The notes under the pieces: generated by a model
Database searches by the model: none
What the model was told of the DNA's origin: nothing
The model's input: the letters and a program-made list of their open reading frames with translations, nothing else
Made by a program: the position numbers and the translations under genes
In this document: positions 1 through 64,000 of the stretch, in pieces
How positions within the stretch are numbered: the stretch's first letter is position 1
How the letters are laid out: every line of letters starts with the position of its first letter
From: Streptomyces tuirus
GTDB lineage: Bacteria > Actinomycetota > Actinomycetes > Streptomycetales > Streptomycetaceae
Reading direction: 5' to 3'
DNA length: 64,000 nucleotides
Assembly (NCBI RefSeq): GCF_014701095.1
Contig: NZ_AP023439.1
Location: forward strand, 5,692,001 to 5,756,000

Positions 1-138
1 GGGGTTTGACGTGCGGCGACGTGCGCATTCAGGACCGGCTGCCAAGCGATGGAGTTCGCACCCGACCGAAGTGGATCAGTAAGGGAAGGGACCGAAGAAG
101 GGAGTGTTTATCGTCAGGCAGACGACTATGATCGCCGC

Positions 139-897
139 ATGCCCTACGACCCGTCAGCGTTCCCGCCCTTCGCCGTCACCGTGGACCTGGTCGTACTGAC
201 CGTGCGCCGTCATGCTCTCTGTGCGCTGGCGGTACGCAGGGGCGAAGCGCCGTTCCAGGGGCGTTGGGCGCTGCCCGGCGGCTTCGTACGGGCCGACGAG
301 GACTTGGCGCAGGCCGCGGCCCGGGAGCTGGCCGAGGAGACCGGACTGAGCGTCCACGACCCGTCCGTCCCGGCTCAGGACAACGGTGCACATCTGGAGC
401 AGCTCGCCACCTACGGAGACCCCAAGCGGGACCCCAGGATGCGGGTCGTGAGTGTCGCCCACCTCGCTCTCGCCCCCGACCTGCCCGCGCCCCGGGCCGG
501 CGGAGACGCCAGCAACGCGCGCTGGGCCCCGGTCGAGGAACTGCTGCAGCAGGGCGGCTACGGGCGGGACGCCGAGCCGGTGGCGCCACTCGCCTTCGAC
601 CACGCACAGATCCTCGCGGACGGAGTGGAGCGCGCCAGATCCAAGATCGAGTACTCCTCGCTGGCCACCGCTTTCTGCCCGCCCGAGTTCACCGTCGGGG
701 AACTGCGCCGTGTCTACGAGGCGGTGTGGGGCGTGGCGCTCGACCCACGCAACTTCCACCGCAAGGTCACGGGCACCCCCGGCTTCCTCGTTCCCACCGG
801 TGGGACGACAACCCGCCAGGGCGGACGCCCGGCCCAGCTCTTCCGCGCCGGCGGCGCGACGCTGCTCAATCCCCCGATGCTGCGCCCCGAGGTGTGA
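139..897 (+). CDS. Nudix hydrolase with C-terminal winged-helix (NrtR-like)
   Basis: A 252-residue protein if the ATG at 139 is used; the frame is open to an ATG at 49, but that adds 30 residues of little conservation-like character. The N-terminal half has a Nudix box in which GGFVRADEDLAQAAARELAE is followed by ETGL, so the G-x5-E-x7-REUxEExGU pattern is nearly complete (the first E position reads D). The C-terminal 80 residues (from about SSLATAFCPPEFTVGELRRV) have the form of the winged helix found in NrtR, where an ADP-ribose-sensing Nudix domain controls NAD genes. I infer either ADP-ribose pyrophosphatase activity or NrtR-type repression. No NAD gene is adjacent, so the target is unknown. 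Confidence 0.82.
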   Translation: MPYDPSAFPPFAVTVDLVVLTVRRHALCALAVRRGEAPFQGRWALPGGFVRADEDLAQAAARELAEETGLSVHDPSVPAQDNGAHLEQLATYGDPKRDPRMRVVSVAHLALAPDLPAPRAGGDASNARWAPVEELLQQGGYGRDAEPVAPLAFDHAQILADGVERARSKIEYSSLATAFCPPEFTVGELRRVYEAVWGVALDPRNFHRKVTGTPGFLVPTGGTTTRQGGRPAQLFRAGGATLLNPPMLRPEV

Positions 898-1043
898 CCG
901 GCAAGCCTGCCGTGCACACCCGCCGTGGGTCTCGCCGGGCCCGGAACTCGGCCCGCACGCAGTCCGGTCGCGGGCGCCCGTCCTGCCCGAGACGGACCTC
1001 AGGGTGCCCGAAAAACCGGACATAGCGCGCTATCTTGCTGCGA

Positions 1044-3314
1044 GTGATCGAGGCCTTCGGACTGACCAGCAACCCACGCAAAGAGCTTCCGCCCGCGGCC
1101 GACGATGTCTCCTTCGAGGCGCGGGCGGGCCGCATCACCGCGCTGCTCGGAGCGCCGGGCGCCGGCAAGACGACGGTCCTGAGACTGATGCTCGAACTGC
1201 AACAGGGGCGTGGCATCACCCACTTCCGGGGCCGCCCCCTGCATCGCATCGCCCATCCCTCGCGCGAGGTCGGTGTGCTGCTGGGCGATGTGCCCGGGCA
1301 TCCCGCCCGCACGGTCCGGGGTCATCTGCGCATGCTGTGTGCTGCCGCGGGCGTCCCGGTCCGGCGTGCCGACGAAGTCCTGGAGGCCGTCGGGCTCGTG
1401 AGCCTGCGCGAGGAGCGCCTCGGCACCCTCTCCCGCGGCATGGACCGGCGCCTGGGCCTGGCCTGTGTCCTCCTGGCCGATCCGCACACCCTCGTCCTCG
1501 ACGACCCCGCAGCCGGGCTCTCGACGCGCGAGAGCACCTGGCTGCACGGCATGTTGCGCGCCCACGCCGCCCAGGGCGGCACGGTTCTCTTCACCACGTC
1601 CGACCCCAAGGGGGCCGCGCGCACGGCCGACCGGGTCGTCACCCTGGAACAGGGCAGGCTCGTGGCCGACCAGGAGGCCGCGGAGTTCTCGCGCACCCGC
1701 CTCCGCCCCCGAGTCGCCGTACGCAGCCCGCACGCGGCCCGTCTGGCGCTTCTCCTGGCCAAGCAGGCCCGCAGCTCGCGGCGCTCCGTCGAAGTCGTCC
1801 ACGAGGGCGGCAACCGCCTTTCGGTGTACGGCGGTACGTGCGCGGAGATCGGCGAGATCGCGTTCCGCCACGGCATCGTCGTTCACCAACTCGCCGACGA
1901 GATCGGGGACATGGGGCCCGGTGCGGGGAGCGCTCAGGCAAGCGGAGTGTCTGACGGAGCCCGCGTCGAGGCAGGGCGCATCACTGACGCGTCGCATGAC
2001 CGGGATCTCGTGGAGTCAGGACGCACTACCGAGGTGACCGACGACCGAAGTCTCGATGAGTCGGACCGCGCCACTGATGTACACCGGACAACCCTCGTGC
2101 CCCAGCCCGGAGAACAGGCACGCTCTCTCGACCTTTCGCGACCGTCCACACCACACCCCACGGCCCACACGACCGAGTCACGTCCCAGTCTTGAGTCGGC
2201 GTCCCTCCCGGACGCGCTGGAGTCGGTCACGAGCGAGCCCTCTCCCTCCACGGGAGATCCGACAGCCCCCACGGATGAGTCGTCGCCCACACCCGCGCCG
2301 GAATCCCACCCGGACGCACTGAAGCCGGTCGCGAACCCCCCGTCGCTGTCCTTCGGGCAACCGCAGCTGTCCGACGCCGAGCCGGATGAGCTCTTGGGTG
2401 CCTCCTCGGCCCATCACCCAGGCGACGGTTCCCCGGCGGCGACCGCGGCCTCGCCGCACAGGACGCCGCGCCCCGCCCGTGCCCGCACGGTTCGCACGCT
2501 CGACGCGCTGCCTCCTCTGCCGCCCCCCATCTCCGTCCGCTCCGCCCCCAGCCCCCTCCGCCCTCTCCGTTACGAGATCCGCCGCGCCACCGGGATCGGC
2601 ACCGGGTTCCTGACCGGGGCCGTCACGCTCGCCGTGTCCGCCGTGATCGCCGTAGTGCTCGCACGGATCGGGCACACTCCGCAGCCGCGCCTGCTGGCCG
2701 CGTGGCCGCAGGAGCTTCCCCTGCCGCCCGCTGCGCTCGGCGCGGGCCTGCTCGGCGCGCTGGCCTTCGGCGACGAGTTCCGTCACCCCGCCCTGGCCGC
2801 GGACCGCGGCACCGTGCCCCGCCGGCTGGGGCTGCTGGCCGCCAAACTGCTCGTCTCCTCGGCCACCGCGCTGGTGCTGGCCGTCCTCACTGTCGGCTGC
2901 GATGCCGAAGTGCTCTATCTCGTCTACGGACGGGAGCTCGCCCAGGTTCCCGTCGACTGGCTCCCACTGGGTGCCAGTTGGATCGGGCTCGTGGTCGGCT
3001 GCGCCTGGGCCGGAGTACTCGCCGCAGGCGTCTTCCGGTCCACCTCGGCCGGACTCGCCGCCGTGGGCGCCGTCCCCCTCCTCGTCGTACCTGTCGTGCA
3101 CAAGCTCGTGAACGGACCGTCCGTGCGAACGGCGGCCGGGCTCCCCATGCGGCTGCGGGAGGCCCTTCTGCCGCGGTGGCCCTTCGGAGGCGAGCGCTAC
3201 CTGGAGGCCGTGCTCAGCGTGGTCTCCCAACCCGTAGGCGCCGCACTGGCGTTGTCGCTCACCGCGCTGCTCTGCGCGTATCTGCTCACCACCCTGCGCA
3301 GCAGGTTCCGGTGA
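1044..3314 (+). CDS. ABC transporter ATPase-permease fusion with long disordered linker
   Basis: Start GTG 1044 is preferred (protein begins V-I-E-A-F-G-L), with TTG 1035 possible; about 756 residues. Residues 1-240 form an ABC nucleotide-binding domain: Walker A GAPGAGKTT near 35, a degenerate signature LSRGMDRR and Walker B LVLDDPAAG. Residues about 290-480 are a low-complexity linker rich in S, T, P, E and D. The last 250 residues contain about six hydrophobic segments, so ATPase and permease are on one chain, probably a homodimeric exporter in the membrane. A perfect 12-bp palindrome (ATAGCGCGCTAT, 1022-1033) lies just before the start. The substrate cannot be read from the sequence. From memory, the gene before whiH in S. 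coelicolor is of this type. Confidence 0.85.
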   Translation: MIEAFGLTSNPRKELPPAADDVSFEARAGRITALLGAPGAGKTTVLRLMLELQQGRGITHFRGRPLHRIAHPSREVGVLLGDVPGHPARTVRGHLRMLCAAAGVPVRRADEVLEAVGLVSLREERLGTLSRGMDRRLGLACVLLADPHTLVLDDPAAGLSTRESTWLHGMLRAHAAQGGTVLFTTSDPKGAARTADRVVTLEQGRLVADQEAAEFSRTRLRPRVAVRSPHAARLALLLAKQARSSRRSVEVVHEGGNRLSVYGGTCAEIGEIAFRHGIVVHQLADEIGDMGPGAGSAQASGVSDGARVEAGRITDASHDRDLVESGRTTEVTDDRSLDESDRATDVHRTTLVPQPGEQARSLDLSRPSTPHPTAHTTESRPSLESASLPDALESVTSEPSPSTGDPTAPTDESSPTPAPESHPDALKPVANPPSLSFGQPQLSDAEPDELLGASSAHHPGDGSPAATAASPHRTPRPARARTVRTLDALPPLPPPISVRSAPSPLRPLRYEIRRATGIGTGFLTGAVTLAVSAVIAVVLARIGHTPQPRLLAAWPQELPLPPAALGAGLLGALAFGDEFRHPALAADRGTVPRRLGLLAAKLLVSSATALVLAVLTVGCDAEVLYLVYGRELAQVPVDWLPLGASWIGLVVGCAWAGVLAAGVFRSTSAGLAAVGAVPLLVVPVVHKLVNGPSVRTAAGLPMRLREALLPRWPFGGERYLEAVLSVVSQPVGAALALSLTALLCAYLLTTLRSRFR

Positions 3315-3376
3315 CGACTGTCCGTAACCCTTAGTCCGGCCATGCGCACAACTCCCCGCAGAACGCCCATTTCTTT

Positions 3377-3383
3377 CCGATAA
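3377..3383 (+). promoter_or_regulatory. Possible sigma-WhiG -10 element upstream of whiH
   Basis: TCCGATAA at 3376-3383 matches seven of eight bases of the GCCGATAA -10 element of sigma-WhiG promoters, and whiH is a known sigma-WhiG target in S. coelicolor. No TAAA -35 element is found at the usual 15-bp spacing, so this is a weak assignment. Confidence 0.3.
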
Positions 3384-3475
3384 GGCGTCAATTGCGACGG
3401 GGTGAGCGATCACCCTTTCGTGTGCTTTTCACCAAAGACCTCAAGGGAGTTGGAGGCGGCGCCGACAAAGGATGC

Positions 3476-4363
3476 GTGAGTACCCTTGCGCACACCATGA
3501 TGACCGCCGCCCGCTCCGCTGACTCCGGCCTCGCGAGCCCGGGCGAACTCGACCGCTACCCGTACGCCGAGGCGCCCGCCGTCGACCGTGTCGGGATCCC
3601 TGCCTGGGACGGCGGGGACTCCGAGCTGGGCCGCGTGGGCCGCCGCGCCGCGGGCAGCCGCGGCCGAGGGCTGCACGGCCAACTCGTCCAACAGCTGGGT
3701 CAGATGATCGTGTCCGGCGATCTGGGCGCCGACCGCCCCCTGGTGCCCGAGGAGATCGGCCAGCGCTTCGAGGTCTCCCGCACAGTCGTCCGCGAGTCGC
3801 TCCGCGTCCTGGAGGCGAAGGGTCTGGTGAGCGCCCGTCCGAACGTCGGCACGCGCGTGCGCCCCGTCAGCGACTGGAATCTCCTCGACCCGGACATCAT
3901 CGAGTGGCGGGCCTTCGGGCCGCAGCGCGACGATCAGCGTCGCGAGCTGAACGAGCTGCGGTGGACGATCGAGCCGCTCGCCGCCCGCCTCGCCGCCGGG
4001 CACGGACGCGAGGACGTCCAGCAGCGCCTCGCGGACATGGTCGAGATCATGGGGCACGCGATGGCCCAGGGTGATGCGCTCACCTTCTCCCGCGCCGACT
4101 CCGAGTTCCACTCGCTGCTCATCCAGGTCGCGGGAAACCGCATGCTGGAGCACCTCTCCGGGATCGTGTCCGCGGCCCTTCAGGTCTCCGGCGGCCCGGT
4201 CACGGGCTGTGACCGGCCGAACGAGACGTCCCTGGCGCACCACGGTCGCATCTGCGACGCCCTCGCCGCCGGCGACGGAACGGCGGCCGAAGCGGCCATG
4301 CGCCAACTTCTCACGGTCCACCCCGAGGTGGAACGGGTCGTGCCCGCCCCGCGCGAGCACTGA
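3476..4363 (+). CDS. whiH: Sporulation transcription factor WhiH (GntR family)
   Basis: A 295-residue GntR/FadR-type repressor. The GTG at 3476 is chosen because AAAGGA precedes it and the resulting N terminus (VSTLAHTMMTAARSADS) matches my memory of S. coelicolor WhiH; the frame is open upstream to 3392. The winged-helix domain occupies roughly residues 65-135, including the recognition-helix-like stretch RFEVSRTVVRESLRVLEAKG, and is followed by an FCD-type all-helical ligand domain with a conserved D/H pattern. In Streptomyces WhiH acts during septation of aerial hyphae and is transcribed by sigma-WhiG. It lies directly upstream of hrdB, the order known in S. coelicolor, and is closed by a strong hairpin at 4440-4478. 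Confidence 0.95.
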   Translation: MSTLAHTMMTAARSADSGLASPGELDRYPYAEAPAVDRVGIPAWDGGDSELGRVGRRAAGSRGRGLHGQLVQQLGQMIVSGDLGADRPLVPEEIGQRFEVSRTVVRESLRVLEAKGLVSARPNVGTRVRPVSDWNLLDPDIIEWRAFGPQRDDQRRELNELRWTIEPLAARLAAGHGREDVQQRLADMVEIMGHAMAQGDALTFSRADSEFHSLLIQVAGNRMLEHLSGIVSAALQVSGGPVTGCDRPNETSLAHHGRICDALAAGDGTAAEAAMRQLLTVHPEVERVVPAPREH

Positions 4364-4439
4364 CCGAGTTCCGCGGGCGGCGCGGCCGGGTGTGCCACCC
4401 CCCTCCTGTGGCAGTGCCTGATCGGTGATCCGCCTCCCA

Positions 4440-4478
4440 TCGGACCCCGTGGGATCCTTGGGATCCTGCGGGGTCCGA
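4440..4478 (+). terminator. Rho-independent-type terminator after whiH
   Basis: Ten-base arms at 4440-4449 and 4469-4478 are perfectly complementary, and inside them GGGATCC and GGATCC arms close on a TTG loop. It lies 77 bp after the whiH stop and insulates hrdB from whiH read-through. Confidence 0.75.
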
Positions 4479-4788
4479 CGGCGCGAAGGGGCCGGGACCC
4501 GGCAGGGCGGCCGGGTCGAACCGTATGTGACCTCATTTGTCAGCGTCTGACCGTTTTTGTTCGCTTACGGGGTGTGACTCGGGCCACGCAGATTGGGCGT
4601 AACGCTCGTGGGAAGAACGCGATGACCTAAGAGGTGACAGCCGCGGAGGGAATACGGACGTCGTTCACGGCGCTGTGCATCTCCCCGGCCCCCGCCCGCG
4701 CCGTCGGCCCATCCCCAAGCCGGCGGTCGGCTCCTGTCCACTGTGGACGGGGCCGGAAGCCGTTTTCCAACGTTCCGAGAGGTTGTTC
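4479..4788 (+). promoter_or_regulatory. hrdB upstream region
   Basis: This 310-bp stretch between the whiH terminator and the hrdB start has no convincing gene. The AT-richer patch around 4530-4610 (TTTTTGTTCGCTTAC, then GGGCGTAACGCTCG) is where a promoter would sit. In other Streptomyces the main hrdB promoter depends on the ECF sigma factor ShbA; I cannot assign its boxes from sequence alone. Confidence 0.4.
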
Positions 4789-6330
4789 GTGTCGGCCAGC
4801 ACATCCCGTACGCTCCCGCCGGAGATCGCCGAGTCCGTCTCTGTCATGGCGCTCATTGAGCGGGGAAAGGCTGAGGGGCAGATCGCCGGCGATGACGTGC
4901 GTCGGGCCTTCGAAGCTGACCAGATTCCGGCCACTCAGTGGAAGAACGTACTGCGCAGCCTCAACCAGATCCTCGAGGAAGAGGGTGTGACGCTGATGGT
5001 CAGTGCCGCAGAACCCAAGCGCACCCGAAAGAGCGTCGCAGCGAAGAGTCCCGCCAAGCGCACCGCGACCAAGACGGTCGCGGCCAAGGCGGTGACCACC
5101 CGGAAGGCCACTGCCACCGCCACGCCGGCGGCGCCCGCCGACGAGCCCGCTGCCGAGGAGGAGGCACCCGCCAAGAAGGCGGCTGCCAAGAAGGCGACCG
5201 CCAAGAAGGCGGCAGCGAAGAAGACCGTCGCCAAGAAGACGGCGGCCAAGAAGACCGGCGCCAAGAAGGACGACGCCGAGATCGTCGAGGAGGAGGTGCT
5301 CGAGGAGGCAGCCCCCGGCAAGGCCGGTGAGGAGCCCGAGGGCACCACCGAGAACGCGGGCTTCGTGCTCTCCGACGAGGACGAGGACGACGCGCCTGCC
5401 CAGCAGGTCGCCGCCGCCGGAGCCACCGCCGACCCGGTCAAGGACTACCTCAAGCAGATCGGCAAGGTCCCCCTGCTCAACGCCGAGCAGGAGGTCGAGC
5501 TCGCCAAGCGCATCGAGGCGGGTCTGTTCGCCGAGGACAAGCTGGCGAACGCCGACAAGCTGGCCCCGAAGCTCAAGCGCGAGCTGGAGATCATCGCCGA
5601 GGACGGCCGCCGCGCCAAGAACCACCTCCTGGAGGCCAACCTCCGTCTGGTGGTCTCCCTGGCCAAGCGCTACACCGGCCGCGGCATGCTCTTCCTGGAC
5701 CTCATCCAGGAGGGCAACCTCGGTCTGATCCGCGCCGTCGAGAAGTTCGACTACACCAAGGGCTACAAGTTCTCCACGTACGCCACCTGGTGGATCCGTC
5801 AGGCGATCACCCGCGCCATGGCCGACCAGGCCCGCACCATCCGTATCCCGGTGCACATGGTCGAGGTCATCAACAAGCTCGCGCGCGTGCAGCGCCAGAT
5901 GCTCCAGGACCTGGGCCGCGAGCCCACCCCGGAGGAGCTGGCCAAGGAACTCGACATGACCCCCGAGAAGGTCATCGAGGTCCAGAAGTACGGCCGCGAG
6001 CCCATCTCCCTGCACACCCCGCTGGGCGAGGACGGCGACAGCGAGTTCGGTGACCTCATCGAGGACTCCGAGGCCGTCGTTCCGGCCGACGCGGTCAGCT
6101 TCACGCTCCTGCAGGAGCAGCTGCACTCCGTCCTGGACACCCTGTCCGAGCGCGAGGCGGGCGTCGTCTCGATGCGCTTCGGCCTCACCGACGGTCAGCC
6201 GAAGACCCTCGACGAGATCGGCAAGGTCTACGGCGTCACGCGCGAGCGGATCCGCCAGATCGAGTCCAAGACCATGTCGAAGCTCCGCCACCCGTCGCGT
6301 TCGCAGGTGCTGCGCGACTACCTCGACTGA
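4789..6330 (+). CDS. hrdB: RNA polymerase principal sigma factor HrdB
   Basis: A 513-residue group 1 sigma-70. The GTG at 4789 is chosen because GAGAGG lies 7 bp upstream and the N terminus then reads [16 protein letters not shown], as in HrdB. Residues 1-65 are region 1.1-like; 75-210 are an Ala/Lys-rich spacer with repeated KKAAAKKA blocks and acidic runs, typical of actinomycete HrdB. The catalytic core follows: region 1.2 ([16 protein letters not shown]), region 2 with the promoter-melting stretch [18 protein letters not shown], region 3, and region 4.2 with TRERIRQIE. It directs vegetative transcription and is essential. The final six codons and stop are the left attachment site of an integrated element, and the reading frame is unaltered. 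Confidence 0.98.
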
Positions 6331-6331
6331 G
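6310..6331 (+). repeat. attL: 22-bp direct repeat at the 3' end of hrdB
   Basis: Bases 6310-6331 are identical to 45590-45611. They span the last hrdB codons (encoding LRDYLD), the TGA stop and one base beyond. Identity stops on both sides (G against A before, T against C after). With an integrase 113 bp downstream, this is the left junction of a site-specific insertion. Confidence 0.92.
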
Positions 6332-6345
6332 TCAGATCCACTCCG

Positions 6346-6381
6346 GCGCCCCTGACCTGCTGCTTTGCGGGTCGGGGGCGC
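6346..6381 (+). terminator. Element-borne terminator now serving hrdB
   Basis: Twelve-base arms at 6346-6357 and 6370-6381 pair with one G-T wobble around a TGCTGCTTTGCG loop, followed by CTTTCG. It lies 15 bp after the hrdB stop and inside the element, so it replaces the terminator displaced to 45630-45660. Confidence 0.75.
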
Positions 6382-6443
6382 TTTCGTGTGCCAGCACAAC
6401 GCTGCTACTCCAGATATCGCACCTCCTGGCATATGCTTTTGGC

Positions 6444-7340
6444 ATGGTCATATATCCGGACATAGCCTCACTCCTCGACTCCTGGCTCATCCACCTCGCC
6501 GCCGAGCGGAAGAGCGAGCAGACCCTGAAGACCTACGGCGACGGGGTGCGCGCCTTCCTGCGGTGGTGTGAGGTGGCAAAATGCCCACCGATCCTCGACC
6601 GGCCCACGGTCAACACCTTCGTCTCCGCCCTGCTGGATGGGGGCGCGGAGGCGTCCACCGCACGGTCCCGGCAGCTGGCCGTACGCCGCTTCAGCGCCTG
6701 GTTGGCCGACGAGGGTGAGATCGACACCGACCAGCTCCTGACCCTCAAGCCGCCGAAGCTCGACCACAAGGTCGTCCAGGAGCTGGACGACGACCAGCTC
6801 CGAGCATTGATCAAGGCGTGCAAGGGCAAAGATCTTCGCGACCGGCGCGACGAGGCGATCGTCCGCCTCATGGCTGAGACCGGGGCGCGAGCCGGCGAGA
6901 TCGTCGGCATGAGCGTCGCCGACATCGACCTGAAGCGAGGGGCGGCCATCGTGCGGCGAGGCAAGGGAGGAAAGGGTCGCACCGTGCCCGTCGGCCCGCA
7001 GACGGCCCAAGCGCTTGACCGGTACATCCGGGACCGCAGGACGCACCGGCTCGCCCAGACGCCTGCCCTGTGGCTCGGCGAGCGAGGCAAGGGCTTCACC
7101 TATGACGGCCTGTATGTCGCTCTGAGGTACCGCGCTGACCGGGCCGGGATCCCGGACTTCCACCCGCATGTGCTCCGCCACACCGCCGCTGGGCGATGGC
7201 TCGCCGCCGGGGGAAGCGAGGGCGGTCTGATGGCCATGGCGGGTTGGTCGCGGCGCGACATGATCGACCGCTACACCCGTTCGACGTCCGAGCGTCGCGC
7301 GGCCGAGGAAGCCCGCCGACTCAACCTAGGGGACCTGTGA
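6444..7340 (+). CDS. int: Tyrosine recombinase (integrase)
   Basis: A 298-residue XerC/D-type site-specific recombinase. Residues 1-90 form the SAM-like core-binding domain; the catalytic domain follows. Visible active-site residues are R149 (ETGARAGEI), the H-x-x-R box at 242-245 (HVLRHT), W268 in the second H/W position (MAGWSRRDM) and nucleophile Y277 (IDRYTRST). It is the first gene inside attL and reads away from hrdB, so it is almost certainly the enzyme that inserted the element at the hrdB 3' end. It is shorter than many actinomycete ICE integrases (about 380-450 residues) and lacks an obvious arm-binding domain. No excisionase is recognised next to it. Confidence 0.93.
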   Translation: MVIYPDIASLLDSWLIHLAAERKSEQTLKTYGDGVRAFLRWCEVAKCPPILDRPTVNTFVSALLDGGAEASTARSRQLAVRRFSAWLADEGEIDTDQLLTLKPPKLDHKVVQELDDDQLRALIKACKGKDLRDRRDEAIVRLMAETGARAGEIVGMSVADIDLKRGAAIVRRGKGGKGRTVPVGPQTAQALDRYIRDRRTHRLAQTPALWLGERGKGFTYDGLYVALRYRADRAGIPDFHPHVLRHTAAGRWLAAGGSEGGLMAMAGWSRRDMIDRYTRSTSERRAAEEARRLNLGDL

Positions 7341-7633
7341 AGAACTACATGAGGCCCTCTTGGAATGCGCGGACAACCCCGCCAGGCTCGCCGTTCCAGC
7401 AGCCGGCCCAGATCGTATTGATGCTGCGTTGTACTGCGTGCAAGCGGAAAGTCGCCCATGTGACGTCCGACGGAGACCTGGAATGGTGGAACGGTGATCG
7501 TCACGAGGCCTGCGGAGTCTTCGACTTCGAGTCGGTGAGGGGGCTGGTCACACCCCCGTACCGCAAGTATGGGAAGACCGGCGAACAGCAACCGGCGGTG
7601 AAGATCACTCCGCTCCCGCACGGCGCGTGTTAA
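7337..7633 (+). CDS. Hypothetical protein, element-borne
   Basis: A 98-residue reading frame starting with GTG 7337, which overlaps the integrase stop by four bases (GTGA); ATG 7349 is an alternative. It contains a CxxC pair (LRCTACKRKV) and a later single Cys, hinting at a small zinc-ribbon-like fold. It looks translationally coupled to the integrase. I do not recognise a family; directionality factor and accessory roles are both possible. Confidence 0.5.
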   Translation: MKNYMRPSWNARTTPPGSPFQQPAQIVLMLRCTACKRKVAHVTSDGDLEWWNGDRHEACGVFDFESVRGLVTPPYRKYGKTGEQQPAVKITPLPHGAC

Positions 7634-7767
7634 CCTCGGCGGTCCAGCGCTTTGCCCGCTGAGTAACCGTCGGCGCGAGCTGCACGCGGCAGTGACTTGA
7701 ACCGGTGGCCTAAGACAGGCCGGATGACGGACCGGGAAGATCCTTAAGGATAGGACTTCCTGCTGTC

Positions 7768-8073
7768 ATGACCGCGCGTTCCATGAGCGCTGCTGAGCGC
7801 TCCCTGCGAGCTCAGATCGCCGCCCATACGTTGTGGGCCAACTGCGACGACCCCTCCGCACACACCGCCCCTGCTCGCAAGGCGTTCCTCGACCGCTTCG
7901 AGCGTGAGGTGGATCCGGACGGCACCCTCACCACCGAAGAGCGCGCACGCCGTGCTGACCACGCACGGAGGGCGTACTTCAAGCGCCTCGCTCTGGCATC
8001 CTCACGAGCACGCGCTGCCAAGGCCGCCGTCCGCCGGGCCACCAAGGGCGGAGGTGGCCGCGATGCCGCCTGA
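7768..8073 (+). CDS. Small conserved phage/plasmid-type protein
   Basis: A 101-residue, strongly basic, Arg/Ala-rich helical protein (SAAERSLRAQIAAHTLWANC near the N terminus). Similar sequences are common in Streptomyces prophages and integrative elements, as far as I recall, always without known function. An AGGA lies upstream of the ATG, and a perfect 12-bp palindrome (ATCCTTAAGGAT, 7740-7751) lies in the 134-bp gap before it, a possible operator or promoter element. Its end overlaps the start of the next gene, so the two are probably co-translated. Confidence 0.6.
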   Translation: MTARSMSAAERSLRAQIAAHTLWANCDDPSAHTAPARKAFLDRFEREVDPDGTLTTEERARRADHARRAYFKRLALASSRARAAKAAVRRATKGGGGRDAA

Positions 8074-8935
8074 GATCGAAGCCGCCGACCGCGACCGTGC
8101 CCGGCAGCTCACCGACGAGATCAAGACCACGCTCACCGCCGCGTGGGGTCTGATCGTGGAGGCGTATGAGATGCGGGCTTGGATTGCCCTCGGCTACGAG
8201 TCGTGGGACCGCTATTGCGCCGAGGAGTTCGACTCCGCCCAGCGACTCCGGCTGCCCCGCGAGGAGCGGTCGGGCATCGTCACCTTGATGCGGGACGCAG
8301 GCATGAGCCTCCGCGCCATCGAGGCGGCGACGGGGGTGAGCCGCGAGACCGTGCGTCGTGATCTTTCAGGTGACACGGTTGTGTCACCAGGGAGGGGCAC
8401 AGCCGACCCCGACGTGTTGCCGATCTGCGGGACGGCCGGGGATCACGAAGCCCCGACGAAGTCGACTGCCATAACCGGGCTCGACGGCAAGACGTACCGG
8501 CAGGAGTCCCGGAACGCGAAGCAGACAAAGACCGCCGAGGCCAGCAGGATGCGCAAGGAGACCCTCCGCAAGAAGGAAGAGGCCGAGCGCCTTGTCGGCC
8601 AGAAGGCGGGAGGTTTCGCCGCCAAGCTTCAGTCCGGCGAAAACCTACCCGGGGAGGTGGACAAGTACGGCCGCTACCTCAGGGTCACGGTTTCCGATGC
8701 CGCCGAGGCTTGCCGCGCAGCTGCCAAGGCTTACGAGGAACTATTGGCGGCAGCTCGGAACGTCGACGCCGTCGCCGATGCCGAGGACTCGTTCGTCTCG
8801 ACTTTGAGCGGTGAGTTCACCCTCCTCAAGGCGAAGGGCTCCGCACTCCATTGGCACGCGGAGGAGTTTATAGAGACTGCGGCGGACCTTGCCCATGTCC
8901 TGCGAGCAGGTGACTTCCCCCATTTTGGCGACTGA
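8063..8935 (+). CDS. HTH DNA-binding protein, ParB/plasmid-type
   Basis: A 290-residue protein starting at ATG 8063, with GGAGG 9 bp upstream, overlapping the preceding gene by 11 bp. An early helical region (residues 1-75) is followed by a clear helix-turn-helix at about 80-100 (MSLRAIEAATGVSRETVRRD), then the motif GLDGKTYR near 140 that is frequent in phage and plasmid ParB-like/regulatory proteins. A charged coiled-coil-like stretch (RMRKETLRKKEEAERL) and a helical C terminus follow. It probably binds DNA in element control or replication. The iteron array at 9234-9429 begins 300 bp downstream and is the natural candidate for its target. Confidence 0.7.
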   Translation: MPPEIEAADRDRARQLTDEIKTTLTAAWGLIVEAYEMRAWIALGYESWDRYCAEEFDSAQRLRLPREERSGIVTLMRDAGMSLRAIEAATGVSRETVRRDLSGDTVVSPGRGTADPDVLPICGTAGDHEAPTKSTAITGLDGKTYRQESRNAKQTKTAEASRMRKETLRKKEEAERLVGQKAGGFAAKLQSGENLPGEVDKYGRYLRVTVSDAAEACRAAAKAYEELLAAARNVDAVADAEDSFVSTLSGEFTLLKAKGSALHWHAEEFIETAADLAHVLRAGDFPHFGD

Positions 8936-9233
8936 CCCCTAACTCCAGCTGCCTGCAGAAGGGAATTCCAGTGACGGACTAGCAGAGCAAAAGGAGCGAC
9001 GCCCGGACGGCACCCCCGGCATGGATGCATTCCTGCCGGGGTGGGCTCGGGGCCGCCCAGGGGAACTGCGGCGGGTTCGTCGTAGCCCCGTCAGGGGTGC
9101 CTGGCCAGGTCGGCAACGAACGCCTACGCCGGAAGAGATTTATTCGGTCGACGACCAGACGGTGTCGGTCATGCGCCGGTGAAGTAAATTTCCGCCCAGG
9201 CTCTCTAGCGGCTCATCGCGCGTCACCGCCCAC

Positions 9234-9429
9234 GAGTCGCCCAGATACAAGTCAAACCGCGACTCGATTATAAAAATCGCGTCCTCCGAATGTGACAGTC
9301 GCAAGTCGGAGTCGCAGGCGACGACAGGCTCTGACCTGCGGAGTCGCAAAGGAGTCGCATGAGAGTCGCAAATACCAGTCACAGAATCGCAGGCTTCACC
9401 CCCGTCTATATATAGACGGGTGAGTCGCG
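9234..9429. repeat. Iteron array with palindrome: probable replication origin or operator
   Basis: GAGTCGCA occurs at 9309-9316, 9341-9348, 9352-9359 and 9363-9370, spaced 32, 11 and 11 bp. Related copies lie at 9234 (GAGTCGCC), 9297 (CAGTCGCA), 9384 (GAATCGCA), 9422 (GAGTCGCG) and, inverted, at 9259-9265. A perfect 20-bp palindrome with a TATATATA centre occupies 9401-9420. Another GAGTCGCA is at 11219-11226, just after the downstream ATPase gene. Iterons plus an AT-rich palindrome before a replication-type ATPase gene suggest an origin; repressor binding is the alternative. The rest of the 8936-9653 gap shows no gene. Confidence 0.65.
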
Positions 9430-9653
9430 ATTGACCGATGACGGCGAAGGGTGATGACACTAAAGAATCTTGGAAAGAACTTTCCGGAGGCGCTTCACCT
9501 AAGCAAAGGAAACGGTAATAATTGCGATTATGGGTCGTGCCAGCGCTCTGGCCGGCCTAACAACTTCATGGCGAATACCCGCGCGCCATGGGTCCCCCAT
9601 CGGCCGCCGCCCCTTTGCGACGGGCTTCGGCCGACGTGCGCAAGGAGAACGCC

Positions 9654-11204
9654 ATGACCACGTCTTTCAGTCAGCCCGAGCCCGACACAAACGACCCTGA
9701 GTTCTGGGTCAGCCGGGGTCAGTGCCCCATTCACTTCCACAAGCTGCCCTGTGGCCGCGGCCTCGACTGCTCTTATGGCATTTCCCATCAGACGCTCCCG
9801 AAGCCCTGGGAGGCGATCGGGTGGACCGAGACCCAGTGGGTCTCCTTCGCCTGGGCGTGCGCCGTGATGGACGACGGTTCCGCCGGCCCTCATATGACCG
9901 AAGCCTTCGGTCCCAACGAGAAGTCGAACCCGCGGCTGGAGATCCGGCAGGCGTTCATCAAAGCCAAGCAGGAACAGGCCCAGGCCCTCCGCGAGGACGG
10001 CGAGCTGGAGCAGAAGGAGTACGACGATCGGGCCCGCCGCAGGGCCGCGGCCGACGAGAAGGTCAGGCGCGAGAGGGCCCAGCGCCGTATCAACGGTGAG
10101 TTGTCGCCGGCCGCCCAGCTCTTCCGGGAGAAGCTGGAAGCCGGCCTCAAGACGGCCGCCGAGCTTGACGACCTGCCGGACCCGGAGCCGGTCGTCGACG
10201 GGTGGCTGTACGAGGACACCATCAACTGGATCGCCGGCGCTTCGGGCACCTTCAAATCGTTCGTCGCCCACGACCTGGCCGCACGGTACGGAAGCTCCGA
10301 CATGACGTACCACGGCATCCCCATGGCCCACGGCAAAGCGCTGTACGTCATCGCCGAGGGCGCCGGGATGTTCAAGTACCGCAAGCAGGCTTGGGAGCAC
10401 TTCAACCGCAAGATTGAGAACGTCACCTACTACCCGTCCCCGATCCAGATCTCGGACTTCGAGGAGCAGATGCCCGCCCTGATCGCCCTGGCCCGCGAGG
10501 GCGGTTACGGCATGGTCATCTTCGACACCCAGGCGATGTGCACCGTCGGCGACGACGAGAACCAGGCGAAGGACATGGGCATCATCGTCAACGCCGTCCA
10601 CAGCCTCCGGGAGGCCACCAAGGGGTGCGTCATCCTGGTCCACCACTTCGACAAGGGCGGCAACGGCATGCGTGGCTCGGGAGCCCAGTTCGCCGCCGCC
10701 TCCACCGTCATCGCCACGAAGCGCGACGGCGATAAGGAGTGGGTGACGCTGTCGACGAAGAAGAAGGACGGCGGTAAGGCGAAGGACGACGAAGGCAAGG
10801 ACGACATCAGGCTCAAGCTGGAGAAGTGGCAGCCCGAGGCTGTCGACGCCAATGGCCAGCCGCTCCGTGGCTCCCTCTGCCCGCTCCGCGACGACGCCAG
10901 CCCGCAGAAGCCGCCTAAGCAGATTCCGGTGTTCGACCAGGAGCGTACGGACCTGCTGAAGGAGATCGTCTTCTTCGCCGACCTGGACGGCATGACCGCG
11001 ACTGCCATCCGCGACTGGATGAACGAGCACTACCCGAAGGATGGGGGCAAGTACACGACGTCCGGTGCGTTGTCCCGTACCAAGACGCTGATGACCGCGA
11101 AATGCGTCGATAAGAAGGGCTCCAAGTGGATGCCCACCGAGCTGGGCGTACTGGCCGCCCAGCTGGGTCCTGACGAGGACGAGGACGAGCTTCTGTTCCC
11201 CTAG
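9654..11204 (+). CDS. RecA/DnaB-like AAA ATPase, plasmid RepA-type
   Basis: A 516-residue protein; ATG 9654 has AAGGAG at 9642-9647. Residues 1-120 include a Cys/His-containing N terminus (GQCPIHFHKLPCGRGLDC) and a charged helical stretch. The ATPase core has Walker A GASGTFKS at about 195-202, Walker B-like GYGMVIFDTQ near 285, and VILVHHFDKGGNGMRGS near 330, the pattern of RepA/AAA_25 hexameric helicases. The C-terminal 100 residues look like a winged helix (TATAIRDWMNEHYPKDG). I infer replication initiation or helicase function for the excised element, consistent with the iterons just upstream. It ends 40 bp before a strong terminator. Confidence 0.8.
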   Translation: MTTSFSQPEPDTNDPEFWVSRGQCPIHFHKLPCGRGLDCSYGISHQTLPKPWEAIGWTETQWVSFAWACAVMDDGSAGPHMTEAFGPNEKSNPRLEIRQAFIKAKQEQAQALREDGELEQKEYDDRARRRAAADEKVRRERAQRRINGELSPAAQLFREKLEAGLKTAAELDDLPDPEPVVDGWLYEDTINWIAGASGTFKSFVAHDLAARYGSSDMTYHGIPMAHGKALYVIAEGAGMFKYRKQAWEHFNRKIENVTYYPSPIQISDFEEQMPALIALAREGGYGMVIFDTQAMCTVGDDENQAKDMGIIVNAVHSLREATKGCVILVHHFDKGGNGMRGSGAQFAAASTVIATKRDGDKEWVTLSTKKKDGGKAKDDEGKDDIRLKLEKWQPEAVDANGQPLRGSLCPLRDDASPQKPPKQIPVFDQERTDLLKEIVFFADLDGMTATAIRDWMNEHYPKDGGKYTTSGALSRTKTLMTAKCVDKKGSKWMPTELGVLAAQLGPDEDEDELLFP

Positions 11205-11245
11205 ACCGGGCCGAGGGGAGTCGCAACCCCTATGACGCCCGCGCG

Positions 11246-11277
11246 AGCCCCCGCTCACCCGTTCTCCGGCGGGGGCT
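11246..11277 (+). terminator. Terminator after the RepA-like gene
   Basis: Nine-base perfect arms at 11246-11254 (AGCCCCCGC) and 11269-11277, with a 14-base loop, followed by TTTC. It closes the integration/replication module. Confidence 0.72.
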
Positions 11278-12833
11278 TTCGCGCGCCCTTTTGGTTAAGG
11301 GATAGGAATGATCCAAATGGCCATCGAAGGGCTCCGCATGGCGCCCCATCGCTCCAAGATCCATGACGCCGTCATGAACCCGGTCATCGCCGAGGCGCTT
11401 CGCTGCCGCATGAGATGGCGCCGCTGGAGGAACCCATGGATGGCTTCGTCTGTCATCAGGCCGAGTGGGCGGTCGTGGCCAACTGTGGCATCTGTCCGAG
11501 TGAGCCCATTTGGACTCGGATCTAGGAATCGAAGGTGGAGTGGTCGATTCGCCTATGTTTTTGGCCCGGGGAGAGAAAAAGCGACGCGCGGGGTCGCAGG
11601 CGGAAGCGCGTGTACGCCCGGGCTGTACCCACCCCCCTACCCCCTCGGGGGTGGGGGCCTTGGTCGACCTCTTCATAGGGATTCCTCAGGGCGCCGGGGG
11701 CCAGGTCGGACCGAGCTCCTCGGGCTGAGTCCCACGCTCAGACACGGTTCGACTTCCTTCTGCCTCAACGGATCGCCACCTGAGCCCGGTGACGCCACAG
11801 CGAGGGACCTACCAGAGACCAGGGGCGGGGGCAGCCAGGCGTCCGTGCCGCCGATCGGTCGAGGTATGGACGGACAGTGGACGTCGGCCAATGACCCTGC
11901 AGCGCGCATTCCAATCGGCGTCGCTCGCAGCCGCGAAGGGGGTGCAGACGGCATAGACGACGGCTGCCATCGCGGCGACGCTGATTGCGACGGTGCATCG
12001 GTCGACGAGCGGATGGAACGGGCCGAACAGCCATTGGGGGGCAAATCAATATTGCTCAGCGGATTCGGAGTCATCATCTTCAGTGCGTGAGACAGTGCTG
12101 AAGTGCGAAATTAACGAAGAAGATGAATTTGAAGTTGAAGGTTTTCAAATTGGAAAAGAGATTTCAATTCAACTTTTGGAAGCAATTCAACGAATCATTC
12201 ATTCAATGAGGCGAACGACAGGTAGTGGTAAATGGTCAGCATTGGATACATGGAGCCATCTCGGGCGTAGCCATGGCGGTGGCCACATCGGTGATGGTGG
12301 CGATGCAGGTACTGCTAACCGTGCAACGGCTGGGCTGGCGATGGCAGTAGCACTACCAAAGAAGACTCCGCATTCGCGCTTCAAAGTCGAACGTCGAGGT
12401 GAAGCGCCGGGGTGACAGGGCGCTGCTGATTGGTGAGTATGTGAGTAAGCGTCTGAGCGTCGAGCAGAATGAACACGTGATCACATGAGAATTTGGAGAA
12501 CGCAACACAGGGTAACGTTCTTCGACATCACCAGGTCGAGATCTCGACCTCGGTCGTGCTATTGGGGACTCGCTTGAACTTCGGCTATAGGCACTCACGT
12601 CCTGGCACGCCGTCCACCGGTTGCGGCCCTTGACCGCCGAGGGGGGCTCAGTCGATTCGGCGGCAGGCGTACCGAGCCATCAGCGATGATGTTCCTCTCC
12701 AGTGAGCCCAGCCTGCATAAGCAGGTTCCCTCGCTTCCGCGAGACGAAGATCGCCCGCCCCGCCAGCGCCGGCGGTGTTGCGGGGCCAGGGCCAACTCAC
12801 AGAGCCGAGCCCTCGCACATTAGGGTGCGGCAT
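11278..12833. other. 1.55-kb stretch without a convincing gene
   Basis: Reading frames here are long only because GC is high, and none shows a recognisable protein. A C-rich/G-rich hairpin lies at about 11632-11658. Around 12105-12240 the base composition drops sharply and contains repeated TTCAA blocks. The end of the stretch holds the promoter region of the HAD gene at 12834. It may be a junction between element modules or the remains of lost genes. Confidence 0.5.
12087..12415 (+). CDS. Possible small foreign gene in an AT-rich island
   Basis: From GTG 12087 a 109-codon frame begins VRETVLKCEINEEDEFEVEG and continues with FQIGKEISIQLLEAIQRIIH, an acidic then amphipathic stretch that looks like real protein and uses A/T-ending codons unlike its neighbours. 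After about residue 50 the frame returns to high GC and low-complexity sequence. No ribosome binding site stands out and no family is recognised. It could equally be a truncated import. Confidence 0.22.
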
Positions 12834-13508
12834 GTGCGGCGCCCTCTGGTTCTCTTCGACCTCGACAACACCCTCCTGGACCGGCGGGGAACGCTCGCCG
12901 ACTGGGCCACCGAGTTCACCGCCCGGCATGGTCTGGAGCACGAGGAGCAGACGCTCGTCCTAGGGATGGTGGCCGAGCGTGCCTATCCCTCCACTTTTGA
13001 CACGATCCGAGCCCGGTACCGGCTGCCCATGTCGACGGCGGAGTTGTGGGGCGCGTACTGCACTGAAATCGCGACCATGGTGTCGTGCCCGCCCGAGGTT
13101 CTCGACGGCTTGGACGAGCTGCGTGCGGCCGGATGGCGAGTGGGGGTGGCGACCAACGGTGCGATGGACATCCAGCACGCCAAGCTGCGGGCCACCGGTA
13201 TCTCCGAGCGCGTGGACGGCGTCTTTGTCTCCGAGGAGGCCGATGCGCGAAAACCGCAGACCCGTCACTTCGCCCTGGCGGCGGCCCGCTGCGGCACCGT
13301 GCTGTACGACGGCGGCTGGATGGTGGGCGACAACCCAGTCAACGACATCGGCGGCGGACGCTGTGCTGGGTTACGCACCATCTGGATCAAAAACGACCGC
13401 CCCTGGCCGCCCGACGATCCCGGGCCGGATCACACGGTGCCGCATGCACGCGCCGCCATCGACCTGCTGCTTCTGCACTCTGCCGACCACACGAGGACCA
13501 CGACATGA
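12834..13508 (+). CDS. HAD-superfamily hydrolase
   Basis: About 224 residues from GTG 12834 (AGGG 8 bp before); GTG 12825 is also possible. HAD motif I is LFDLDNTLLD near residue 6, with both Asp nucleophile/acid residues present. Motif II is VATNG, motif III Lys is in ARKPQ, and motif IV is VGDNPVNDIGGG. The helical cap between motifs I and II makes it a subclass I phosphatase. It likely dephosphorylates a small metabolite. It overlaps the next gene by four bases (ATGA) and opens the metabolic cluster of the element, where two APH-like kinases and a histidine phosphatase suggest phosphorylated intermediates. Confidence 0.85.
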   Translation: MRRPLVLFDLDNTLLDRRGTLADWATEFTARHGLEHEEQTLVLGMVAERAYPSTFDTIRARYRLPMSTAELWGAYCTEIATMVSCPPEVLDGLDELRAAGWRVGVATNGAMDIQHAKLRATGISERVDGVFVSEEADARKPQTRHFALAAARCGTVLYDGGWMVGDNPVNDIGGGRCAGLRTIWIKNDRPWPPDDPGPDHTVPHARAAIDLLLLHSADHTRTTT

Positions 13509-14362
13509 CGGTCACCATCGGGCTGCTGCACCCCGGCAGCATGGGAGCCGCGTTCGGCGCCCAACTGCGCACCCGCGGGCACGTCGTGCTGTGGTGTCCT
13601 GACGGACGCAGCGACGCAACCCGCAGTCGGGCCGAGCAGTCGGGCCTCGAACCCGAAGCACTCCCCGAACTCGTGTCCCGCTCCGACGTCCTGCTCTCCC
13701 TATGCCCTCCGGCCGCAGCCGAAGAGACTGCCGCCCAGGTAGCCGAACTCGGCAAGGGCGGCGCGGGCACGATTTATGTTGAAGCGAACGCCGTGTCGCC
13801 GTCGCGCGTGCAGCGCATCGCCGATCGCCTGGACCCGATGCCGGTCATCGATGCCGCCGTGGTCGGATCGCCTCCGGTGAGCGGCAAGTACCCGACGCTC
13901 TATCTGTCCGGCCCCAGCAAGCAGGCCGACCGGATCGCCGAACTCTTCGCCGGCACCGATGTGCGACCCCACGTCCTGGGCGACAGCATCGGCAAAGCCT
14001 CCGCCCTCAAGCTCACGTACTCCAGCTACCAGAAGGTCTCCCGCGTGCTGGCCGCCGTGGCGTACGGGGCAGCCGAAACGTACGGCGTCGCGGACGAGCT
14101 ACTGGAGATCGCAGCCAAGCGCACCCGCAGCTACCTAGTCGAGACCGACTACATCCCCAAGACCGCTGCCCGCGCCTGGCGTTGGGGCCCAGAGCTTGAG
14201 GACGCGGCGGCATTGCTCGCCGACGCCGGGCTTCCGGACTCTCTCATGCACGCCGCTGCCGCAACGCTCGCGCGGTGGGACAACAACCGGGACGAGCGCC
14301 TGGACATTGCCGGCGCGCTGAAAGCCCTGCGCGCACAAGGGAACCTGGACAGCCCGAGTTGA
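13505..14362 (+). CDS. NAD(P)-binding beta-hydroxyacid dehydrogenase-like protein (DUF1932)
   Basis: A 285-residue protein; ATG 13505 overlaps the HAD stop. The N terminus carries a Rossmann glycine motif (IGLLHPGSMGAAFGAQL, G-x-x-x-x-G-x-M-G) and the conserved substrate-binding stretch (EANAVSPSRVQRIAD) seen in 6-phosphogluconate/beta-hydroxyacid dehydrogenase relatives. The putative catalytic Lys is in GKASALKLTYSSYQK. The C-terminal helical half resembles DUF1932. It should oxidise or reduce a hydroxyacid or imine, substrate unknown. With the HAD gene it forms a two-gene unit that converges on the two kinase genes after a 37-bp gap. Confidence 0.82.
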   Translation: MTVTIGLLHPGSMGAAFGAQLRTRGHVVLWCPDGRSDATRSRAEQSGLEPEALPELVSRSDVLLSLCPPAAAEETAAQVAELGKGGAGTIYVEANAVSPSRVQRIADRLDPMPVIDAAVVGSPPVSGKYPTLYLSGPSKQADRIAELFAGTDVRPHVLGDSIGKASALKLTYSSYQKVSRVLAAVAYGAAETYGVADELLEIAAKRTRSYLVETDYIPKTAARAWRWGPELEDAAALLADAGLPDSLMHAAAATLARWDNNRDERLDIAGALKALRAQGNLDSPS

Positions 14363-14399
14363 GCTGGTCGCGTCCGCTGCGTCGATGACGTCCTTGCCG

Positions 14400-14960
14400 T
14401 CAGAAATGAGGTGACGACGCGCGAACGATCGCATCGATCCTCTCCGCGGCTTCACGGGGTGCCGTCGCTTCCGTCTCCACGCGCAGCTCCCAGCGAGCCT
14501 GCGGATGAGCTGCGAGATCGGCCTGTGTGGCGTCCCACGCGGCCAGCCGGGCCGCCGTGTCGGTGTCGCCTCGCTGCGGTGAGCGTCGGGCGGTGGTCTC
14601 TTTGGAACACCACAGCAGAACGCTCACCCAGTGCGCCGGGTAGAGCGCGGTCACTTGCTCCATCCCCACCATCTGACCGAGGTGGACGACAGGGATCCTG
14701 CCGCCCTCCATGGCCTGGTCGAGGCCGGGTCGGTCGACGACGTAAATGTTGCCGTACCGGTCGTTGCGGTAGATGACGTCGCCCCGTGCCTCCAAGGCAG
14801 CCAGCTGCTCGGGTGTGCCCATGCGGTAGCCCTGGGTCTTCCCGGTCCCGAGCTTCAGTCGGGTGAACGGCACGTACCGCGCGTCGAGTTCGGTGAGTGC
14901 CGCTGTGATCGTGTCCTTGCCTGCCGCTGGCGGCCCGTACAGCAGGATGCCCTGGCTCAC
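14400..14960 (-). CDS. P-loop kinase-like ATPase
   Basis: A 186-residue protein whose GTG start at 14960 overlaps the stop of the upstream gene by four bases (GTGA). Walker A is GPPAAGKDT at residues 8-16, directly after the first beta strand, as in nucleotide and small-molecule kinases of the guanylate/shikimate kinase type. A lid-like Arg-rich stretch (KETTARRSPQRGDTD) follows near 135. It probably phosphorylates a small molecule or nucleotide. It is coupled to the XRE-kinase gene before it, and the pair runs against the rest of the cluster. Confidence 0.72.
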   Translation of the reverse strand: MSQGILLYGPPAAGKDTITAALTELDARYVPFTRLKLGTGKTQGYRMGTPEQLAALEARGDVIYRNDRYGNIYVVDRPGLDQAMEGGRIPVVHLGQMVGMEQVTALYPAHWVSVLLWCSKETTARRSPQRGDTDTAARLAAWDATQADLAAHPQARWELRVETEATAPREAAERIDAIVRASSPHF

Positions 14961-15997
14961 TGGAACACCGTCCCGAAAACCTGGCGTACCTGGTCCGTGA
15001 GCGAAATCGCAGCGCCGAGCCGGTTGTCGACAACCAAGTGCGGTACGACGGGTCGCAGTTCGAGATCTATACCCGCGGCGTAGGTGTCCCAGTTCTGGAG
15101 TTTCCAGCTGTCCCGGGCGGCGGACCGGAAGCTGATGTATTCGTGCATCGTCTCGATGTCGCACTGGATCCACACGACAACGACGGTGACCCCGCGTGCT
15201 TCACAACGGTTGATCAGACGGCGCATCCACCTGGCATCGGTGGCCTCGGCGATGAATGGGGCGCAGAGTACGGTGCTGATCGCGCAGTCGATGTTCGCGT
15301 ACGCGGTCTCCAGCAGGCACTGGTACTCCAGCGGGCGGACCTTCTCCCGGTAGAGCTCGGTGTGCCGGTCATTCGGGTCGCTGCCCATCTCTACGAGAAG
15401 GCGCTCGACGAGGGGGCGTGTGATCGGGTCCTTATCGAGGACGGGCCAGCCGGTGAGTTGGGAAATGAAGCGGGCAAATTCCGATTTCCCGCTGCCCGCG
15501 TAACCACCGACCATCATCAGTGTGGGCTTGTTCGGGTCGCCGCCGGTGTGGCGGCGCTTCCAGGCGTCGAGGATCCGCTGCTGTACGCCCTGCCCATCAG
15601 TGTCCTCCGTACCGGGCGCGAGTTGGAGCAGCGCGCGCTCCACAGCCAGCACGTGGGCTCCGTTGTGCGGTTCGCTCGACGCGGTGAACTTGAGCTTCCT
15701 GGCCTCGTCGGGCAGCGCGTTGCGGAAGCCGAGCTCAGGCTCGGTCGCGCGGTACAGCAGGCAGTACGCGCGGCGGTAGTGCGGTCCGGGATAGACCTCA
15801 CCCTGCTCGTGCTGCCACAGCGTCTGGAAATTGGCGGCAGGCACCGCGAGTCCCGCCGCCCGGGCCACCTCACGCAGTTGCTCGCCGGCGCCTTCGAGCG
15901 TCAGGCCGTGGGCTTCGCGTTGCTGTCTCAGCTTGTCCGGACGCCAACCCGGGCGACTTTTCCCCACTGCTCCTACCGCCTGCCCATCCCTGGTCAT
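14957..15997 (-). CDS. XRE-type HTH fused to a P-loop kinase domain
   Basis: Taken from ATG 15997 (346 residues); ATG 16024 adds nine residues, and neither has a strong ribosome binding site. Residues about 20-100 form a helix-turn-helix of the Cro/XRE kind (WRPDKLRQQREAHGLTLEGA, with a later WQHEQGEVYPGPHYRRAY). The C-terminal part has Walker A GGYAGSGKSEFAR near 170 and a second acidic/Arg-rich segment (VVVVWIQCDIETMHEYISFR), like zeta-toxin or chloramphenicol-phosphotransferase-type kinases. I infer a regulator whose kinase domain either senses a metabolite or acts in the pathway. It diverges from the APH/SAM-synthetase operon, so it may control that promoter region. Confidence 0.7.
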   Translation of the reverse strand: MTRDGQAVGAVGKSRPGWRPDKLRQQREAHGLTLEGAGEQLREVARAAGLAVPAANFQTLWQHEQGEVYPGPHYRRAYCLLYRATEPELGFRNALPDEARKLKFTASSEPHNGAHVLAVERALLQLAPGTEDTDGQGVQQRILDAWKRRHTGGDPNKPTLMMVGGYAGSGKSEFARFISQLTGWPVLDKDPITRPLVERLLVEMGSDPNDRHTELYREKVRPLEYQCLLETAYANIDCAISTVLCAPFIAEATDARWMRRLINRCEARGVTVVVVWIQCDIETMHEYISFRSAARDSWKLQNWDTYAAGIDLELRPVVPHLVVDNRLGAAISLTDQVRQVFGTVFQ

Positions 15998-16208
15998 GAT
16001 CCGGAGCTTAAGTCTGCCTGTCATGAACCCGTGTGTAAGCGGATGTTGAAAAGTCGGACCTACCGGCCATGAGCTGCTGATGAGCAGCTTCGGCAACAGC
16101 TTGTGATACTCCGCACACCTCCGAGCCGCTGTCATGGTCACACCGACGCGGTCACCGCATGGTCCGCCTCGGGCTCCAGTGTCCGTACAGATCCGAAGGG
16201 GCTCCGCG

Positions 16209-16364
16209 ATGGCTGTCGACGTCGCCGTTCTGCTGATCCTCGGCATCGTGATCGTCTTCTTGTGCCGAGGAGGTGGGCTCAAGGCTGGTCACGCCCTGGT
16301 GTGTGCGCTCTTCGGCCTGCGAAGGACGTCACGGCGTCGGTGGCGGGCCTGCTGTCGGGGCTGA
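16209..16364 (+). CDS. Small membrane protein, probably frameshifted
   Basis: A 51-codon frame with one strong transmembrane helix (VAVLLILGIVIVFLCRGGG) and then GHALVCALFGL. After this the frame becomes Arg/Cys-rich junk, while the next frame reads AKDVTASVAGLLSGLRL to a stop at 16370-16372. Inserting one base near 16318-16321 would give a continuous 55-residue protein of the sort common in Streptomyces plasmids and integrative elements. So it is either broken or a sequencing error. It sits in the 370-bp divergent promoter region before the APH gene, whose GTG overlaps the shifted frame's end. Confidence 0.45.
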   Translation: MAVDVAVLLILGIVIVFLCRGGGLKAGHALVCALFGLRRTSRRRWRACCRG

Positions 16365-16368
16365 GGCT

Positions 16369-17328
16369 GTGACCACGCCGACGGATTCGCACCCGTCTAC
16401 CCATTGGAATGACTCCGCCGACAGGAGGCGACCTGTGCCCGAGGGCGACGTGACGTTACGGACGGCCGAGCTCCGGTACGGTCCGTTCGATTGTGGGACC
16501 ACCAAGCCGTACTCCAGGACGCAGCGAGCAGCCGATGGCGGTTCTCTGCTGAAGGTCTACGTTGGGATCGATCCCCAAGGCCGGCGGCGTCGTGAAGTGC
16601 AGACGGTCCGGCGTGCGGCTCACTGGGGTCTGTCAGTACCGGAAGTCCTGGCGACGGGCAGGTGCGACGCCGGATCTTGGTCGGTGTTCCGTGTGCTGCC
16701 AGGCGTGCCATGCAGCGTCCGTACGGGCCAGGCGGTCGAGGAGTACATCGGCCACATCCTTGGTCTGGCGGAGAGGCTTCACCGGTCTTCACCCGGGCTC
16801 GCACCTGGTTCCGGCTGGACCGATGAAGGAGGGCACCCTGCGCTCCAGCACCATCTCCTGCTCAACCAGCTCTCTCCGCGCTGCCGACTGCGACCGTGGT
16901 GGGCAGCCTTGGCAGAGGCACTCCAGCCTCTTCAATCGCATCCGGTCGTCCACCTGCACGGGGATCTCAAGCCCGAGCATCTGTTGGTCGCCGACCACCA
17001 GCTGAGCGTCGTCGACTGGGAGGCCAGTGCCCGCGGGCCCGCCGTCGTCGACTTCGCCGACGTGGTGTTCCACCTCGTACGTGACTTGCTGTACGCGGGC
17101 GTGAAGCCCGGCCGTGTCCCGATCGATCTCATGATCCGCCTGCCGTTCTGCGGTCCTGTTCTGGCCTGGCGCCTGCTGCTGTGGCTTGATCGCCGTCGCC
17201 CTCAGGACATCGACCTCATCGCGGTCCGCGATATCCACCGGCTTGCCGCGGAGGACCAAGCCCCAGCCGCATACGCGTCGCTGACTCGGACTGTCTCGGC
17301 TCTGCGTGCTGCCGGCGTCCCGCGCTGA
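16369..17328 (+). CDS. Aminoglycoside-phosphotransferase-like kinase
   Basis: About 319 residues from GTG 16369; the open frame upstream is low-complexity. The C-terminal lobe has the APH catalytic loop VVHLHGDLKPEHLLVADHQ (H-G-D-x-x-x-x-H in place of N) and the metal-binding D of SVVDWEASARGP. An N-lobe strand with a Lys (SLLKVYVG) fits the ATP-binding site. The N to H change in the catalytic loop deserves attention but occurs in some fructosamine and thiamine kinase relatives. It probably phosphorylates a hydroxyl of a small molecule. It is the first gene of the seven-gene forward operon that ends at 23592. Confidence 0.8.
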   Translation: MTTPTDSHPSTHWNDSADRRRPVPEGDVTLRTAELRYGPFDCGTTKPYSRTQRAADGGSLLKVYVGIDPQGRRRREVQTVRRAAHWGLSVPEVLATGRCDAGSWSVFRVLPGVPCSVRTGQAVEEYIGHILGLAERLHRSSPGLAPGSGWTDEGGHPALQHHLLLNQLSPRCRLRPWWAALAEALQPLQSHPVVHLHGDLKPEHLLVADHQLSVVDWEASARGPAVVDFADVVFHLVRDLLYAGVKPGRVPIDLMIRLPFCGPVLAWRLLLWLDRRRPQDIDLIAVRDIHRLAAEDQAPAAYASLTRTVSALRAAGVPR

Positions 17329-17406
17329 CTCCTCGCTCACCGCTCGACCAGGCGCGTCGACGCCTGCACTCATCCACGTTTCGTCCACGCCAAACGGGAG
17401 TTCGTC

Positions 17407-18657
17407 ATGCCTCGTACCAGCACGATCATCGGCAACAGCAACCTCGTCATCGACACGGCCATGGCCAGACCGGACGCGACGTCCATCGTCGAACGGAAGG
17501 GCCTCGGTCACCCGGACACCCTGGCCGACCACCTCGCCGAGCGGCTTTCCCGCGCCTACAGCCACCACACCGTCGAGCGCTTCGGTGCCGTGCTGCACCA
17601 CAACTTCGACAAGCTCGCCCTCCTCGGGGGTGCGAGCGAGGTCCGGTACGGCGCCGGCAGGATGACCTCCCCGGTCAGGGTGCTCGTCAACGGCCGTGCC
17701 GCGCCCATGTGCGGCGGGGAGCGAATTCCCGTCGAGGAGATCGTGGAGGCCGAGGTGCGGGCGTTCTTCGCCGAGCGGCTCCCCGAGGTCTCGGACCATC
17801 TCGACATCGTCTTCAACATCACCAGCAATTCGAGCCCGGGCGCCGTCCTCACGGGCGACGCGGTGCCTGACCGGACGCGTTGGTTCAACCCGCGTTCGAT
17901 CGAGGACCTGCGGGAGCGGCGGGTGCGGCTGTCCAACGACACCTCACTGGGGACGGGCTGGGCACCGGAGAACACCTTCGAGTCGTTCGTCCGCCAGCTG
18001 GTGAACCACTTCTCCGGGGACAGCGAGTTCACCCGTACGCACGCCTGGTGCGGGTCGGACGTCAAGCTCATGGGCTACTGGGACGGGGAGCAGGCTGACG
18101 TCGTGCTCTGCGTCCCGCAGAAGTCGCGGTTCGTCGCCAGCCGGGCCGAGTACGTGCGGAACGCGGAGAGCGTGCTCGCCGAGTGCCACAGGCTCGCGGG
18201 CCTCCGGCTCGCCGGTGCCGAGGCGCGGTTCCGACTCAATGCACGCGACGTACCGGAGAAGGACGAGCTGTACCTCACCTACACCGGCAGCTCGATCGAG
18301 TCCGGCGACGAAGGAGTCGTCGGCCGCGGTAACCGTGTCAACGGGCTCATCACGCCGCTGCGGCCGATGAACCTGGAGGGCGCCAACGGCAAGAACCCCG
18401 TGTACCACGTGGGCAAGCTCTACAACATCGCCGCGCGACGGCTCGCCGAGCGGCTGCACGAGGCGACCGGGGAGCACGCCGAGGTCCACCTGGTGAGCGC
18501 TACCGGGCAGCGCCTCGACCAGCCGTGGCGCATCCTCGTCCGCCTGTCCTCTCCGGACGCCGAGGTGGACAAGGTCCAGGCGCTGGTGGAGGAGGCGCTG
18601 GGAGCGTTTCCCGCCCTCACCGACGAACTGGTCTCCGACGGGATTGTGCTGAGCTGA
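17407..18657 (+). CDS. Archaeal-type S-adenosylmethionine synthetase
   Basis: A 416-residue protein with GGGAG before ATG 17407. It carries the archaeal MAT family signatures (PF01941) rather than those of bacterial Met[19 protein letters not shown] near residue 28, [17 protein letters not shown] near 300, then [20 protein letters not shown] and VYHVGKLYN. The length also fits archaeal MAT. It makes SAM from methionine and ATP, or possibly an analogue. A dedicated second SAM synthetase in a metabolic cluster suggests high SAM demand or an unusual methionine-like substrate; no methyltransferase for small molecules is seen in the cluster, which is odd. Its stop overlaps the next start (TGATG). 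Confidence 0.92.
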
Positions 18658-19583
18658 TGGTGAAGCGGACGCTTGGAGAGGTCTCCCGGGACTGCCGACG
18701 GCGCCTGATCACCCACTATGGCACCCAGGTCTCCGGGTGGCTCGACACCGTGCCGGCGCTGCTGGATCAGGCGGCGGAGCGCTGGAAGCTCACGCTCGGC
18801 GGGTACCACGACGCCGGACACGCCTCCGTGATCGCCACGGCCGACACCCTCGACGGGCGTCCGCTGCTCCTCAAGGCATGGGCCGACCCTGCCCGGTTCC
18901 ATAACGAAGTGACCGCGCTGAGCCTTTGGGCGGGCGGTCCCACGGCGGACGTTGTCGAGGTGGCGGACGACCTCGCCGTGGCGGCCCTGGAGATGATCAG
19001 TGGCCAGCCGGGCGGCGGCAAGCGGCCGCCACGGGAGCTGCAAACGGTGGCCGCCGCCCTCCAGGGCTTGCACACCTTCGGCCGTCTTCGTCGTCGACCG
19101 CGTGATCTCCCGCTTCTGGCCACATACCTGCACCAGGAGATACGCCCCCGGATCTGGCGCAGATTGGAGTCGGCCGATCTTGGCCCGCGGCACGACCTCG
19201 CCTACGCGGTCCTCCCCGAGCTCATGACCTTGGAGGAGGACGACGGCCACGCGACGGTCCTGCACACGGACCTCTACCGCGAAAACGTGCTGTTCGACTG
19301 GCTGGGGCACCCGAGGTTCATCGATCCTCTTCCGATGGTCGGTGACGCCGCCTTCGACTGGGCCTTCTGGACCGTGTACTACGACCTCGGGCACGGCACG
19401 GACACTCGCCTGGCCACAGCCGCCCGGATCGCCCGCATCCCCGTCCCCGTGCTCACACCGTGGTGCCGAGCCCTGGCAGTGGACGGTCTCCTCTACTACC
19501 TCGAAACCGCTGATCCACGCGCACCACGGATGGCCGACGTCCTCGCGTGGCTGTCGGCACCAACCCCAGGGACCCGACCATGA
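18657..19583 (+). CDS. APH(6)/hydroxyurea-kinase-like phosphotransferase
   Basis: A 308-residue protein; ATG 18657 overlaps the SAM synthetase stop by one base. The catalytic loop is VLHTDLYRENVLFD and the following metal site is FIDPLPMVGDAAFDWAFW, the I-D-P-x-x-x-x-G-D form of streptomycin 6-kinase and hydroxyurea-phosphotransferase relatives (PF04655). An N-lobe Lys sits in GRPLLLKAWADP. It may act in the pathway or give self-resistance by phosphorylating the product, as StrA/AphD-type enzymes do in streptomycin clusters. It is coupled by an ATGA overlap to the histidine phosphatase gene. Confidence 0.82.
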   Translation: MVKRTLGEVSRDCRRRLITHYGTQVSGWLDTVPALLDQAAERWKLTLGGYHDAGHASVIATADTLDGRPLLLKAWADPARFHNEVTALSLWAGGPTADVVEVADDLAVAALEMISGQPGGGKRPPRELQTVAAALQGLHTFGRLRRRPRDLPLLATYLHQEIRPRIWRRLESADLGPRHDLAYAVLPELMTLEEDDGHATVLHTDLYRENVLFDWLGHPRFIDPLPMVGDAAFDWAFWTVYYDLGHGTDTRLATAARIARIPVPVLTPWCRALAVDGLLYYLETADPRAPRMADVLAWLSAPTPGTRP

Positions 19584-20296
19584 CGACTCACGTCCTCCGC
19601 CACGGGCCGACCGATTACAGCCGGCGCTATCTCGTCAACGGCGACCCGGCCAAACCCATCCACCTCAACGACGACGGTCGGCGGGCGCTGACCAGAGGCT
19701 GGAGGAGCTTGCCCCTCCACCAGGTGAGAACGTGGATGGCCAGCGAATTCCCCCGCGCCCAGCAGACCGCGAACCTGTTGATGGGGGTTCCCCGACCGGA
19801 ACTGATCACCGACGCGCGGCTGAAAGAACTCGACTACGGGGACTTCGAAGGGGGTCCGTTCCTCGAATACGCCTCGTGGCTCGACGGACACGGCGCCGAC
19901 GACCGACCGCCCGGCAGCGCCGAGTCGCAGAGCGAGGGAATCCGCAGGATGCTCACGGGGGTCCTCGCGGCTCTGGACCACTCTGGCCCTCGCGTTCTCG
20001 TGGCCCACGGCCTGCTGGTCTCCGTACTCCTGTGGCACCGCGGACGGACTCCGGACCAGGCCATGCCCCTGTTCTTCCCCGAGGCACCGTACGTCGAGCC
20101 CATCGCCATCCCTGACGAGGAGTTGCCGGAAATCATTGGAACACTGATGAACGATCTTGAAGTGGGCGCAAAGCGCTGTGCCGCCGACACCGGTGACGTG
20201 AGGATATTCCGGAACGGGAACGGTTCGCCGGTTGCTACCGTCGATTCCGCATCCCCATCCCACTCGCAGGATCAGAAGGATCTTCCTCATGCATGA
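19580..20296 (+). CDS. Histidine phosphatase (phosphoglycerate-mutase-like)
   Basis: A 238-residue protein beginning MTTHVLRHGPTDYSRRYLVN. The catalytic RHG motif with H7 is at the N terminus, the second Arg is in ASEFPRAQQTANLL, the acid is in KELDYGDFEG, and the second catalytic His is in RVLVAHGLLVSVLL. The branch 1 histidine phosphatase fold is therefore complete through about residue 190; the last 40 residues are Ser/Asp-rich and probably flexible. It likely removes phosphate from an intermediate made by one of the neighbouring kinases. The start overlaps the previous stop, and the end overlaps the SerRS start by eight bases. Confidence 0.86.
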   Translation: MTTHVLRHGPTDYSRRYLVNGDPAKPIHLNDDGRRALTRGWRSLPLHQVRTWMASEFPRAQQTANLLMGVPRPELITDARLKELDYGDFEGGPFLEYASWLDGHGADDRPPGSAESQSEGIRRMLTGVLAALDHSGPRVLVAHGLLVSVLLWHRGRTPDQAMPLFFPEAPYVEPIAIPDEELPEIIGTLMNDLEVGAKRCAADTGDVRIFRNGNGSPVATVDSASPSHSQDQKDLPHA

Positions 20297-21581
20297 TGCC
20301 CGCGCCCTGATCGACATGGGTGCCGAAGCGGTTCGTCGGCTCGCTCGTCGCGGTTACACCCTGGACCTGTCCGAGCTGGAGTCCCTCTACTCTCGGCGCA
20401 ACCAGAACATCCGCTCGGCCGACGAGATGCGGGCAGAGTCCAAGCGAGTGGCAAGCGAGGTCCAGCAGACGGCCAAGCAGGGCGGTGACATCAGCAAGCT
20501 CAAGGAGCGCGCCCGCGAGCTGAAGGAGCAGATCCGCGAGATCGAGGCCGGCCAGGAGCAGATCGAGGCCCAGCTTCGCGACCTGCTCCTCAGCATCCCG
20601 AACCTGCCGGACGACTCGGCCCCCGACGGGGACTCGGAGGAGTTCGCCGTCGAGATCCGGCGCGTCGGCACGCCCCCCGCGTTCCCGTTCGAACCGAAGG
20701 ACCACGTCGACATCGGCGAGGCCACCGGCATCCTCGACTTCGGCAGGGCCACGAAGCTGTCCGGCCCGCGCTTCGCGGTCTCCCGCGGTGCCGGCGCAGC
20801 CCTGGAACGCGCCCTGGCCACGCTCTTCCTCGACCTCCACACCCGTCGGCACGGCTACGTCGAGTACTCGGTCCCCTACCTGGTCACCCGCAAGACCATG
20901 ACCGGTACCGGCCAGCTCCCGAAGTTCGAGGAGGACCTGTTCAAGACCGGCGTCGCCGACCGCGACCTGTTCCTCATCCCGACGGCCGAGGTCCCGCTGA
21001 CCAACCTCTACGCCGACGAGATCATCCCTCCGGCGGAGCTGCCGCTCGCGCTCACCGCGCACACCCCGTGCTTCCGGTCCGAGGCAGGCTCGTACGGCCG
21101 CGACACCCGCGGCCTGATCCGCCAACACCAGTTCGCCAAGGTCGAGATCGTCCGCATCGTCGACCCGGCCGACGCCGACGCCGAACTGGAGATGATGATT
21201 GGCCACGCCGAGGCGTGCCTGAAGGAACTCGGCCTCGCCTACCGCGTCATCAAGCTGGCCGCCGGCGACACGGGCTTCTCCGCCCAGCTCACCTACGACA
21301 TCGAAGTCTGGATCCCGAGCCAGAACACGTACCGCGAGATCTCCTCGGTCTCCAACTTCGGCACCTTCCAGGCCCGTCGGGCGAACATCCGGACCCGCGG
21401 CGAGGACGGCAAGCCCAAGCTCGCCGCCACCCTCAACGGCTCCGGCCTGCCCATCGGCCGCACCCTGGCCGCTCTCCTTGAACAGTGCCAGCAGCAGGAC
21501 GGCTCCATCCTCCTGCCCGAATCCCTCGTCCCGTACCTCGGCTTCCGCCGGATCTCGGCGGACGGAACACCGGAGGCATAG
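20289..21581 (+). CDS. serS2: Seryl-tRNA synthetase, second copy carried by the element
   Basis: A 430-residue, apparently complete class II SerRS. ATG 20289 is chosen for the AAGGA 8 bp upstream. Residues 1-100 form the long tRNA-binding coiled coil. Motif 2 is FRSEAGSYGRDTRGLIRQHQ, and motif 3 is NGSGLPIGRTLAALLEQCQQ followed by the DGSILLPESLVPYLG tail; the serine-binding TAEVPLTN and the SSVSNFGTFQARR stretch are present. Usual SerRS read SSCSN(C)xDFQARR, so the Cys-less version is a small divergence. The symbol is mine, since the housekeeping serS lies elsewhere. In valanimycin biosynthesis a SerRS paralogue (VlmL) supplies Ser-tRNA to a transferase, and in the albomycin cluster a SerRS gives resistance; either role fits here. 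Confidence 0.93.
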   Translation: MHDARALIDMGAEAVRRLARRGYTLDLSELESLYSRRNQNIRSADEMRAESKRVASEVQQTAKQGGDISKLKERARELKEQIREIEAGQEQIEAQLRDLLLSIPNLPDDSAPDGDSEEFAVEIRRVGTPPAFPFEPKDHVDIGEATGILDFGRATKLSGPRFAVSRGAGAALERALATLFLDLHTRRHGYVEYSVPYLVTRKTMTGTGQLPKFEEDLFKTGVADRDLFLIPTAEVPLTNLYADEIIPPAELPLALTAHTPCFRSEAGSYGRDTRGLIRQHQFAKVEIVRIVDPADADAELEMMIGHAEACLKELGLAYRVIKLAAGDTGFSAQLTYDIEVWIPSQNTYREISSVSNFGTFQARRANIRTRGEDGKPKLAATLNGSGLPIGRTLAALLEQCQQQDGSILLPESLVPYLGFRRISADGTPEA

Positions 21582-22603
21582 TGCTCGTCGGCGTCTGCGA
21601 CTTCCCTGGTAGCTACGCCTTTCCACCCGCCGGCTACGGCGGAATCGAACGATGGCTGTGGGCGGTCGCCACAGGCGCCCGAGCCGCAGGCGCCGACGTA
21701 CACCTCCTCGGGCCGGGCTGGCTCACGGACCTGGAACACGACTGGGTCCGCAAGCCGGTCCGCCTGGAGGACATCACGTCCGGAACGCTCGCCGAGCGCG
21801 AACTACGGGACACGGGATACGACCTCCTGGTCGTGGGCCATGAGTACCCATCGCTTCCGGCCTGGACCCGCACATGGAGCGAGCTGGACTGCGACGTCGC
21901 CACGTTCCAGCACTCGCCGGTCTTCCAACACGCAGCTACTGCCTTCGACGGCCAGCGATCGCGGCTCTACTGCTACTCGCCCGAGATGATCGAGCGCTAC
22001 GGCAACCACCGGCCGATCCCCGAGCTCGCCGTTCACCTCGGCCTTCAGGAGGAGGAGTCTCCAGCCACCGCTGGTACCGACCTCGTCTGGCTCGGCCGGG
22101 TTGACGAGGACAAGGCTCCCCACATCGCGGTGCGAGCGGCACAGATCATTGGCCGCCGGATCCGAATCGTCGGTCCGATCTTCGACAAGGAGTACGTGCG
22201 CCGCCACGAGGACCTTCTCGGCGCCGAGCATGTGGAATGGATCGGGGAACTCGGTGGCACAGCCAAGGCGGCCACGATCGCCGAGGCGTCCGTGTTCGTC
22301 TATACGTACGCCCGCGCGTACGTGGAGGCCGGTGCCGCCGTCTTCGGTGAATCCCTCCGCGCCGGCACTCCCATGGCCGCTCTCACCTGGCGGGAGGGGA
22401 CATGCGCCCAAGCGGCCCTGTGCAATGAGACCGGCGCGGTCACCATCGTCGACCCGCGGGAGGACGATGAGACGGCGGCACGGAGGCTCGCCGACTCGAT
22501 TCAGCAGGCGGAAGATCTCGACCATCGCCGGGTCCAGGCCGTCGGGATGCAGCGCTTCGACCCGGTCCGCCACTTCCAGACGATGGCGACCCGCCCATGC
22601 TGA
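21581..22603 (+). CDS. GT4-type glycosyltransferase
   Basis: A 340-residue protein; GTG 21581 overlaps the SerRS stop (TAGTG). The N terminus has the glycine-rich acceptor-side motif FPPAGYGGIERWLWAVATGA typical of GT4 enzymes. The donor domain starts with TDLVWLGRVDEDKAPHIAV (the G-R-x-x-x-x-K pattern) and contains an E-x7-E-like segment around VFGESLRAGTPMAALTWREG. It probably transfers a sugar from a nucleotide-sugar donor to a small molecule or an aminoacyl/nucleoside intermediate. It is co-translated with SerRS and with the AlaRS-like gene, so its acceptor is probably made by them. Confidence 0.82.
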   Translation: MLVGVCDFPGSYAFPPAGYGGIERWLWAVATGARAAGADVHLLGPGWLTDLEHDWVRKPVRLEDITSGTLAERELRDTGYDLLVVGHEYPSLPAWTRTWSELDCDVATFQHSPVFQHAATAFDGQRSRLYCYSPEMIERYGNHRPIPELAVHLGLQEEESPATAGTDLVWLGRVDEDKAPHIAVRAAQIIGRRIRIVGPIFDKEYVRRHEDLLGAEHVEWIGELGGTAKAATIAEASVFVYTYARAYVEAGAAVFGESLRAGTPMAALTWREGTCAQAALCNETGAVTIVDPREDDETAARRLADSIQQAEDLDHRRVQAVGMQRFDPVRHFQTMATRPC

Positions 22604-23592
22604 CCCGCGCGCCCCGCGCGGTCGGGGACGACTTGGCCCGGCAGATACCAGGGGTGCTACGTACCGCGTTAGGCCCGCACTGGGAGTTCACGGTCGACGG
22701 CCGGAACATCGAGGTTCGCCACCCGAACCGCGGTACCCCCTACAAGCCACCGCGTAGACGGCCCTCATGGAGGGAATTGCTCGACTCCCTGGAGACTGGC
22801 TTCGCGCAGGACGGAGCCGCACGTGACAACTGCCTTCCCCTCCTCTGGGGCCGGGAGACCGAACTGACCATCTCCGCGGTCCAGGCACTCGACCCATTCC
22901 TCAAGGGCGGCCAACCCCGCACGTACCGAAGCGGATTCCTTCCCCAGCCGGTCGTGCGCTTTACGGGCCAGCGCGACGCGACCGGCCACTTGAAGGACGG
23001 CTTCTTGACCTCCTTCGTCAACATCTCCCGGGTCCAACGCATAGGCAGCCTGGAGGAGTACGGCGCCATCCTCGACGGCTGGCTGACAGTCCTCTCCCGA
23101 CTCGGCTTCCATGCCCGGCACCTGAGCATCAAGGGCAAGCTGACCCCATGGCGCCGGCGACAGGTCGAGGGCATCACACTGCGCTTCCGCCACCTGGACC
23201 GCACTCTTGGCGACATCGTCCTTCTGTGGAACACCGAACACCCGGACCGCATGGCCGCAGACCTCGGCAGCGGACTGGAACGTCTGGCATGGGCTCGCGC
23301 CCAGGAGCCCTGGCACCAACTGATCTACGGCAGCTTCGCCATGGCTGCGCCGCCGACCACCCTGGATGCCATCCGTACGGCCACGCTCCTACTCGGGCAT
23401 GGGATCACCCCAGATGCCCGAGGAGCAGGGGGCATCACCCGGCGGGTCATAGGCGGGATCGACCCAGACGCCGCACGCCTTGGCGTCGGAGCCTTGGTCC
23501 GGAAGATGTACGGCTACTGGTCGCTCTTCAGTATCCTGCACGCACCGTGGCCAGAGATCGCTCGCGCTATCGAGGAAGAAATAGGCCCGTAA
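22597..23592 (+). CDS. Stand-alone class II aaRS-like protein (alanyl-tRNA synthetase-like core)
   Basis: A 331-residue protein whose ATG lies inside the end of the glycosyltransferase gene (7-bp overlap). Several segments recall the AlaRS catalytic core: the middle strand region (GFLTSFVNISRVQRIGSLEE) and especially DLGSGLERLAWARAQEPW near residues 222-240, which parallels motif 3 D-T-G-x-G-L-E-R-L of AlaRS. The tRNA-binding, editing and C-Ala domains of AlaRS (over 850 residues) are absent. I infer an amino-acid-activating or transferring enzyme that forms an aminoacyl adenylate or uses aminoacyl-tRNA. The assignment rests on motif likeness only, and motif 2 is not clear to me. Confidence 0.55.
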   Translation: MLTRAPRAVGDDLARQIPGVLRTALGPHWEFTVDGRNIEVRHPNRGTPYKPPRRRPSWRELLDSLETGFAQDGAARDNCLPLLWGRETELTISAVQALDPFLKGGQPRTYRSGFLPQPVVRFTGQRDATGHLKDGFLTSFVNISRVQRIGSLEEYGAILDGWLTVLSRLGFHARHLSIKGKLTPWRRRQVEGITLRFRHLDRTLGDIVLLWNTEHPDRMAADLGSGLERLAWARAQEPWHQLIYGSFAMAAPPTTLDAIRTATLLLGHGITPDARGAGGITRRVIGGIDPDAARLGVGALVRKMYGYWSLFSILHAPWPEIARAIEEEIGP

Positions 23593-23809
23593 GGCCCGGA
23601 GTGGCGGATACGGGGGGAGGTACGCGGGCGTCGCGGCATCCGTTCGCGGCAGCCAGCTGCGATCCAAATCCATCCCCGCCCGGTTCTACCAGTTGGCTAC
23701 GGGTCTGCAGACCGCCGCGGAGTCCGCCATCCGACAGGCACGGCGCCGCAACGAGCCCAGCCCGCCCGAGCCGCGAACGGTATCCCAGGGCTGGGGCGCG
23801 CCTATGCCC
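23593..23809. other. Convergent gap with a possible gene fragment
   Basis: Between the AlaRS-like gene and the UvrD-like gene, a plus-strand frame around 23650-23790 reads SKSIPARFYQLATGLQTAAE then SAIRQARRRN. This looks like genuine protein sequence, but it has no start and runs into the opposite gene. It may be the remnant of a lost gene. Confidence 0.3.
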
Positions 23810-25963
23810 TCACTCAGTATTGGAGGACACCAGGAACTGGCTGGCCTTCCCCGACCAAGTGATCGACAGCTGCTCGCGTGCACGTGTCGCGGAGACAAAG
23901 AGGAGTGACTGCTCGCGACGAAGGTCGGCCGCGTACTGCAACCGATCCTCGGTCTCCGGCGTGAGGGCGGTAGGCAGCGGCATGTACTGAGCTCCTGCCC
24001 CCACGATGGCGACGGCCCGGTATTCGAGCCCCTTGATGCGGTGCATCGTCATGACCTGCACACCCTCGTCGGGGTCAGGGACGCGGGAATCCTCGACCTT
24101 CACGGCCCTGAGTTTGGCGTCTCGCAGGGCTTGGACGGCCGCATCGGCCACCGCGTGGGTCCTGGCCACGACCGCGATCTCATGCGGCTTGATCCCTTCC
24201 CGCTGCCACCCGTCGACGCGCTTCGCCAAGGCCGCCATCTCGTCGGCGGGGGTGCGGTAGTCCTGAGTCTCGGGAGTGGCCCCAGAGAGGACGGAGCGGT
24301 ATCCGCGCAGATGCTCCCGGTTTCCGTCGAGGTCGTCAAACTCGGCCTTCCCGAGCAGGTCCAGAGAGGCTACGAGGATCTGCCGGGTGGTCCGGTAGTT
24401 GAGGGTCAGCCGCTTGGAGCGACCGCGGATGTTGATGCCGTGAGCGCTGAGGGAGGTTCGGTTGTCGTAGATCCTCTGGTGGGCGTCACCGACGATGAAT
24501 AGGTCGTCGTCTCCTTCGGGAACCAGGGCGCGCAGCAGTTTCCAGTGGGCCGCGTGCAGGTCCTGCGCCTCGTCCACGACGATGTGCCGGTACGGCCGTT
24601 CCTCGTCGGACCAGCCGGAGGCGATCCGAGCTGCTTGGGCGGCGAGCTGGATGACGCCCGCGGCCTTCTCCCGATCGAGACGGCGCTCAAACTCCTCAAT
24701 GAGAGACCAGACTTGGGCGCGCTCAGGGCGATTGAGTCGTCGGCCACGCCCGGCGCGCTTGGCGACGAAGTACTCGTCGCGGCTGCGGATGTCCTGGGCG
24801 AGGACAATCTGCTTCCATTCAGCATCGAGGAAACGGCCGTCGAAATGTTCTCCAGGCTGCTCCTGAGCGAGTTCGATCCAGCGGTTGAGGATCTCGCCGT
24901 CCTTGAGCCTGCTCGGCGCCTCGGATCCGAAGGTCTCCTTCACCGTGCCGTAGGCGACCTTGTCGATATTGCGGACGTCGACCTTGGCCAGCAGCTGGGC
25001 CCCGCCGAGGTCCTTGAGTTGGGACTTGAGCAGGTTGGCGAGGTTGGTGGTGAAGGTGGTCAGCAAGATGGCTTGGCCGGGCGGCAGGCGGTCGGCAAGA
25101 GCTTTGACACGATGCAGGGCCACCACGGTCTTGCCGGTGCCGGGGCCTCCGGTGACGCGTGCGGGGCCTCTGTACGGGGTCTTCCGTTCGGCTAGAGCCC
25201 GCTGAGCGGGGTGGAGGAAGATCCGCCAGGCGGACAGCGGTTCGGTCAGGATGCGTCCGAACTCGGCGATGTCGCCTGTAACCACGAAGGCTTCCTTGGT
25301 GGCCGGGCGCTCGATGGCAGCCTCGTAGTCTTCCGTGTCGATCTCGTCCTCGGTGGCCGCGACGGAGCTGACCTGCTCCCAGACCTCCTCGACGGACATA
25401 CCGTCGGCAAGGCACAGGATGACGTCGCGGGCCAGTTTCGGAAGCGTCTCGACGATTCCCAGGACCGCGTCCTCGCTGTGGATCTCACGGAGCGCCGGGA
25501 CGATGCAGGGGTGGACACCGAGGCGTTCGAAGTCGGCGTCCGAAACGCTGGCGAAGAGCGATGGCGCTTTCGTGTCCGTCGTGCCGCCAGCGCTCTTCGA
25601 CTGCCCGCTCAGGGTGCCGTACAGGCTGCCCAGGTTGATCAGCTCAATGCCGCCGGTGACCTTGTTGATGTCGAAGAGGATGTTCGCGGCGAAGTCGTAC
25701 GCGTCGTCGTGCGGCAGGACTGCAACCAGGTAGTAGATACGGTCGGCGTAGTGCATGAGCACGGCACGGTAATTGTCGGTGACGCGTGCAGTGCGGACTC
25801 TCTTGTCCTTGGCGCCCTTCGGGGGCTTGAGGTTGAGGCCGTTGGAGTCCGGGTCGCGCTGCATCTTCATGATGAACTGCAGCACGAGCGGTTGGACGGA
25901 GCCGTCGAGCGCGTCATAGGACTTTCCGAAGACGTCCGCCATGATCACCTTGGCGCCGGACAT
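23810..25963 (-). CDS. UvrD/Rep-like superfamily 1 helicase with RelE-like N-terminal domain
   Basis: A 717-residue protein; GGAGGGG precedes ATG 25963, and the start overlaps the upstream stop by one base. Residues 1-105 resemble a RelE/ParE-type fold (RVTDNYRAVLMHYADRIYYL then VAVLPHDDAYDFA). The SF1 helicase follows: Walker A GGPGTGKTVVALHR near 275, Walker B VVDEAQDLHAAHWK, motif III VGDAHQRIYDNR, motif IV LTLNYRTTRQIL, motif V VMTMHRIKGLEYRAVAIVG and motif VI LLFVSATRAREQLSITW. All ATPase motifs are intact. It is last in the five-gene defence-type operon. The RelE-like domain could be an RNA-cleaving effector or only a nucleic-acid-binding module; I cannot assign catalytic residues. Confidence 0.85.
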   Translation of the reverse strand: MSGAKVIMADVFGKSYDALDGSVQPLVLQFIMKMQRDPDSNGLNLKPPKGAKDKRVRTARVTDNYRAVLMHYADRIYYLVAVLPHDDAYDFAANILFDINKVTGGIELINLGSLYGTLSGQSKSAGGTTDTKAPSLFASVSDADFERLGVHPCIVPALREIHSEDAVLGIVETLPKLARDVILCLADGMSVEEVWEQVSSVAATEDEIDTEDYEAAIERPATKEAFVVTGDIAEFGRILTEPLSAWRIFLHPAQRALAERKTPYRGPARVTGGPGTGKTVVALHRVKALADRLPPGQAILLTTFTTNLANLLKSQLKDLGGAQLLAKVDVRNIDKVAYGTVKETFGSEAPSRLKDGEILNRWIELAQEQPGEHFDGRFLDAEWKQIVLAQDIRSRDEYFVAKRAGRGRRLNRPERAQVWSLIEEFERRLDREKAAGVIQLAAQAARIASGWSDEERPYRHIVVDEAQDLHAAHWKLLRALVPEGDDDLFIVGDAHQRIYDNRTSLSAHGINIRGRSKRLTLNYRTTRQILVASLDLLGKAEFDDLDGNREHLRGYRSVLSGATPETQDYRTPADEMAALAKRVDGWQREGIKPHEIAVVARTHAVADAAVQALRDAKLRAVKVEDSRVPDPDEGVQVMTMHRIKGLEYRAVAIVGAGAQYMPLPTALTPETEDRLQYAADLRREQSLLFVSATRAREQLSITWSGKASQFLVSSNTE

Positions 25964-28900
25964 CAGTTCCCCTCCAACTTCTTGATGAGTTCAGGCACGT
26001 TTACGGCGTCGGCCTGTGCCACGTACCAGCCCTCACGCTCGAATGCTGCGTCTCGTTCCTCGTCTGCGTCGATGAAGATCGCGACCTTCTCGTCTTCCCA
26101 GGCCAGCTCGGCCAGCAGTGCCTGGTCTCCGTACTCGAAGCCGACCTCCGGCACGTCGATGCGGCCGCCTCGGGCTTCCTCGACGAGTGCGAGCAGGACG
26201 TCCTCGACCTTGCTCGAGGCCCATTCGAAAGTCTCGGCCCACCTGGGCGGTAGCGGTGGCGGGGCCCCTCCCTCCGTGGGCAGGGCGCTGGTCAGCAGGG
26301 CCATGGTGTGCGGGTCCACCTGAGCGCTGGTGGAGACCGCGATCTGGTGGAAGGAGCAGGGCAGTTCATCGCTGGCGGTGGACTGGAGGAACTGCAGAAG
26401 GTTGGACCAGCGCAGCCAGTCCGCCCAGCGGTTCCTGTGGTCCTCGTCCGCGACGGCGTCCGTGCGATCGTCGAGTACGGCCAGAGCAGACCAGGCCCGC
26501 ATGCCCGGCTGCCCCGTTCGCGGTTCGGGGCGGCGGTCCAGTAGACCCGTGATCCGCGCCTGACCTGGGGTTCGGGCGTCGAAGGCGACCGCCTCGGTGG
26601 CATGGGGCGCTGTGGGCAGGGCTGTGCCGCGCAGAATGTCCGGGAGGGCTCGTCCGATCTCCTCGCGGTCCACCGGCTGTGGACGTGTCACCGCTCCGAA
26701 GCCGCCCAGCAGGCCAGCTGCCCGCCGCCCCCATTTGGCCCGGTCGGGGTCGGCGAGGAACTCCAGCAGGGTCTCTACAGGATTACGCAGGACCGGGTCG
26801 AGGGTGTCGTCGGGCCGGGCTTCGCCGACCAGGCTCAGGTGGATCTGCCGGGCGAGTCCCAGCGCCCCCTCCGTGTGCAGGGGCGGTGCGGAAGTGCGGA
26901 CCTTCTGCCCTTGAACGGCACCGCTGACGGCCGTCGCCCATGCCATGACGTCGTCCCAGGTCAGCTGCCAGACCAGGATGCCTTCGGCTCTCAGGGCCGC
27001 CCGCTTCGCGGCGTCGTCGGCGATGCGGTTGACACGTTCGCTGGCGTGGAAGGCGAAACCGTCGAGGAAAACAGCGACGCGCTCGGTGGGGCCGTCGGTG
27101 CGTTCCAGAAGGAAGTCGGGTTCACAGGGCACCGCGGTGTTCATTCTTACGTGGTCCTGCATGCGCCAGCGCGTAGTGGTGGCAGCGCAGGTGAAGCGCA
27201 GTTCATGCTCGATGCCGCGCTGGCCGGCCTTGGCGGTGACCGATCCGTCTTCCTCTTCGCGGCGGCCCCAGGTGACCAGCGTGCGGACGAACCGGTCCTC
27301 CAGCTCGCTCTCGACGAGCTGGTCGATGCGGACACCGGAGAGCGTGTCGACCTTCTCGACGTCCCAGTCCTTGAGGATCTCGTCTAGGAGTTCCTTGGCG
27401 ATGCGGAGCGAGACGTGCGGAAGCTCGCTGCTGGTGACGTGGGGCAGCAAACAGCGGTGGCAGGGGGTGCGCTGGTCCTCCTTCTGGCAGGGACACTCCC
27501 GAAGGGCCGTCTGCGCGAGAGTCAGGACGCGGTGCAGCACCTCGGCGTCCGCAAGGTGTTCTAGGTAGCCCGTGCCGCCGGGCATGGAGTCGTGCAGGAC
27601 AAGAAAGCGCCTACGTAGTTCGTGGCTGTCGCCGGGCATGCTGTCGGTGACCACGCGGATGTGGTCGGGGGCTCCGCCGAAGTGCTTGGTGATGCCCAGG
27701 AGCAGGGCCGCCTTGAAGGAGACGAGGCGCTCGGCGAGGTCCATCGTGGAGACGGGCAGCAGGATGCGCAGGGCCTGCGTGGTCAACTCATGAGCCAGGA
27801 GGAGCTTCTCCGCCGGCTCATGGTTCACGCCGTCGTCGCGGTGGGAGCACCAGTACGCGTGGCGGGTGCCGATGCGCTGAGCCGAGGGGTCCCATGCCTG
27901 CGGGTGCACGCCGCGGACCGCGCCGCACTCCAGGCAGGTCTCGAAGCCGGGAGCCTGGATCTCGTCGCCGCGGATCACATGGGTCGAGCCCGGGGCGGCC
28001 GACGGCCCCAGGTTGATAGTGCGGATGGTGGCCACACGAGCGAACTCGACCCCGAAGGGCGGAACCTTCTCTTTCTTGTTCTTGCTGATGCGTCGCCAGG
28101 CCCTCAGTCCCTGGGCCTGGTCCTTGTCGATATCGACCAGGGCGATCACATCGAACTGCCTGCGTTCCCGCTCGTCCCGCTCGTCGGTGAGGCGTGCATC
28201 CTCGCGCCGCTCACGGGCCACTACCCGCTCGGGCACCAGCACCTTGTGGACGGCTCCCGGGTCGGCGATCTGCGGGGCTTTACAGCGTGGACAGGCGGTG
28301 ATTTCCAGGCCGGTCTCCTCCGTGGCCACGAATCCGCACTCGGGGCAGAATCTCCACAGCGCGTACGGGTCCTCGCCGCCTCCGACGCCGGTGCCCAGGT
28401 CCACGCCGTTGACGATGAACTTGTAGCCGTCGGTGTGGAAGATGTTGCCGGGGGCGAGTTCGGTCAGCGCGAGGCGTGAGCCGCGCCCGTAGTCGGCAGC
28501 GCTCTCGTCGAACTCGCCGTCGCTGTTCCGCCACCACAAGGTGGCATCCAGCACGGTCGCGTCGTCGTGGAGGGTGTAGTTGGGCAGGAGGCCCAGCCGC
28601 ACCAGCGCGTTTATCGAGTTCTCCGAGACCAGGTCGTCGCGCCGCTTGCGTACGGTGCGCTGTTCGGCGAAGAGCTGACGCCGTTGCTTGTCCCGTTCCG
28701 GGTCTCCCGAGACGGACGCCAGGGCGTCGAAGGCCCGGCCGATCTGTCGCATCCTCGCGCGTAGCGCCGCCACTCGCTTGTTCCATGCGCTCGCGGCGGC
28801 CCCGACGGTCTCCTCCAGCTCCTGTGCCGCGAAGACCTGCACGCCCTGGCGGGCCTCCTCGCTCATGGCGGGGAAGAGTTTGATGAACGCGGCGGACAAC

Positions 28901-31900
28901 TGGGCATGGCGGGCGGTCGCAACGTCGAGGAAGCGGCGGAACCACCCGTCCGCGGCCAGCCCCGGTCCGTAGAGCTCACCGATACGTGGTGGCATGGGGC
29001 GCTCAGGGATTGCCGTGCCTTCCCACAGGGTGCGATCGGCAGCTCGGTCGAAGAGGAAGGCCAGGTACTGGCGGCGAAGGATCTCGGAGGCGTCCAGGTA
29101 GCAGTCTGGCGGAATGATCCGGCCGGCCAGCATGTGCTCCGGGGCGTGCAGGTAGTAGTGGTTACGGTTGCCTCGTGGGACGAAGCTGACGGCCAGGGAG
29201 TTGCCAGTGCTGCGTCCGGCTCGGCCGATTCGCTGCGCGTAGTTGGCGGGTCCGGGCGGCATGGAGGCCAGCACCACGGCCGACAGGTCGCCGATGTCGA
29301 TGCCGAGTTCGAGGGTGGGCGTGCAGGTGAGCACGTTGGGGTCGAACGCCGAGGTCCGGTTCTTGAACGCTGCCTCGACCTGCTCACGCCGCTCCCGGCT
29401 CAGCGCACCGGTGTGCTCGGCGGTCAACACGTGGCCCGGACGGTCGACGGTGTACAGCCGCCGGTAGTAGTCGGCCGTGTAGTCGCGGTCATCCTCGACG
29501 AACTGGCCCGAGCAGCGGAACCGCAGGCACGCGGTGCCCAGCCACTGCTCACGCCGGCCCGGCGGCACGGTCTGCCGCCAGGTGCAGGTGTCGCAACGCA
29601 CACCGCACGCGTTGACACCGTCCTCGTCGGGTGAGGCGGCGTCGTCGATGCGGTAGACGAGGACGTTGCGAGGCTTGAGGGCGTAGACGAGCGCGCCGCC
29701 CTCAGCGTGATAGGTAGCCAGGATGTCGTGCTGGGCAAGCAGCTTCATGGCCAGTTCGGTCACTGCGCGGGCCTCGCGCCGGTCGCAGCCCAGGGTGCGG
29801 TGGCCCCAGTCCGCGAACCAGGTGTTGTCTCGGATGAGGGAGTCGAAGCCGGTGGTGCGGATGCCGCCGGACACCGGGAAAGCGGGTGCGGCAAGGCCGC
29901 GCGGGAAGGCCGGCATGCCAGTGGGACGACCACCCCAGATCGGCCAGCGCCGCGCGCCCGCCTGGCGGATGTACTCCTGCAGCCAGGGGTGGAACAGGGC
30001 TCCACGCAACCGCAGCCGCTCGGCCAGGCCGCGCAGGAAGACCTCGTACGCCGTGTCGTCGGTTGGCAAGGAGATCTGACCGGGCAGCCGCTGATGCCGC
30101 TCTCTCAACTCCGCGCACAGCTGGGGTAGTTCCTTGAGGTCGACCTCGACAGCCGCGGTACGGGTCAGCTCCAGTGTGCGGCCCAGACGGGAGCGCAGGC
30201 CGAACTCCAGCAGAGTCTGGAAGACCAGGCGGCTGTGGAGCATCTCCGCACCGGCGTCGCTGAAGCTGTTCGACTCGTCCAGCAGGGTCTGGATGTCCGG
30301 GTTCTCGCGGAGGTCGGGGGGAACGATCGAGGCGAGCTCTTCGCGCTTTCCGCCACCGGCGGCCATGACAACGGCCTCGGCGGCATCCGCCGCGAGATGG
30401 TGCACGGCGATCGGCGCTCCCGGCGTGAGGTGCTTGGCGAGAAGTCCTCGAAGGGTGAAGCCGAAACTGCGGTTGGCGATGAACGCGGCCCGGTGGGTCG
30501 CGTCCTGCACCGCGTCGGTGAACACGAGCAGCTTCCGCTCGTTCTTCGCCAGTCCCCGCTCCGAGAACATCTGCGTGGTGGCGACCGATGCGAGGGTGGC
30601 CGTGCCCGCGCCGAGGAAGCGCATGCCGTCGCCCAGCCCACACGAAGGGCACTCGTCGTCGCTGTTGGCGGGCAGCGGCCCCTGCGGAGTGATGACCGCG
30701 ACGGTGTCCTGCGCCGGGTTGGTCGACAAGCGTTCGTTCTCCGCGTGCAGGTGCAGCACCGGGTACTCGTCCGGCCTGGCCCGCAGCATCCAGCGCACAG
30801 GTCGCTTCTTCTGCGCCGCGGCCTTGTAGATCTCCAGCGTGTTCGTCTTGAGCTGCTGCCACTCCAGTTCGGTGGACAGCGCAGCCCAGCCCGATCGCCC
30901 GCAGTGACGGCAGTAGATCGCCGGGAGGTGACGCCGGTACGGCGGCCCAACGGGGCGACGCGACGCGTCCTCCCGATCGCCGATCTCGCCGGCGCTGTCG
31001 ACCTCCGCCGGCTGGTAGATCGCGAGGTTGGCCGGGTTCGGGCGTGAATCACCCGTCGGACCGTCGTCGTCGTACCAGCGGAAGTGCGGCTCAGCGGTCG
31101 CCGCCCGAATGACGCGCCGGACCTCACGCACCCACAGCTGCGCCTCAACACGCAGGAATGGACCGGGCTTTCCCGTGACGGGATGCGGAGTACGAGCGTG
31201 CGAAATCAGCGCGAGGATCCGCGCGAAGGCGAGCTCCAGAACGCCCGGGTCGCTTCGGGCCGCCTCGTCCCACGCCGGACCGCCGCCGCGCTGCGCGAAC
31301 TCCCTAGCGATCTCCGGAACGGTCACCGGTGTATTGCCGGCGACGTCGAGAATCGCCTTGACCAGGATGTGCTGCCGCAGCTTGGCCCCAACGTGCAGCG
31401 GATCGGATATCGGCTGGCCGAGCATGAGCCGTGCCAGCTCTACGAGGGCTGATTCGTCGTCCAGCGGATCGGGCAACCCGGCCAAGGCTGCGGGTGCCGG
31501 GGCGGGAAGCAGGAAGTCCGGCTCGTCCACCACTTCCTTGGGCAGCAGCCGGTCCTCACCGACGAGCGCGGCATCCGGGAACGGGGTGCCGAAGACCTTC
31601 TCCGCGAACTGCAGCAGCAGTTCACGGTCCGACCGCTCAGGCCCCTCCGAGACCGGCCCGTCGGGCACGCTCCCGCCCAGCGTCGCCGACGTCGCCACCG
31701 GCGTGATGTCGCCGAGCGGACGCCCCTCACGTGCCGCCCCGGTCGCCGCCCCGAGACGGCGCAGCAGCATGGCGACGTCGGTGCCCTGGGCGCCGTCGTA
31801 AGTGTGGAACTCATCGAGGACGACGTACGCCAAGGAATCGGACTGCCACAGCGGAACATCCGGAATCCGCTGCAGCAGCAGGTCGAGCATCTTGTAGTTC

Positions 31901-32571
31901 GTGAGCAGGATGTCCGGTGGGTCAGCCCGGATCGCTTCCCGGTCGGTGATCAGCTTCTTGACCGTCGGGTCGCCAGCGAGGGACGTCGATCCAGTGTCAC
32001 GACCGTACGAGCCGGGCTCGTTCTCGTCCTCGTCCGAGGCCGATCGGGGCCCGGAGGCACCGCCGATGTAGATGCCGGCCGTGACGTCCTTCAGCGCCTC
32101 CTCGGTGGCGAGGAAGTCGTCGATACGACGCGCCTGGTCGTCGGCCAGGGCGTTCATCGGGTACAGCAGCAGGGCCTTCACACCCCGCTGTCCTGCGGCC
32201 CGAGCCCGCGCGCAGTGGTCCAGGATCGGCACCAGGAACGACTCGGTCTTACCCGACCCGGTACCCGTCGTGACGATGGTGGGTTCCGGCTGCCGCCCTC
32301 CCTTCGACGACAGCCGTTGCCAGGCGGCAGCTTGGTGGGTGTATGGCGTGAACTCGTCCGGGTGCCAGTCGAGTGCCGCCTCCCATCCCTTCTTGGCCTC
32401 GCGGAAGGGGGTCCGGACACGGAGATACGGCCCACGGAACAGTCGGCTCCCCGGGCGCTCCAGGAATGCGTCAAGTTCCTCGCGCACGTCATCGTCGGCG
32501 AGCGCGAAACTCGTCGTCAGGTAGGTGGCCAGGGCTCGACGCAGATCCTCGGCAACCAGAGAGGGCAGCAT
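25963..32571 (-). CDS. Giant DUF1998 helicase (YprA/MrfA, DrmA-DrmB, DruE-like) with Vsr-like C-terminal segment
   Basis: A 2202-residue protein. The SF2 helicase part has Walker A TGTGSGKTE at 102-110, a DEFH box (VVLDEFHTYDG) near 250, motif III VATSATLGG, and motif VI QRIGRAGRS near 1110; the two RecA halves are far apart. A zinc-ribbon pair CPECGF...CPRCKAP and further Cys/His sites follow, then the DUF1998 hallmark CPCQKEDQRTPCHRCLLPH near 1690-1710. Near 1815-1875, PDFLLERTDGPTERVAVFLD followed by GFAFHA and a downstream Lys/Arg-rich helix resembles Vsr/DUF559-type nucleases. The size and domains recall Druantia DruE and a DrmA+DrmB fusion. It starts 9 bp after the methylase stop, so the two are co-transcribed. 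Confidence 0.88.
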   Translation of the reverse strand: MLPSLVAEDLRRALATYLTTSFALADDDVREELDAFLERPGSRLFRGPYLRVRTPFREAKKGWEAALDWHPDEFTPYTHQAAAWQRLSSKGGRQPEPTIVTTGTGSGKTESFLVPILDHCARARAAGQRGVKALLLYPMNALADDQARRIDDFLATEEALKDVTAGIYIGGASGPRSASDEDENEPGSYGRDTGSTSLAGDPTVKKLITDREAIRADPPDILLTNYKMLDLLLQRIPDVPLWQSDSLAYVVLDEFHTYDGAQGTDVAMLLRRLGAATGAAREGRPLGDITPVATSATLGGSVPDGPVSEGPERSDRELLLQFAEKVFGTPFPDAALVGEDRLLPKEVVDEPDFLLPAPAPAALAGLPDPLDDESALVELARLMLGQPISDPLHVGAKLRQHILVKAILDVAGNTPVTVPEIAREFAQRGGGPAWDEAARSDPGVLELAFARILALISHARTPHPVTGKPGPFLRVEAQLWVREVRRVIRAATAEPHFRWYDDDGPTGDSRPNPANLAIYQPAEVDSAGEIGDREDASRRPVGPPYRRHLPAIYCRHCGRSGWAALSTELEWQQLKTNTLEIYKAAAQKKRPVRWMLRARPDEYPVLHLHAENERLSTNPAQDTVAVITPQGPLPANSDDECPSCGLGDGMRFLGAGTATLASVATTQMFSERGLAKNERKLLVFTDAVQDATHRAAFIANRSFGFTLRGLLAKHLTPGAPIAVHHLAADAAEAVVMAAGGGKREELASIVPPDLRENPDIQTLLDESNSFSDAGAEMLHSRLVFQTLLEFGLRSRLGRTLELTRTAAVEVDLKELPQLCAELRERHQRLPGQISLPTDDTAYEVFLRGLAERLRLRGALFHPWLQEYIRQAGARRWPIWGGRPTGMPAFPRGLAAPAFPVSGGIRTTGFDSLIRDNTWFADWGHRTLGCDRREARAVTELAMKLLAQHDILATYHAEGGALVYALKPRNVLVYRIDDAASPDEDGVNACGVRCDTCTWRQTVPPGRREQWLGTACLRFRCSGQFVEDDRDYTADYYRRLYTVDRPGHVLTAEHTGALSRERREQVEAAFKNRTSAFDPNVLTCTPTLELGIDIGDLSAVVLASMPPGPANYAQRIGRAGRSTGNSLAVSFVPRGNRNHYYLHAPEHMLAGRIIPPDCYLDASEILRRQYLAFLFDRAADRTLWEGTAIPERPMPPRIGELYGPGLAADGWFRRFLDVATARHAQLSAAFIKLFPAMSEEARQGVQVFAAQELEETVGAAASAWNKRVAALRARMRQIGRAFDALASVSGDPERDKQRRQLFAEQRTVRKRRDDLVSENSINALVRLGLLPNYTLHDDATVLDATLWWRNSDGEFDESAADYGRGSRLALTELAPGNIFHTDGYKFIVNGVDLGTGVGGGEDPYALWRFCPECGFVATEETGLEITACPRCKAPQIADPGAVHKVLVPERVVARERREDARLTDERDERERRQFDVIALVDIDKDQAQGLRAWRRISKNKKEKVPPFGVEFARVATIRTINLGPSAAPGSTHVIRGDEIQAPGFETCLECGAVRGVHPQAWDPSAQRIGTRHAYWCSHRDDGVNHEPAEKLLLAHELTTQALRILLPVSTMDLAERLVSFKAALLLGITKHFGGAPDHIRVVTDSMPGDSHELRRRFLVLHDSMPGGTGYLEHLADAEVLHRVLTLAQTALRECPCQKEDQRTPCHRCLLPHVTSSELPHVSLRIAKELLDEILKDWDVEKVDTLSGVRIDQLVESELEDRFVRTLVTWGRREEEDGSVTAKAGQRGIEHELRFTCAATTTRWRMQDHVRMNTAVPCEPDFLLERTDGPTERVAVFLDGFAFHASERVNRIADDAAKRAALRAEGILVWQLTWDDVMAWATAVSGAVQGQKVRTSAPPLHTEGALGLARQIHLSLVGEARPDDTLDPVLRNPVETLLEFLADPDRAKWGRRAAGLLGGFGAVTRPQPVDREEIGRALPDILRGTALPTAPHATEAVAFDARTPGQARITGLLDRRPEPRTGQPGMRAWSALAVLDDRTDAVADEDHRNRWADWLRWSNLLQFLQSTASDELPCSFHQIAVSTSAQVDPHTMALLTSALPTEGGAPPPLPPRWAETFEWASSKVEDVLLALVEEARGGRIDVPEVGFEYGDQALLAELAWEDEKVAIFIDADEERDAAFEREGWYVAQADAVNVPELIKKLEGN

Positions 32572-32580
32572 GACGGCGGC

Positions 32581-35500
32581 TTACCTGCTTTCTGCTGGAA
32601 CGTCGGAAGGAGCCTGCTCGGTTTCGGCCTTGCCGAGGAGGTTTCCGTGATCCCCGTGCTCAGCGGCATACGCGGCATAGTCCCCATACTCACCAGCAAG
32701 CAACCGGGCCGTGAAGTCTGCATGTGCCCGGGTCATCTCGGCCTCACGGTCAGGCTTCACCCAGCCCTCGGGCACTTCGGGAGCCGAATCTCCAGCGCGG
32801 GCAGCCTTGACCCACGCCTTCGCAAATTCTGTTTCTTCGGGAGTCTGCCGGATACCGACGTTATAGGCATGTGCTGTATCCGCAACCTTGTGACCGTCCG
32901 GCGCAAAGAAGCTCTCCCACTCGTACATGCGAAGGGTGTCGAACTGCGAACGGTACATCGCGCAGAGCTGCTCCGCGCTTAGGCCAAGCATAATGGCAGC
33001 GAGAGCGTCGATTTCAACAAGAGCTCGCCTGCGCTCAAATTCTGTACGCAGCGGCGTGCCCACAGACCACGTCCGCTCAACAGCTCCAATCTGCTTCCCC
33101 CGATTCTCCGAGGAAGTCCACCGGTCCTTAAGCCACTTTGCATCGAATAGTCTTTCCCAAAGCGGTGAGTACTCGCGGATCAGACAGTTGAGCCGAAGCG
33201 CTCGGAGCAAGAGCGGCACAGACAACGGATGTGAGTGCGGCGCAGGGAATAGACTGACAAGGTCATCTGACAGATTTCTCTTGCCCACCACCTTGACGAA
33301 ATAGTCAAATACGATACTTGCCCATAGACCGGAGGCAGCGACCGTACCCCTTTCGGAGCTTAGTGCCATCGTGCACGTGCCGTCTGTGTGCGTAGGCCCC
33401 GGAGGAATAATTGCTGCATTCAGCGTTCTCTCTGTGGCAGGGTCCACCATCCGCCGCCACGCCAGACGGAAGAATTCCCTTGAGCTGCGGCCGTCCCAAG
33501 TTCCCGTATGCAACTCGAATACATCAGGCTCACAGTCCCGCACATAGTTCGTTCGCGGAATTACGGTTTCCGGGAGATCTTCAAGCGACCAAGGTGAATA
33601 ATCCCCCTTGCTCTTACAGTTCTCGTTGGGCTGTCTGGCGAAGGGGGTCGCTACACCAAAATGCGGCCCTTGCAGAATAACTTCTTCCCATGATTCCGGA
33701 ATATGAGTACGCCGCAGAACGGGGCCATCTTCCCGAACGGATGAGGTCCACCAGAATGTCTTACCAAGCCGCTCAGGGAAGAGTGAAAGCTGCCGGATAG
33801 CATCATTCTCATCGACAGTAAGGGGACGCAGCATGCGCGCATGGAGTGCCGGCACTCCACTATCCTCGATAAGATCGGCCCAAGACCTGAGCATGTCGAG
33901 AGTAACATGCACAGCCCTCTTGGAGTGAGCACGCAAGTCCCAGCCGCCAGATTCAAATCTCCGCCCTGGAACCTCCCCGCTTCCGTCATGCTCCAACGAC
34001 TTCTCAGCCGTCGCTGGATGAAAGAGCCCAGACATGCTAATGAAGCCCACATCAGACGGAGCAGCATACACATAGATACCGTAATCCCGCGTATGCATGA
34101 TCTCGAAGAGCTCCAACTCATTTCGGAACTGGAAATGCCTTCGCAATCTACGGTACGCCGCGGCGCGAAGCGAACCACCCTTCGGGTTCTTGAAATGAGT
34201 GTCTGGGTGAATCAACCCGGAAACCCCGCAAGGGTGCCCATTACGCCAGGCTTGTTCCATGAAGTTGAGGTATAGATTGTTTTGATACCCGGCAAGAATT
34301 GGATGCTCCACGGGGGAACCCAGATGGGCGTTCATGCCAGCCCACGAATTCAAGTCGGACAGGTACCTCTTGCGATCGTTTTCATTCCTCAAGATTCTCA
34401 AACGACGCTCAGAGAACACATCCATAGGAGCGCCGTCCAGGATAAACCACGGGTCGTACTCAGCAAGAGCAAGAGGGTCGTCCCACTTCGGCTGATGCCA
34501 TGGTGGATTCCCAACCTGCAGGTCAAAGCCTCCACGTTCAAAGATATGGGCAAATTCCAGGCCCCAATGGAAAAACCCTTCGCGGCGGGCGATCGCATCT
34601 ACCTCGCTGAGCCATGGGAAGCGAAGCGTCACTGTCAGCATGTCCGCACATTGGTTCATTGTGCGGTCCAGTTCGTCATCGATGGCGAGTTGCTCGAAGG
34701 CCCCGGTATCGCCGAAGAGCCCAAGCCTGTCTTCGAGCCCTGCTCTGTTGGAACCAGACTTGAGCGACTTGGCTTTCACTTTGGCGGGAGGCACACCAAG
34801 GACAGCCTCACAGAACTCCAGCCATTCCTCAAAGGTGGGCGGTTCAGGCGTGTTCGGTTGCCCCACGGGCCAGAACCAGAACGAACACCATGCGTCCATG
34901 ACCAGCTTCAGCCGCCCACGCGGAGCGTCCGGCTGCTGGAGTGCCTGCTCGACCTGCTCGCGTGAGACGGCGCCCGATGACCGCGGCAGAGGTCGCTCCT
35001 CGTCGACTTCCCAGACGTCGATGTCCCGGCGGACCTCGGCCTCCGACACAACAAGTCGACGCTTGGTTAGCTCCCACAGTCTCTCGACGCGCGTCGAGAG
35101 AGCCAGCAACCGCTTTGTCTGCGTCACCGATGGAGGGGCCGCCACCTTCTTGCGCCACTCAGCAAGTTGGTCGCGCTCGTCCGGAACCAGTTCCCTTGCC
35201 TGCTTGGCTTCCGCGACCGCGCCCCAGCCTTTCGCTGGAAGGAGGAAGTGGTGGATCTCCTCGCCTACACGTAGGGCACCGTCCTCAACTCCCTCTCGGA
35301 GCGGCCGATCGGTCGGCACTGTGGTCAGCCATGCCTTCCGCTTCAGCACTTCCTTCTTGTACACCGCGCGTCGGGCGCCGATTAGGGAGTTGCCGCGTCG
35401 CAGGTGCAGGCCAAACCACGGAGCCTTTAGGCCCTCATGCATCGCGTTGAGCCACAGCGACACCTCAGCCAATTCGACGGCGGTCTGGTTGAGGTCCACG

Positions 35501-37479
35501 CCGTAGGAGTTGTGGAGAGCCAGGTACGCCTTGACCTTCTGCAGCTCCGCCTCGTACTGGTCCGGCGGCAGCTGCACCTCCTGGCCACGCTCGGCGGATA
35601 GCTCGGCCATGCGGCGCTTCAGGTACTCGGCCGCGAGCTGGTTGATGGCCTCGTTGAGGAAGGCCCCCGAGCCGAGGGCCGGCTCGCACACGGTCAGGTC
35701 GAGGATATCCCTGGCAGCGGTGGTCTCGCCGTCTTGGTCGAGGAGTTCGGCCAGGGCATGCTTGACCGTGCTGCGGGTGAGTACTTCGGGGGTGTAGTAC
35801 GAGGCGGAACGCTGGCGCTCGCGGCCCGAGAGGCGATAGACGAACGAGCCCTTCTTGTGTTCGACACGCCTCCACGCACCCGTAATTGGGTCGCGGCGCT
35901 TAACAAATACCTCGTCGTCGTAGTTGTCGGCTTCGCTCTGGGGGACAACCCACGTGCCCGCCAGTGCGTCCGCGTCGGGTTTGACTACCTCGTACAGGTC
36001 CTCGGCCGCGAAGAAGCCGGTGTAGGACATGAGTCCCTCGTATACCGCGCCGAGCTGGTTGATGCCGAGCTGGGCATACGAGATGAAGCCCTTGCCGTTC
36101 TTGCCGCGACTGAGCATGAGCAGGTTCAGTACCTGCCACAGCACTTTGTTGCGCAGCCGGGTATCGACTTTCTCCCCGTCGATACGTACCGTGCCGATCA
36201 GTGGGGTGGCGTCGGCTTTGAACAGGTCACTGCGCAGCGACTCGAAGCGGATGCCGTCGGCGTCGAGCTTTTCGCGGTCGTCCTGCTCGCGGTCCTCCAG
36301 GGCTCGGTGACCTTGGTCGACGAGGCGGAACAGCAGGTCCAGTGACTCGTAGAAGTGGTACCTGTCGCGAGATTCCTCGGGCAAGTCGTAAGAGACCAAC
36401 TCACCCAGGCGGCCGAGACCGTAACCATCCTGATATGCGTCGTCTTTGCTGGGCAGGATGCCCAGTTCCGGGCGGGCCTCGGCATACAGGAGGAACAGGA
36501 TTCGGTAAAGGTAGCGCAGTGACTCGCGGGTGAGTCGGGTTGCCAGTTCGGCGCTGTCGCCGAGTTCGCCTGGGTCAGCAGGGTGATCGTGGATCTGATC
36601 CAAAATTTCCTGGGCAATCAGCTCGACGGACTGGCGCAGGCCCTCTCGCAATGCCTTGGATACCCCGACCGCGTGCTTGCGGCCGTTGTCGACCAAGTTG
36701 TCAAGGATTCCTGCCACGCCCCCTTCCGTCAGCAGGGACTCGGCGCCGAACAGGGCGGAGACGGCTTCCAGTTCCCCACCGTCGCCAGTCAGGTTGCGGT
36801 CGAGCGCGGCGTCGATGCTGACGCCGAGGAACCGGCCCTCGTGCCATGCGGTGCGGTCGGCGAGCAGCACGGCACCGCCAGCGAGGAGCAGTACGAACCG
36901 CGGCGTGTAGGCGTCGTCACAGCCGAAGAGGAAGGTGACGGCGTCCGCCGCGCTGGTGATCCGGTGTTTGCCGACCAGCGCGATAGGGGTGAGGAGTTCG
37001 GATCCGTCGTCCTGTACGTCGGAGACGACAAGGTCGGCATTGGTGTTCCATGTGACGTCCAGGGCAACGAGTTCAACGCCACCAGGTCCCTTCACGGCGA
37101 GGGCGACCGGCACTTCGCGGACCTTATCGGCGTGCATGACCTCGAATACGCCGCGCTGGATCCTGATACGGGTGTCGTCGTCGCGCTGGGGCTGCTCGCC
37201 ATCGGGGCGAGTGTAGGCGAGGGCGGCGAGCAGGGCGTCGTTGAGCCTGCGCAGGTCGGAGCCGTCGAAGTCGCCCTTCTCGGTGATGCGGACCTTGGCC
37301 TTGAAGTATTCGCGGCCCAGGTTCCTCATACCTGCGCGTGAGGTGGGTTGTCCTGCCCGGTCAGCCGCCGTCCAGCGCTTGCGCAGGTCGACGAGGTCCT
37401 TGGAGAAGACCTCGGCAAGATAGTGGGCGGAGATGTACTCATTGCGGTTGACGATCGCTTCGAATGCCACGACAGTCAC
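32581..37479 (-). CDS. Large Eco57I/DrmMI-like N6-adenine DNA methyltransferase
   Basis: A 1632-residue protein from GTG 37479, which overlaps the helicase stop by four bases (GTGA). SAM-binding motif I is CEPALGSGAFLNEA near 596, followed by GVDLNQTAVELAEVSLWLNA; catalytic motif IV is VGNPPWHQ near 987 (NPPW, gamma-class adenine methylase). The N-terminal 550 residues are helical and have no PD-D/E-x-K nuclease motif that I can see. The C-terminal 600 residues should hold target recognition. DNA from about 34,700 down to 32,860, covering roughly residues 925-1540, is visibly richer in A+T than the flanks, suggesting an exchanged recognition region. It would mark host DNA, as DrmMI does in DISARM class 1 or PglX in BREX. 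Confidence 0.88.
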   Translation of the reverse strand: MTVVAFEAIVNRNEYISAHYLAEVFSKDLVDLRKRWTAADRAGQPTSRAGMRNLGREYFKAKVRITEKGDFDGSDLRRLNDALLAALAYTRPDGEQPQRDDDTRIRIQRGVFEVMHADKVREVPVALAVKGPGGVELVALDVTWNTNADLVVSDVQDDGSELLTPIALVGKHRITSAADAVTFLFGCDDAYTPRFVLLLAGGAVLLADRTAWHEGRFLGVSIDAALDRNLTGDGGELEAVSALFGAESLLTEGGVAGILDNLVDNGRKHAVGVSKALREGLRQSVELIAQEILDQIHDHPADPGELGDSAELATRLTRESLRYLYRILFLLYAEARPELGILPSKDDAYQDGYGLGRLGELVSYDLPEESRDRYHFYESLDLLFRLVDQGHRALEDREQDDREKLDADGIRFESLRSDLFKADATPLIGTVRIDGEKVDTRLRNKVLWQVLNLLMLSRGKNGKGFISYAQLGINQLGAVYEGLMSYTGFFAAEDLYEVVKPDADALAGTWVVPQSEADNYDDEVFVKRRDPITGAWRRVEHKKGSFVYRLSGRERQRSASYYTPEVLTRSTVKHALAELLDQDGETTAARDILDLTVCEPALGSGAFLNEAINQLAAEYLKRRMAELSAERGQEVQLPPDQYEAELQKVKAYLALHNSYGVDLNQTAVELAEVSLWLNAMHEGLKAPWFGLHLRRGNSLIGARRAVYKKEVLKRKAWLTTVPTDRPLREGVEDGALRVGEEIHHFLLPAKGWGAVAEAKQARELVPDERDQLAEWRKKVAAPPSVTQTKRLLALSTRVERLWELTKRRLVVSEAEVRRDIDVWEVDEERPLPRSSGAVSREQVEQALQQPDAPRGRLKLVMDAWCSFWFWPVGQPNTPEPPTFEEWLEFCEAVLGVPPAKVKAKSLKSGSNRAGLEDRLGLFGDTGAFEQLAIDDELDRTMNQCADMLTVTLRFPWLSEVDAIARREGFFHWGLEFAHIFERGGFDLQVGNPPWHQPKWDDPLALAEYDPWFILDGAPMDVFSERRLRILRNENDRKRYLSDLNSWAGMNAHLGSPVEHPILAGYQNNLYLNFMEQAWRNGHPCGVSGLIHPDTHFKNPKGGSLRAAAYRRLRRHFQFRNELELFEIMHTRDYGIYVYAAPSDVGFISMSGLFHPATAEKSLEHDGSGEVPGRRFESGGWDLRAHSKRAVHVTLDMLRSWADLIEDSGVPALHARMLRPLTVDENDAIRQLSLFPERLGKTFWWTSSVREDGPVLRRTHIPESWEEVILQGPHFGVATPFARQPNENCKSKGDYSPWSLEDLPETVIPRTNYVRDCEPDVFELHTGTWDGRSSREFFRLAWRRMVDPATERTLNAAIIPPGPTHTDGTCTMALSSERGTVAASGLWASIVFDYFVKVVGKRNLSDDLVSLFPAPHSHPLSVPLLLRALRLNCLIREYSPLWERLFDAKWLKDRWTSSENRGKQIGAVERTWSVGTPLRTEFERRRALVEIDALAAIMLGLSAEQLCAMYRSQFDTLRMYEWESFFAPDGHKVADTAHAYNVGIRQTPEETEFAKAWVKAARAGDSAPEVPEGWVKPDREAEMTRAHADFTARLLAGEYGDYAAYAAEHGDHGNLLGKAETEQAPSDVPAESR

Positions 37480-40415
37480 GCGCCCTTCTTCTCGCCGATG
37501 CCGGTGGCCGGGACGAGGACCCCGATCACCCGGACCATGGCCTCGCCCTGCGTGGCCAGCTCCATGAGCAGTTGCTCGACCTCTATGGCGGTGTTCTCCA
37601 CGCGCTGTTCTGCGTCCTCGCGCCGGACTCCCAGGGTGAGCTGTTCAAAGGCCGTTTCGCTCGCCTTGCGCCAGGTCTGCAGGCGCTTTTCGTACTCCAC
37701 TAGCCTCTCGATGAGGGGTTCTTCCTGGATGGCGCGCAGCTTGTCCAGGTGCCGGCGGGTGGCCGCGACCGCGTCCGGCACCAGATCGCGCAGAGCACCG
37801 AGGTCCCCGGTGAAGGGCCGGTTGAGCATGCCCGGCTCCACTCCGGCTCGGTTCAGCACCTTGACCAGGTCGTCGTCGAATTCGGGGGCTCCGTACTCCA
37901 GCCTGCTCACGCACGACCAGGCAAGGACCGTCGGGTGGCCCTTGGCGTTGGAGTACATGCCCTGCATTAGAAACTTGGGACCGTCGACATCTGCAGTGAT
38001 GACCGGTGCGGTGTTCCGGGTGAGCCGAACCAGGACCTTGTCGGTGAGCCACTCCACCAGCGGATGCTGGTCGGTCACGTAGCTGACGTCAGGCCACCCA
38101 GATGTCTCGCGCCGCGTCTGCTTGTTGATCGCGCCCTTGGGTCGTTCACCGCTCAGTTCCCGGGCACGATCCAGACGCTGCTGGGCGAACGCCGGGTCGA
38201 AGGTGACCCGCAGTTCGTCAAGCACTCCACGTTCGTCCAGATAGGTCTGCGGGAGGACGAGGAGCCTCCGCTGCAGTTCACGATCGGGGGCGAACGAGAG
38301 CATCTCAGGATGGTCCTCGCCCCACTGCTTGCCGATCTTCGCCTGGGGATTGTTGTCGTACACCTCGTCCAGTGCCTCCTCCACGAAGGCACGGGTCGAG
38401 GCGAACAGCTGGGGGACGCGGTAGTGCTCTCCCGATCCGTCGACCGTGTGGTGGGCCATGAAGAGGTTGAAGGGATCGACGGGCTGTGCTGGGACGATCG
38501 CGTCGAACGCCTTCCCGTCCGCGAGCCCCGTCTTGATCGCGATCTCCTCTGCGTCCTCGTCACGCAGGCCGAGGATGGAGGCGGCCTCGCCCAGGGTGCG
38601 GTGGACCTCGTCCTCGCGCTCCAGCAGGCGGCGGGAGACGAGCCGGTCAGCAGATGGGACATCCGGGTCCTCATCCTGGCGGACCAGCAGCAGGGCACGG
38701 ATTTCCGGGGACGTCTGCTGTCCGTAGCGGTCGATACGACCGTTGCGCTGCTCAATCGTGATCAGCGACCAGGGCAAGTCGTAGTGGATCATCTGGTGGC
38801 ACTGGCGATGCAGGTTGACACCCTCGGAGGCGATGTCACCCGTGAGTAGGACCCGCAGCTCGCTGTCAGCCAGGCTGAACTCCTTGACAGTGCGCTGCTG
38901 TTCGTCATCGGGCAACCCACCGTGAAGCTGCCGGATCGCGCCGAGCCGATTGTCCGAGCTTGCCTCGAAGCCCAGCGCACCGGGCAGAGCCTCGTGGAGC
39001 ATCTTCAAGGTCTTCCGGCGCTCGGAGAAGATGACGACACGCGTGTCGGCACCTGGTCCGACACACATGGCCTTCAGCTCTTGGACCAGGCGGCGGAACT
39101 TGGCGGCCTCCTGCACGGTCGCCTCAACAGCCAGCTCGCCGAGCCGTACGAGTGCCGCCCGCTCAGGGGCACGCCTCTTCTTGTTCTCCGGGTGCTCCGC
39201 AGCGTCCTTATCGATGGCCTTGATCCGGTTGTCCACGGTCTCGGCCAAGGCCTCATGCGAGGACAGGAATGCTTTCAGAAGCGTGTATGGGAACAGACGG
39301 GCGCCCTTGCCGCTCACCGGAGCCGACCGTCCCTCCCCAGGGCTGATCCAGACGTCGTACAGCTCCTCGAAGATCCTCTGCTCGGCATCGCTGGCGGGGC
39401 AGTCGAAGGCCACGGGCTTCTTGCGGGTGGCCCACCTGTGGCCGATCTCCGCGGACACATCCGGGGACATCTTGTGCCGCCGGACGTATAGGTGGTCGAG
39501 CTGGGTCTCGTCGTAGTCGCTGGTGTCGGGGATGGCGGTCGGGTCCAGCAGGCTCAGCAGCTCGCCGAACGACTCCCGTTCACCGTTGTGCGGCGTGGCA
39601 CTGGCCAGGATCAAGGCGTCGGTCCGCGGGGCGAGCAGCCCCGCGAGCCGGTTGTTCTTCGTACCCTTGTTGATCAGCTTGTGGGACTCGTCGATCACGA
39701 CGGCATCCCAGTTGACCTGCATGAGGTGGCTGCGCCAGCGATCCGATCGCAGGGTATCGATGGAGATGATCGCGCGCTTGTAGTACGAGAAAGGGTTCCG
39801 GCCGGCCGGGATGTTCCGTCGGATTCGTTCGATGCCGCTCGAGTCCAGACGTACGAGAGGGATAGCGAAGCGCGTCCAGAGCTCGTGTTGGAACTGCTCC
39901 AGGATGGCTTTGGGCGTCACCACGAGGATGCGCTCGCCCCGGCCCCGCCGGATGAGCTCCGACAGCAGCAGGCCGACCTCGAGTGTCTTGCCCAAGCCGA
40001 CCGCGTCGGCGATGAGCAGCCTCGGCCGCAAGCCGCGCAATGCCGCCCGGGCAGGCTCCCGCTGATAGGCGAGGTCATCGACGAGATGAGTGCCGACGGT
40101 AGCGAGCCGCTGCTCGGACAACGGCAGCGGGGTCTTACGGATCAGGGCATCGATGAACAGACGGGAGCGCCGGCACTCAGGAGAGGTGTCGACGACGAGG
40201 TCGGTGTCCTCCGGGCGGAGGGGCGTGACCTTGTCCAGCGACGGGTGAGCGAAGAAGACGGCCCGCTGATCGCGCACGAGCGGAGAGATCCCGCGGACAT
40301 CCAACCGCGTACCGTCCTGCGCCGTATCGGACGCCTCGACGACCAGCCAGTCCTCGTCCCGCGCGCGGACCTGCATGCCCGCGGCGAACTTGGCGGTGCC
40401 TGCGTCACTGGTCAC
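37476..40415 (-). CDS. SNF2/DrmD-like superfamily 2 helicase
   Basis: About 979 residues from GTG 40415, chosen because AAAGGAGAG ends 6-8 bp before it; the frame opens at GTG 40436, but that start has a poorer site. Motifs in order: Walker A ADAVGLGKTLEVGLLLSELI near 140, TPKAILEQFQHELW, DESH box (VVIDESHKLINKG) near 241, ILASATPHNGERESF, the second-lobe LTGDIASEGVNLHRQ and motif VI QRNGRIDRYGQQ. These are the features of SNF2-like translocases including DrmD of DISARM. It likely tracks along invading DNA using ATP. It follows the kinase gene by about 60 bp and is coupled to the methylase by the GTGA overlap. Confidence 0.9.
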   Translation of the reverse strand: MTSDAGTAKFAAGMQVRARDEDWLVVEASDTAQDGTRLDVRGISPLVRDQRAVFFAHPSLDKVTPLRPEDTDLVVDTSPECRRSRLFIDALIRKTPLPLSEQRLATVGTHLVDDLAYQREPARAALRGLRPRLLIADAVGLGKTLEVGLLLSELIRRGRGERILVVTPKAILEQFQHELWTRFAIPLVRLDSSGIERIRRNIPAGRNPFSYYKRAIISIDTLRSDRWRSHLMQVNWDAVVIDESHKLINKGTKNNRLAGLLAPRTDALILASATPHNGERESFGELLSLLDPTAIPDTSDYDETQLDHLYVRRHKMSPDVSAEIGHRWATRKKPVAFDCPASDAEQRIFEELYDVWISPGEGRSAPVSGKGARLFPYTLLKAFLSSHEALAETVDNRIKAIDKDAAEHPENKKRRAPERAALVRLGELAVEATVQEAAKFRRLVQELKAMCVGPGADTRVVIFSERRKTLKMLHEALPGALGFEASSDNRLGAIRQLHGGLPDDEQQRTVKEFSLADSELRVLLTGDIASEGVNLHRQCHQMIHYDLPWSLITIEQRNGRIDRYGQQTSPEIRALLLVRQDEDPDVPSADRLVSRRLLEREDEVHRTLGEAASILGLRDEDAEEIAIKTGLADGKAFDAIVPAQPVDPFNLFMAHHTVDGSGEHYRVPQLFASTRAFVEEALDEVYDNNPQAKIGKQWGEDHPEMLSFAPDRELQRRLLVLPQTYLDERGVLDELRVTFDPAFAQQRLDRARELSGERPKGAINKQTRRETSGWPDVSYVTDQHPLVEWLTDKVLVRLTRNTAPVITADVDGPKFLMQGMYSNAKGHPTVLAWSCVSRLEYGAPEFDDDLVKVLNRAGVEPGMLNRPFTGDLGALRDLVPDAVAATRRHLDKLRAIQEEPLIERLVEYEKRLQTWRKASETAFEQLTLGVRREDAEQRVENTAIEVEQLLMELATQGEAMVRVIGVLVPATGIGEKKGA

Positions 40416-40477
40416 CAGGCTCTCTCCTTTACTCACTGCTGAACTGCCTCATCGTGCTCATGTGCGGGTCGACGGCG

Positions 40478-41545
40478 TCACCCGCCGAAGTCGGACCGGC
40501 GGTCGCGGATCTTCCCGCGCCAGCGGTCAGCCCACGGTTCTCCCCCGCCGCTGGATGCCCCCGCAACAGCCGGTTCCGGGGACGGCACGGGAGCTTCTGG
40601 CCCCTCCACAACCGCCTCGGGATCCGGCTCCACCACCGGCGGTGGCGAAGGAGGCGCCCCCTTTGCCACCTGCAACACATCCGTGAGGAACGCGTCGGGC
40701 AGCGGCGGATCCATGTCCCCATTTACCGGCACTGCCTGCTCCAGGAGCCGGTCCATCGCCGCCTCCAGCACGGTGTGGGCCGTGGGCCGGTCCTCAGGAG
40801 AGTAGGCGAGGCCACTGACAACGAGATCCCGCAGACTCTCGGGTAAGCCCGAAAGGTCCGGTTGGACGTTCTGCAGGGTCCGTTGCGCCGCCATGTGAGC
40901 GTAAAAGGGAGGATGCCCCGTGGCCGCGTGCACCAGAGTCGCGGCCAGGCTGAATACGTCCGCGGCCTCGCTCGCCTTCCGCGAGTCCATGGCCTGCTCC
41001 GGAGCCATGTACGCGAGTGTGCCGAGCGCCGAGTCGCCAGAGGTGAGCCCGGTCGCGCCGCCGACATGGCTGACCCCGAAATCGATCACGCGGGTACCCT
41101 GCTGGGTGACCAGCACATTGCTCGGTTTCAGATCACGATGCAGCAGCCGGACGGAGTGGATGTGGATGAGGGCCTCGGAGAGGCTCGCGGCCAGCCACCA
41201 TGCACCGAGCTCACTCACCGGCCCGTGCTGGTTCAGCAACATTTCGAGCGACGGCGCGTGGATGTACTCCGTCGCGATCCACGGTTGCTCGGCAGCTGGA
41301 TCAGCGGCCACGAGCGCGGCGGTGTGGAATCCCCCGACACGCCGGATCGCCTCCAGCTCCTGAGCGAAGCGTTGGCGGAAGTATGGATCGTCGGCCAACG
41401 CCGACTTCACGACCTTGATCGCCACCGGCCGGGGACTCCGGTAACCGAGGTAGACGACGCCCATCGCTCCCTGGCCGAGCCGCCCCGCCAAGCGGAAGCC
41501 AGCGATCTCACGGGGGTCACTGTCTCTCAGCGGCTCGAACACCAT
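40478..41545 (-). CDS. Hanks-type serine/threonine protein kinase
   Basis: A 355-residue cytoplasmic kinase from ATG 41545 (a G-rich run serves as ribosome binding site). The Gly loop is LGQGAMGVVYLG, the ATP-binding Lys is in VAIKVVK, the catalytic loop is LLHRDLKPSNVLV, the metal site is DFGVS and the APE box reads MAPEQA. The catalytic domain ends near residue 255; the remaining 100 residues are rich in Pro, Glu and Ser with no transmembrane helix and no PASTA repeats, unlike PknB. It is the first gene of the operon with the helicases and methylase. Protein kinases accompany some phage-defence loci (PglW in BREX/Pgl), so I infer regulation or activation of the system by phosphorylation. 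Confidence 0.88.
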   Translation of the reverse strand: MVFEPLRDSDPREIAGFRLAGRLGQGAMGVVYLGYRSPRPVAIKVVKSALADDPYFRQRFAQELEAIRRVGGFHTAALVAADPAAEQPWIATEYIHAPSLEMLLNQHGPVSELGAWWLAASLSEALIHIHSVRLLHRDLKPSNVLVTQQGTRVIDFGVSHVGGATGLTSGDSALGTLAYMAPEQAMDSRKASEAADVFSLAATLVHAATGHPPFYAHMAAQRTLQNVQPDLSGLPESLRDLVVSGLAYSPEDRPTAHTVLEAAMDRLLEQAVPVNGDMDPPLPDAFLTDVLQVAKGAPPSPPPVVEPDPEAVVEGPEAPVPSPEPAVAGASSGGGEPWADRWRGKIRDRRSDFGG

Positions 41546-41817
41546 CGCCCCCCCGTTCCGCGTCCGGGCGTGCTGAGGCGGGACGCACGGGACGCGAACT
41601 ACACACGTCAACAAAGGGGAGATTATCAGTGGTGCGGGCTGGTGTTCGTTCCTTGTCGGACGATGAGCAGTTCTATTGCCCAGGGGCTCGCGCAGCATCG
41701 CGTCACCGCGAGGCCACAGTTGTCCGCCCTCCTGTAGCGTCCTCAGGCACAAGACTGGGATGCTTGCATGTAGAAGCGTGTAGAAGAAGGACACAACAGG
41801 ACTGGAGGGCGTAGGCC

Positions 41818-42450
41818 GTGGCGTACTCAACCCGCATGGCTGCCGCTCTTTCCGGAGCCACAGTCGGGCAACTGCGCACGTGGCGGCAAGACCGTGGAAA
41901 CGGGCCAATCCTCCGCCCTGAACTGGCCACCAAGCCAGCCCTGTACTCGTTCCGTGACGTGCTCGCGCTACGAGCGTTCGCAATCCTCCGCCAGGACGTG
42001 TCGCTCCAGAAGATCCGCAAAGCCCTGGCCACGCTGAAGGGGTTCGGAGAAATCGAGCACCTGTCGAGCTATTCCCTGGTGGCCGACGGCGACTCGATCG
42101 TCCTCGTAGGCGACGACCACGCCACCGACCTCGTCAAGCACCCAGGGCAGCGGGTTATCGCCACCATGGCCGACATCCTCCAGGAGTTCGCACCTCGCGC
42201 CGGCGTCGTGGTTCCCCACCTTCTGCGACCCAAGCACCACGTCACTGTTGACCCTGACACACAAGGTGGGCAGCCGGTCATCACCGGCACCCGTGTCCCC
42301 TTCGACGCCGTCGCAGAACTGGTGGAGGACGGCATCCCTCCCGAGAAGATCGCCGATTACTACCCTGGCGTGACAGCGGACGCTGCCCGTGACGCGGTCT
42401 CGTTTGCCCTCTACGTTGACAGCTACAGCCCGGGACCGCGCGCTGCCTGA
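41818..42450 (+). CDS. DUF433-type antitoxin with MerR-like N terminus
   Basis: A 210-residue protein starting at GTG 41818. Residues 1-70 look like a MerR-type DNA-binding domain (SGATVGQLRTWRQ, then YSFRDVLALRAFAILRQ). The C-terminal 75 residues are DUF433-like (QPVITGTRVPFDAVAELVED and the following helices), as in VapB45-type antitoxins. The next gene, a DUF5615 PIN-like protein, starts inside its stop codon (TGATG), the usual order for this toxin-antitoxin class. It probably represses its own promoter in the 41,546-41,817 gap, shared divergently with the kinase gene. Confidence 0.8.
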   Translation: MAYSTRMAAALSGATVGQLRTWRQDRGNGPILRPELATKPALYSFRDVLALRAFAILRQDVSLQKIRKALATLKGFGEIEHLSSYSLVADGDSIVLVGDDHATDLVKHPGQRVIATMADILQEFAPRAGVVVPHLLRPKHHVTVDPDTQGGQPVITGTRVPFDAVAELVEDGIPPEKIADYYPGVTADAARDAVSFALYVDSYSPGPRAA

Positions 42451-42890
42451 TGCGAATCCTCATCGACGAAAACGTCCCGGTGCAGATGTTGGAAGTGCTC
42501 AGATGGCTACTGCCTGAGCACGAGGTGCGTCACGTCAGTGAGATCAAGTGGGCTGGAAAGAAGGATCTCGCGCTTCTCCCTGACGCAGCGAGGAAGGGCT
42601 TCGAGGCCTTCCTTACCAAGGACGGACGCCAGCTGGAGGATCCGTCGGAGACTGCCGCCATCAAGAAGTCCAGCATGCACCACATCCGGTTCAGTCAGGG
42701 ACAGAAAGGCATGGTGGGGCTTGGCCTGGCGATGGGCGCCGTGATCGCAGCGATACCCCTGGTTGTTCGTGAACTCGACACAGCAGATGGCCAGCAACTG
42801 GTCCACATCAAGGGTCTGAACCCAGGGGGCAAGCACCGCTTCGACCTTGTGAATCCATCCAAGTCCCCGCCGCGCTATTGGCCGCGCTAG
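42450..42890 (+). CDS. DUF5615 PIN-like toxin
   Basis: A 146-residue protein beginning MRILIDENVPVQMLEVLRWL, the first acidic cluster (D-E-N) of DUF5615 PIN-like domains; a further acidic/Lys segment is FEAFLTKDGRQLED near residue 55, where these proteins carry T-x-D. It should be a small ribonuclease inhibited by the DUF433 partner. The C-terminal half is less family-like. On an integrated element such a pair would promote retention, and next to a defence operon it could also act in abortive infection. Confidence 0.72.
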   Translation: MRILIDENVPVQMLEVLRWLLPEHEVRHVSEIKWAGKKDLALLPDAARKGFEAFLTKDGRQLEDPSETAAIKKSSMHHIRFSQGQKGMVGLGLAMGAVIAAIPLVVRELDTADGQQLVHIKGLNPGGKHRFDLVNPSKSPPRYWPR

Positions 42891-43283
42891 ATCTACCTCA
42901 CGAGACCCATCCCCAGCATCAGGCGCGGTCACGAACATCGCCGCGGCTCCAGTCCCCCTGTGCGCACCAGCGCCCCAACTCTGCGGCGCGCTCGAACATC
43001 AATTGCGGCCATGATGGCTGGCCTCATGAGCCACGCTCCCGGCTCACCCATCAGTGAGGCTGCCCCGTACGACGGTGGTGCGTCCGGTGACTGCTTGATC
43101 CTCTGTCTGACGGTGCTGTCGGCCCTTGGACTGTGACCATGTGGAGGCCCTGGAGGAGAAAAGCGGGTCTTCAGAACCTGCGCCGCGCCGATGGAGACGC
43201 TGCCCTGGGGCTTTATTCTACCGAGACTATGTCCTGCTTGTTCATTTTTGACCTAGGTTGGACTGTGAGGCAGGGAGGTAGAC
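42891..43283. other. Gap without a recognisable gene
   Basis: No frame here shows protein-like sequence or a usable start. The last 40 bases hold the ribosome binding site (GGGAGGT) of the gene at 43284. I see no hairpin strong enough to call as the toxin terminator. Confidence 0.5.
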
Positions 43284-43685
43284 ATGGGTTGGAAAGCAGG
43301 CTCGCTGCCAGGCTCACTGCACACAAAGAAGGAGCCCGAGGGTTGGGAAACAGGGTCATTGCCCGCGAAGAAGAAGCCGAGGCAGGGGCCCATCAACAAG
43401 GTCAAGGCGGAAGTGGCAGCGGAAGCCGCACAGCATGCCATCGACGCAGGCCGTCACGTACTCGTCTATAAGTTCATCGAGGCAGACCAGAGCCGCTCGT
43501 CTACCGGCCCCATGACCGGCATGAATGACCAGATCGAGGCGATCGAAGCTCTCGGCTGGACGCTCGACAAGATGTCTGCCACCCAGAGCGAGGTACTGAC
43601 CGGATCGATCGCAGGGTTCACCAAGTACGCAGGTCATCCCATGAATGAGCGCATCGCGCTGGTCTGTATCTTCCGCAGGTCGTAG
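43284..43685 (+). CDS. Conserved hypothetical protein, 133 residues
   Basis: ATG 43284 has GGGAGGT 7 bp before it. The N-terminal 45 residues are Lys/Pro/Gly-rich and probably disordered, with near-repeats (GWKAGSLPGS and GWETGSLPAKKKP). The folded part starts near residue 50 (HVLVYKFIEADQSR) and continues QIEAIEALGWTLDKMSATQS, an alternating strand-helix pattern like small proteins of the DUF4177 kind (VYKxxE...E...LGW...). No function is known to me. Similar proteins occur on Streptomyces plasmids, as far as I recall. Confidence 0.65.
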   Translation: MGWKAGSLPGSLHTKKEPEGWETGSLPAKKKPRQGPINKVKAEVAAEAAQHAIDAGRHVLVYKFIEADQSRSSTGPMTGMNDQIEAIEALGWTLDKMSATQSEVLTGSIAGFTKYAGHPMNERIALVCIFRRS

Positions 43686-44116
43686 TCACGAACCTCGCTT
43701 ATCGGCCGGATCCCCCTCCAACTGCCAGAAATCGCGGCAGAGAGCCACCATCATCCTGCACTTGTCGATGAGATCGAGAGCGTCCTCGGGCAGCGCGGTC
43801 CTCGCAATAGTCCCGGATGTCGGCGAAGATCTTCGCCAACGCCGGATCGAGTTCCTCTGCGAGGGCGAGTCCTTGGTCTTCGTTGGCCCTGGAAAATCGC
43901 TTCTTCGCGCAGAGGACGCTGCGCTCAGTCCCGAAGGTACGGCCGATGCCAGTGCCGTTCGCTGAGGACCTTGGTCCACTCGGCAGCGAGCCGCTCCCGC
44001 TTGTCGTCGGGAAGCTCGTCCAGTGTGGGGCGGAGTCCCTCGATGATCTTTGCGACCTCCTGCGTGTCGCGCCGGACGGGCAGACCGAGGTGATGGGCGA
44101 TAGTGCGGAGAGTCAT
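43686..44116 (-). pseudogene. Frameshifted small gene of unknown function
   Basis: Three consecutive frames on the minus strand each carry protein-like sequence that joins end to end. From ATG 44116: MTLRTIAHHLGLPVRRDTQE ... VLSERHWHRPYLRD, then stop. In the next frame: ERSVLCAKKRFSRANEDQGL and ALAEELDPALAKIFADIRDY. In the third: ALPEDALDLIDKCRMMVALC to the stop at 43686. Two single-base shifts, near 43,930 and near 43,790, explain this. The intact protein would be about 140 residues with an HTH-like N terminus. It is either a decaying gene or a run of sequencing errors. Confidence 0.5.
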
Positions 44117-44463
44117 CGTGATCAGCTTCTTCGGGGGCTGTAATTCCAGTGTGCGCCCCGCGCCCCGCGCTCCGGGCGTCTAGCCGAGGGCACGTCTGAT
44201 GCGGCGAAGGCGATCTCGACGGGCCCTGGCCAGCCTCGACTTGCCAAGACCGTGCGGGGCAGAGGGCGCCCGATGGTGACCCACAGCGGCAAGCCCGTAC
44301 GTGTACCTGGGAATGGTGCGCGCGGACGTGGCCGGATGGCTGAGGGCATGCGGGCTCCAGCCGAGGCTGTTGGGCAGAGCCGGGTTGTGTGAGACCGCCG
44401 AGCGTAGTGTTGATTGTGCACTGAAAATAGAGGTGCCTGCCTCGCTCGTCGAGGAGGGGCTCA
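44117..44463. other. Gap without a supported gene
   Basis: No frame has a convincing start and protein-like content throughout. The minus strand near 44180-44240 encodes an Arg-rich tail (GKSRLARARRDRLRRIRR) that could be the end of a lost gene. GAGGAGGGG at 44451-44459 is the ribosome binding site for the small membrane protein frame starting at ATG 44464. Confidence 0.4.
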
Positions 44464-44532
44464 TGATGACTGGCACGCCGAATCCCCTGCCCTCACAGTG
44501 GGGACCGCGCCCACCTGATCAGGGTCCGCCAG

Positions 44533-44760
44533 GTGCAAGTACTGTTCTTGATCTGGATCATCACTGGCGTAATCGCAGCTAACGACGACGATCCCTCCTG
44601 TGAGGGGCTAACGGGTGATGCGCTGGAACTGTGCCGGGATGCGGGAGACGTCGGGACCGCGATCGGTGTGGGACTGGTCATCGGCTTGTGGGCAGCCGTG
44701 GACATCATCCTTGGGGTCACCTACGGCATCTACATTCTCAGCCGCAGGCGGCAACCGTGA
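44533..44760 (+). CDS. Small membrane protein, probably missing its N terminus by frameshift
   Basis: From GTG 44533 a 75-residue protein reads VQVLFLIWIITGVIAANDDD, a short Cys-containing loop (SCEGLTGDALELCRDAGDVG), then a second helix (VGLVIGLWAAVDIILGVTYG). Two-helix proteins of this form are common in Streptomyces. A very good ribosome binding site is not here but before ATG 44464, whose frame gives a Pro/Gln-rich stretch (NPLPSQWGPRPPDQGPPG) and is out of phase by one. A one-base change near 44525-44532 would fuse the two into a normal Pro-rich-plus-TM protein. The shortened form may still be made. Confidence 0.5.
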   Translation: MQVLFLIWIITGVIAANDDDPSCEGLTGDALELCRDAGDVGTAIGVGLVIGLWAAVDIILGVTYGIYILSRRRQP

Positions 44761-44797
44761 GTCCAAGGGTTTTTGCCGGCCACCCGGCCGCCCTCCA

Positions 44798-45388
44798 TCA
44801 CTTGATGATGATGTTGAACTGGGCGGTGCCGTCGTCCTCGAACTGCAGCGTCCCAGGAGTATTGGGGACCCCCAGTACTTCCGTCGCATTGATGTGCTCG
44901 CCGGGACGCGGGTCGGGCGTGCTGGTGAACGGGTCGTACGGGATGAGCTTGGGGTCCTCGGGGCCGACCACGAAGACAGGGCTGTCGGCTTCCCCGTTTG
45001 CGCCGGACCAGCGCGGGTTGCTTAGCCAGTAGGTGTCCCACTCGGTCGTGCCGGTCGTGCTGAGGTTCTTGACCCGCATGGAGTAGACCACGTACTGCTG
45101 TCCGGCGTCCGCCTTGTCGTCGCCGATTGCAGTGGTGTTGTCGACAGCGAGGAGTGTGATCTCAGCAGGGCCGTCCTCGGTCGTGACAGAGATGGTCTGT
45201 CCCTTCTTCAATTCACGCGGCGTCTGCGGTGACGGCGATTGTGGTGACGCCTCCTGTCGCGTACTGGCTGGTGTGCTCGTGGGCGACGTTTGAGGCGAGA
45301 TCTCGCTGGCGCTGTCGCTGTCTCCGCAGGCTGCGACACCCCCGAAGACGAGGGCCGCCACGACTGCGATGCTCGCGGACTTGTGCAT
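44798..45388 (-). CDS. Secreted lipoprotein, DUF4352-like
   Basis: A 196-residue protein with a lipoprotein signal: a hydrophobic stretch SIAVVAALVFGGVAAC ends at Cys 21 in a VAAC lipobox. A Ser/Thr/Pro/Gln-rich spacer (residues 25-60) tethers an all-beta domain (GQTISVTTEDGPAEITLLAV, then GQQYVVYSMRVKNLS) of the kind seen in DUF4352 immunoprotective-type extracellular domains. It should be anchored on the outer face of the membrane. It is the last intact gene before attR, reading away from it; its role in the element is unknown. Confidence 0.8.
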   Translation of the reverse strand: MHKSASIAVVAALVFGGVAACGDSDSASEISPQTSPTSTPASTRQEASPQSPSPQTPRELKKGQTISVTTEDGPAEITLLAVDNTTAIGDDKADAGQQYVVYSMRVKNLSTTGTTEWDTYWLSNPRWSGANGEADSPVFVVGPEDPKLIPYDPFTSTPDPRPGEHINATEVLGVPNTPGTLQFEDDGTAQFNIIIK

Positions 45389-45589
45389 GATGACGATCTT
45401 CTTCGCAGGTCGCCCCCCTGCTCCTTGCCTCCATCATGCGTCTGGCCTGTGCTGGCTGCGCCCCATACGCTGGTCATGACGGGGGCGGCGGCTGTTCATC
45501 AGCAGCTCGTCAATCCAGGATATTTCAACCGTCACGCTCGGCCGTCACCTGCGTCTATGCAGGCCATGCACAGCGCTCAGCAGTCCATA

Positions 45590-45611
45590 CTGCGCGACTA
45601 CCTCGACTGAG
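45590..45611 (+). repeat. attR: 22-bp direct repeat, duplicated hrdB 3' end
   Basis: Identical to 6310-6331. It encodes a leftover LRDYLD-stop of hrdB with no gene attached, followed 18 bp later by a strong terminator that fits the native hrdB terminator. It marks the right junction; sequence after it is core chromosome. Confidence 0.92.
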
Positions 45612-45629
45612 CGAGGTCGTACGACACGG

Positions 45630-45660
45630 AAGGCCCGGTTCCCCGAGGGGGCCGGGCCTT
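45630..45660 (+). terminator. Displaced native hrdB terminator
   Basis: AAGGCCCGG at 45630-45638 pairs with CCGGGCCTT at 45652-45660, extended by a C-rich/G-rich inner stem. It lies 20 bp after the duplicated hrdB stop, the normal place for an hrdB terminator before insertion. Confidence 0.78.
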
Positions 45661-45746
45661 CGTGATGCCGCCTCGCCGCGGGTGCGGGGTTCCGCGGGGT
45701 GGATCACTCTGGGTGTCCCACCGACACCACGGAGTGAGGAGTGCGT

Positions 45747-46595
45747 ATGCGTCGTCGTCTGGCACGAGCTCTGGTCCTGCCGCTGGTCCTGGCAGCCGCG
45801 GTACCGGCCCTGGCAATGGGTTCCAGTGCCCCTGTGGCCGCCGACAGTGTGGTCATAGGTGGCTTTCCCGTCGAGGCGTCCCAGAGCCCGTGGACGGTGG
45901 CCCTGTCCAGTCGTGACCGGTTCGGGGGTACGCGTGCCGGGCAGTTCTGCGGAGGCGTGGCGGTCGGTCGCTCGACCGTGCTGACCGCGGCCCACTGCCT
46001 GGACGAGGACGTCCTGGGAGGGCCGCCCGAGCGGGTACGTGACCTCAAGGTCATAGCCGGACGCACAGACCTGCTCTCGGGCAGCGGCGGCCAAGAGGTC
46101 GCCGTGCGCCGCACGTGGGTGAACCCGGCCTACGACGGTGTCAGCAATGCCGGGGACTTCGCCGTGCTCACCCTGGCCGAACCCCTTCAGGGCGACCCGG
46201 TCATCGGCATGGCAGCCGAGGGTGATCCGGCGTACACGGCGGGTGAGACGGCCACGGTGTACGGATGGGGCGACACCTCGGGTGCCGGTGAGTACCCCGA
46301 CAGCCTGCGGGCGGCGCGGGTGCGGGTGCTCCCCGACGCGCTGTGCGAGGAGGCGTACCCGGGCGGCTCGGAAGGCACCTACGACCCCAGGAGCATGCTG
46401 TGTGCCGGGGAGGCCGAGGGGGGTCGCGACGCCTGTCAGGGGGACAGCGGAGGGCCGCTGGTGGCCCAGGGGCGCCTGATCGGGCTCGTTTCCTGGGGGA
46501 TCGGCTGCGGTCGGGCCGGCAACCCCGGGGTCTACATGCGGGTGTCCGACATCATGCGCACACTCGGCTGGGCGCCGGCCTCGGGGGGTGCGTGA
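45747..46595 (+). CDS. Secreted trypsin-like serine protease (S1)
   Basis: A 282-residue preproprotein from ATG 45747 (GAGG 7 bp upstream; GTG 45741 possible). Signal peptide about residues 1-33 with an Arg-rich start and Ala-rich core. The mature enzyme begins near VIGGFPVEASQ (residue 36), the usual zymogen cleavage point. The catalytic triad is visible: H83 in TAAHC, Asp in NAGDFAVLTL, and Ser near 234 in CQGDSGGPLV; the Asp six residues before that Ser (GRDACQGDSGG) gives trypsin-like specificity for Arg/Lys. Six cysteines allow the S1 disulphides. From memory S. coelicolor has such a protease between hrdB and parE. Confidence 0.93.
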   Translation: MRRRLARALVLPLVLAAAVPALAMGSSAPVAADSVVIGGFPVEASQSPWTVALSSRDRFGGTRAGQFCGGVAVGRSTVLTAAHCLDEDVLGGPPERVRDLKVIAGRTDLLSGSGGQEVAVRRTWVNPAYDGVSNAGDFAVLTLAEPLQGDPVIGMAAEGDPAYTAGETATVYGWGDTSGAGEYPDSLRAARVRVLPDALCEEAYPGGSEGTYDPRSMLCAGEAEGGRDACQGDSGGPLVAQGRLIGLVSWGIGCGRAGNPGVYMRVSDIMRTLGWAPASGGA

Positions 46596-46673
46596 GGCCC
46601 GGCGAAGCCTTGGGCGGTGCATGAGGCGCGGTAAGGCGGCGGACGGCGCGTGAAGCCCCGCCTGCAGCTGCAG

Positions 46674-46860
46674 GCGGTGCGTGGGGCCCTATGGAGGCAC
46701 GGATGCGGCCCTCGGGCGGTGCGTGGGGCCCGATGGAGGCACGGATGCGGCCCTCCGGTGGTGCGTGGGGCTCGATGGAGCGGCGGATGCGGCCCTCGGG
46801 TGGTGCGGGGGGCTCGATGGAGCCGCGGATGCGGCCCTCCGGTGGTGCTTGAGGCCGGCG
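46674..46860. repeat. 42-bp tandem repeat (minisatellite)
   Basis: Units begin at 46674, 46716, 46758 and 46800, with a partial fifth at 46842; each contains a GCG-TGG-GGC-type start, GATGGAG and GGATGCGGCCCTC. Decayed units reach back to the protease stop, whose GGTGCGTGAGGCC resembles the unit start. The period is a multiple of three, so all frames stay open, but no start or family supports translation. It is probably a slippage-prone intergenic array between convergent genes. Confidence 0.85.
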
Positions 46861-46950
46861 GAGCCACGGGTACGCGTCTCGGGCGGTGCACGAGGCGTCC
46901 TGCGTAGCCCTGAAACGGCCCGGGCGCCTGACCCGCCTGGAAAGACGAGG

Positions 46951-46989
46951 ACGGGCGGCTGCCCCTGGTCACCAGGGGCAGCCGCCCGT
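46951..46989. terminator. Bidirectional terminator hairpin
   Basis: A nearly perfect inverted repeat: ACGGGCGGCTGCCCCTGGT against its complement ending at 46989, loop of about one base. It lies between the protease (plus) and the DUF7455 gene (minus), so it should stop both. Confidence 0.78.
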
Positions 46990-47032
46990 TCACCGGCCTG
47001 TGCCGGGCTGGCTCGTCGTCGGACGCGAGGTC

Positions 47033-47263
47033 TCAGCGCTCTTCGTCGGAGGCGTTCGCGGGAGCGGACGTGAGCCGCTCCGTCTCGTCCTGTATCTCAG
47101 CGGCGATCTTCTTGAGTTCCGGCTCGAACTTGCGGCCGTGGTGGGCGCAGAAGAGCAGTTCTCCGCCGCTGAGCAGGACGACGCGCAGGTACGCCTGGGC
47201 GCCGCAGCGGTCGCAGCGATCAGCGGCCGTCAGCGGGCTCGCGGGGGTCAGAACAGTAGTCAC
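47033..47263 (-). CDS. DUF7455 zinc-ribbon-like protein
   Basis: A 76-residue protein with CDRCGAQAYLRVVL followed by ELLFCAHHGRKFEPEL, giving a Cys-x2-Cys...Cys-x-His-His set that probably binds zinc. Conserved small proteins of this kind (DUF7455) lie next to the topoisomerase or sigma-factor genes in many actinomycetes, as I recall. Function unknown. It diverges from parE across a 441-bp gap. Confidence 0.8.
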   Translation of the reverse strand: MTTVLTPASPLTAADRCDRCGAQAYLRVVLLSGGELLFCAHHGRKFEPELKKIAAEIQDETERLTSAPANASDEER

Positions 47264-47704
47264 GTCGCCTCTTCTCTAGCTCGACGAGCTGTCGTACCAG
47301 GGTCAACATCCAACCAGCCCGAAAACGTTCCCGCTCGTGGCTTTTCCTCGAAAGAATCTTGCGAGGCGGCTGTCTGCTGCCGGTTGGCGGCGAATGTGCC
47401 GTATTGCGTGTCTATGTGTCTTACGGGGCTTCGCGTTGTATCGGTGGTCGGTCCTCCCGGCTGGGTTGCCGGTTGTTCATGAGGACGTGCCCGGAGCCTA
47501 AATGGTTCATGCCTGGAAGGGAACGTGATGTGTACTTCACTCCATCGAGGGATCGAACGTGTATGCGAGTGTGGACTAGTGTGAGTTTCCGACGAGGGTG
47601 GCGTTACAACGGCTCTACCAGGCCTCGGTACCCTCTCACCGGTGACTGAAGCCGCGCCCTTACCCGTGAGGGCCCCATCTGAAATTCAGCGAGGAGCGAA
47701 CCGC
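47264..47704 (+). promoter_or_regulatory. Divergent promoter region of parE and DUF7455 gene
   Basis: A 441-bp stretch with lower GC than the flanks in places (for example 47320-47370 and 47500-47600). I see no gene with a convincing start. GAGGAGCG at 47689-47696 is the parE ribosome binding site. No promoter boxes can be assigned with confidence. Confidence 0.4.
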
Positions 47705-49828
47705 GTGACCGCCGAAACGTCCGTGCCGTCCACAGCTCTGCTGGCAGGAGCAGACCGGGACGGTTCCAACTACACCGCGCGGCACCTGCTCGTCCTCGAG
47801 GGGCTCGAGGCCGTACGCAAGCGCCCGGGTATGTACATCGGCTCGACCGACAGCCGTGGCCTGATGCACTGCGTCTGGGAGATCATCGACAACTCCGTCG
47901 ACGAGGCCCTGGGCGGGTACTGCGACCACATCGAGGTGATCCTCCACGACGACGGCTCGGTCGAGGTCCGGGACAACGGCCGGGGCATCCCGATCGACGT
48001 CGAGCCCAAGACCGGCCTGTCCGGTGTCGAGGTCGTCATGACCAAGCTGCACGCCGGCGGCAAGTTCGGAGGTGGCTCCTACGCCGCCTCCGGCGGTCTG
48101 CACGGCGTCGGCGCCTCCGTGGTGAACGCCCTGTCCGCCCGGCTGGACGTCGAGGTGGACCGCGGTGGCCACACGCACGCGATCAGCTTCCGGCGCGGTG
48201 TCCCCGGCGCCTTCGCCGGCAATGGCCCGGAGGCCAAGTTCGAGGCCAAGAGTGGGCTGCGCAAGGCCAAGAAGATCCCGAAGAGCCGTACCGGCACGCG
48301 CGTGCGGTACTGGGCCGACCGCCAGATCTTCCTCAAGGACGCCAAGCTCAATCTGGAGACGCTGCACCAGCGCGCCCGCCAGACCGCGTTCCTGGTGCCC
48401 GGTCTGACCATCGTGGTGCGCGACGAATACGGGCTCGGCGAGGGTGGCAGCAAGGGCGAGGAGTCCTTCCGCTTCGACGGCGGGATCAGCGAGTTCTGCG
48501 AGTACCTGGCCAACGACAAACCGGTCTGCGACGTCCTCCGCTTCTCCGGGCAGGGCACCTTCAAGGAAACCGTCCCGGTGCTGGACGAGCACGGTCAGAT
48601 GACCCCCACCCAGGTCACCCGTGAGCTCGACGTCGACGTGGCGATGCGCTGGGGCACGGGGTACGACACGACCCTGAAGTCGTTCGTGAACATCATCGCC
48701 ACGCCCAAGGGCGGCACCCATGTCGCCGGCTTCGAGCAGGCCGTGACCGCCACGATGAACGAGGTCCTCCGCGCCAAGAAGCTGCTGCGCGTCGCCGAGG
48801 ACGACATCGTCAAGGACGACGCCCTGGAGGGTCTGACGGCGGTCGTCACCGTGCGCCTGGCCGAGCCGCAGTTCGAGGGGCAGACCAAGGAGGTCCTCGG
48901 AACCTCGGCGGCCCGTCGCATCGTGAACACGGTGATCTCCAGGGAACTCAAGGCGTTCCTGACGTCCACGAAGCGGGACGCCGCCCAGCAGGCCCGTGTC
49001 GTGATGGAGAAGGCCGTCGCCGCGGCCCGGACGCGCATCGCCGCCCGGCAGCACAAGGACGCGCAGCGGCGCAAGACGGCCCTGGAGTCCTCCTCGCTGC
49101 CCGCCAAGCTGGCCGACTGCCGCAGCGACGACGTCGACCGCAGCGAGCTGTTCATCGTCGAGGGTGACTCCGCGCTCGGCACGGCGAAGCTCGCCCGGAA
49201 CTCCGAGTTCCAGGCGTTGCTGCCGATCCGGGGCAAGATCCTCAACGTCCAGAAGTCGTCCGTGACGGACATGCTGAAGAACGCCGAGTGCGGCGCGATC
49301 ATCCAGGTCATAGGAGCCGGCTCGGGCCGGACCTTCGACATCGACACCGCCCGCTACGGCAAGATCATCATGATGACCGACGCCGACGTCGACGGCTCGC
49401 ACATCCGCACGCTGCTGCTGACGCTGTTCCACCGCTACATGCGGCCCATGGTCGAGGCCGGCCGGGTCTTCGCGGCGGTGCCGCCGCTGCACCGCATCGA
49501 GATCGTCCAGCCGAAGAAGGGCCAGGACATGTACGTCTACACGTACTCGGACCGCGAACTGCGCGACAAGCTCATGGAGTTCCAGACCAAGGGCATCCGC
49601 TACAAGGACTCGATCCAGCGCTACAAGGGCCTCGGCGAGATGGACGCCGACCAGCTGGCCGAGACGACGATGGACCCGCGTCACCGCACCCTGCGCCGGA
49701 TCAACCTCTCCGACCTGGAGTCCGCCGAGCAGGTCTTCGACCTGCTGATGGGTAACGACGTGGCGCCGCGCAAGGAGTTCATCTCCAACTCGGCGGCGAC
49801 GCTGGATCGGTCGCGGATCGACGCGTAG
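47705..49828 (+). CDS. parE: Topoisomerase IV subunit B (GyrB-like type IIA topoisomerase)
   Basis: A 707-residue protein from GTG 47705, chosen for GAGGAGCG 9 bp upstream. The GHKL ATPase domain carries IIDNSVDEALGGY, DNGRGIPIDV and GGLHGVGASVVNALS; the transducer follows near 250-430; the TOPRIM domain starts with ELFIVEGDSALGTAKLARN and contains MTDADVDGSHIRTLLLTLF with its acidic triad; the tail has QRYKGLGEMDADQLAETTMD. Streptomyces have a second GyrB/GyrA-like pair that was shown in S. coelicolor to be topoisomerase IV, and its genes flank this stretch; the partner here is at 60766-63222. It decatenates chromosomes at sporulation and growth. Confidence 0.92.
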   Translation: MTAETSVPSTALLAGADRDGSNYTARHLLVLEGLEAVRKRPGMYIGSTDSRGLMHCVWEIIDNSVDEALGGYCDHIEVILHDDGSVEVRDNGRGIPIDVEPKTGLSGVEVVMTKLHAGGKFGGGSYAASGGLHGVGASVVNALSARLDVEVDRGGHTHAISFRRGVPGAFAGNGPEAKFEAKSGLRKAKKIPKSRTGTRVRYWADRQIFLKDAKLNLETLHQRARQTAFLVPGLTIVVRDEYGLGEGGSKGEESFRFDGGISEFCEYLANDKPVCDVLRFSGQGTFKETVPVLDEHGQMTPTQVTRELDVDVAMRWGTGYDTTLKSFVNIIATPKGGTHVAGFEQAVTATMNEVLRAKKLLRVAEDDIVKDDALEGLTAVVTVRLAEPQFEGQTKEVLGTSAARRIVNTVISRELKAFLTSTKRDAAQQARVVMEKAVAAARTRIAARQHKDAQRRKTALESSSLPAKLADCRSDDVDRSELFIVEGDSALGTAKLARNSEFQALLPIRGKILNVQKSSVTDMLKNAECGAIIQVIGAGSGRTFDIDTARYGKIIMMTDADVDGSHIRTLLLTLFHRYMRPMVEAGRVFAAVPPLHRIEIVQPKKGQDMYVYTYSDRELRDKLMEFQTKGIRYKDSIQRYKGLGEMDADQLAETTMDPRHRTLRRINLSDLESAEQVFDLLMGNDVAPRKEFISNSAATLDRSRIDA

Positions 49829-49897
49829 CCGCGGCACCGGGCCGTTTTGCTGGGTACGACCGCGGGCTCCGGCCCCGGTCGGTGTCCGTCCGGCCAG

Positions 49898-49948
49898 GGC
49901 CAGTACGACCAGGGCTGGCCAGTACGACCAGGGCCCGTACGACCAGCC
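49898..49948. repeat. Short imperfect repeats after parE
   Basis: CAGTACGACCAGGGC occurs at 49901-49915 and 49920-49934, with a third imperfect copy (CGTACGACCAG) at 49936-49946. They sit 70-120 bp after the parE stop in the 275-bp gap before the DUF485 gene. They may be the remnant of a coding Gln/Tyr-rich repeat or a slippage array. No terminator is obvious nearby. Confidence 0.5.
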
Positions 49949-50103
49949 CCGTCACCCAGGGCCGGGCTCAAGGACCGTGCGCAGGCGGTGCGTTACGCCT
50001 ACGCGAAACGACTTGTGCGGCCGCCAGCCGGTTAGTCACCTGATGGGGTGAAGACGGAGGGGAAGAAGAGTCGGGGATCTTCCCGTTCTGTCCATCCTTG
50101 GGC

Positions 50104-50652
50104 ATGCAGCGAAGCAAGGGCCGTCCCCGTGGCGGCGGGGCCGGCCAGGAGAGTTGGGTCGAGCCTCTCGACGGTCATGACCCGGTCCCGGCCGAGGAGG
50201 CCGGACAGCTCAGGTACGACGATCCCTGGTACGACGCCCTCGCCTCCGGGTGGGGTGAGTGGGCCGGTGACGGGACGCAGGGCCCCTCGGTGGTTCCGCC
50301 GGCACGGGCGGGGGCCGCCGCGGCCGATGTGTACCTGGAAGTGCAGCGCAGTGCGGCCTTCCAGGAGGTGCGCAGGCGGTACCGGAGGTTCGTGGTGCCT
50401 GCGTTCGTGGCCTTCTTCGCCTGGTACCTGGGCTACGTCGTGGCCGCCACGACCGTGCCGGATCTGATGGCACGGCCCGTGGCGGGAGCGGTGAACGTGG
50501 CGATGGCGGCGGGACTCGGACAGTTCCTGTCCACGTTCCTGCTCACCTGGGCGTACGCGCGGCATGCGCGGCTTCGCAGGGACCGGGCCGCGCTCGAACT
50601 GCGGTGGGACACACAAGAACTGACGCGCGGCATGAACGGTGGTACGTCGTGA
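50104..50652 (+). CDS. DUF485 membrane protein
   Basis: A 182-residue protein from ATG 50104. Residues 1-75 are hydrophilic and Gly/Pro-rich. The DUF485 domain starts with EVQRSAAFQEVRRRYRRFVVPA and contains two membrane helices (FFAWYLGYVVAATT and GLGQFLSTFLLTWAYA). DUF485 proteins nearly always precede acetate/monocarboxylate sodium symporters of the ActP type, as here, where the stop and the next start overlap (GTGA). It is probably a small partner subunit or stability factor of the transporter. Confidence 0.9.
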   Translation: MQRSKGRPRGGGAGQESWVEPLDGHDPVPAEEAGQLRYDDPWYDALASGWGEWAGDGTQGPSVVPPARAGAAAADVYLEVQRSAAFQEVRRRYRRFVVPAFVAFFAWYLGYVVAATTVPDLMARPVAGAVNVAMAAGLGQFLSTFLLTWAYARHARLRRDRAALELRWDTQELTRGMNGGTS

Positions 50653-52241
50653 CGGAGGAACACCAGACGCTGGCGCTGCTGCTCTTCAGCGCGTTCGTCG
50701 CGGTCACGTTGGGGATCACCACGTGGGTCAGCCGCAACCGGCGCGGCTCGGCGGAGGAGTTCTACGCCGGCGGGCGGCTGTTCTCACCCATGGAGAATGG
50801 TTTTGCCATCGCGGGCGACTACATGTCGGCCGCCTCCTTCCTCGGAGTCACCGGGCTCATCGCCTTGTTCGGCTACGACGGGCTGCTGTATGTCGTCGGC
50901 TTTCTCGTGGCATGGCTGGTGGTGCTGTTCCTGGTCGCCGAACTGGTGCGCAACTGCGGCCGGTTCACGATGGCCGACGTCGTGGCGGCGCGGATGAGGG
51001 AGCGTCCGGTGCGCATCGCGGCGGGAACCTCCTCCGTCACCGTGTCCGTTCTGTATCTGGTGGCGCAGATGGTCGGCGCGGGCAGCCTGGTGGCGCTGCT
51101 GCTCGGGGGCACGAGCGACGCGGCGCGGGACTGGACCGTCATCGGTGTGGGCGCGCTCATGGTGATCTACGTGTCCCTGGGAGGGATGCGGGCGACCACA
51201 TGGATCCAGATCGTCAAGGCCGTTCTGCTGCTCGGCGGCACCATCGTGCTGACGGTGCTCGTCCTGGTGCGTTTCCACGGTGACGTGGACCTCTTGCTGC
51301 TCACGGCGGCGGAGCGCAGCGGGCACGGCGAGGCGTTCCTGGCGCCGGGGCTGAAGTACGGCGGGGACTGGACGGCCCGCTTCGACTTCATCAGTCTGGC
51401 GCTGGCCCTGGTGCTGGGTACGGCGGGGCTGCCGCACATCCTGTCGCGCTTCTACACGGTGCCCACCGCGCGGGCCGCCCGCCGCTCGGTCGTCTGGGCC
51501 GTCGGGCTGATCGGCGGCTTCTACCTGATGACGATCGTGCTCGGGTTCGGCGCGGCCGCCGTCCTGGGGCCGGATGCGGTCAGGGAGTCGAGCGCGGCCG
51601 GGAACACGGCGGTTCCGCTGCTGGCGCTCGACCTCGGCGGTGGTGCGGGTTCCACCGGGGGGACGGTTCTCTTCGCGATCGTCGCCGCGGTCGCCTTCGC
51701 CACGATCCTCGCCGTGGTCGCCGGGATCACGCTCGCGTCCTCGGCGTCCGTGGCCCACGACCTGTACGCCTCCCTGCGGCGCCGCGGCGGGAAGCCGCGC
51801 AGCGAGGTGGCCGTGGCCCGTGTCGCGGCCGTCGGCGTCGGCGTGTTGGCGATCGCGCTCGGTCTGCTGGCGCGGGACCTCAACGTGGCGTTCCTGGTCG
51901 GCCTGGCCTTCGCCGTCGCCGCGTCCGCGAACCTGCCGGTACTGCTCTACTCCCTGTTCTGGCGCGGCTTCACCACACGGGGCGCCGTATGGGCCGTCTA
52001 CGGCGGTCTGGTCCCGGCCGTGGTGCTCGTGGTGCTGTCCCCGGTGGTCTCGGGAAGCCCCGACTCACTCTTCCCGGGCATCGACCTCCAGTACTTCCCG
52101 CTGCAGAACCCGGGCCTGGTATCCATCCCCCTCGGCTTCCTCGCGGGCTGGCTGGGCACCGTCACCTCGACGGAGGTCCCCGACGAGGCCAAGCACGCGG
52201 AGACCGAGGTGCGTTCGCTGACGGGTGCCGGAGCGGCGTAG
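50649..52241 (+). CDS. Sodium:solute symporter (ActP/MctP-like)
   Basis: A 530-residue integral membrane protein of the SSS family with about 13 hydrophobic helices. GTG 50649 overlaps the DUF485 stop. Signature stretches are EEFYAGGRLFSPMENGFAIA and GDYMSAASFLGVTGLIALFG in helices 1-2, and GTAGLPHILSRFYTVP near the middle, typical of acetate and monocarboxylate carriers. It should take up acetate, pyruvate or similar acids with Na+ or H+. It converges with a CitA/CitB-type two-component system, 71 bp away, that is the likely carboxylate sensor. Confidence 0.92.
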   Translation: MTEEHQTLALLLFSAFVAVTLGITTWVSRNRRGSAEEFYAGGRLFSPMENGFAIAGDYMSAASFLGVTGLIALFGYDGLLYVVGFLVAWLVVLFLVAELVRNCGRFTMADVVAARMRERPVRIAAGTSSVTVSVLYLVAQMVGAGSLVALLLGGTSDAARDWTVIGVGALMVIYVSLGGMRATTWIQIVKAVLLLGGTIVLTVLVLVRFHGDVDLLLLTAAERSGHGEAFLAPGLKYGGDWTARFDFISLALALVLGTAGLPHILSRFYTVPTARAARRSVVWAVGLIGGFYLMTIVLGFGAAAVLGPDAVRESSAAGNTAVPLLALDLGGGAGSTGGTVLFAIVAAVAFATILAVVAGITLASSASVAHDLYASLRRRGGKPRSEVAVARVAAVGVGVLAIALGLLARDLNVAFLVGLAFAVAASANLPVLLYSLFWRGFTTRGAVWAVYGGLVPAVVLVVLSPVVSGSPDSLFPGIDLQYFPLQNPGLVSIPLGFLAGWLGTVTSTEVPDEAKHAETEVRSLTGAGAA

Positions 52242-52312
52242 GGCGGTGCCCTCGGTGTCCTGGCAGGACGGCGCCCGGCACCGGTTCAGGGAGAAACCGG
52301 CCCGCTGTCGCC

Positions 52313-52996
52313 CTAGCCGCGGGTCGCCCACACGTAACGGTGTTCCGGGCGGCCCGCATCGCCGTACTTGAGGGTGAGTCTGGCCCGTCCCGTGCGTTCC
52401 AGGAGCTTCAGATAGCGCTGGGCGGTCTGGCGGCTCACTCCGGTCCGCTCGGCGATCTCCTGGGCGGACAGGGGCCCGTCCGCGTTCATGAGGGACTGGC
52501 GGACCAGCTCGGCCGTCGTGGGGGAGTGTCCCTTGGGCAGGGCGCTTTCCGACGGTGCCGAGAGCGCCCCGAAAATGCGGTCCACCTCGGCCTGCTCGGC
52601 CTCTCCACCGCCGTCGAGGGTGCGGCGCAACTCGGCGTAGGCATCCAGCTTGGCGCGCAGGCCGGCGAAGGCGAACGGCTTGACCAGGTACTGCAGCGCG
52701 CCGTGCCGCATCGCGGCCTGCACGGTGGAGACGTCCCGGGCCGCCGTGACCATGATCACGTCGGTCTGGTCGCCACGCCGCCGCATCTCCTGGACGACCG
52801 CCAGCCCTGTCGCGTCCGGCAGGTAGTGGTCCAGGAGCACCAGGTCCAGCCGGGGCAGCGCCTCCAGTCGATGCAGCGCTTCCGCGGCGCTGTGGGCCAC
52901 GCCGGCGACGTGGAAGCCCGGCACCTTCTCGACGTAGGCGGCGTTGACCCGCGCGACCCTCATGTCGTCGTCCACGACCAGGACCTCGATCATCAC
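52313..52996 (-). CDS. Response regulator, CitB/DcuR family
   Basis: About 227 residues; GTG 52996 or ATG 52993 (GTGATG overlapping the kinase stop). The receiver domain has VVDDD near residue 7, phospho-acceptor Asp in LDLVLLDHYLPDATG near 55, and the conserved Lys in LQYLVKPFAF. The C-terminal output domain is a winged helix (LSAQEIAERTGVSRQTAQRY). This is the CitB/DcuR/MalR type that controls carboxylate uptake and use. It is translated together with the sensor kinase, and its probable target is the symporter operon next door. Confidence 0.93.
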   Translation of the reverse strand: MMIEVLVVDDDMRVARVNAAYVEKVPGFHVAGVAHSAAEALHRLEALPRLDLVLLDHYLPDATGLAVVQEMRRRGDQTDVIMVTAARDVSTVQAAMRHGALQYLVKPFAFAGLRAKLDAYAELRRTLDGGGEAEQAEVDRIFGALSAPSESALPKGHSPTTAELVRQSLMNADGPLSAQEIAERTGVSRQTAQRYLKLLERTGRARLTLKYGDAGRPEHRYVWATRG

Positions 52997-54666
52997 GCCT
53001 TCTCCTCGGTGGTCTGCGGAACTGACGGCACCGTCAGGACGGCCGACTGCGGACCCGGCTCGGCCAGCGCCTCGGGCAGGACGACGGTGAACTCCGCGCC
53101 CCCGCCGTGCGCCTCACCGACGGTCGCGCTGCCGCCCTGGCGCTCCGCGAGCCTGCGCACCAGGGACAGCCCGATACCCCGCTCGCGGTGAGCCGGCGGC
53201 TTCTTCGTAGACCATCCCGTGGTGAAGATCAACTCGCGGTGTTCCTGCGGGATCCCGGGGCCCGTGTCACGCACCCTGAGGATCGCCGTACGCCCCTCCG
53301 CGCGCAGTTCGACTTCCACGCGCGCGTGCTGCGTGCCGGCGACGGCGTCGAGGGCGTTGTCGACCAGGTTCCCGACGACGGTGACGAGCCCCTGCGGGTC
53401 GACCAGCCGGTCGGGGAGCCGGGTCCGGTCCGACACCCACAGGGCGACGCCCCGTTCGGCCGCGACGGTCGCCTTGCCGACCAGCAGGGCGGCCAGAAGC
53501 GGGTCCTCGATCCGCTCCGTGACCTGTTCCGCGGTGGCCCGGTGATCACCGACCACCTCGCCGACGAACTCGACGGCGTCGTCGTACATCTCCAGTTCGA
53601 GCAGCCCCAGAAGCGTGTGCATCCGGTTGGCGTGCTCGTGGTCCTGGGCGCGCAGGGCGTCGATCAGACCACGGGTGGAGTCCAGTTCGCGGCCCAGCTG
53701 CTCCAGCTCGGTGCGGTCGCGCAGGGTGGCCACGGCACCGCCGTCGTCGGTGGGCATGCGGTTGGCGACCAGCACCCGCTGCCCGCGCACGGTGAGCAGA
53801 TCCGTCCCCGTGACGCGTCCGGCCAGCACATCGGCCGTGCGGCCCGCGCCGAGCGCCTCGTCGGGGGAGCGGCCCACCACCGTCTCCCCGATGCCCAGCA
53901 GGCGCTGTGCCTCGTCGTTCACGAGACGGATGCGACCGGTGCGGTCCAGGGCGACGACGCCCTCGCGGATGCCGTGCAGCATCGCCTCGCGTTCGGACAG
54001 CAGCGCCGCGATGTCCGAGAAGGCCAGGTCCCTGGTCTGCCGCTGGACCCGCCGGGAGATGAGCCACGCGGCCAGCGCACCCACGGCCAGGGCGCCGCCG
54101 GCGTACGCGAGCAGCCCCGGGATCGCGTGGATCAGGCGGGCCCGGACGCTGTCGTAGGCGATGCCGACGGAGACCGCGCCGACGACGGTGCCGTCGCTGT
54201 CGCGCAGCGGTACCTTGCCCCGGGCGGAGCGGCCCAGGGTGCCGCTGTCGATCTCCATGACCTCCTTGCCGGCCAGGGCCTGGCCGGGGTCGGTGGAGAC
54301 GATGCCGCCGATCTGTTCCGGGTCCGTGTGCGACCAGCGCACGCCCCGCCAGTCCATCACCACGACGTACTCGGCCTTGGTGGCCTTCCGGATCCGCTCC
54401 GCCTCCCGCTGCACCGGACCGTTCGGCGACGGCGGCGTCTCCCTCACGTCCCGTGCGAGTTCCGGCTGCTGGGCGGTCGTCTGCGCGATCGCGAGCGCAC
54501 GGCGCATCGCCTGGTCGTCCAGCTCGTTACTGAGGGGCGCCAGGAACAACCCGGTCGCGAGCACAGCGACTCCCGCGGCGATCGCCACCTGCATCAGCAG
54601 CACCTGCGAGAACACCCGCCGGGGCAGACCGAGGCGCAGGCGGCGTGCGGGGGGAGTGGGGCTCAT
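52993..54666 (-). CDS. Sensor histidine kinase, CitA/DcuS family
   Basis: A 557-residue protein from ATG 54666. Helix TM1 at about 20-42 and TM2 at about 175-198 enclose an extracellular sCache/PASp-type domain (residues 43-174) that in this family binds C4-dicarboxylates or citrate. A cytoplasmic PAS domain follows (GIREGVVALDRTGRIRLVND). The H box is AQDHEHANRMHTLLGLLELE with the phospho-His near 343, then N box NLVDNALDAV, G1 DTGPGIPQEHRELIF and G2 ERGIGLSLVRRLAE. It phosphorylates the overlapping CitB-type regulator. Confidence 0.93.
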   Translation of the reverse strand: MSPTPPARRLRLGLPRRVFSQVLLMQVAIAAGVAVLATGLFLAPLSNELDDQAMRRALAIAQTTAQQPELARDVRETPPSPNGPVQREAERIRKATKAEYVVVMDWRGVRWSHTDPEQIGGIVSTDPGQALAGKEVMEIDSGTLGRSARGKVPLRDSDGTVVGAVSVGIAYDSVRARLIHAIPGLLAYAGGALAVGALAAWLISRRVQRQTRDLAFSDIAALLSEREAMLHGIREGVVALDRTGRIRLVNDEAQRLLGIGETVVGRSPDEALGAGRTADVLAGRVTGTDLLTVRGQRVLVANRMPTDDGGAVATLRDRTELEQLGRELDSTRGLIDALRAQDHEHANRMHTLLGLLELEMYDDAVEFVGEVVGDHRATAEQVTERIEDPLLAALLVGKATVAAERGVALWVSDRTRLPDRLVDPQGLVTVVGNLVDNALDAVAGTQHARVEVELRAEGRTAILRVRDTGPGIPQEHRELIFTTGWSTKKPPAHRERGIGLSLVRRLAERQGGSATVGEAHGGGAEFTVVLPEALAEPGPQSAVLTVPSVPQTTEEKA

Positions 54667-54826
54667 ACCCAAGACCGTACGTGCGGCCGGCTGCCTGCCC
54701 TAGACGGGTGTGGCGTGGATCTCCAGATCAAGGCGGGCAGAGTCAGCGGCGTCGGTGCATGACATTCGGCATCCCTCCGGAAGAGCCGTGTCCGGCCGCC
54801 GAAGCCGTCCACGCCGGGCCGAACGG

Positions 54827-55771
54827 TCAGCCGGCCAGTGCCGCAGCCATCCTCACCTCGCGCACCGCCACCACGTCCATCCGCGCGGGAGACCCGAGGA
54901 CCGACGCTCCGCAGCTCTCCGGGCGGGCCGGCTGCGCCGCGCCCTGGGCCACGTCGACCTGCCAGCGGCGCCCGTCGGTGTGGGCGACGGTCACCTCCCA
55001 GCGCGGGGCCGAGCCGACCGTCCGGACGATGCTCAGCGCCTCCGCGGTGCATTCGCCCGTCCTGGCGCGCACGGCGAGCTCGGCGGCCTGACCGGGCCGT
55101 TCCCAGGCGGAGCTGCCCCGGCACCCCTCCACGACGATCCGCCCCTCCCGGGCGCCGTGCAGGACCTCCTTGAGGGAGTGGGCCTCGGCCCGGCCGTACG
55201 CGTATCCGTACGGCAGCACGAGCACCGTGGGGGAGAAGCGGTGACCACCCAGATGGGTGACCTCCCAGACGCCCTCGACCCCGGACGTCGCCAGCTCGGC
55301 CGCGAGGGGCCTGCCGAGGAGGGCGCAGCAGCGGTCGCGCTTGCCGTTGGTGCAGACCAGGGCGAGCGGGTCGCCGTCGTGGGGCCGGCCGCCGAGCAGC
55401 GCGTCGAACATGCGGTGGTCGCCCCGGCCGAGCGCGGCGAAGTCGAGGTCGAGGAGCTGTCCCGGGTCCGAGGTCGAGGCGCTGTGCAGCCACACGTTTC
55501 CCGGCACGACGTGCGCGACGTACACGCGGCGTGTGGTGGGCATGCGGCGGTCCGCGTGGCGCCCGGGGCGGCGGATGAGCGCGATCCGTACGCCCGTGTC
55601 CTTTGCGGCGGCCTCCAGCGCACGTCCCAGGGCGGGGTCCAGGTGGCTCGAAGTGAGCGCCTTGGCACCCCACGGACCGGGCTGTTCGATCAACAGCCAG
55701 GTCCTCGCGGTGGCCGCGGTTCCCGAAACGGGCTCGTCGAAGTCCCGGGAGACGCTTGAGCACGTACTCAC
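54827..55771 (-). CDS. Sucrase/ferredoxin-like (Suc_Fer, thioredoxin-fold [2Fe-2S]-type) protein
   Basis: About 314 residues from GTG 55771 (VSTCSSVSRDFDEPV). The family core is visible: WLLIEQPGPWGAKAL, then LALVCTNGKRDRCCALLGRP with the cluster-ligand cysteines, and EVTHLGGHRFSPTVLVLPYG. This is PF06999, a thioredoxin-like ferredoxin family in actinomycetes. An iron box covers the start (55772-55790), so it should be expressed under iron starvation, suggesting a role in reducing ferric siderophore or other iron metabolism. The frame is open far upstream, but that overlaps the citrate synthase gene and is a GC artefact. Confidence 0.85.
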   Translation of the reverse strand: MSTCSSVSRDFDEPVSGTAATARTWLLIEQPGPWGAKALTSSHLDPALGRALEAAAKDTGVRIALIRRPGRHADRRMPTTRRVYVAHVVPGNVWLHSASTSDPGQLLDLDFAALGRGDHRMFDALLGGRPHDGDPLALVCTNGKRDRCCALLGRPLAAELATSGVEGVWEVTHLGGHRFSPTVLVLPYGYAYGRAEAHSLKEVLHGAREGRIVVEGCRGSSAWERPGQAAELAVRARTGECTAEALSIVRTVGSAPRWEVTVAHTDGRRWQVDVAQGAAQPARPESCGASVLGSPARMDVVAVREVRMAAALAG

Positions 55772-55790
55772 AGAGGTGAGCCTAACCTGA
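55772..55790 (-). promoter_or_regulatory. Iron box (DmdR1/IdeR-type operator)
   Basis: On the minus strand the 19 bases read TCAGGTTAGGCTCACCTCT, matching 15 of 19 positions of the actinomycete iron-box consensus (TTAGGTTAGGCTAACCTAA). It abuts the GTG start of the Suc_Fer gene, so Fe2+-bound DmdR1 would block transcription or initiation. Confidence 0.72.
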
Positions 55791-55824
55791 CTTGCGCCGC
55801 CGCGAATTTCGGCCCCGCCCTGCG

Positions 55825-57120
55825 CTACTCCGGCAGTGGCTGCGGAGGCCTCGGACCTGTGTAGAGACCGCTCGGGCGCATCCGCAGGGGGCGTTCGCCG
55901 TACTCCTCCAGGGCGTGGGCGATCCAGCCCGCCGTGCGGGCGACGGCGAAGATCGTCTCGCCCGCGGTCGGCGGCATGCCGGAGGACACCGTGAGCACGG
56001 CGAGCGCCAGGTCCACGTTGGCGTGCAGCGGGACGTGCCGGGCGGTGGTCTCGACGATGTCGCGGGCCGCGAGGAGAGCGGGCTCCGCGCGCGGGATCCG
56101 CTCCAGGAGGGCGAACAGGGCACGCGCGCGTGGGTCCTCGCCGGGGTAGAGCCGGTGGCCGAGGCCCGGGACGCGCCGGCCGGCGCGCAGTTCGTCCGCG
56201 ATCACGGGTGCCGCGTCGCCCTGTTCGAGCACGTCCTGCAGCAGCCGGTGGGCCAGCCCGCTGGCCGCGCCGTGCAGCGGGCCCTCGATCACGCCCAGTC
56301 CGGCGGAGACCGCCGCGTAGGGGTGGGCACGGGCCGAGGCGGCGACGCGCACCGCCAGGGTGGAGGCGGCCAGGTCGTGGTCGACCAGGAGGGCGAGGGC
56401 GCCGTCCAGGGCGCGCAGGGACGCCTCGTCGGCCTTGCGCATCGAGAGCCGGGTCCACAGGCGGTGGGCCATGGGGCCCTCGTCACGACGGTCGTGTGCC
56501 CTCGGCGGCAGGGCGGCGACGAGCGTGGGGATGAGGGTGCGCGCGGTGCCGAGCACGGCGTCCTCGGACAGGTCGAACCGCAGCGGATCGGCGGTCGCGG
56601 CGGCGACGGTCGCCACCCGCAGCAGGTCGGCGGGCGCGGCGTGTTCGGGCAGCGCCTCGACGGCGCGGCGGGCGACGGACACGAAGGCGGTCGGTGCGGT
56701 GAACGTACTGCCCGGGAGCATCCGGCCCGTCCAGAGCCACTCGGCGACCTCCTCATAGGTGTGCCGTGTGGCCAGGTCGACGGCGTCGACACCGCGGAAG
56801 AAGTAGCGGTCGCTCTCGATGAGCGTGAGGCGGGTGCGGACGGACAGCTCGCCACCGGAACGGCCCCCGCCGGAGTCGCCCGAGCCGGAACCGCTGGGAC
56901 CGGAACCGCCCGAGCTGTCGCGCCTGTTGCGCCGGGCGAGCGCCTCGACCTCCCCGGCGTCGAAGGTGCTGCCCCGCCCGCCGCTCACCCGCCGGCTGCT
57001 GAGCTGGCCGCGGCTCACATACGCGTACACGGTCTCCGGCTTCACACCGAGCAGCTCGGCGGCCTCCCTGGTGCTCAACCGCCGTTCCGCGTCCATGGGG
57101 GCGGGCTCTTGATCGCGCAT
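55825..57120 (-). CDS. Citrate synthase-family protein with N-terminal HTH domain
   Basis: About 431 residues from ATG 57120; ATG 57150 and 57096 are alternatives. Residues about 12-75 form an excisionase/MerR-like winged HTH (STREAAELLGVKPETVYAYV, then SRGQLSSRRVSGGRG). A Gly/Ser-rich linker follows. The citrate synthase domain keeps GPLHGAASGLAHRLL, GLGHRLYPGEDPRARAL and the catalytic Asp region LHANVDLALAVL, so it may be active. Such HTH-citrate-synthase fusions are known in Streptomyces next to a plain citrate synthase; the fused domain suggests DNA binding controlled by metabolites. A perfect 15-bp palindrome lies in the promoter gap. Confidence 0.88.
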   Translation of the reverse strand: MRDQEPAPMDAERRLSTREAAELLGVKPETVYAYVSRGQLSSRRVSGGRGSTFDAGEVEALARRNRRDSSGGSGPSGSGSGDSGGGRSGGELSVRTRLTLIESDRYFFRGVDAVDLATRHTYEEVAEWLWTGRMLPGSTFTAPTAFVSVARRAVEALPEHAAPADLLRVATVAAATADPLRFDLSEDAVLGTARTLIPTLVAALPPRAHDRRDEGPMAHRLWTRLSMRKADEASLRALDGALALLVDHDLAASTLAVRVAASARAHPYAAVSAGLGVIEGPLHGAASGLAHRLLQDVLEQGDAAPVIADELRAGRRVPGLGHRLYPGEDPRARALFALLERIPRAEPALLAARDIVETTARHVPLHANVDLALAVLTVSSGMPPTAGETIFAVARTAGWIAHALEEYGERPLRMRPSGLYTGPRPPQPLPE

Positions 57121-57160
57121 GGGGGTCACCGTATCCGTCCCGCGGTCCATTGACTGATGT

Positions 57161-57175
57161 ATTGATTCAATCAAT
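57161..57175. promoter_or_regulatory. Palindromic operator between the two citrate synthase genes
   Basis: ATTGATTCAATCAAT: seven-base arms around a central C, in an AT-rich patch (57150-57200) that stands out in this GC-rich DNA. Half-site-like TTGA/TCAA copies also occur at 57176-57180 and 57192-57196. It lies between divergent starts, so one regulator could control both genes; the HTH-fused citrate synthase is the obvious candidate. Confidence 0.55.
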
Positions 57176-57230
57176 ATTGACAGGCATTTAGTCAATCATG
57201 GACAGTCGAATCAAGTCCAGGGAGGAAGTC

Positions 57231-58391
57231 ATGTCCGTCAACAGGTCAGCAGCCACTCTTGTCGAAGCGCCCCGGGGGCTCGCCGGTGTTGTCGTCACCG
57301 ACACCCGGATCGGTGACGTCCGCGGTCTGGAGGGCTTCTATCACTACAGGCAGTACTCGGCCGTCGACCTCGCGCGGACCCGCGGCTTCGAGGACGTCTG
57401 GCATCTCCTCGTCCACGGTGAACTGCCGGACGCGGCACGGAGCGCGGCCTTCGCGGCCGAGACCGCCGCGCTGCGGCGGCTGCCCGACGAGGTGCGGGCG
57501 GCGCTGCCGGCCATCGCCGCGGCCGGCGGGCGCTCCGGCCCGCTCGCCGGGATGCGTACGGCCCTCTCGCTGCTGGGGGCGGCGAAGGGGTTCCGGCCCG
57601 TGTACGACATCGACGCGGACCGGCGCCGGCAGGACACGATCGAGGCGGCCGCGGCGGTGCCCACGCTGCTCGCCGCGCTGCATCGGCTGGGCGCGGGGCT
57701 GGAGCCGGTGGAGCCGCGCGAGGACCTGTCCTACGCGGCGAACTACCTGTACATGGTGACCGGTTCGGTGCCCACCGAGCCGCACGCGCGGGCGATCGAG
57801 CAGTACCTGATCTCCATCATTGATCACGGATTCAATGCATCAACCTTCACGGCTCGGGTCATCGCGTCGACGGGCGCGGACGTGGCGGCGTGCCTCGCCG
57901 GGGCGGTGGCGGCGCTGTCGGGGCCGCTGCACGGGGGTGCGCCCAGCCGCGCGCTGGACACCCTGGACGCGATCGGCACCCCGGACCGAATCGACTCCTG
58001 GGTACGTCAGCGGGTGCTCGCCGGTGAGCGCATCATGGGGTTCGGGCATGCGATCTACCGCACGGAGGACCCGCGCTCCCGGATGCTGCGCGAGGTCGCC
58101 CAGGGGTTCGGCGGGCCGCGGGTGGAGTTCGCCGTCGAGGTGGAGCGTCACATCGAGGCGATCCTGGCGGAGCTGAAGCCGGGCCGGGAACTCCACACCA
58201 ACGTCGAGTACTACGCGGGTGTGGTCATGGAACTCTGCGGCCTGCCGCGGGAGATGTTCACCCCGACCTTCGCCGCCGGGCGCGCGGTGGGCTGGAGCGC
58301 CAACATCCTGGAGCAGGCGGAGGACACGAAGATCATCAGGCCGGTGGCGCGGTATGTCGGACCGGAGGCGCCGGCACCGTTGCCCGCCTGA
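57231..58391 (+). CDS. Citrate synthase/2-methylcitrate synthase
   Basis: A 386-residue enzyme from ATG 57231 (GGGAGGAA upstream; ATG 57198 possible but weaker). Active-site stretches: His in SGPLHGGAPSRALDTLD, His in MGFGHAIYRTEDPRSRML, and Asp-region ELHTNVEYYAGVVMELCG (an Asn/Glu stands where many enzymes have D). The size fits a short bacterial (type I) citrate or methylcitrate synthase condensing an acyl-CoA with oxaloacetate. The V-E-Y in place of V-D-x is common in actinomycete paralogues. It is divergent from the HTH-fused citrate synthase and probably regulated with it. Confidence 0.9.
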   Translation: MSVNRSAATLVEAPRGLAGVVVTDTRIGDVRGLEGFYHYRQYSAVDLARTRGFEDVWHLLVHGELPDAARSAAFAAETAALRRLPDEVRAALPAIAAAGGRSGPLAGMRTALSLLGAAKGFRPVYDIDADRRRQDTIEAAAAVPTLLAALHRLGAGLEPVEPREDLSYAANYLYMVTGSVPTEPHARAIEQYLISIIDHGFNASTFTARVIASTGADVAACLAGAVAALSGPLHGGAPSRALDTLDAIGTPDRIDSWVRQRVLAGERIMGFGHAIYRTEDPRSRMLREVAQGFGGPRVEFAVEVERHIEAILAELKPGRELHTNVEYYAGVVMELCGLPREMFTPTFAAGRAVGWSANILEQAEDTKIIRPVARYVGPEAPAPLPA

Positions 58392-58861
58392 GCGAAGGCG
58401 CCGCAGGGTGGGGAGGGGGCGGCGTCATGCGCCGACCGTCCTCCGTTGTGGTGCGTGTGAAGCTGCCATCCGGTCACCTTGATGTGAACCATGCTGCGAA
58501 TGCAGAGCCGCCGCATGTCATCAGGACCGTCAACAGCCGCACGGGCATGCGTTGGACGGTCATGCGGAACCCGCCGATGCGGATGTCCAGGGCTGGAGCC
58601 TGCTCATGCATCTCCTCGGCGCGGTTGCTCTTCACTTCGTGTTCCCTCCGCAAGATCTTCTGTGGCCTCTGTACAGGCGGTGGAAGCGGACCTGTGGGGC
58701 CGCCGCCCTCGATGATGGGGCGGCATGGAGCGTGGATGAGCGGAGTCAACCTTGTTGGCACCTGGGTAAACGCATCGGTTTGCGGGTTCGTTACCACCCA
58801 GCCGTGTGCCCCGTTCCAGAGAGCGATCTGCGAGAGAGCGGTGCTTGGCCGGGGCGTGGAG
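58392..58861. other. 470-bp gap, possibly decayed coding sequence
   Basis: No intact gene. One plus-strand frame near 58600-58690 reads LLMHLLGAVALHFVFPPQDL then LWPLYRRWKR, which is protein-like, but it has no start and degenerates on both sides. The stretch lies next to a clearly broken DUF6082 gene, so decay of this intergenic region is plausible. Confidence 0.4.
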
Positions 58862-59383
58862 TTACTGGTCCGACGGGTGCCCGACGACCCACCACTCGTC
58901 GATGTCCGCCTCCTCCAGCTGGGCGAGCAGATCATCGACCATGCAGCTCAGCCCTGCCTCGTCGGAGGTGTCGACGAGGGCCGTCCGGTGTGGGCGGGTG
59001 GCATACCAGTACCCCATGAAGAGGGGGTTCTGCAGCATGTTCGGGCAAAGCTGATCAATGCCGACTTAGCCAAGTTGCCCATGCGATTGCAGCGCTGCGC
59101 GTTGCTTGCTCCGGGAGACGGTTCCGTCATAGGCGTCGAGCACCTCGGCCAGTTCCGGATCGTCCATCGCCTTGCTCAGCAACTCCCAGTGCAGACGCTG
59201 CTGGTGCGCGAAGTTGGTCCGGCGCTGGGACTGCGCGGCCTCCTCCAGGTGCTCGATCCGGGCGCGCAACGCGTGGAACGCGGGCCACTGCAAGGCCAGG
59301 GCGACGGCGGCACCCGCCGCCAGGCCCAGTCCTGCCGAGGCGGCGGCCCTCAGACCTCGGAACCCAAATTTCTGTGTGGTCAT
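58862..59383 (-). pseudogene. DUF6082-family gene disrupted by frameshifts
   Basis: ATG 59383 starts a typical DUF6082 protein: a membrane anchor (RAAASAGLGLAAGAAVALAL), then RTNFAHQQRLHWELLSKAMD and DPELAEVLDAYDGTVSRSKQ, before the frame stops at 59066. The next frame carries NRMGNLAKSALISFAR, and a third frame has NMLQNPLFMGYWYATRPHRT, DTSDEAGLSCMVDDLLAQLE and EEADIDEWWVVGHPSDQ to a stop at 58862. Two indels, near 59100 and 59050, therefore break one gene of about 170 codons. Only the first 105 residues can be made. Confidence 0.75.
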
Positions 59384-59704
59384 GTCAACCCCCGGTTCAG
59401 GCGGCCGTCCGCCGGTCGTCGGGGTGCGGGTCGACGGGAGGGGACCGGCGAGCGGTGGGCGGCGCTTGCCGCCTCCCAGAGTGCCGAGCGGCTCTGATCG
59501 GCGGGGAGGCGGAGAGGAGGCGCACGGAGGGAAGCGAGGGTCGCACAAACCGGCGCCATGCCCAACGTCTGCCCCGCGAGTGCTGCTAACAATCGTTCAC
59601 TCAGGCGTGGATCTCACGGCTCGTATCCTGGGGCGGCATCCCCATTTCCCACGTGTGCCGGGAACGCGAGCCGGTGCACGCGTCGGCGCGAGAGAGGTCG
59701 CACG

Positions 59705-60765
59705 GTGAGCCAGCCGAGTCCGAAACCGCAGCAGATCCCGGTCGTCGTTCTGGCCGGATTCCTCGGCTCGGGAAAGACCACCCTGCTCAATCACCTGCTG
59801 CATCGCAGCGGCGGCAGCCGTATCGGCGCGATCGTCAACGACTTCGGGGCGATCGAGATCGACGCCATGGCCGTGGCGGGAGCGCTCGGCGACTCGACGG
59901 TCTCCCTGGGCAACGGCTGCCTGTGCTGTGCCGTCGACGCGAGCGAACTGGACCAGTACCTGGAGCGGCTCGCGGAGCCCGGCCTCGGCATCGACGTCAT
60001 CGTCATCGAGGCCAGCGGTCTCGCCGAGCCGCAGGAACTCGTGCGGATGCTGCTGGCCAGCGAGCACCCGGGGGTCGTGTACGGCGGGCTCGTCGAGGTC
60101 GTCGACGCCGCCGAGTTCGACGACACCCGGGCCAGGCACCCCGAGATCGACCGGCATCTCGCGCTGGCGGACCTCGTCGTGGTCAACAAGCTCGACCGGG
60201 CGGCGGACGGCGAAGGCGTCCTCGGGCTGGTCCGGAGCCTCGTCGACCGTGCCGCCGTCGTCCCGGCCACCTACGGCCGGATCGACCCCGAGTTCCTCTT
60301 CGACTGCCGCCCGAGCGAGGAGCGCATCGGTCAGCTGTCCTTCGACGACCTGCACGAGCACGGCGGCGACGACGACGGCCACGACGGTCACCTGCACGCC
60401 GCCTACGACAGCCTGTCGTTCGTCTCCCCGAGCCCCCTCGACCCGCGCCGGCTGATGACGTTCCTGGACAGCCGCCCCGAGGGGCTGTACCGGATCAAGG
60501 GCTATGTCGACTTCGGGCCGTGCGACGTCCGCAACCGCTACGCCGTCCATGCCGTCGGGAGATTCCTGCGCTTCTACCCGGAGCCCTGGCCGGCCGGCGG
60601 TGAACGCCTCACCCAGCTGGTCCTCATCGGCTCGGGGATCGACACCGCCGCGCTCGAGAAGGAGCTGGAAGCCTCCAGGAGCGACGCCCCACACGCCGAC
60701 GAGCACGGCATGTGGGGCGTCCTGAGGTACGTACGCGACCCCGGGGAGCAGGGCGCGGACCCGGC

Positions 60766-60769
<4 letters not shown>
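59705..60769 (+). CDS. COG0523/CobW-type GTP-binding metallochaperone
   Basis: A 354-residue G3E-family GTPase from GTG 59705 (GAGAGG upstream). Walker A is GFLGSGKTTLLNHLL near residue 18, the metal-binding CxCC is in LGNGCLCCAVDASELD near 75, Walker B region VIVIEASGLAEPQELVRMLL, and the guanine-specificity motif VVVNKLDRAADG. A His-rich loop (HGGDDDGHDGHLHAAYD) precedes the C-terminal CobW_C domain. Members deliver zinc, cobalt or iron to client proteins. I see no clear Zur box upstream, so the metal is undecided. Its TAG stop shares CTAG with the stop of the convergent parC gene. Confidence 0.92.
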
Positions 60770-63222
<2,453 letters not shown>

Positions 63223-63440
63223 CGCTGCCGGCTCCTTGCTGCTGCGATCCAGATCTGACGCGGACCATTGTGGACCGCCGCACTGACAAGCGGGACCAGG
63301 ACCCGGGGCAAGCTGCGTCCCCGGCCGCGCACCGAGGTCGCCGCCGGGAACTTCACCAGGGCTTCGCGCGCTTGCATACAGTGGCAGGACCGGCAGGAAT
63401 CCGCGGTCTGAACAACCGCTCAGCGATCGAAGGGACGTAC

Positions 63441-64000
63441 ATGCCCATGGGTCACACGGCCACAGCCCAGGCAGGCTCCGGGGGCCTGACAGCGACCGAG
63501 CACCGCCTGGCCAACGGCCTGCGCGTGGTGCTCTCCGAGGATCACCTGACCCCGGTCGCGGCGGTGTGCCTCTGGTACGACGTCGGCTCACGCCACGAAG
63601 TCAAGGGGCGTACCGGCCTGGCTCACCTTTTCGAGCACCTCATGTTCCAGGGATCCGCGCAGGTCAAGGGCAACGGCCACTTCGAGCTCGTGCAGGGCGC
63701 GGGTGGCTCGCTGAACGGCACGACCAGCTTCGAGCGGACCAACTACTTCGAGACCATGCCCACCCACCAGCTGGAGCTCGCCCTCTGGCTGGAGGCCGAC
63801 CGCATGGGCTCGCTGCTGGCCGCGCTCGACGACGAGTCGATGGAGAACCAGCGGGACGTCGTCAAGAACGAGCGCCGCCAGCGCTACGACAACGTCCCCT
63901 ACGGCACCGCCTTCGAGAAGCTGACCGCCCTCGCCTACCCGGAGGGCCACCCCTACCACCACACCCCGATCGGCTCGATGGCCGACCTGGACGCGGCGAC
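63441..64000 (+). CDS. M16-family zinc metallopeptidase, 5' part
   Basis: Starts at ATG 63441 (GAAGGGA upstream; ATG 63447 also possible) and runs off the window after 186 codons. The inverted zinc motif H-x-x-E-H is present in TGLAHLFEHLMFQGSAQVKG near residue 60, and the downstream Glu region ESMENQRDVVKNERRQRYDN fits the third ligand. Conserved N-terminal features are TEHRLANGLRVVLSEDHLTP. S. coelicolor carries two such M16 genes next to parC, as I recall. It degrades peptides, probably at the cell surface or in the cytoplasm; no signal peptide is seen. Confidence 0.92.
   Translation, partial: MPMGHTATAQAGSGGLTATEHRLANGLRVVLSEDHLTPVAAVCLWYDVGSRHEVKGRTGLAHLFEHLMFQGSAQVKGNGHFELVQGAGGSLNGTTSFERTNYFETMPTHQLELALWLEADRMGSLLAALDDESMENQRDVVKNERRQRYDNVPYGTAFEKLTALAYPEGHPYHHTPIGSMADLDAA

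Follow-up and report, generated by a model that had tools for sequence, protein, structure and literature searches.

A candidate replication origin beside a RepA-like helicase gene in an integrated island at the sigma factor gene of Streptomyces tuirus

In PICIs (SaPIs and Escherichia coli PICIs), an integrated island encodes an initiator helicase whose iterons lie beside the helicase gene. PICI origins are described as directly following the 3′ end of the initiator gene, and those of the E. coli PICIs have an A+T-rich region between two sets of iterons (PMC6092414); the C-terminal domain of SaPI Rep is described as recognizing iterons downstream of its own gene, as is that of SCCmec Cch2 (PMC7581432). 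The SaPI Reps named there are of the DUF927 or D5/primase type (PMC7581432). Satellites with capsid genes are also described: the presence of an integrase together with a capsid gene defined the candidate PICIs of mycobacteria, of which the four mapped examples rely on tRNA genes or on a serine integrase (PMC10654092), the Streptomyces satellites MulchRoom and MiniFlayer carry capsid genes and no recognizable primase (PMC10690885), and cf-PICIs encode a full head and packaging set (PMC10690885). Here, we describe an iteron-like array in an island of Streptomyces tuirus within "the window," by which we mean the whole 64-kb stretch of DNA that was analyzed, and compare it with these systems.

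The host genome (7.56 Mb) is a single contig. In the window, the final bases of a sigma factor gene (gene end at 6330) plus one base beyond form one copy of a 22-bp direct repeat (attL, 6310 to 6331, plus strand), which recurs exactly at the right island end (attR, 45590 to 45611, plus strand). These repeats of the sigma gene end at 6310 and 45590 give an element of about 39.3 kb, so that an integrase at a specific att site, a feature of PICI type, is present in the island. From family knowledge and gene order, we take the sigma gene to be hrdB, encoding the housekeeping sigma factor. It is followed by a tyrosine integrase (6444 to 7340, plus strand; PF00589 and PF02899, with relatives at hrdB/sigA), small genes that include one for a conserved island-family protein (7768 to 8073, plus strand; phrog_2842) adjoining the integrase in most related loci, the helix-turn-helix (HTH) protein P0001 (8063 to 8935, plus strand; phrog_29861), and the AAA_25 helicase P0002. 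P0001, with a weak HTH_31 match below the cutoff, is a candidate regulator and might bind the repeats in place of the helicase. To the right of the island come a trypsin-like gene and one of gyrB/parE type. In all 12 same-genus loci compared (L155 to L166, a count separate from our own locus and from the other-genera loci L167 to L173), the sigma gene adjoins the trypsin-like gene without a large insert, which is the island-free arrangement; the gap is roughly 0.5 kb or less in 11 of them and about 1.2 kb in one (L155, genome G009), where it may be the remnant of an older insertion. Actinomycete integrative conjugative elements (AICEs) have as their hallmarks an FtsK/TraB-type transfer protein and a RepSA-type initiator. 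Both were absent among the island proteins scanned with Pfam and PADLOC, a scan that passed over some small frames, and no conjugation family was found among the scanned proteins.

The array lies at 9234 to 9429 (plus strand), with nine copies of GAGTCGCA at no more than one mismatch: four exact copies on the plus strand at 9309, 9341, 9352, and 9363 and five one-mismatch copies at 9234, 9258 (minus strand), 9296, 9384, and 9422. The preliminary description, which had spoken of four exact and several degenerate copies, was therefore accurate on this point, and the two 11-bp gaps that it reported are real when measured from start to start (9341-9352-9363) rather than as gaps. It had also placed a perfect palindrome before the ATPase gene and an extra repeat copy past it, and both are there: CCCGTCTATATATAGACGGG forms an exact 20-bp palindrome at 9401 to 9420 (strandless), a possible operator or melting site, and a lone exact GAGTCGCA stands at 11218 to 11225 (plus strand), 14 bases past the helicase stop, in the position that the arrays of relatives occupy. 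Another one-mismatch copy lies at 11591, and a further exact copy at 19922 is probably unrelated to the array. As for the parts of an iteron origin, direct repeats are present in the window and the A+T-rich stretch is weak. The most A+T-rich 60 bp near the array (9470 to 9529, strandless; 57%), picked as the best of many windows, is a weak candidate unwinding region. It overlaps a match to a sigma-70-like promoter (9494 to 9522) that closely follows the array. A second promoter-like match (10/12), inside the array on the minus strand (9267 to 9296), points left and could give rise to an antisense transcript.

The clustering of GAGTCGCA exceeds chance. The total number of exact copies in the window, six against 4.64 expected, shows no excess; copies with at most one mismatch number 66 over the 64 kb (0.21 per 200 bp) versus nine in the 196 bp of the array. 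When the 718-bp intergenic region (8936 to 9653) was shuffled with its dinucleotides kept, four exact copies of any 8-mer were reached in 12 of 5,000 shuffles and seven copies of any 7-mer in 0 of 5,000. The palindrome by itself is less striking than the repeat clustering, as the window holds three perfect palindromes of at least 20 bp, CCCGTCTATATATAGACGGG among them, and 11 of 3,000 shuffles of the same region produced one. The exact tandem core (two GAGTCGCA copies 11 bp apart) occurs twice in the S. tuirus genome, both times in the array. Of 391 other genomes of the genus, two have it, at one site each, a number not above that of a reversed-pattern control; in viral contigs, the tandem pattern marked six loci, and no helicase relative lay at any of them. 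As a word, the array unit is private to this genome.

The protein encoded next to the repeats (P0002; 9654 to 11204, plus strand) had been called a RepA-like ATPase, a designation that its matches bear out: it matches PF13481 above the cutoff, has a RecA-type core with Walker motifs, and finds in RSF1010 RepA both the best single-unit profile match to its core among solved structures (1g8y, E 3.7e-19, with linked RecA constructs ranking above it) and the best Foldseek match (1nlf, E 1.1e-9). Across 23 proteins, K201 is invariant and D291 near-invariant. The AlphaFold model (23 sequences; mean pLDDT, 78.5) begins with a long N-terminal part of helices, followed by a RecA-like core and then a C-terminal domain (429 to 504; pLDDT mostly 88 to 96) that we read, from the predicted order of its helices and strands, as a winged helix. 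Unlike RSF1010 RepA, P0002 has extra N-terminal helices and a predicted C-terminal winged helix. In RSF1010, the iterons are bound by RepC, a protein other than RepA. SCCmec uses serine recombinases, and its Cch2 belongs to a different helicase family from P0002. Cch2 and P0002 are nevertheless alike as initiator-type helicases, the binding of repeats beside its own gene by a C-terminal domain being Cch2's feature (PMC7581432). The RSF1010 RepA/RecA-type core (AAA_25) of P0002 also differs from the DUF927 or D5/primase types that the same source names for SaPI Reps.

Relatives of the island were reached through its integrase. Single-protein scans of the genome and viral collections with the helicase found no relative, whereas the integrase has close relatives (E 1e-60) in 4 of the other 391 genomes of the genus, each of them following the sigma gene. 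An alignment of five integrases retrieved 86 relatives from genomes taken one per species, of which 80 were kept, and 10 from viral contigs. Duplicates were dropped (L054, L056, and L066, equivalent to L020, L046, and L048), L142 and L143 (26% integrase identity) were left out, and L129 is without an integrase frame. Integrase relatives adjoin this gene in many actinobacteria: the sigma gene lies directly upstream in 46 analyzed loci, the window included, and in 17 of these a repeat of the sigma gene end of at least 14 bp follows downstream; its distance, limited in relatives by the locus ends, is 3.0 to 10.7 kb in 16 of the 17, mostly near 10 kb, and 39.3 kb in the window island. Iterated profiles found an AAA_25 gene in 17 of the 46 loci, a capsid gene in 13, and both in 6, counting loci on cut contigs. 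Pfam confirmed the capsid in genomes G061 and G448, and PHROGs added a capsid in four further loci and a head maturation protease in one. Judged by their gene content, the sigma-adjacent relatives of about 10 kb with integrase and capsid look like small capsid-carrying, phage-satellite-like elements. They resemble the capsid-encoding satellites described above, which are small, have a major capsid gene, and mostly carry an integrase, and differ from the cf-PICIs in that a full head and packaging set was not seen in the sigma-site relatives. They also differ from MulchRoom and MiniFlayer, in which no primase is recognizable, and from the mapped mycobacterial examples in using the end of a sigma gene rather than tRNA genes or a serine integrase. 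The window island is unlike the capsid-encoding satellites in that no capsid gene was detected in the 64-kb window or among the island proteins scanned. Neither the att repeats at hrdB nor this kin family, often with phage capsid genes, figured in the preliminary description.

In these relatives, a scan for over-represented 7- to 9-mers showed that most AAA_25 genes have a cluster at their 3′ end. Within a fixed interval spanning 350 bp upstream and 400 bp downstream of the stop codon, an array (score ≥3) was present in 18 of 22 related islands and absent in 4, compared with 5 of 262 other genes at the same loci; at a score of ≥5, the counts were 13 of 22 and 1 of 262. The 22 exclude the window island and include loci without a visible sigma gene (cut contigs or other sites). 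Dropping one near-duplicate left 17 of 21, and a narrower window with the window island counted gave 15 of 23 versus 3 of 309. The score was designed after the first arrays had been seen, and the loci share ancestry. Bias from the choice of word is countered by the gene-end control, which was used because, in several loci, lysine-rich repeats in the coding sequence of the sigma gene dominated a ranking of windows over the whole locus. For AAA_25 genes outside hrdB, a set that had no controls, 10 of 13 had an array, some within the coding sequence (13 of 15 loci were counted, L026 and L035 being excluded because the predicted frame is on the other strand). Other large P-loop genes, in islands without AAA_25, reached a score of ≥3 in none of the five loci that have such a frame (29 examined). 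The array words are lineage specific, with units mostly 9 to 13 bp apart and no sharp helical phasing across arrays beyond that unit; L058 and L063 share a word and are near-identical loci. Word similarity tracks the similarity of the C-terminal domains (Mantel r 0.34, p 0.0002; 18 arrays), also when the ATPase core is allowed for (r 0.22, p 0.008; 18 arrays). The effect is modest, and in some pairs, such as L064/L078, the words are alike and the C-terminal domains are not.

Because in the relatives the same helicase gene has its repeats at the 3′ end, we consider it probable (about 0.62) that the array supplies the iterons of a replication origin in an integrated phage-satellite-type island, served by the island's RepA-like helicase. 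The integrase would excise the island as a circle; P0002 would attach to the copies of GAGTCGCA by way of its winged helix, form a hexamer, open nearby A+T-rich DNA, and start replication of the excised circle. As the sites lie upstream of the helicase gene, bound P0002 could also dampen the expression of its own gene. The preliminary description had suggested the origin or autoregulatory site of an otherwise non-conjugative element. This interpretation is partly supported: the relatives favor an origin-type site, and the scanned proteins agree with the non-conjugative part, but the position of the array 5′ of the gene, not 3′, would also suit an autoregulatory site. The main point against transferring the 3′ rule of the relatives is this upstream position: the window island has no 3′-end array (score 0; one exact copy at +14), and of the 23 cases it alone reaches a 5′ score of ≥3. 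The arrays of the relatives lie at the gene end or directly 3′ of it, the arrangement described for PICIs (PMC6092414; PMC7581432), and that of the window island does not. Further points against the origin reading are the four relatives without an array, the weakness of the A+T-rich stretch, the pairs in which words and C-terminal domains disagree, and a word confined to this genome. With a 3′ origin and a capsid both lacking there, we do not claim membership of the PICI family.

The upstream position of the main cluster, unlike that in relatives, means that an autoregulatory operator or binding by the HTH protein must be weighed. We think it unlikely that the array is mainly an operator, through which P0002 or another island protein controls helicase transcription, with the origin elsewhere. 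Its place about 230 to 420 bp before the helicase start codon, with the promoter-like match downstream and the palindrome inside, would suit such a role, as would the single GAGTCGCA copy left at the usual origin position; however, the relatives' arrays are at the 3′ end of the gene and not in front of it, which argues for an origin over an operator, and operators rarely need nine copies over 196 bp, which we count against this explanation. Less credible still is that P0001 binds the repeats, as a regulator or as a separate initiator, with the helicase recruited later in the manner of RSF1010. Its gene is directly upstream and has the weak HTH match, and it is in the window island that the array falls between the P0001 and helicase genes, but four more distant P0001 relatives are without an array within 500 bp (two have repeats 500 to 1,500 bp downstream), and the nearest island relative, G320, has an array and no detectable P0001 homologue. 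That the repeats are functionless, through chance or as a decaying remnant in a domesticated island, is highly improbable: the private word, the undetected capsid gene, and 39 kb with much cargo would fit, but the clustering beyond shuffles, the open integrase and helicase frames, and the association of array and helicase in relatives all oppose it.

The rest of the island is occupied by other genes. A cargo block (12702 to 23592) holds HAD, DUF1932, AAA_33, phosphotransferase, S-adenosylmethionine synthetase, histidine phosphatase, seryl-tRNA-synthetase-like, and glycosyltransferase genes, and the G320 island carries a MetK 94.7% identical to that of the window island. A minus-strand defence-like cassette (23810 to 40436) comprises a UvrD-like helicase, a DruE-like protein of 2,202 amino acids, a type IIG restriction-methyltransferase-like protein, and a DrmD-like helicase; at 41818 to 42890, a DUF433/MerR-like gene followed by a PIN_10/DUF5615 gene resembles a toxin-antitoxin pair. 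On the G320 island contig (L053:6738-16883), the BREX/Pgl genes BrxHI, BrxD, PglZ, and BrxC lie downstream of the common cargo block, a position that in the window island is taken by a defence cassette of its own. Islands at hrdB may be a hotspot for defence genes.

No description of this family or its sigma-gene site came up in the literature searched, from which most subscription papers were absent. We tentatively propose, at slightly less than even odds, that a capsid-carrying satellite family across Actinomycetota targets the 3′ end of the housekeeping sigma gene and replicates by a self-targeting RSF1010-RepA-type helicase, whose winged helix would read a lineage-specific array beside its gene, helicase and array changing words together; the window island would be a capsid-less, defence-loaded descendant with its array moved upstream. 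If this is true, then (i) repeats at the end of the AAA_25 gene would be a predictable rule for finding the origins of small actinobacterial mobile elements, (ii) the family would provide a series of naturally occurring helicase-iteron pairs in which changes of initiator specificity could be studied, and (iii) the housekeeping sigma gene would be a landing site where satellites and defence genes accumulate.
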